DNA from: Varibaculum cambriense
GTDB lineage: Bacteria; Actinomycetota; Actinomycetes; Actinomycetales; Actinomycetaceae
NCBI RefSeq assembly: GCF_002848005.1
Contig: NZ_PKHX01000008.1
Location: 1-19,156, forward strand
DNA length: 19,156 nucleotides
Direction of reading: 5' to 3'
In this document: positions 1 through 19,156 of the stretch, piece after piece
How the letters are laid out: each line of letters begins with the position of its first letter
How positions within the stretch are numbered: position 1 is the stretch's first letter
Program-made: the position numbers and the translations under genes
The notes under the pieces: model-generated
Told to the model about the DNA's origin: nothing
The model's database searches: none
The model's input: only the letters and a program-made list of their open reading frames with translations

Positions 1-809
1 AACCCTCGGCGGAATAACCATAAAACAATACAGAAACCACTACCAACCGGTAATCTAAAACTGTCCAAAAAACAATCCGCACCCCCCTCCGTATTTTCTC
101 CGAACGCCTGCTTTACCTGCTCATCGGACATAAACAAGCCCTCGGTGATAGCGGGGTTGATCTGTCGTAAGATAGCGGTATCCCAGTTGTAAACGTCTAT
201 CCTAGCCGTACCAAACTCAGGGTCCCTAGAATTCTCGATCTTATCTACTACCTTTTCAATGTCCGCCGTGTAGTCGCCTACCACAGCTTTCTTACATCCG
301 GGCTTAGTAGTATCGCCAGGCTTAGGACCGTCTGCTAAAAACTTTGCCAGTTCCTCGGTGATAATCTCTTTTAGTTTCGCTTCGTCCACGGTCTTTGTAA
401 GGCTAAAAATAGCAAACTCGCCTGCGCTCACGGTTTTTCCGTCGGGGGTTACGTTGGAATGTGACTTCCCAACACCAGAAGCGCCTTTACCTAAAATATC
501 TTCAATCGAATACTTGGAATCTTCGATAAGACGAGGAATCTCTCTGCCTTCCCCAAAACCGGGAGCAATAGTGTCTAAAGCCGGTGAATAAATATGCCCG
601 TTTATGACCCTGTAAGTGTATGAGCCCTTATCTTTAATGATGGCGGTAAAATCGGACACCACCTTTTCGATCTTTGGCTGGTAGGCTTTCAGGTTATTCG
701 TGTCAGGCGCAGAAAACGCCTTGGGAACAGATAGCGGAATAATAACGCTTAATGCCAGGGCAATAAATGCCAATATCGCTATGGTTAGTTTTCCAATCCG
801 TGAAGTCAT
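1..809 (-). CDS. Secreted or membrane-anchored surface protein, partial (C-terminus beyond left edge)
   Basis: The minus-strand frame is open from the ATG at 807-809 to the window edge (269 codons, no stop; checked line by line). GGGAGG about 11 bases upstream is a plausible ribosome site. Residues 1-34 form a signal peptide (MTSRIGKLTIAIL, then ALALSVIIPLSVPKA), whose core is almost identical to that of the neighbouring VaFE protein, so the two share an export leader or a common origin. The mature part is a mixed alpha/beta domain I do not recognise, with two cysteines (about residues 170 and 244). Residues about 250-268 become hydrophobic and end in Arg-Arg (GFCIVLWLFRRG), which could be a membrane anchor near the C-terminus. 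No LAxTG motif is visible before the edge. It follows the VaFE terminator and has its own promoter-region motif, so it is probably transcribed separately. The function is unknown; surface location is inferred from the leader. Confidence 0.75.
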   Translation of the reverse strand, partial: MTSRIGKLTIAILAFIALALSVIIPLSVPKAFSAPDTNNLKAYQPKIEKVVSDFTAIIKDKGSYTYRVINGHIYSPALDTIAPGFGEGREIPRLIEDSKYSIEDILGKGASGVGKSHSNVTPDGKTVSAGEFAIFSLTKTVDEAKLKEIITEELAKFLADGPKPGDTTKPGCKKAVVGDYTADIEKVVDKIENSRDPEFGTARIDVYNWDTAILRQINPAITEGLFMSDEQVKQAFGENTEGGADCFLDSFRLPVGSGFCIVLWLFRRG

Positions 810-842
810 TTTTGGGGGGCCTCCCTTTAAGGTTTTTCGTCT

Positions 843-865
843 CCATAGAGGGCTATGCGTAAATG
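843..865 (-). promoter_or_regulatory. ACGCAT-type upstream motif, surface protein gene 1
   Basis: On the gene strand this reads CATTTACGCATAGCCCTCTA followed by TGG, about 35 bases before the ATG. The same arrangement (TTT-n-ACGCAT-(T/A)-n-CC, then TA-n-GG) occurs upstream of the VaFE gene and of the 1436-aa adhesin gene. Position and conservation suggest a promoter or operator. No clear consensus -35/-10 pair is seen. Confidence 0.45.
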
Positions 866-877
866 CCGTTTTTGGGC

Positions 878-911
878 AGAAGAAAACCGCCCCCCGTTTC
901 CAAGGAGCGGC
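878..911 (-). terminator. Rho-independent terminator of the VaFE surface protein gene
   Basis: On the minus strand, after the VaFE stop, CCGCTCC pairs with GGGGCGG (one G-U) and is followed by TTTTCTTCT. It separates the VaFE gene from the next surface gene downstream. Confidence 0.65.
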
Positions 912-940
912 CTTCTTCTATTCAATTATTTTCGGAGGGT

Positions 941-3790
941 TTACATGGTCATTTTTCGCCGGTACAGAGCTACCGCTCCGCCCGCGATAACGAGCATCAA
1001 AGACGCACCCAAGGCGACTAGGCCAGTCGAGCCAGTTACGGCTAGCCCTGCCCCACCAGACTTGATGACGGTAACCGTCTGGTCAATGTCATCCAAGTCG
1101 TGATGCTCAACAACGTGAGTGCCCTTCGGGTTTTTACCAGTGTAAATGTCCTCGAACACTACCCACTTGGAGTTGGCAGCAACGGAGCAGTTGCCGTAGA
1201 AAGCCATATTAACTTTTCCGTTGCCGGACTTATCGGCTTTGAAGGTGACAGGCTTCGCGCCCATGCAGTCAACCTTCTTGCCAGTAGCCTTGTCCATCAT
1301 GGTGCCCACTAGGGTGTAGGTTTCGCCCGGCTTCAAGGAGTGGTACTCAACGGTGTCGTTGATATGTACCCGCCCATCCAGCACGGTCTTGTCCCCATCT
1401 TTGCCATCCGTGGCAGTGGTTTTAGCGTCCGGGGAATACACGGTCTGGTCACGATCATTGATGTCGTGATGCACGATAGGTTCTTTACCTTCACGCAAAA
1501 CGTCCTCAAAGACCACGGTGGTTTTACCCTTTAGCAGTTCGGCGCGTACCGGAATGTCAATCTCCACTACCCCATTACGGTGCTTAGGAGTGAACTTCTT
1601 CTCGGCAGTTACCGGCTTGCAGTCCTTGCCCTCGGCAGGCTTGTCCAGGGCGAGGGTCAGCTTGGATAGGACTTTTCCGGCTTCGTCATAGTCGAACTTG
1701 CCGTCCTTAACCAGGCCCGCCACTTTGTCTTTGTCCAAGGTAGCAATCGCCTTGTCTAGGTCTGCTTCGCTAACTTTGGGCAAAATACCACTTAGTGCGG
1801 TCTTTACATCAAAACTAGCTTTCGAGTCTTTCTTCAGCTTGGCCTCGAAGGAGTCCAACTGGCTAGCAATCGCCTTGGAATAGTCGTTTGCCTTTACTTC
1901 GCCGCAGTCCTGGAAAGGCTTACCGGTAGCTTTATCCATGAGCGTTGCTTTCAGGGTGTATTCCTTACCGGCAGCCAGCTCGGTGTACTTAACCTTGTCG
2001 GTAATGGTCACGTTGCCCTTGATCGGTAGGTATTTGTCCCCGTCAGCCTTATCGGTGGCCATCGTGTGAATGGTCGGGTGATCAGGCCGGAAAGACTCTT
2101 TCGGGTCCATATCGGAGGTCCGCAGCGGCTCAACCCGGTCATCTCCTGCAAACTCGGACACGAAAACCAAAGTCCCTCTACAGTCAATATCTTGGATATG
2201 TTCGCCAGGAGCGTCTGGGAAGTAGTCAGCAATCCGGTAATCACCGTTCTTGGCCGGGATAGTCCAAGACTTAACCGGCTTCAAGGAGCGGGTTACGCCT
2301 TCAGCCAGCTTGGTTTTGTCCGGCACGCAGTACAGGTGCTGGTCGATAGTGCCCAGGTCGGCCTTAACTCCGCCGTATCCCTTAAAGTCGGTATGGTTAG
2401 TCGGGAAGTCAGCAACCTTTACCCAGTCGTTAATGAAGGTTTTAGCGTCCGAATCAGCGTGAACATTAATGATGTTCTTCGCGCTAGTAATCTTAGCGGT
2501 CTTCTTCTCCGACTGGAACTCATCAGGCAAAGCGTAACCGTCCGTCCAATCCGCGTGGATACGGTCGGGGGCGGCTTGGTTCTTCTTAACTACTTTCCAT
2601 ACCCAAGTGTAGAATCCCGGCTTATCAACGTTTACCGTAGCTTTCTGAGTGCCCGGTGCGTCAAAGGTTAGCGAAGTAGTAGCTACCGGCTTTGCCCCGG
2701 CAGGGATCTTCATGCCCTTAGTAGGCAGGGTTTCTCCCATGTAGTAAACGTCGGCCTCGTATTTGACCTTTACGTCTTTTAACCAGTTCGGGTTAGCATA
2801 CTTCGGGTCAGCCTTAGCTTCCAGGGTATCGGTAATAGTGGTTTCCCCAGTTTCTACTACCGGCTTTTCCACCTTAGAGGTAGCGATCGGCTGGAAATCA
2901 TAGATTACCTGCCAAGTGCCGCCGGGAACGTTTTTCACCGAGGGGTCAGCTCCTCGTATCATGCGCTGAAGCCCCTTCGGCCCGGTCAGCCTGTGAGCGG
3001 TGTGCGCATGGTTAAAGTCAATACTTCCAGCCACCTTCCCGTTGCCGGTTGCGCGCCAATCCAAAGTAATCGGCTTAGCGGCGGTCTTACCCGAGTAAGT
3101 ATTCTTACCAGTAGAGGTAAATACTGCCGGACCATTTAGCTTCGCAGTAAATGGCACCCCGGCGATCAACTTGCCTGCCGAGTTCTTAACGCCAATATTA
3201 CGAACATTACCGGTAGTCTTGTTATCCCCGGTATGGCTTACGCTTTGATAACCTGCCACCCCAGAATTGCGGGCTTCGGCAACGTATTGGCGCGTGAGTT
3301 TTGCAGCCCCAGGGTACTTGGACTGCAAAGTACTCCAAACGTAATACATTTCGTCCTTAGCTGATGCCTTATTTAGCTCCAGGTTAAAGTGCATAATCAT
3401 AGATAAAGCCGCCCGAGAATCAGCCGTATTAACCTTCTCGTATTTGTTTAACAGGTAGGCAATCTGGGCAATAGAATCTAAGTTAACGTCATTGCCACCG
3501 TAGTTAGTCATGCCTTTAGCATCGTCTAAAGTTTCGACAGATACCGTCATCCCCGGACCAATCGCATAGGGTCCTAGCTCAATACACCAAACTAGCTTGC
3601 CCGGATTTTGGGGGTCAATATGTGCTCCGAGCCAGTGTTTAGGGGCAGCGCCCGTTCTGGCGGTTATAAAATACCCAGGCCCTGTTTTTTTCGACTCAGC
3701 CTTGGGCGCTGATAGTGGAACAAGAACGCTCAGTGCTAACGCCACCAAGGCAGCTAGCAATACTAAGCGTTTTGATACTTTTTGTATCAT
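941..3790 (-). CDS. VaFE repeat-containing surface-anchored protein with LAVTG sorting signal
   Basis: A 949-residue secreted, wall-anchored protein. The ATG at 3790 is preceded by AAGGAGG at good spacing. Residues 1-32 are a signal peptide (ALALSVLVPLSAPKA). Residues about 40-170 resemble the N-terminal thioester-type region of actinobacterial VaFE proteins: WCIE carries Cys69, but the segment where a reactive Gln would be expected reads RAALSMIMHFN (Ser130), so thioester formation is doubtful. Beta-rich spacer domains follow. Two VaFE-type repeats occupy about 575-775 (VVFEDVL, then HHDINDRDQTV) and about 790-905 (VVFEDIY, then HHDLDDIDQTV); this family forms Lys-Asn isopeptide bonds. LAVTG begins at residue 916, followed by a membrane helix and YRRKMTM. 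It is probably attached to peptidoglycan by a class E-like sortase encoded elsewhere. An adhesive or structural role is inferred from the family. Confidence 0.9.
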   Translation of the reverse strand: MIQKVSKRLVLLAALVALALSVLVPLSAPKAESKKTGPGYFITARTGAAPKHWLGAHIDPQNPGKLVWCIELGPYAIGPGMTVSVETLDDAKGMTNYGGNDVNLDSIAQIAYLLNKYEKVNTADSRAALSMIMHFNLELNKASAKDEMYYVWSTLQSKYPGAAKLTRQYVAEARNSGVAGYQSVSHTGDNKTTGNVRNIGVKNSAGKLIAGVPFTAKLNGPAVFTSTGKNTYSGKTAAKPITLDWRATGNGKVAGSIDFNHAHTAHRLTGPKGLQRMIRGADPSVKNVPGGTWQVIYDFQPIATSKVEKPVVETGETTITDTLEAKADPKYANPNWLKDVKVKYEADVYYMGETLPTKGMKIPAGAKPVATTSLTFDAPGTQKATVNVDKPGFYTWVWKVVKKNQAAPDRIHADWTDGYALPDEFQSEKKTAKITSAKNIINVHADSDAKTFINDWVKVADFPTNHTDFKGYGGVKADLGTIDQHLYCVPDKTKLAEGVTRSLKPVKSWTIPAKNGDYRIADYFPDAPGEHIQDIDCRGTLVFVSEFAGDDRVEPLRTSDMDPKESFRPDHPTIHTMATDKADGDKYLPIKGNVTITDKVKYTELAAGKEYTLKATLMDKATGKPFQDCGEVKANDYSKAIASQLDSFEAKLKKDSKASFDVKTALSGILPKVSEADLDKAIATLDKDKVAGLVKDGKFDYDEAGKVLSKLTLALDKPAEGKDCKPVTAEKKFTPKHRNGVVEIDIPVRAELLKGKTTVVFEDVLREGKEPIVHHDINDRDQTVYSPDAKTTATDGKDGDKTVLDGRVHINDTVEYHSLKPGETYTLVGTMMDKATGKKVDCMGAKPVTFKADKSGNGKVNMAFYGNCSVAANSKWVVFEDIYTGKNPKGTHVVEHHDLDDIDQTVTVIKSGGAGLAVTGSTGLVALGASLMLVIAGGAVALYRRKMTM

Positions 3791-3812
3791 GTGGAAAATC
3801 CTCCTTAAATGG

Positions 3813-3864
3813 TTTTTGTCTTTCCACTAGGGGTAATGCGTAAACGAGGGTTCCAAGACAAAAA
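3813..3864 (-). promoter_or_regulatory. ACGCAT motif of the VaFE gene inside a 10-bp inverted repeat
   Basis: Gene-strand motif CGTTTACGCATTACCCCTAG lies at 3824-3846 (with flanking bases), the counterpart of the motifs at 843-865 and 17540-17562. It is bracketed by perfect inverted repeats TTTTTGTCTT (3813-3822) and AAGACAAAAA (3855-3864) with 32 bases between. Gene 1 has a degraded version of the same bracket. It could be an operator or an RNA stem; the sequence does not decide which. Confidence 0.45.
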
Positions 3865-4019
3865 TGCAGGTAGAAAGGATATAGGGGTAGGGAGGGGTGT
3901 TAACCTTTTCCGATTGGTAGTACCATGAAAGTAGGGGTCGGTCTTAACTGTTACGGTTTGCAGCTGGCTCCTACTAAAAAACTGGTTGCAACGTATAAGC
4001 TGGTGAGGAGGATGTACAA

Positions 4020-4625
4020 ATGGCAAAACAAAATGCTTATGCGGGTAGTAGCTGCGTGCTAGCCGAGCCAGACATCCATACAAACCTTGACCCGGAACTT
4101 GTCGCTGATTACTTCCTCTCTCGCGACGAAGGTAGGGAAGACGCGGACGTAACTCAAATGAAGTTGCATAAGCTAATGTACTTGGCGCAAGCGAACTTTC
4201 TTTCTAGCGTAGATAATCGACTTTTTGCTTCCGATATTGAGGCTTTTGAGCACGGGCCGGTAATCAAAGAATTGTACCCCCAGTTCAGGCATTACGGGCG
4301 TAGCGTAATCGTAGTAGCAAGCGACGAGGCAGCCTGGCAGGCGAAAGAAAGTGTACGAAATGACCTGCCCGAGGACACTAAAGAATTTCTCGACCTTGTT
4401 TGGGACAAATACGGGGACTACTCGGCTAGTGAGCTACGAAAACTGACCCACAGCCAAGCCCCATGGCTTAACGCATATAAACCGGGGCACCGCCACTGCA
4501 AGATTGATGACGACTCCATGAAAGATTGGTATCGTCACCACGAACATGAGGCAATCTACCACCCCCTTGTTTTTAACCTCTCAGAAGAAGCCATCTTAGA
4601 GCTAGAAAAAAGGCTTGCCCTCTAA
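4020..4625 (+). CDS. Panacea/DUF4065 (SocA-like) domain protein, probable antitoxin
   Basis: A 201-aa protein with the complete DUF4065/Panacea signature: MKLHKLMYLAQANF at 47-60, EAFEHGPVIKELY at 74-86, and YGDYSASELRKLTH then PW at about 131-149. Panacea is an antitoxin domain found with many unrelated toxins; the related SocA acts as a proteolytic adaptor for its toxin. The ATG at 4020 follows GGAGGA at normal spacing. Its TAA overlaps the start of the downstream GNAT gene by one base (TAATG), so the two are translationally coupled, in the antitoxin-first order typical of TA operons. The first 22 residues precede the domain and look disordered. The domain call is secure; the antitoxin role is inferred from family and context. 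Confidence 0.85.
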   Translation: MAKQNAYAGSSCVLAEPDIHTNLDPELVADYFLSRDEGREDADVTQMKLHKLMYLAQANFLSSVDNRLFASDIEAFEHGPVIKELYPQFRHYGRSVIVVASDEAAWQAKESVRNDLPEDTKEFLDLVWDKYGDYSASELRKLTHSQAPWLNAYKPGHRHCKIDDDSMKDWYRHHEHEAIYHPLVFNLSEEAILELEKRLAL

Positions 4626-5155
4626 TGGCTTTTAAGCCTTGGGCAACCGTCGAAAAAGTTGGCGGGCAAAACCTGTCTAACTTTACGTGCGGAGTAGGTA
4701 ATTTCGACTCCTGGCTTAAAAATGAAGCAGAAAGTCAGCAAAGACAAGGCAGAGTCACAACTTGGCTAGCAGTAGATAGGGATGGAGAAGTTGTAGGGTA
4801 TTTTTCGCTAAGACACGCCGTTTTTGTCGCTGGAAACCTCCAGCTAAGTAAGACCCGAGCGAAGAAACTCGGATTAGAAGACGGGGCGAGTTCAGGGATT
4901 CTGATAGCAAAACTCGCTTTACATAAAAAATGGCAAGGAAAAGGATGTGGCCTGCTGCTACTGGACGAAGCCCTAGCAAAATGTGTCCAAGTTTTTAATA
5001 CAGCCGCCTACCAACTGATAATGGTGGACGCAGCAAGACCCGAATTGGTTTTGTTTTACGAACAAAGAGGCTTCTTCCCGAGCGGGGAAAACCTGCGACT
5101 GATAAACACTGTTAGATCGATAGCTTCCGATAAAAGAAACGGCTCATGTTCCTAG
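4625..5155 (+). CDS. GNAT-family N-acetyltransferase, TacT/AtaT-like probable toxin
   Basis: A 176-aa GNAT enzyme. The acetyl-CoA loop is QGKGCG (104-109) after ILIAKLALHKKW, the usual (Q/R)-x-x-G-x-G/A site. FYEQRGF at 144-150 supplies the conserved tyrosine (Y145) used as general acid in the TacT/AtaT toxins, which acetylate aminoacyl-tRNA. The N-terminal FTCGVGNFDSWLKNEA also matches that subfamily (CG-x-x-x-FD-x-WL). The gene overlaps the Panacea gene by one base and has no separate ribosome site, so it depends on upstream translation. Classical TacT-type toxins pair with an RHH/DUF1778 antitoxin; here a Panacea protein sits in that place. A housekeeping acetyltransferase is less likely given the motifs and the coupling. 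Confidence 0.82.
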   Translation: MAFKPWATVEKVGGQNLSNFTCGVGNFDSWLKNEAESQQRQGRVTTWLAVDRDGEVVGYFSLRHAVFVAGNLQLSKTRAKKLGLEDGASSGILIAKLALHKKWQGKGCGLLLLDEALAKCVQVFNTAAYQLIMVDAARPELVLFYEQRGFFPSGENLRLINTVRSIASDKRNGSCS

Positions 5156-5264
5156 CCTCTCTAGGAGGCACGCACACCTTGGGGCGACTGTTCGGAAACA
5201 CGAGCCTTGGTTATGTATCCAGTATATCCGAGGGGAAAACGGATCACAACCCCCCAGACACGCC

Positions 5265-5293
5265 TGTAGCCCCAGCAAATCGCTAGGGCTACA
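5265..5293. terminator. Stem-loop between convergent GNAT and lipoprotein genes
   Basis: TGTAGCCC pairs perfectly with GGGCTACA, with AGC/GCT extending the stem around a short loop. It lies between two convergent genes, the expected place for a shared terminator, but neither side has a good T-run. Confidence 0.4.
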
Positions 5294-5316
5294 AGGTCTT
5301 AAACGTTCAGCTTAAC

Positions 5317-5847
5317 TTAGCACGGCCAGGTCTTACCCTCGCTGTCGAAACAGAATTTACTGTGGACTTCGTTTTCGCTGGTACGTGTCCATCTAGCGCC
5401 GCCGTAGTCCTTACTCTCCCCGACTTTCCATTCCCCGGAGTTGCCAGACTTGGCTTTAGTACCGGAGCGGCGAGGAGCCTGATAGTGCCGTTTAGGCTGC
5501 GCCTTACGCTGGTAACTACGTGCTTTCGGCTGATAGCTACGCGCCTTGGGTTGAGCTTTCACCGGGGCGGGTGCTTTAGCTTTAGCAGCAGCCTGTGCTT
5601 GAGCTTCCTGCTCAGCTTTCGCCTTTGCTTCCGCCTCAGCTTTAGCTTCTTGTTCCGCCTTGGCTTTAGCTTCCTTTTCTGCTTTCGCTTTAGCTTCCTT
5701 TTCCGCCTTCTGCTTTTGCTTTTCCACCTGAGAAACAGACGGCGGTTTGGGGGTATCTTCCGCCTTCTTATCAGTGGAAGAACACCCCGCCACACCAAAT
5801 GCTAGTCCAGCGCTGGCAAGTACGATAAGTAGTTTTTGAGTTTTCAT
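5317..5847 (-). CDS. Small lipoprotein with Ala/Lys/Glu coiled coil (module copy 1)
   Basis: A 176-aa lipoprotein. MKTQKLLIVLASAGLAFGVAGC gives a type II signal with lipobox VAGC (lipidated Cys22). Residues about 41-93 are a TolA-like run of AKAEKEAKAKAE-type repeats, expected to form a long helix. A basic segment follows with a PKARSYQ tandem repeat, then a short C-terminal domain (GEWKVGESKDYGGARW) ending with two cysteines, CFDSEGKTWPC. It is paralogous to the gene at 17619-18146: near-identical first 20 residues, the same architecture, and a conserved leader and promoter region. ATG is preceded by AAGAAAGGA/AGGA. It is divergent from the small protein at 6025. Function is unknown; envelope spacing, surface exclusion or mating-related roles are possible but unsupported. 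The low-complexity middle gives a spurious long plus-strand frame. Confidence 0.85.
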   Translation of the reverse strand: MKTQKLLIVLASAGLAFGVAGCSSTDKKAEDTPKPPSVSQVEKQKQKAEKEAKAKAEKEAKAKAEQEAKAEAEAKAKAEQEAQAQAAAKAKAPAPVKAQPKARSYQPKARSYQRKAQPKRHYQAPRRSGTKAKSGNSGEWKVGESKDYGGARWTRTSENEVHSKFCFDSEGKTWPC

Positions 5848-5886
5848 TTTTCCTATCCTTTCTTGGGGTCTTAATGTTCCCTCACC

Positions 5887-5920
5887 ACTTACGTAGGGCG
5901 CACGAGTAAAAACCCAGGTG
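5887..5920 (-). promoter_or_regulatory. GCGCCCTACRTA motif (copy A), upstream of lipoprotein 1
   Basis: The gene strand reads GGGTTTTTACTCGTGCGCCC followed by TACGTAAGTGG, then GTGAG; TACGTA would fit a -10 element about 48 bases before the ATG. Copies precede lipoprotein 2 (18187-18220), the YqaJ operon (12787-12818) and the 78-aa gene (13058-13090). This is too long and too specific for an ordinary promoter and suggests a dedicated activator, operator or sigma factor. Confidence 0.55.
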
Positions 5921-6024
5921 AAAGCTGCTTTAAGCCTAGTATATACGATGAGGAAACTTTAAGAAAGAGGCTTGGCGAATGAAATGTGGGGGTTGTGCCC
6001 GCGCCATATATAGGAAGTATGGAT

Positions 6025-6255
6025 ATGCAATTGGAAACTGAGGTTTTACGCCGGGTGATGCTTGGCGAGCTGAAAGCACCCGTACTAGACGCGAACGGGG
6101 ACGCTCCGCTCACCTGCATGGCGGAAACAGACACCTTGGGTGAGTTGCTGTATCGGTTGGAAAGTGTCGGCGGGCGCAGTAACGTCTACGTCCAGCGGAC
6201 AGATGGAACTATCGCCACGCTAAGCGTCGCCGAAGTAGTCCCCGGAACAAACTGA
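6025..6255 (+). CDS. Small conserved protein, lone partner in lipoprotein module copy 1
   Basis: About 76 aa, beginning MQLETEVLRRVMLG. The frame is open from a GTG at 5986, but the ATG at 6025 has AGGAAG eight bases upstream and lines up with the start of the conserved region in the paralogue at 18682-19071. The two share EVL-x-x-VMLG, then D-x-NG, and a later LL-x-R-x-E-x-x-GG segment, so they are clearly homologous, though this copy lacks the roughly 50-residue C-terminal extension. It probably has an alpha/beta fold, no signal peptide and no known motif. Its end overlaps the convergent Fic gene by 36 bases. Family and function are not recognised; the recurring divergent pairing with the lipoprotein is the only functional clue. 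Confidence 0.65.
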   Translation: MQLETEVLRRVMLGELKAPVLDANGDAPLTCMAETDTLGELLYRLESVGGRSNVYVQRTDGTIATLSVAEVVPGTN

Positions 6256-7053
6256 GTCGTACAGCAGCCCAGCGATAACGGAGGTATCTAGGTTCCGGAA
6301 CAGCCGGTTTAGCCCTTCTTGGTATTTGCCGCGCACGCTTGCCGGGATATAGATAGCGTCTATTCCCTCGTTCAGTAGTAGCCCGCTTGCCATTAGCCTA
6401 GAAGTTCTCTTGTTGCCGTCCCCGAAAGCCTGCAACAAGGTCAGGGCGCAAAACGTATAGGCTGCACCTTCTAGCGGATTAGGTTCTTGCTTCGCCCGCT
6501 CCAATATCTTTTCGTATGCGTCCTCTAGGTCGTTTTCATTCCCGTCCGGTGCGCTATATTTTGCCCCCATCGCCAGGCTGACGTGTCCCCCGCCGTGAGT
6601 TACGCCAGTGCCGCGCACTAAGCCCCGGTCTATCACTTCAGCGGTTAGTTGGTAGTTTATTTTCTTTGCAAGCCTTAGATCGAAAGGTTCATTGTTTTTT
6701 AGCGCGATCAACATCTGCTGGTTTGCTTTGTTTATTGCTTTTACTTCCGCCGCTTGCTCTACCTTCATTCCTTCCGGTGTTATGTCGTCCAACAGGGTTT
6801 GTACCTCAGGCAGAGTCACCGGTAGCCCCTCATTTACCGCCATGTCCAGCACCACGAGGTGATGCACTTGCTCGAAGCGATACATTGCTCCCTGCTTACT
6901 TCTTATCTTTGGCGCAAGGGACGGTTTCGGGACGCTAATATCTACGATTTCATCGACACTGGCAGTAAAGACTCCCGGTAGTACCAGCCCGGATTCTTTT
7001 CTTGGCTTTAGTTTTTTGGCGTATTGGTTCGATCCTCTTACGTAAGTGCTCAT
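6220..7053 (-). CDS. Fic/Doc-family protein with Gln in place of the catalytic His
   Basis: 277 aa. The Fic core is recognisable: an N-terminal helical region, the flap that positions the target chain (TGVTHGGGHVS, 149-159), and the active-site loop QAFGDGNKRTSR at 208-219, then a C-terminal helical bundle (GKYQEGLNRLFRNLD). The classical loop is HxFx(D/E)GN(G/K)R; here the first position is Gln208, while the phosphate-binding DGNKR is intact. Fic proteins usually transfer AMP from ATP to a hydroxyl side chain, using that His as base, so this one is either inactive, mechanistically different or of a Gln-type subfamily. The ATG overlaps the stop of the upstream XRE gene by one base (TAATG), so it is the second gene of a coupled TA-like pair. 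I see no obvious (S/T)xxxE(G/N) inhibitory motif. Confidence 0.85.
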   Translation of the reverse strand: MSTYVRGSNQYAKKLKPRKESGLVLPGVFTASVDEIVDISVPKPSLAPKIRSKQGAMYRFEQVHHLVVLDMAVNEGLPVTLPEVQTLLDDITPEGMKVEQAAEVKAINKANQQMLIALKNNEPFDLRLAKKINYQLTAEVIDRGLVRGTGVTHGGGHVSLAMGAKYSAPDGNENDLEDAYEKILERAKQEPNPLEGAAYTFCALTLLQAFGDGNKRTSRLMASGLLLNEGIDAIYIPASVRGKYQEGLNRLFRNLDTSVIAGLLYDSVCSGDYFGDA

Positions 7054-7709
7054 TACTCCCCCTTAATCGCGTCAGCTAGTAGATAGGAGTCGGTTAGGCA
7101 CGCCCCCGTTGGTGCGAACTGGCGAGAAAATCTAAGTTCTATTATTCTTCTTTCCCACATGGCGGGTGGCATTTTCACCAGCAGCGCTTTTGTCCCGTTT
7201 TCGCTTTGTGAGCCAATCTGGCGCGCCTTGTCCAGATCGGATACATAGAACACGGTGGTGGCATTTTTGGCGGTATCCTCTAAATCTTTTTGCACTCCCC
7301 AATCCCCGCTGATTAGCCAATCTACCCCGCTAGCATCTATTAGACCTCTAGCCTCGCTTGGGTCGCTAGCAGCAAGTCGCACCCAAGCGTGACCTCTTTC
7401 AGAAAAAGGAGAATGCCTAGCCACCATGTCTAAGGCAGCGTCGAAGTCACCTAGTCGGTCTAACTCGGACTGGATACGCCCATTTTTCGGCTTCACCTCG
7501 TCAATCAGGTCACATAGAGTTTCTATCCACTCCCAAGGGTTAACCTGCCGCACGCTTAGTTCTAAACCCAGCGTGGACAGCAAGGCCTGTACAGTAGATA
7601 GCTTCGGATCGGTCTTACAGTTTTTTATCCTGGACAGGGTGCTTTTGTCTACCCCAGCAAGGTCGGCGCTGCGCACGTTTTCTAGCGCCTGCCATAAATC
7701 TTGTTGCAT
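7053..7709 (-). CDS. XRE-type HTH regulator, probable antitoxin of the Fic pair
   Basis: About 218 aa from the ATG at 7709 (MQQDLWQALENVRSADLAG). A TTG at 7745 extends the frame but lies inside an operator palindrome and is less likely. Residues about 12-48 form a helix-turn-helix (LAGVDKSTLSRIKNCKTDP, then LSTVQALLSTLGLEL). The remaining 160 residues form a second domain (DWLISGDWGVQ, FYVSDLDKA, then WERRIIELRF) distantly reminiscent of AbiEi-like antitoxin C-terminal parts; this is tentative. It is directly upstream of and coupled to the Fic gene, with two palindromes at its start, so autorepression by a toxin-antitoxin complex is likely. There is little Shine-Dalgarno before the ATG; the mRNA may be nearly leaderless. 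Confidence 0.75.
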   Translation of the reverse strand: MQQDLWQALENVRSADLAGVDKSTLSRIKNCKTDPKLSTVQALLSTLGLELSVRQVNPWEWIETLCDLIDEVKPKNGRIQSELDRLGDFDAALDMVARHSPFSERGHAWVRLAASDPSEARGLIDASGVDWLISGDWGVQKDLEDTAKNATTVFYVSDLDKARQIGSQSENGTKALLVKMPPAMWERRIIELRFSRQFAPTGACLTDSYLLADAIKGE

Positions 7710-7746
7710 ACTTGCAACTTTAGCGCGTTTGTTGCATATATGCAAC
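7703..7746 (-). promoter_or_regulatory. Paired palindromic operators of the XRE-Fic operon
   Basis: GTTGCATATATGCAAC (7731-7746) is a perfect 16-bp palindrome. GTTGCATACTTGCAAC (7703-7718) is the same sequence with near-perfect symmetry. The two are 28 bp apart, and the second contains the ATG of the regulator. This is the expected layout for autorepression by the XRE protein. Confidence 0.75.
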
Positions 7747-8011
7747 CGGGGCTAGTTCAGGCAGCAGACCGAACTTCTGAAACTGGCACATGGCTAAAGA
7801 ACAACGGCTCCCGGCTCAATTCCCCCTCCGATAGCGGGGCGAGAAACTCTTCCTTGCTCATAGGCAACTTCTCGTCTGGATCCGATCCGGGGAAACACCC
7901 AAAACCAGTGACTACCGCCTGGATGGGAGTATCGGTGAGCTGCCCAATCACCAGTTCCCCGTCTTCTACCGCAAGCGATACCAGCTCATCGGGATCAAGA
8001 CCGCGCGTGAG

Positions 8012-8043
8012 GATTCCCCTGGCCTTGTGCTAGGGGAGGAATC
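8012..8043 (+). repeat. Left-end hairpin of the IS element
   Basis: CCCCTGGC pairs with GCTAGGGG (one G-T) around loop CTTGT, with GATT/AATC continuing the stem after a three-base bulge. It is positioned about 10 bases inside the left end, as for the TnpA recognition hairpins of this family. Confidence 0.7.
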
Positions 8044-8096
8044 GCGCATTTACCGGTATTGCTTTCCGATTGCCGGTTTAACGCCTAAGACACAAT

Positions 8097-8501
8097 TTAT
8101 GCTTTTGATTTTTGGTTTTGGATATATCGTTTAATGGTGTCTTCGCTTATGTGTCCGACTGACCCAAAATAGGTTGAGGGTGACCACATTCCTTTGCCCC
8201 AAAACTTGCGCTGTTTTATTTTCGGGTACTTATAAAAGATTCTTACAGCCGATATTGATTTAATAGTTTTCGCTATCTCGGCGGGGCTAATTTGCGGATC
8301 AGCAGTAACAAAGATGTGTACGTGGTCTGGCATTACTTCTATTTCCTCTAGTCCCCACCCGTAGGCGGCGCAAACCTCGGCAATAATGTTTTTGCAGGTA
8401 ACGCCCACTCCTGCTTCTAGGATAGGGCGGCGGAACTTGGTACAAAAAACAATATGATACCCGAGCGCGAAAACCTGGTGAGAATTACTATGTATTTCCA
8501 T
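8097..8501 (-). CDS. tnpA: IS200/IS605-family transposase TnpA (Y1, HUH)
   Basis: 134 aa from the ATG at 8501 (MEIHSNSHQVFALGYHIVFC); upstream in-frame starts at 8510 and beyond are less likely. The HUH metal-binding motif is H60-V-H62 in MPDHVHIFV. The nucleophilic tyrosine is Y126 in TIKRYIQNQ, with Q130 four residues later as in other Y1 enzymes. The length is normal and there is no frameshift. The enzyme dimer cuts and rejoins single-stranded DNA at the two hairpin ends, so insertion leaves no target duplication. It is divergent from tnpB and shares the short region between them. Confidence 0.95.
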   Translation of the reverse strand: MEIHSNSHQVFALGYHIVFCTKFRRPILEAGVGVTCKNIIAEVCAAYGWGLEEIEVMPDHVHIFVTADPQISPAEIAKTIKSISAVRIFYKYPKIKQRKFWGKGMWSPSTYFGSVGHISEDTIKRYIQNQKSKA

Positions 8502-8525
8502 GCAATACATGGTATCATTGATTCT

Positions 8526-9731
8526 ATGAATACCAGTTCTAGGCTGCACCAACGCACCCTTAGCGTGCGTCTAGACATGGATAAATCCGACCTGGAACTG
8601 TTTCAAAAAGTGATCGGAGAATATAACCGGCTTTGGGGCGATATAGCCTCTTGGTGTAATGAGAATCAGACCGTAAATAGGACTAGGCTCCAAAAAAGCC
8701 TTTACCATAAGGCAAGGAAAAAGTACCCTGATCTTCCAGCCCAGTTTGTTTGTATAGCCTTAAGAGATGCAGCCGGGGCTGTAAAAAGTTGGAACTCGAA
8801 CAATAAACGTAAAAGATGGCAGTTAAAACCCCTCCGCCGCAAGCAAACGATTAACTATGACCGGCGAATCATGGCCCTACGAGGAAACCTCCTAACCTTA
8901 TCCACTCTTACTTTCTATGACCGATTTAAGGCTTTAATCGACCTGCCTGAATGGTTCTTTGAACGCTACCCAGGGGCAAAAATAAATGCCGCGAAACTAT
9001 CCCTGAAAAATGGTTACGCCATTATCCACCTAATCTACCGGGCAAACCCCACCACCACTTGCACAGGCACGCAAGTTGTGGGGATAGACCGGGGAATACG
9101 AAACATTATTACTACCTCGAAAGGAGGTGAATACTCTAGCGCTAAGGTGAGGGGAATAAAACGCAAGTATGCACATAATAGGGCTACGCTCCAGGCAAAA
9201 GGCACTCGCTCGGCAAAAAGACGCTTAAAAGCAATCTCCGGGCGAGAAAAGCGGTTCATCTCGGACGTAAACCACCAAATATCCAAAACCTTAGCAAAAG
9301 ACCCGGAAGTAAAAACCTACGTCCTAGAAGACCTATCCACAATGAACGATAAAAGAAAAAAGTCATCTAGGAAGGCAGGAAAACAGCTGCGTTCGTGGCT
9401 ATCGAACTGGTCATACGCGGAACTAGAATTTTTCCTGACCTACAAATGCGACTTTGTAGGAAAAACCGTAGAACTCGTCCCCGCAGCCTTCACATCCCAA
9501 AGATGCAACAGGTGCGGGTTTACGGACAAGAAAAACAGAAACGGCGCAAGGTTCGACTGCAAACAATGTGGCCACTCAGCCCATGCAGACCATAACGCCG
9601 CAAAAAATATCCGGGACAAATACCTCTTTGCTATCGACAGCAAAGCAGGGCGTAGTCAATCGCCCACATGGATGGAAAGCCTAAAAAACTTTCACGTCCA
9701 AGCCCCGCCCCTCGTGGGCGTGGGTAATTGA
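8526..9731 (+). CDS. tnpB: TnpB, RNA-guided RuvC-like nuclease of the IS element
   Basis: 401 aa from the ATG at 8526 (MNTSSRLHQRTLSVRL); the frame is open upstream to 8454, but that part overlaps tnpA. The RuvC triad is present: D188 in VGIDRGIRNI, E268 in YVLEDLS, D355 in HADHNAAKNI. The zinc finger is CNRCG (327-330) with CKQCG (about 345-348). The length is typical. TnpB uses an RNA from the right end of its element (omegaRNA) to cut DNA next to a short motif matching the element's insertion site, which helps keep the element after excision. The stop codon lies at the element border. It seems fully functional. Confidence 0.95.
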   Translation: MNTSSRLHQRTLSVRLDMDKSDLELFQKVIGEYNRLWGDIASWCNENQTVNRTRLQKSLYHKARKKYPDLPAQFVCIALRDAAGAVKSWNSNNKRKRWQLKPLRRKQTINYDRRIMALRGNLLTLSTLTFYDRFKALIDLPEWFFERYPGAKINAAKLSLKNGYAIIHLIYRANPTTTCTGTQVVGIDRGIRNIITTSKGGEYSSAKVRGIKRKYAHNRATLQAKGTRSAKRRLKAISGREKRFISDVNHQISKTLAKDPEVKTYVLEDLSTMNDKRKKSSRKAGKQLRSWLSNWSYAELEFFLTYKCDFVGKTVELVPAAFTSQRCNRCGFTDKKNRNGARFDCKQCGHSAHADHNAAKNIRDKYLFAIDSKAGRSQSPTWMESLKNFHVQAPPLVGVGN

Positions 9732-9732
9732 C
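9600..9732 (+). ncRNA. Predicted omegaRNA scaffold at the TnpB right end
   Basis: Inferred from family knowledge: the 3' end of tnpB and the right end form the guide-RNA scaffold, with the guide read from the flank. The hairpin CCCCGCCC-CTCGT-GGGCGTGG (9703-9723) just before the border supports this. The first guide bases would be ACGGAAGATACTCGC from 9733. The start coordinate is approximate. Confidence 0.45.
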
Positions 9733-9861
9733 ACGGAAGATACTCGCTTTCCTTTTCCACTATTTTTTCGGGAAACGCAATATAGATGCAGCTACCAAGT
9801 AGTTTGCCGTTTTTGTCTGCAACTGCCGAGCAGCACTCATAGCATTTCTTCATTTTTCTTT

Positions 9862-10320
9862 TCATTTTGTCTCCTTTTTTAAAGTGTTTTCTTTTGCGCT
9901 GGGGTTCACCTCGACTTGTCTGTTGTTGCTGGTTTGGACTATCTGCGATTTGCCAGTTTTCCTCGCTTCTAGCCGTGCGGCTTTGAATTTGCGCATATAT
10001 GGTAGTTGGATTGATAGGTTACTGGCTGTGCGGTATCCCAAGGCTTCGGCTATCGCTGTTTGTGGGAGTCCGGCGGCCATTGCTTCGCCTGCCCACCAGT
10101 TTGCATAGTCATCTGCCATTTGCTTGAACACTCGGTAGGCGGCTAGTCGCGCAATGCTTTTAGGCACACCAAAGGTATCTTCGAGGCTTTCTCCGGCTAC
10201 GCCCAATGCGTCTGGCAGGGCGGACATCAGCAGTCGTTTCTGTATGTAGTCCGCCATTTTTTCCATGTGCTCGTCGTTGGCTCTTGCTCTTCTTAATGGT
10301 TCCGGGTCATATCCTGCCAT
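9862..10320 (-). CDS. Hypothetical protein with probable HTH
   Basis: 152 aa, beginning MAGYDPEPLRRARANDEHME. The central part is helical (ARLAAYRVFKQMADDYANWW). MAAGLPQTAIAEALGYRT at about 82-99 looks like a helix-turn-helix, followed by a basic segment (KFKAARLEARKTGK) and a disordered tail. It overlaps the previous gene by 14 bases and the next (IS-interrupted) gene by 4 (ATGA), so it is in the middle of the coupled operon. A DNA-binding role is a guess from the HTH-like segment; no family is recognised. Confidence 0.7.
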   Translation of the reverse strand: MAGYDPEPLRRARANDEHMEKMADYIQKRLLMSALPDALGVAGESLEDTFGVPKSIARLAAYRVFKQMADDYANWWAGEAMAAGLPQTAIAEALGYRTASNLSIQLPYMRKFKAARLEARKTGKSQIVQTSNNRQVEVNPSAKENTLKKETK

Positions 10321-10645
10321 TTTCTGCCTCTTCCTTTCCTAGTTGCGTCAGCTCATACCTGATGTCGAGCACGGATTTAGGGATGCTGGCCAATTCGACT
10401 TGCGCCTGCGCGGCCTTGTCATTTAGCCAGGCGAGCGCGTTCTCCATATCTGCCGGGTCTGTAAAAATTGACTCGTAGGTGTCGTATTCTCCTGCGTACG
10501 GGGTGCAGGTTTCCATAGCCTTGTGTACGCATTCCAAAGCGGTGCCGAGTTGGCTTTGCGCAGCACGGATACTTCCAGCGGCGAACATAAGCGCGCGCCA
10601 GATTCGGTCTTGCGGGGTTGCCATGCGCGGATCAGGTTCAGTCAT
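10307..10645 (-). CDS. Hypothetical small helical protein (tandem family member)
   Basis: 112 aa, almost entirely helical, with no signal peptide. An N-terminal DRIWRALMFAAGSIRAAQ segment resembles ERIWSCLRVILCDIDAAQ of the gene at 10903-11217 and LDRLWTIESY of that at 11214-11531. It starts inside the end of the previous gene (8-base overlap), at a junction AGAAAATGAC that recurs in this operon. The C-terminus is KEEAENGRI. It may derive from tandem duplication followed by divergence. Function is unknown. Confidence 0.7.
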   Translation of the reverse strand: MTEPDPRMATPQDRIWRALMFAAGSIRAAQSQLGTALECVHKAMETCTPYAGEYDTYESIFTDPADMENALAWLNDKAAQAQVELASIPKSVLDIRYELTQLGKEEAENGRI

Positions 10646-10910
10646 TTTCTACTACCTTTTTGATTAGTAGTTCTTGGAGGTCGTGGACAAGGCTGTTAAT
10701 CTGGTCAGCAATTGCCATAGTCTGACTTGCCCCTCCCCCTATTAAGCCTGCTAGTGCCTGCAATTGGGTTGGTTCCGGGGTCCCCAGGCATTCCTCTAGC
10801 TCTTTGGCCATATCTGATAGAGAGAGCGTGAACTGACGTTGATTATCGAGGTTGCTCAGGATGTTCCGCGCCTTAGAGGTTATATCTGCGTCTAGTTCGT
10901 GGTTAGTCAT
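10638..10910 (-). CDS. Hypothetical small helical protein
   Basis: 90 aa from the ATG at 10910 (MTNHELDADITSKARNILSN), chosen because GGAG lies seven bases upstream; an ATG at 10922 would add four residues (MEQK). It is helical with a Gly-rich turn (LIGGGASQTM) and ends KKVVEND, like NGAEND of the upstream gene. It overlaps both neighbours by 8 bases. No family is recognised; possibly a divergent member of the adjacent helical set. Confidence 0.65.
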   Translation of the reverse strand: MTNHELDADITSKARNILSNLDNQRQFTLSLSDMAKELEECLGTPEPTQLQALAGLIGGGASQTMAIADQINSLVHDLQELLIKKVVEND

Positions 10911-11217
10911 TTTCTGCTCCATTTCTCATCTGGTTTAGCGCTCCACGGATTAAGCGCGTGTATCGGTGTATATCGGTAAGGTCTGCGGCGGCGCTGTCAG
11001 CAGCGTTTTCTAGCGCCTCGATTCTTTTCTCAAACTCGATGGGGTCGTCATCGACGAATTGGAGTCCGTTCTCGGGTGAGAGTTTCCAAAAAAACCTGGA
11101 CGTGTCGAGTATTATTTCTATTATTTCGGAGCTGGTGTCTTGTGCTGCGTCTATGTCGCAGAGAATGACGCGTAAGCATGACCAGATACGCTCTATGGAC
11201 TGTTTATCGGTAATCAT
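10903..11217 (-). CDS. Hypothetical small helical protein (tandem family member)
   Basis: 104 aa, starting MITDKQSIERIWSCLRVILC. The (D/E)R(I/L)W segment near the N-terminus followed by long amphipathic helices resembles the proteins at 10307-10645 and 11214-11531. It overlaps the upstream stop by 4 bases (ATGA) and ends NGAEND over the start of the next gene. It has no membrane or signal segment and is acidic overall. Function is unknown. Confidence 0.7.
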   Translation of the reverse strand: MITDKQSIERIWSCLRVILCDIDAAQDTSSEIIEIILDTSRFFWKLSPENGLQFVDDDPIEFEKRIEALENAADSAAADLTDIHRYTRLIRGALNQMRNGAEND

Positions 11218-11531
11218 TTTTTACCTCCCGGCTTACGATTTTGGGTTTTCTCGATTTTCGTCATGATCTCGCCTAGCTCCTGGATGACCTGGTGGTGACC
11301 TATCGCCCAGTCTTCCAACCGATAAGCGGCATCTAGTAGGGCGTTCAACTTTTCTATGCTCTCCTCAAACCCCCGAGGAAAATCTTCGAGGACGTTTTTT
11401 AGTCCTCCTAAGGCAATGTCGGATTCTTCGCGACAAGAAATTATTTCGTTCTGATAGCTTTCGATAGTCCAAAGACGATCAAGCGCGTCATCTAGCAATT
11501 TCTTCTCGCTAATCGGTTTCTTAGCGGTCAT
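11214..11531 (-). CDS. Hypothetical small helical protein (tandem family member)
   Basis: 105 aa, helical (coiled-coil-like IEKLNALLDAAYRLEDWAIG) with a basic C-terminal tail (NRKPGGKK). DALDRLWTIE near the N-terminus parallels the ERIW and DRIW segments of its two relatives. It starts three bases after the XRE gene stop, using a GAGG inside the end of that gene. Function is unknown. Confidence 0.7.
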   Translation of the reverse strand: MTAKKPISEKKLLDDALDRLWTIESYQNEIISCREESDIALGGLKNVLEDFPRGFEESIEKLNALLDAAYRLEDWAIGHHQVIQELGEIMTKIEKTQNRKPGGKK

Positions 11532-11534
11532 CTT

Positions 11535-11762
11535 CTATTCCACCTCGATCTCGTATTTAAGTTTCACCCCGACCGCATCCAGGTATTTTGCCAGGGTGTC
11601 GGTGCGGATATTGGCTCCGCGTTTTTCGATATTGCACACTTGGGTGGGGGTGCTACCCATTTTTTCTGCAACCTCGCCCTGGCTTAGACCCTTTATTTTC
11701 CGGATGCGGCGAAGGTCGGCCACCAGGTCAGAGATACCACCAGTATTGGAAACAGTTATCAT
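11535..11762 (-). CDS. Small XRE-family HTH regulator
   Basis: 75 aa from the ATG at 11762 (MITVSNTGGISDLVADLRRI). The frame extends to 11894 but that part lies within the YqaJ gene. The HTH is canonical: LSQGEVAEKMGSTPTQVCNIEK-type helices, then DTLAKYLDAVGVKLKYEI, as in HigA-like and phage regulators. It starts 16 bases after the YqaJ stop, with GCGAGGCGG upstream. No toxin-like partner of the HigB/RelE type is adjacent; it may regulate the operon itself or the shared upstream motifs. Confidence 0.85.
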   Translation of the reverse strand: MITVSNTGGISDLVADLRRIRKIKGLSQGEVAEKMGSTPTQVCNIEKRGANIRTDTLAKYLDAVGVKLKYEIEVE

Positions 11763-11778
11763 TGCTATACCGCCTCGC

Positions 11779-12708
11779 TTATACAGCCTTCCGAACAGGC
11801 GAAACGTTTGGTGCGTAGAAGCCACCTTTGGGGTTTTTCCGGGCAGATAGCCTGAAGGTTTTCTCCGTTCCGATATAGCCGAACTCTGCCCCACCGAGTG
11901 CGTCTATCAAGCGGGCTTTTGCCCCGGTAAGTGCCTTGTCTGCTAGTTTCTTTTCTTCGTCGGCCATAAAATAAGCCTCAGCTAGGTCTTCATCTACCTG
12001 TACTTTTTGCCCATAGTCAATATCTTTGGATAGTTCGCGTACTACCTGGAAAGTCGAGTTTGAATCATCAATGGAGGGTTCTTCCCCGTTTTTCAAGGTT
12101 TCGATGAACTTTTCACCGGCCTCTACCATTTTGGCGCAAAAGTCAGTATCCTTTTCGATCTCGTAGATGCGCACGTCCCCAAAGCCGATCAAAGCAATCA
12201 GGAATGCTTTATCTAGCTTCAAAGCGTTTAAGTACCACTGCACCTGGCACATATAATGCTCAGGGATATTACCCTTGCCCTGCTTTTCCCTACCCCACTG
12301 CCAAGCGACAGACGGGTCAACGGTTTTAATCTCCAGCACGCCCGCAAGGTTCCCGGCATTATCGGTTAGCAGCCTATCCGGCTCAGCCAAGGCAATTTCG
12401 CAATCTTTAAACTGGTACATACCCGTCTTGTGGCAAATATAGCCTGTTTCATCCTCGAAAATCTTTGCGGCCACGTCCTCTAGGCCCAGCCCGATCCGGG
12501 AGCGGTTTTCGTCCATTTGACCGGGTTCAATATTGCCCGCTTTTTCATGCCAAAGCCGAAACAGTGACTTATACGGGCTTAGCCCCATGACGATAGCGAT
12601 TTCCGAGCCGCCAAGACCTTTCTCGCGCATCTTGTGCCAGTTCTTCGAGCCAGCACGAGGCCTCCCAAGATAAATAGCGTCTACTAGATCCTCGATCTTT
12701 CCCTTCAC
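11779..12708 (-). CDS. YqaJ-type viral recombinase/exonuclease
   Basis: 309 aa, GTG start at 12708 with GAGGAG upstream. Motifs of the lambda-exonuclease/YqaJ nuclease fold are present: GLGGSEIA (31-38), GLGLEDVA (about 73-80), AEPD with D111, the EIKT catalytic pair at 126-129, and YMCQVQWYL (152-160). Such enzymes digest one strand from DNA ends and normally work with a single-strand annealing protein (RecT/Bet/Erf), but none is recognisable next to it. The C-terminal part is a helical extension (DEEKKLADKALTGAK). First gene of a long coupled operon, with its own copy of the GCGCCCTACAT motif 87 bases upstream. Typical of phages and of conjugative elements. Confidence 0.9.
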   Translation of the reverse strand: MKGKIEDLVDAIYLGRPRAGSKNWHKMREKGLGGSEIAIVMGLSPYKSLFRLWHEKAGNIEPGQMDENRSRIGLGLEDVAAKIFEDETGYICHKTGMYQFKDCEIALAEPDRLLTDNAGNLAGVLEIKTVDPSVAWQWGREKQGKGNIPEHYMCQVQWYLNALKLDKAFLIALIGFGDVRIYEIEKDTDFCAKMVEAGEKFIETLKNGEEPSIDDSNSTFQVVRELSKDIDYGQKVQVDEDLAEAYFMADEEKKLADKALTGAKARLIDALGGAEFGYIGTEKTFRLSARKNPKGGFYAPNVSPVRKAV

Positions 12709-12786
12709 CTTTGTCTCCTCTCATTCTGCGAAGCAAACCCCGCGCCAAGGCACGAGGTTAAGCCCTTTAGTTTTGGAACTCTCACT

Positions 12787-12818
12787 TCCCATGTAGGGCG
12801 CGAAGGCAAAAACCCTGT
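12787..12818 (-). promoter_or_regulatory. GCGCCCTACAT motif (copy C), upstream of the YqaJ operon
   Basis: The gene strand reads GGGTTTTTGCCTTCGCGCCC, then TACATGGGAAGTGAG. It shares the T-run, CGCGCCCTACAT and the downstream GTGAG with the copies before the two lipoprotein genes, at the same internal spacing. It leaves a leader of about 80 bases before the GTG start. Confidence 0.55.
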
Positions 12819-13055
12819 TCAGCTTTGCAACTCTTTTATCGCCTCGCATAGGTGGATCAAAGCCTTATCGACTTTCTTGTAATCCTTACTGCCCTTAATC
12901 GTCTGGTTCTTAGCGGCTATCGCTACCGCCATCTTGGTGAGGTGACCGCCTAGCTTTTCGGCGGTAAGAGACGGCTTCTTCTTTTCCACGCCGTGAAAAG
13001 TAGTGCTTTTGTTTTTCCCGATAAATGGCAGCGGAATCTGAGTTTTTGTATCCAT
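12819..13055 (-). CDS. Hypothetical 78-aa basic protein
   Basis: The ATG at 13055 begins MDTKTQIPLPFIGKNKSTTF. The N-terminal 30 residues are disordered and Lys-rich; the remainder is helical (LTKMAVAIAAKNQTIKG, ALIHLCEAIKELQS). No family is recognised. The putative promoter motif D ends only about 12 bases before the ATG, and AAGAGG sits too close to be a normal ribosome site, so the mRNA may be leaderless. It lies between the adhesin terminator and the YqaJ operon promoter, making it a stand-alone gene with the same upstream motif as its neighbours. Confidence 0.6.
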   Translation of the reverse strand: MDTKTQIPLPFIGKNKSTTFHGVEKKKPSLTAEKLGGHLTKMAVAIAAKNQTIKGSKDYKKVDKALIHLCEAIKELQS

Positions 13056-13057
13056 GC

Positions 13058-13090
13058 CTCTTATGTAGGGCGCGCGTGGTTTTGACAGAA
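13058..13090 (-). promoter_or_regulatory. GCGCCCTACATA motif (copy D), upstream of the 78-aa gene
   Basis: The gene strand reads CAAAACCACGCGCGCCCTAC, then ATAAGAGGC directly before the ATG. It keeps the GCGCCCTACATA core of copies A-C but has a weaker T-run and lacks the GTGAG end. If TACATA is the -10 element, transcription would start almost at the start codon. Confidence 0.5.
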
Positions 13091-13106
13091 ACAGGAAAGA
13101 ACGGAC

Positions 13107-13153
13107 ACAAAAAGTCCCTCCCTACCAGCTTTTCGGCTAGTAGGGAGGGACTT
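13107..13153 (-). terminator. Strong Rho-independent terminator of the adhesin gene
   Basis: A perfect 14-bp stem (AAGTCCCTCCCTAC with GTAGGGAGGGACTT) around a short loop, followed on the minus strand by TTTTTGTG, 29 bases after the adhesin stop. Confidence 0.9.
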
Positions 13154-13181
13154 GGAAGGGTTTTCCAAAATAGCTTAAGGG

Positions 13182-16100
13182 CTACATCGTGGTTTTGCGT
13201 CTATAGGCAACCACCCCCGATCCGGCTCCCGCGAGCATTAGGCAAGTAAGCAATGCCAGCATGGAGGTGGCACCCGTCTTGGCCAGTCCCCCACCTTTAG
13301 CTACGCCTTTGCCGTTCCACGGGTCAGAAGCAGATACCTGCTTGCCCGAATAGAAACTCTTACCGGTCACGGTTGCAATGTCGGTGTGAGTTTCACCAGG
13401 CTTAACACCAGTCAAGTTTCCTTCACAGGTGACTTCTTCCCCAACTTTTAGACCTTTGGCAAGACCATCCGGGCATTTAATGTCCTGGATATGGCCAGAG
13501 CCTTTGACGGTCTTATCGGCTAGCTTCACATCCACCAAGGGAACATCACCAGTGTTCTTAATGGTAAACATGATGACCTGGTTGCCCTTAACGGTTAGCG
13601 CGTCCTTTTCCTGGTTGCGGTCCCCGGATTCTTTTCCAGAATCCTTATCCCATTTCACGATTGAAATAGCGGGATTTTCCGGGGTTCGGGTCACCACTTC
13701 GTTAGAATCGCGTTTAACGCCGTTGTAGGTTTCGGTGTGCTTGTTCTTAATGGTGCCCACGCTAATGCGGCGCATCCCTATATAGGCGCTCCAGCCCTGC
13801 TCGCTAGCCATCGACTTATCAGTGTTAACCAGATCGAACAGGTCCTTTTGGGCTTCGATAGTTACGATCCCGCCCTTTTCGGTCACCTTGAAGTAGGTTT
13901 TACCGTCGGAAGTAGCAGCCTTCTTCAAATCATTAAAGTTCAGCACCGAGCCAGCAGGCAGAACTTTTTCTTTACCTGCAAACACATCAGCGGTCACCTT
14001 AGCGGAAGAATCGGTAATCTTAAAGACAGCCTTATCGGCTTGCTTAATATTATCGCCCTTCTTCAAAACAACTTTACCGCCAGAGGTAAGATCTACCTTC
14101 GCGTTCAAATACTCTCCGTTTGCCTCAAATACTTCGGCTAGAGGATTTACAGCCTTGGCGATGGTAGAGCCTTTAGCGAACACGACTTTCCCGTTTTCAT
14201 CGAAAATGTCACGTTCGGCAAGCACGCTCCACTGACCGGTATATTGGTCTGCCTTCTCGTTGTAATCATCGGTGATAGACCACTGGCTAGTCTTGTTCGC
14301 CCTGGCTGCGGGCAAAATAGAACTCGACAGCTTGTAGGCAAATACTCCATCTAACTTAACAGTAGAGTTGTTAATCGACTTAGCATCAGCCTTAGCATCA
14401 ATAACTACGTCCTTCTTCGGATTGATCTCCTTTAAGGGGTTGTGTACCACGTTGGTTACTTGGCGCATATTCTCTAGGTTTTGGATAGCCTGGTTGCGGA
14501 TAACATATCCGTCCTTAGACTTCTTAACCTGAGTGATGAGGTAGACCCAATACTTATGCCCCATCAGGCCCTGGTCAATGATCGGGTCCTGGTCGGGTTT
14601 GATCGGTGCCTTATCGTAAGCCTCCAAATCGCTTGGCTGCGGATCACCCTTGATTGTCACGCCTTCTTCATTGGTGTAATCATGGGTCTTAGCGAAAGCG
14701 TAAGCCTTACCATTCTTAACCTGGATATTGAACTCACCCGTCACGTCCTTACCGGTGTCTGCTTGAATAATCTTTACCCCGGAAGCGGTGAGGTTCAAGT
14801 ATTCTTCATCGTAGTCATCGGTAATTCCGAGCTTGTGTACCCAATAGGCCAGTTTGTTCTTGCTATCAGCGTTTGCTGGTAGCGGAGAAGCATCCAAGGT
14901 TACCCGGTAAACAATCTTGTCACCAGTAATAACGGTCTTGCCGTTAATATCCTCGCCCGCCTCGTTAAGGTCTTCCTTTAACGGTTTAGTGGGCGGCACT
15001 TCGTTGGTTACCCAGTTAGTCGGGGTAGTTGAATCATTAACTACCTGGAATGCCTGGTTCTTAACTTTAGTGCCAGCGGCAATGGAATCGCTTACCTTCC
15101 CATCAAAGGTGAGGGTTAGCCAATCAGGGGTGTTAGCTGCTGCCTTATCCATGTGGGAGGTGTTCTTAGCTTCTTTGTCCATCCATTCTTTAGAGAACGA
15201 GATAGTGAAAGAATGCTTAGCGTCATCGAAGACGATCTTGTACTGGCTGCGCGGGATAACCCGAGAGCGGTTCCGGTTGTCAACAATCTTGATCGACTTC
15301 TTGTTCAAAATGAAGTTCTTGTCGTAATTGTCAACAATGTCGAATCGCTTCAACTCGTATGCCCGGTCCGTATTGTTAGGCAGGTTCATGTCCACGCCTA
15401 CGCGGTATTGCAGTTTTTGTCCCGGCAACACCTTGTTCTCGTTAATGGACTGATCCGTGTTCGGGCCAGCTTGTCCGGCCTGACCTAGCACGTCCTTATC
15501 GGGCTTGGGGTTCCAGATAAACACGGGAGGAACGTTGGTTTCAATCTCCTCATTATTATAGATTTCCGCGCCCTCGTTAAACAGCTTGATCGTATCCCCA
15601 TGAGTATTGGTTTGCTCATTTACCGGATAGAACTTGCCCTCAATCACGAGCTTTACGGGAACGTCAGCTTTAAGCAGCTTAGTACCAGCAGTAAGGATAC
15701 CCCCGTCTTTTAACGCGCCCTCCTTGGCGGTAGCAATGGTTTTAGTTCCTTCAGTCTTAAAATCGAAGAACTTAGTCTTGTCTTCCCATTTACCGGCGAC
15801 AGAAACATAAACCTTCGCACTTTCATGGGCCTTGGTAAAGTCAACATATTTTGCTGCTTTTGCCCAGTTATCAATAAGTACGTAACGGTCTAGGTTGTCA
15901 TCCATGTTTGCCGGGAAGTGACCGTTAACAACGGCCCCAACCTTGTCATTATGGTTGAAGGTTTTTTGGTCCGCGCCCACGTTATTGGTTTTTTGCGGGT
16001 CATTTACGTCCCAGACAAGCGAGCCATCCTTATTTAGTACCCAGGCCTTGTTCGGGTCGGGGACTTCCTTGTTGATTTCTTTCTTTTCGCTTTCCTCACA

Positions 16101-17492
16101 AACCTTACGGTCAGTGTCCCAACAGGTCTTGCCCACGTTTTGAATGTTTTCCTTGACTTTGGTGGGTTTCGGAGCGGTCGGTACGTTCAAGGTAAACCAA
16201 CCCGGAGCCGCATCTTTAACTACCGCTTTGACGATTCGTTTGCCATCCTGGGAATCGTCTACCTTAATATCGGCAGCGACTTTACTGCCCTTTTCGTCGG
16301 TTACATAAATCTTGGAAAAATCATCCTTTTCCTTATCCCCAATGAACACATTCTTGGAAAGAATCACGTCCGAGATTTCCACGCTGGTTGCACCGCCCGT
16401 ATGGGCCTTAATCTTGGCCAGATATGGCATGGCGCTAACCACTACCTCTTTGGGGTCAAGCAGCCGCCCATTAATGTCGTGCATAGTCTTTACCGGCGGC
16501 GGAGGCTTCAAAGTGAAAGTCTCACTCGCTACCCTATCGGGGGTATCTACCGCTTTAGCCATAGCTTTTTGGCGACCAACCTTAATGTCATACCAGTATT
16601 TACCTGCTGCCCAGCTAGTCCATCCAAAATCCTTAGGGGTAAAAGTCGGACTATTTGCAGTGCCGATACTGCTAATATCCATAGCCTTGGTAACAGCCTT
16701 AGCCTTACCGCCATAGTAGCCGTCCCAATTGAGCACGACCGAGGCTTTGAGCGCTTCCTTCACGGATGTACCTTTAGCGGAGGTACGAATCTGGTCATGG
16801 ACCGCCTGGGCCCCGCCAGCAACGCCAGGAGAAGCCTGCGCTGCGGTAGCCACCTGAAGCTCATACCCCTCAGGCTCAAACTCATTTAGAGCAATACAAA
16901 CCGCGCGTGCCCCAGTAGGGTGAGCCGCAGCCGTAGCATTAGCCTCAGCTAGGCCAACCTTGTAAATAGAATTAATGGTCTTCGCGTTATGTCCAGGGAA
17001 AGTACCCGGAGTTTTAGCAGCGTTCCAAGCCCCCGGATAATGAGCAACGTATTCCTTACCGTTAGCACCGTAAGATACCCACTTACCTTTGTTTTTTCTC
17101 ACCCCCATATATAGGCCAACTACGCGAGCTTTCTTGGCCTTGCCACCAGAGCGCGCAATCGCCCGCTGCAAAGCAGTATTACAAGCCGGATCAGCCCACT
17201 GGTGTATCTGCTTTTGCACCATCGCTCCGCCAACGAAAGCGTTTAGCCGGTTAACAAAATAGTTAGTGGAGGCTTGCCCCCAACCCTGAACCGGGTTAGC
17301 ACGCCGCCCCAAGTTATCTCCCATCACGAATACGTAATGAGAGGGGCCGGTGCCAGACCCGCCACTTCCCCCACCAGTTCCCCCTGCACCAGGATTATAT
17401 ATTCCGTCAGCATATGCCGGAATCGCTGCTCCTAGGCCTACCGATACACCGGCAGCAATAGTAAGCAGCGTCTTAGCAAACCTGTGTCTCAT
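13182..17492 (-). CDS. Large multi-domain LAKTG-anchored adhesin
   Basis: A 1436-residue secreted, wall-anchored protein. Signal peptide 1-28 (ends PAYA), then a Gly/Ser linker, an N-terminal domain (about 48-215) with two cysteines (ADPACNTALQ and RAVCIALNEF) that probably form a disulfide, and a Pro-rich break (LKPPPPVK). Four beta domains of the AgI/II adhesin isopeptide type follow, each marked by a D-(N/D)-(Y/W) motif: IDNWAKAAKY (about 541), VDNYDKNF (about 722), TDDYDEEY (about 892), TDDYNEKADQ (about 1075). A DUF11-like domain (FTIKNTGDVPLVDVKL, about 1275-1395) precedes LAKTG at 1403, a membrane helix and YRRKTTM. Such proteins mediate adhesion or, on conjugative elements, cell aggregation during transfer. 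ATG follows AAAGGGCG; a strong terminator follows the stop. The ligand is unknown. Confidence 0.88.
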   Translation of the reverse strand: MRHRFAKTLLTIAAGVSVGLGAAIPAYADGIYNPGAGGTGGGSGGSGTGPSHYVFVMGDNLGRRANPVQGWGQASTNYFVNRLNAFVGGAMVQKQIHQWADPACNTALQRAIARSGGKAKKARVVGLYMGVRKNKGKWVSYGANGKEYVAHYPGAWNAAKTPGTFPGHNAKTINSIYKVGLAEANATAAAHPTGARAVCIALNEFEPEGYELQVATAAQASPGVAGGAQAVHDQIRTSAKGTSVKEALKASVVLNWDGYYGGKAKAVTKAMDISSIGTANSPTFTPKDFGWTSWAAGKYWYDIKVGRQKAMAKAVDTPDRVASETFTLKPPPPVKTMHDINGRLLDPKEVVVSAMPYLAKIKAHTGGATSVEISDVILSKNVFIGDKEKDDFSKIYVTDEKGSKVAADIKVDDSQDGKRIVKAVVKDAAPGWFTLNVPTAPKPTKVKENIQNVGKTCWDTDRKVCEESEKKEINKEVPDPNKAWVLNKDGSLVWDVNDPQKTNNVGADQKTFNHNDKVGAVVNGHFPANMDDNLDRYVLIDNWAKAAKYVDFTKAHESAKVYVSVAGKWEDKTKFFDFKTEGTKTIATAKEGALKDGGILTAGTKLLKADVPVKLVIEGKFYPVNEQTNTHGDTIKLFNEGAEIYNNEEIETNVPPVFIWNPKPDKDVLGQAGQAGPNTDQSINENKVLPGQKLQYRVGVDMNLPNNTDRAYELKRFDIVDNYDKNFILNKKSIKIVDNRNRSRVIPRSQYKIVFDDAKHSFTISFSKEWMDKEAKNTSHMDKAAANTPDWLTLTFDGKVSDSIAAGTKVKNQAFQVVNDSTTPTNWVTNEVPPTKPLKEDLNEAGEDINGKTVITGDKIVYRVTLDASPLPANADSKNKLAYWVHKLGITDDYDEEYLNLTASGVKIIQADTGKDVTGEFNIQVKNGKAYAFAKTHDYTNEEGVTIKGDPQPSDLEAYDKAPIKPDQDPIIDQGLMGHKYWVYLITQVKKSKDGYVIRNQAIQNLENMRQVTNVVHNPLKEINPKKDVVIDAKADAKSINNSTVKLDGVFAYKLSSSILPAARANKTSQWSITDDYNEKADQYTGQWSVLAERDIFDENGKVVFAKGSTIAKAVNPLAEVFEANGEYLNAKVDLTSGGKVVLKKGDNIKQADKAVFKITDSSAKVTADVFAGKEKVLPAGSVLNFNDLKKAATSDGKTYFKVTEKGGIVTIEAQKDLFDLVNTDKSMASEQGWSAYIGMRRISVGTIKNKHTETYNGVKRDSNEVVTRTPENPAISIVKWDKDSGKESGDRNQEKDALTVKGNQVIMFTIKNTGDVPLVDVKLADKTVKGSGHIQDIKCPDGLAKGLKVGEEVTCEGNLTGVKPGETHTDIATVTGKSFYSGKQVSASDPWNGKGVAKGGGLAKTGATSMLALLTCLMLAGAGSGVVAYRRKTTM

Positions 17493-17539
17493 GCTTTAGC
17501 GCCCTTTCGCTGTCCAAAATGGGAGGAGTATTTCTCCTT

Positions 17540-17562
17540 CCGTAATTGGTAATGCGTCAAAA
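17540..17562 (-). promoter_or_regulatory. ACGCAT-type upstream motif, adhesin gene
   Basis: The gene strand reads TTTTGACGCATTACCAATTA, then CGG, about 50 bases before the ATG. It matches the motifs before the other two large surface-protein genes (843-865 and 3824-3846) in the ACGCAT core and the following TACC. Confidence 0.45.
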
Positions 17563-17601
17563 GCAAAAAGGCAGGCCAGGCACAAAAACCTGACCTGCCT
17601 T
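17563..17601 (-). terminator. Rho-independent terminator of lipoprotein 2
   Basis: On the minus strand AAGGCAGGTCAGG pairs with CCTGGCCTGCCTT (one G-U), and the stem runs into TTTTTGC. It lies 18 bases after the lipoprotein stop and directly before the adhesin promoter region. Confidence 0.85.
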
Positions 17602-17618
17602 AAAGAAACGAAAAGCTA

Positions 17619-18146
17619 CTAGCAATTACCTCCTACGCACACGATTACGCCACTGGTGTCTCTTTCCAATTCCGGGTGCGCATTCATATCTTTTGCGATA
17701 CTTTCGCCTAGTCTTCTATTGAAATCATCATTAGAGATGCCCCCGCCGCCTCCGCCACGGCGAGCCCTCGGACGGGACTTGTAATTGTAGCTGCCACGGG
17801 CTTTACCCTGCCGATAGTTAGAGCGTGCCTGAGGCTGATAGTTGCGTCCCGATGTACCAGAACGCGCTGCCGTCCCAGAACCAGCCTGAGCTTGAGCTGC
17901 TGCCCCAGCTTGGGCTTCTGCTTCAGCCTTCGCCTTAGCTTCCGCCTCAGCTTTTGCCTTAGCTGCGTAGTCACGGGCAATCTTCTTATCGCGCTCAGCG
18001 TTTAGCACCTGCTTTTCTCTATCCATATCTGAGATAGTCGGAATCTTATAAGTAGGAGCGCTCGCATCAGCATTACCTGCGCACCCAGCAAGACCCAGCC
18101 CTAGCGCCGCGCTTGCAAGTACAACCATAAGTTTTTGAGTTTTCAT
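17619..18146 (-). CDS. Small lipoprotein with Ala/Lys/Glu coiled coil (module copy 2)
   Basis: 175 aa from the ATG at 18146 (MKTQKLMVVLASAALGLGLAGC). The frame extends 14 residues upstream, but the leader conservation with copy 1 and the ribosome site AAGAAAGGA mark this start. Lipobox LAGC gives lipidated Cys22. Next comes a charged helix (about 44-75) shorter than in copy 1, an Ala/Gln/Gly stretch, a basic Tyr/Arg/Gln segment (NYQPQARSNYRQGKARG), a run of six glycines, and a C-terminal domain (ISNDDFNRRLGESIAKDMNA) ending with two cysteines, CVGGNC. It is paralogous to 5317-5847; the ends are conserved in plan while the middle has diverged, as usual for low-complexity linkers. Divergent from the operon at 18287. 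Function unknown. Confidence 0.85.
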   Translation of the reverse strand: MKTQKLMVVLASAALGLGLAGCAGNADASAPTYKIPTISDMDREKQVLNAERDKKIARDYAAKAKAEAEAKAKAEAEAQAGAAAQAQAGSGTAARSGTSGRNYQPQARSNYRQGKARGSYNYKSRPRARRGGGGGGISNDDFNRRLGESIAKDMNAHPELERDTSGVIVCVGGNC

Positions 18147-18186
18147 TTTTCCATTCCTTTCTTCGGGTCTAAATGTTTCCCTCACC

Positions 18187-18220
18187 ACCTATGTAGGGCG
18201 CGAGGGTAAAACCCAGGTGG
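18187..18220 (-). promoter_or_regulatory. GCGCCCTACATA motif (copy B), upstream of lipoprotein 2
   Basis: The gene strand reads GGGTTTTACCCTCGCGCCCT, then ACATAGGTGGTGAGGG. It is flanked by CCACCT/AGGTGG, an inverted repeat only partly kept in copy A. Position relative to the ATG (about 49 bases) is the same as in copy A. On the other side, a block (GCATGAGAGGATTTTAAGAA at 18242-18261, then AGGGG) is shared with copy 1 (from about 5947) and leads toward the plus-strand genes. Confidence 0.55.
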
Positions 18221-18286
18221 AAACCTTATAGCCATTGTATCGCATGAGAGGATTTTAAGAAAGGGGAATTTTGTTAAGATTTCCAT

Positions 18287-18685
18287 GTGTGCGAGCAAAA
18301 TTGGGATGATGGCCTTCCAAACGGGGATTATCAGATACCGCCAAGAACAAGGTGCGAAAAGTACCCAATCAGTAACTTTGTGCCTTGCGATATAGAATAC
18401 TTGCGCATCCAAGGAAACCGTTGGACACAGGCCGGAAGACTAACTGAGTTCGTTTTTGTCCTCCAGGTCAGAAACGAAAACACTGGCAGGTGGCAAAACC
18501 ATCTCTCGATAGATTGCACCCACTCCAATGCCCACATCCACCACTACAAAGACGGGGAACGAGATGGCAGAGCGCGCGAAACTCTTAAGGTGCTTAACCG
18601 AGCAAGGGATGTTCAGGACGCATTGGGTATGGCTATACTAAGAGTAAGGCGAGAAATTAATAAACTGGCGGAGGTGCGAAAGTGA
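18287..18685 (+). CDS. Hypothetical protein with His cluster, coupled to the 129-aa gene
   Basis: 132 aa from a GTG at 18287; an in-frame stop just upstream excludes an earlier start, and the purine-rich AAGAAAGGGG is about 20 bases away, so initiation may be weak. The core is a beta-rich stretch (LTEFVFVLQVRNENTGRWQN), followed by a His cluster CTHSNAHIHHYKDG (H79, H83, H85, H86) and a basic C-terminal helix. The W-x-x-x-x-x-x-D-x-x-H-x-x-x-HxH pattern is loosely like TumE-type small toxins, but I cannot place it in a family. It overlaps the next gene by 4 bases (GTGA). No equivalent is present in module copy 1. Confidence 0.65.
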   Translation: MCEQNWDDGLPNGDYQIPPRTRCEKYPISNFVPCDIEYLRIQGNRWTQAGRLTEFVFVLQVRNENTGRWQNHLSIDCTHSNAHIHHYKDGERDGRARETLKVLNRARDVQDALGMAILRVRREINKLAEVRK

Positions 18686-19071
18686 ACAAGGAACTGGCAG
18701 ACTTTGAAAACGAAGTCCTCTACAACGTCATGCTTGGAACCACCACTCCGAAAGTTATAGATTCTAATGGTCATACCCCGCTTATCGCTTGCCTAGACAG
18801 CGAAACTGTTGGCACTCTACTGGCTAGAATCGAAAGAGCCGGGGGCTGCGGAACCATATACGCCCTATCCGAAACCGGCGCAGTAAGAGTGGTAGCTGCG
18901 CAAGACAAAGATCCTAAGGCACCTAGCCCCACCGATCTAGAAGCCGATACCTTAAGCGAAAATTCTTCTATCGGAATGCTTATTGACTATATTTCCACCC
19001 AAGAAGACGGTGTATATCTTACCGGCGCAAAAATGCGTTCCTACGGCACTGCTGATCTAGCCAAGGTTTAA
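18682..19071 (+). CDS. Conserved small protein, paralogue of the one at 6025-6255
   Basis: 129 aa, GTG start at 18682 overlapping the previous stop (GTGA), with GGAGG upstream inside the 132-aa gene. Residues 9-75 (ENEVLYNVMLGTTTPKVIDS onward) align with module copy 1; the extra C-terminal part (about 80-129, SSIGMLIDYISTQEDGVYL) is absent there. It is a cytosolic alpha/beta protein without recognisable catalytic residues. The recurrent location beside a divergent lipoprotein, and coupling to the His-cluster gene, suggest a partner or control role, possibly antitoxin-like. This is inference only. Confidence 0.72.
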   Translation: MNKELADFENEVLYNVMLGTTTPKVIDSNGHTPLIACLDSETVGTLLARIERAGGCGTIYALSETGAVRVVAAQDKDPKAPSPTDLEADTLSENSSIGMLIDYISTQEDGVYLTGAKMRSYGTADLAKV

Positions 19072-19081
19072 GAAAGCGCTT

Positions 19082-19109
19082 TTGGGGAACTACCTGGATA
19101 CCGTATAAT
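19082..19109 (+). promoter_or_regulatory. Candidate sigma-70-type promoter toward the right edge
   Basis: TTGGGG (19082-19087), 16 bases, then a perfect TATAAT (19104-19109). It would transcribe off the right edge into a G-rich leader containing CCCTACATTGG, similar to the core of motifs A-D. The gene it serves is outside the window. Confidence 0.45.
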
Positions 19110-19156
19110 CAGAGCACTAGGGCTGCTCGATGGAGCCGGGCCCTACATTGGCGGGG

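What the first reader, a model, noticed from the sequence alone, without database searches (positions are those of the whole stretch)
5887..18220. A shared long motif (core GCGCCCTACATA) precedes four separate transcription units
Seen directly at 5887-5920, 12787-12818, 13058-13090 and 18187-18220, always on the gene strand and upstream of a start codon. Three copies share the T-run, the CGCGCCCTAC core and a GTGAG at fixed spacing. The genes served (two lipoproteins, a YqaJ operon, a 78-aa gene) are unrelated, so descent by gene duplication explains only A and B. A dedicated regulator or sigma factor controlling an element-wide regulon is the best explanation; no known consensus is matched.
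Basis: partly seen in the sequence, partly recalled or inferred. Interest (0 to 1): 0.72.

Follow-up and report, generated by a model that had tools for sequence, protein, structure and literature searches.

The report
Shared non-standard promoter in Varibaculum DNA
Five gene units in one 19-kilobase stretch of Varibaculum-like bacterial DNA carry the same unusual short sequence just before them (four strong copies, one weaker), and this is likely a promoter that would be read by a dedicated, still unidentified transcription factor, so that otherwise unrelated genes could be switched on together.

Summary
The repeated motif is real. Four near-identical sites (A 18183-18214, B 5883-5915, C 12783-12815, D 13055-13073, minus strand) lie directly before genes, and I found a weaker fifth, E (6001-6021, plus strand). 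A matrix made from the homologous pair A/B alone ranks C and D next in the window (0 of 300 shuffles reach either); E is weaker (102 of 300 in that test). A and B sit in one 189-bp homologous block; C, D and E show no such homology. All five have promoter geometry: GCGCC(C/A), TA(C/T)(A/G)T(A/G), 6 nt, purine. In D and E that purine is the A of an ATG, so those mRNAs are predicted to be leaderless. D's motif lies in the 56 nt between a strong terminator and its ATG, which hold no TAnnnT box. The base at -7 is never T, unlike housekeeping promoters. Best reading: a promoter class read by a dedicated sigma-like factor (inferred, not found). A weak housekeeping promoter with an activator remains possible. 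The DNA is Varibaculum-like, but no closely related locus or genome could be fetched, so the scope (mobile element or whole host) is open.

The parts
18181..18214 (-). Site A: GGGTTTT, GCGCCC, TACATA, 6 nt, predicted start G at 18183; upstream of lipoprotein A
5881..5915 (-). Site B: GGGTTTT, GCGCCC, TACGTA, 6 nt, predicted start G at 5883; upstream of lipoprotein B
12781..12815 (-). Site C: GGGTTTT, GCGCCC, TACATG, 6 nt, predicted start G at 12783; upstream of the YqaJ operon, just after the stop codon of the 78-aa gene
13053..13073 (-). Site D: GCGCCC, TACATA, 6 nt, then the ATG of the 78-aa gene (predicted leaderless); no GGGTTTT
5988..6021 (+). Site E (new, weaker): GCGCCA, TATATA, 6 nt, then the ATG at 6019 (predicted leaderless); divergent from site B
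13112..13153 (-). Strong intrinsic terminator-like hairpin (18 pairs) after the adhesin gene, which would isolate the D promoter
17619..18146 (-). Lipoprotein A gene (175 aa)
5317..5847 (-). Lipoprotein B gene (176 aa), paralogue of A (37% identity over 151 aa)
12819..13055 (-). 78-aa gene served by D; no Pfam, NCBIfam or PHROG match
11779..12708 (-). YqaJ-type recombinase gene, first gene of the C unit
11535..11762 (-). Small XRE-type HTH protein (75 aa) in the C unit; candidate regulator, untested
9862..10320 (-). 152-aa protein, last gene of the C unit; best match is named as Varibaculum cambriense (94%)
6019..6255 (+). 78-aa gene served by E; paralogue of the 129-aa gene at 18682-19071

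Best explanation
The motif is likely the core promoter of at least four, and probably five, transcription units, predicted to be read by RNA polymerase carrying a dedicated specificity factor (most likely an alternative sigma factor) that has not been found. Shown: the shared block GCGCC(C/A)-TA(C/T)(A/G)T(A/G)-N6-purine before five starts; its statistical strength (weakest for E); no TAnnnT box at the right place for any of the five predicted starts; a terminator-like hairpin just before site D. Inferred: the factor would read the contiguous -18 to -7 block GCGCCCTACATA; the GGGTTTT stretch at about -32 to -25 in A, B and C (GGGGGTTGT in E, absent in D) would be a -35-like or activator contact that raises strength; transcription would start at 18183, 5883, 12783, 13055 and 6019, giving leaders of 37, 36, 75, 0 and 0 nt, so D and E would make leaderless mRNAs. 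Its effect would be to switch on a recombinase operon, two lipoproteins and two small proteins together.
For: Five sites, one geometry: G at -5, -2 and +3 in 5 of 5; purine at +1 in 5 of 5. Independent recovery: A+B alone retrieve C and D at ranks 3 and 4, 0 of 300 shuffles each. A/B homology covers 189 bp at 77%, A/C only 34 bp, A/D only 13 bp, and the window's comparison with itself at E 1e-3 shows no block joining C, D or E to another site, so gene duplication explains only A and B. Site D: the 56 nt from terminator stem to ATG contain the motif and no TAnnnT. In Corynebacterium glutamicum about 97% of mapped starts have TAnnnT 3-11 nt upstream and about 33% of assigned mRNAs are leaderless (PMC3890552, passages); here 0 of 5 predicted starts have TAnnnT there and the base at -7 is A or G in 5 of 5. 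Best match to TTGACA at spacers 15-20 is 2-4 of 6. None of the 15 sigma-70-like pairs falls on any of the five sites.
Against: No sigma factor over a family cut-off was seen among the window proteins scanned (20 against Pfam; 10 against NCBIfam); the 75-aa XRE protein has only a sub-threshold Sigma70_r4 match (15.9 bits, cut-off 24.1). The factor is hypothetical. Absence of TAnnnT is the usual state of a random position (only 10.8% have one), so it argues only if the predicted start is right. TACATA was proposed as a SigA -10 at one C. glutamicum promoter (sigH P4; PMC3489674, passage). TAnnnT boxes do lie elsewhere in the upstream stretches examined: 4 in A (114 nt, one within the motif's T-run and spacer), 2 in B (113 nt), 1 in C's leader (110 nt), 2 in E (98 nt), 0 in D (56 nt); in A and B one of these has a 3-of-6 -35 box. 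D lacks GGGTTTT. E is not significant when only A and B train the matrix (102 of 300) and B drops to rank 6 when C, D and E train it; E also has an alternative ATG at 6025 with a well-spaced GGAAG (sequence). No relative carrying the motif was found.
Confidence: 0.48

Rival explanations
1. Activator-dependent housekeeping promoters: TACATA is a poor -10 for the main sigma factor, and an activator binding the GGGTTTT...GCGCCC stretch over the -35 region rescues it, as class II activators do.
For: TACATA was proposed as a SigA -10 once in C. glutamicum (PMC3489674, passage). SetCD of SXT/R391 elements is an element-borne activator that binds a 19-bp site near the -35 of its genes (PMC4344509, abstract). 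Two HTH proteins of the XRE type are encoded in the window.
Against: The non-consensus purine at -7 is conserved in 5 of 5, where an activated housekeeping promoter would be expected to keep T; D lacks the GGGTTTT part yet keeps the -18 to -7 block.
Confidence: 0.25
2. Operators: the motif is a repressor binding site (for example of an encoded XRE protein) and the promoters lie elsewhere.
For: TAnnnT boxes occur elsewhere upstream of A, B, C and E, in A and B with a weak -35; XRE genes are present; A contains the short inverted repeat GGGT-TTT-ACCC (seen in the sequence).
Against: No inverted repeat with exact arms of 5-12 and loop of at most 12 from -45 to +12 in A, B, C or D; E has one with arms of 5. 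D has no TAnnnT between terminator stem and ATG. The motif keeps one orientation and one distance to a purine.
Confidence: 0.13
3. An RNA element or translation signal in the 5' leader.
For: D and E place the motif right before the start codon; stretches around A and E fold somewhat better than shuffles (z -1.6 each).
Against: z-scores -1.6, -0.04, -0.1, -0.8 and -1.6 for A, B, C, D and E, with different folds as judged by eye; no covariation test was run. In A, B and C the predicted start lies 36-75 nt before the start codon. No Rfam match over the gathering score at the sites.
Confidence: 0.04
4. Scope rival, compatible with the best explanation: the motif belongs to a host-wide Varibaculum regulon and the window merely samples it, rather than being an element-specific system.
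For: Nothing in hand limits the motif to a mobile element; the window also carries surface adhesins and lipoproteins.
Against: Four to five sites in 19 kb would be dense for a host-wide alternative sigma regulon (inference).
Confidence: 0.35

Closest known systems
Start-associated sequences (SAS/ESAS) of cluster K mycobacteriophages
   Same: A short asymmetric motif repeated before many different genes of one actinobacterial mobile genome, mostly in one orientation (PMC3203893, passages)
   Different: SAS is GGGATAGGAGCCC near the start codon (PMC12699233, passages), and none lies in the window at up to 2 mismatches; ESAS are 17-bp imperfect inverted repeats, not seen at these sites by a limited search; the present motif has promoter geometry
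SetCD regulon of SXT/R391 integrative elements
   Same: One element-borne switch acting at several promoters of one element (PMC4344509, abstract)
   Different: SetCD binds near the -35; here the best conserved block is -18 to -7 and no regulator is known
Housekeeping sigma-A promoters of Actinobacteria
   Same: Hexamer starting TA, 6 nt before a purine start, leaderless mRNAs common (PMC3890552, passages)
   Different: No TAnnnT at the predicted place, no -35, strongly conserved GCGCC(C/A) directly upstream

Membership tests
Actinobacterial sigma-A promoter | TAnnnT 3-11 nt upstream of the start | tested here: not met
   0 of 5 predicted starts; the starts are predicted, not mapped
Actinobacterial sigma-A promoter | TTGnCA-like -35 at 16-19 nt (weak in C. 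glutamicum) | tested here: not met
   best 2-4 of 6 matches to TTGACA at spacers 15-20
ECF (SigE/SigH), SigB/SigF, WhiG/FliA promoters (consensus recalled) | GGAA-N16-20-GTT; GTTT-N12-17-GGGTA; GCCGATAA | tested here: not met
   no exact match from -50 to +12 at any of 5 sites
LexA box (consensus recalled) | GAAC-N3-5-GTTC | tested here: not met
   0 of 5 sites, exact match only
SAS/ESAS of cluster K phages | GGGATAGGAGCCC, up to 2 mismatches | tested here: not met
   0 in the window, both strands
SAS/ESAS of cluster K phages | paired imperfect 17-bp inverted repeats | tested here: inconclusive
   only exact arms of 5-12 with loops up to 12 were sought: none at A-D, one with arms of 5 at E
Alternative-sigma regulon | a cognate sigma factor gene | tested here: inconclusive
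   none over a cut-off among 20 window proteins against Pfam and 10 against NCBIfam; the gene at 3-809 was not scanned; the rest of the genome is not held
Alternative-sigma regulon | starts at fixed distance from the motif, lost when the factor is removed | not testable with these tools
   needs RNA mapping and a deletion strain

The most novel reading that the evidence does not exclude
A new promoter class: a contiguous GCGCCC-TACATA block read by an undescribed RNA polymerase specificity factor carried by a Varibaculum mobile element (an unrecognised sigma-like protein, or even a phage-type single-chain polymerase), which fires a recombinase operon, lipoproteins and leaderless small genes as one switch.
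Probability: 0.25. Interest if true: 0.68.

Novelty: new variant of a known kind. Interest (0 to 1): 0.45.

Why it matters
Little seems to be in the open literature on transcription signals in this group: a search of the held open papers for 'alternative sigma factor' with 'Actinomycetaceae' and 'promoter' gave 0 papers, and 'Varibaculum' with 'sigma factor' gave 2, neither about its promoters by title. A promoter class tied to a set of unrelated genes gives a direct handle on what switches this region on, and the two predicted leaderless genes give exact starts to test.

Tried and rejected
Relatives: genome-contig scans with the YqaJ protein and with TnpB found no relative (18 and 23 stretches matched a pattern, none confirmed). 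Viral scans with YqaJ (no stretch), the AgI/II adhesin (11 stretches), the 129-aa protein (12) and the 152-aa family (6) confirmed none. Megablast of 15,357 of the window's 19,156 bases (3800-19156) against plasmids and phages: no match. P0001, one relative of the 152-aa protein, against plasmids and phages: none. Single proteins do have distant homologues: YqaJ in 88 plasmid and 399 phage records, the VaFE adhesin in 29 and the AgI/II adhesin in 393 plasmid records, each with a best place under 60% identity. Of these only two stretches were fetched (L002, L003), and neither holds a motif-like site: best matrix scores 11.1 and 11.5, against 22.0 for E with the same matrix.

Distant blastn of site A gave weak hits in 100 plasmid and 18 phage records at E up to 10; of the 10 listed in each, the lowest E is 0.8 and 0.3, all in unrelated organisms.

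Motif scans of viral contigs: 1, 2 and 21 stretches. The three I judged chance from reading the sequence and from the lack of similarity to the window (L001 looks like phage coding sequence; L004 and L005 are near-identical to each other). Of the 21, all carry one match each, 20 lie inside an ORF of 60 aa or more on one strand or the other, and none of L001-L026 shows DNA similarity to the window at E 1e-3; several of the 21 are near-copies of each other.

RNA-element idea: no shared fold by eye. Sigma-70 promoter scan: at chance level in the window (15 found, 16.6 expected). The 152-aa protein as regulator: a fair model (pLDDT 82.5) but no structure match better than E 0.39, so it says nothing. 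Literature: GCGCCCTAC with 'promoter' gave 32 papers; of the 15 listed, none is about such a motif by title.
Full report
What was checked. All four are in the sequence as stated. The window DNA belongs to Varibaculum or a very close relative: the 152-aa product of 9862-10320 is 94% identical to a protein named as Varibaculum cambriense, and the only other relative with a source name is also V. cambriense (24 proteins found, 2 with a source name). No genome is held for the window.

Is it more than chance. The bare core is not convincing alone: some 9-mer reaches four or more copies in all 100 shuffled windows, some 12-mer reaches three copies in 4 of 100, and the 12-mer with up to 3 mismatches is at its chance level (15 found, 15.3 expected). 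The longer block is. A 21-column matrix from A-D scores 30.2-34.7 at the four sites, 20.1 at a new site E on the plus strand at 6001 (0 of 200 shuffles), 15.1 at one position inside the Fic gene (7 of 200) and 5.0 or less everywhere else. Because A and B are homologous, the fair test trains on A and B only: C and D then rank 3 and 4 in the window, above all of 300 shuffles; E ranks 5 but is reached by 102 of 300. Trained on C and D, A and E are reached by 0 and B by 1 of 300. Trained on C, D and E, B falls to rank 6 (2 of 300). In all six trainings other than A+B that tested E it is reached by 0-3 of 300. E therefore rests on the C/D type of site and is the weakest member.

Origin of the copies. 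A and B sit in a 189-bp block of 77% identity that includes the leader and signal peptide, and their lipoproteins are 37% identical over 151 aa. A and C share only 34 bp and A and D only 13 bp; the window's comparison with itself at E 1e-3 shows no block joining C, D or E to another site. The lipoprotein loci also share a divergent neighbour family: the E gene and the 129-aa gene at 18682 are 35% identical over 71 aa. No E-like site before the divergent neighbours of locus A is among the 14 best matrix hits, so E has no counterpart at the other copy.

Anatomy. Counting from a start placed 6 nt after the hexamer, the five sites read GCGCC(C/A) at -18 to -13, TA(C/T)(A/G)T(A/G) at -12 to -7, and in 5 of 5 G at -5 and -2, a purine at +1 and G at +3. 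D and E are therefore predicted to be leaderless, which is common in at least some Actinobacteria (about 33% of assigned mRNAs in C. glutamicum; PMC3890552, passages). The predicted leaders of A, B and C are 37, 36 and 75 nt. Upstream, A, B and C carry GGGTTTT at about -32 to -25, E a weaker GGGGGTTGT, D none.

Why a promoter. Site D lies in the 56 nt between an 18-pair terminator-like stem (13153-13112) and its ATG. That stretch has no TAnnnT box, the box found for about 97% of mapped C. glutamicum starts. None of the five predicted starts has one 3-11 nt upstream, though a random position lacks one 89% of the time, so this is an argument about the named hexamer and not a test by itself. Such boxes do lie elsewhere in the upstream stretches examined: 4 for A, 2 for B, 1 for C, 2 for E, 0 for D. 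The -7 base is A or G in 5 of 5. Nothing at -35 resembles TTGACA closely (2-4 of 6). Consensus strings of ECF, SigB/F, WhiG/FliA, LexA and the cin-box (recalled) do not occur at any of the five sites.

Mechanism. I commit to a promoter class read by a dedicated specificity factor, most likely an alternative sigma factor. Shown: motif, geometry, the hairpin before D. Inferred: the starts, leaderless D and E, the factor, the shared switch. Against it: no sigma factor over a cut-off among 20 window proteins against Pfam and 10 against NCBIfam, with only a sub-threshold Sigma70_r4 match in the small XRE protein (15.9 bits, cut-off 24.1); TACATA has been proposed as a SigA -10 at one C. glutamicum promoter (PMC3489674, passage); A and B have a TAnnnT box with a 3-of-6 -35 further upstream. 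An activator acting with the housekeeping sigma factor at a poor -10 is therefore a serious rival, and SetCD of SXT/R391 shows that elements do use such switches (PMC4344509, abstract).

Scope. Whether this is an element regulon or a host regulon is open. Motif scans of viral contigs gave what I judge chance matches (1, 2 and 21 stretches). No close relative of the window was reached in any collection; only distant homologues of single proteins were, and the two such stretches fetched hold no motif-like site. The window looks mobile (YqaJ recombinase, IS200/IS605 genes, toxin-antitoxin-like pairs), but no integrase, relaxase or replication gene was seen among the proteins scanned.

Comparison. 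The nearest described thing in kind is the SAS/ESAS motif set of cluster K mycobacteriophages (PMC3203893 and PMC12699233, passages): a repeated motif before many different genes. The sequence differs (0 SAS matches in the window at up to 2 mismatches), and SAS sits near the start codon, whereas the present motif keeps a fixed distance to a predicted transcription start. I file it as a new variant of a known kind: a shared promoter or regulon motif of a probable mobile region.

Noticed in passing
5138-5205 (-): Rfam DUF3800-IX RNA (RF02968, 56.6 bits, cut-off 36.8), between the GNAT gene and lipoprotein B, overlapping the end of the GNAT gene on the other strand.
   Followed up: no
851-863, 3832-3844 and 17548-17561 (-): The leaders of the three surface-protein genes share another short sequence, TTTACGCATAGCC, TTTACGCATTACC and TTTGACGCATTACC, a possible second shared signal; no chance test was run.
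   Followed up: partly
9862-11531 (-): Small genes of unknown function in the C unit; relatives P0022 and P0024 look like fusions of the 104-aa and 152-aa genes, as if the operon were trimmed by recombination.
   Followed up: no
4020-5155 (+): Panacea-domain antitoxin-like gene followed by a GNAT acetyltransferase, a likely toxin-antitoxin pair.
   Followed up: no
6220-7745 (-): Fic-domain protein beside a 230-aa XRE protein.
   Followed up: no
8097-9731: IS200/IS605-type transposase (-) divergent from a TnpB nuclease (+).
   Followed up: no
19090-19156 (+): TATAAT followed by GGGCCCTACATT near the window end, a 2-mismatch core match outside the genes listed; its RNA fold is unremarkable (z -0.24).
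   Followed up: partly
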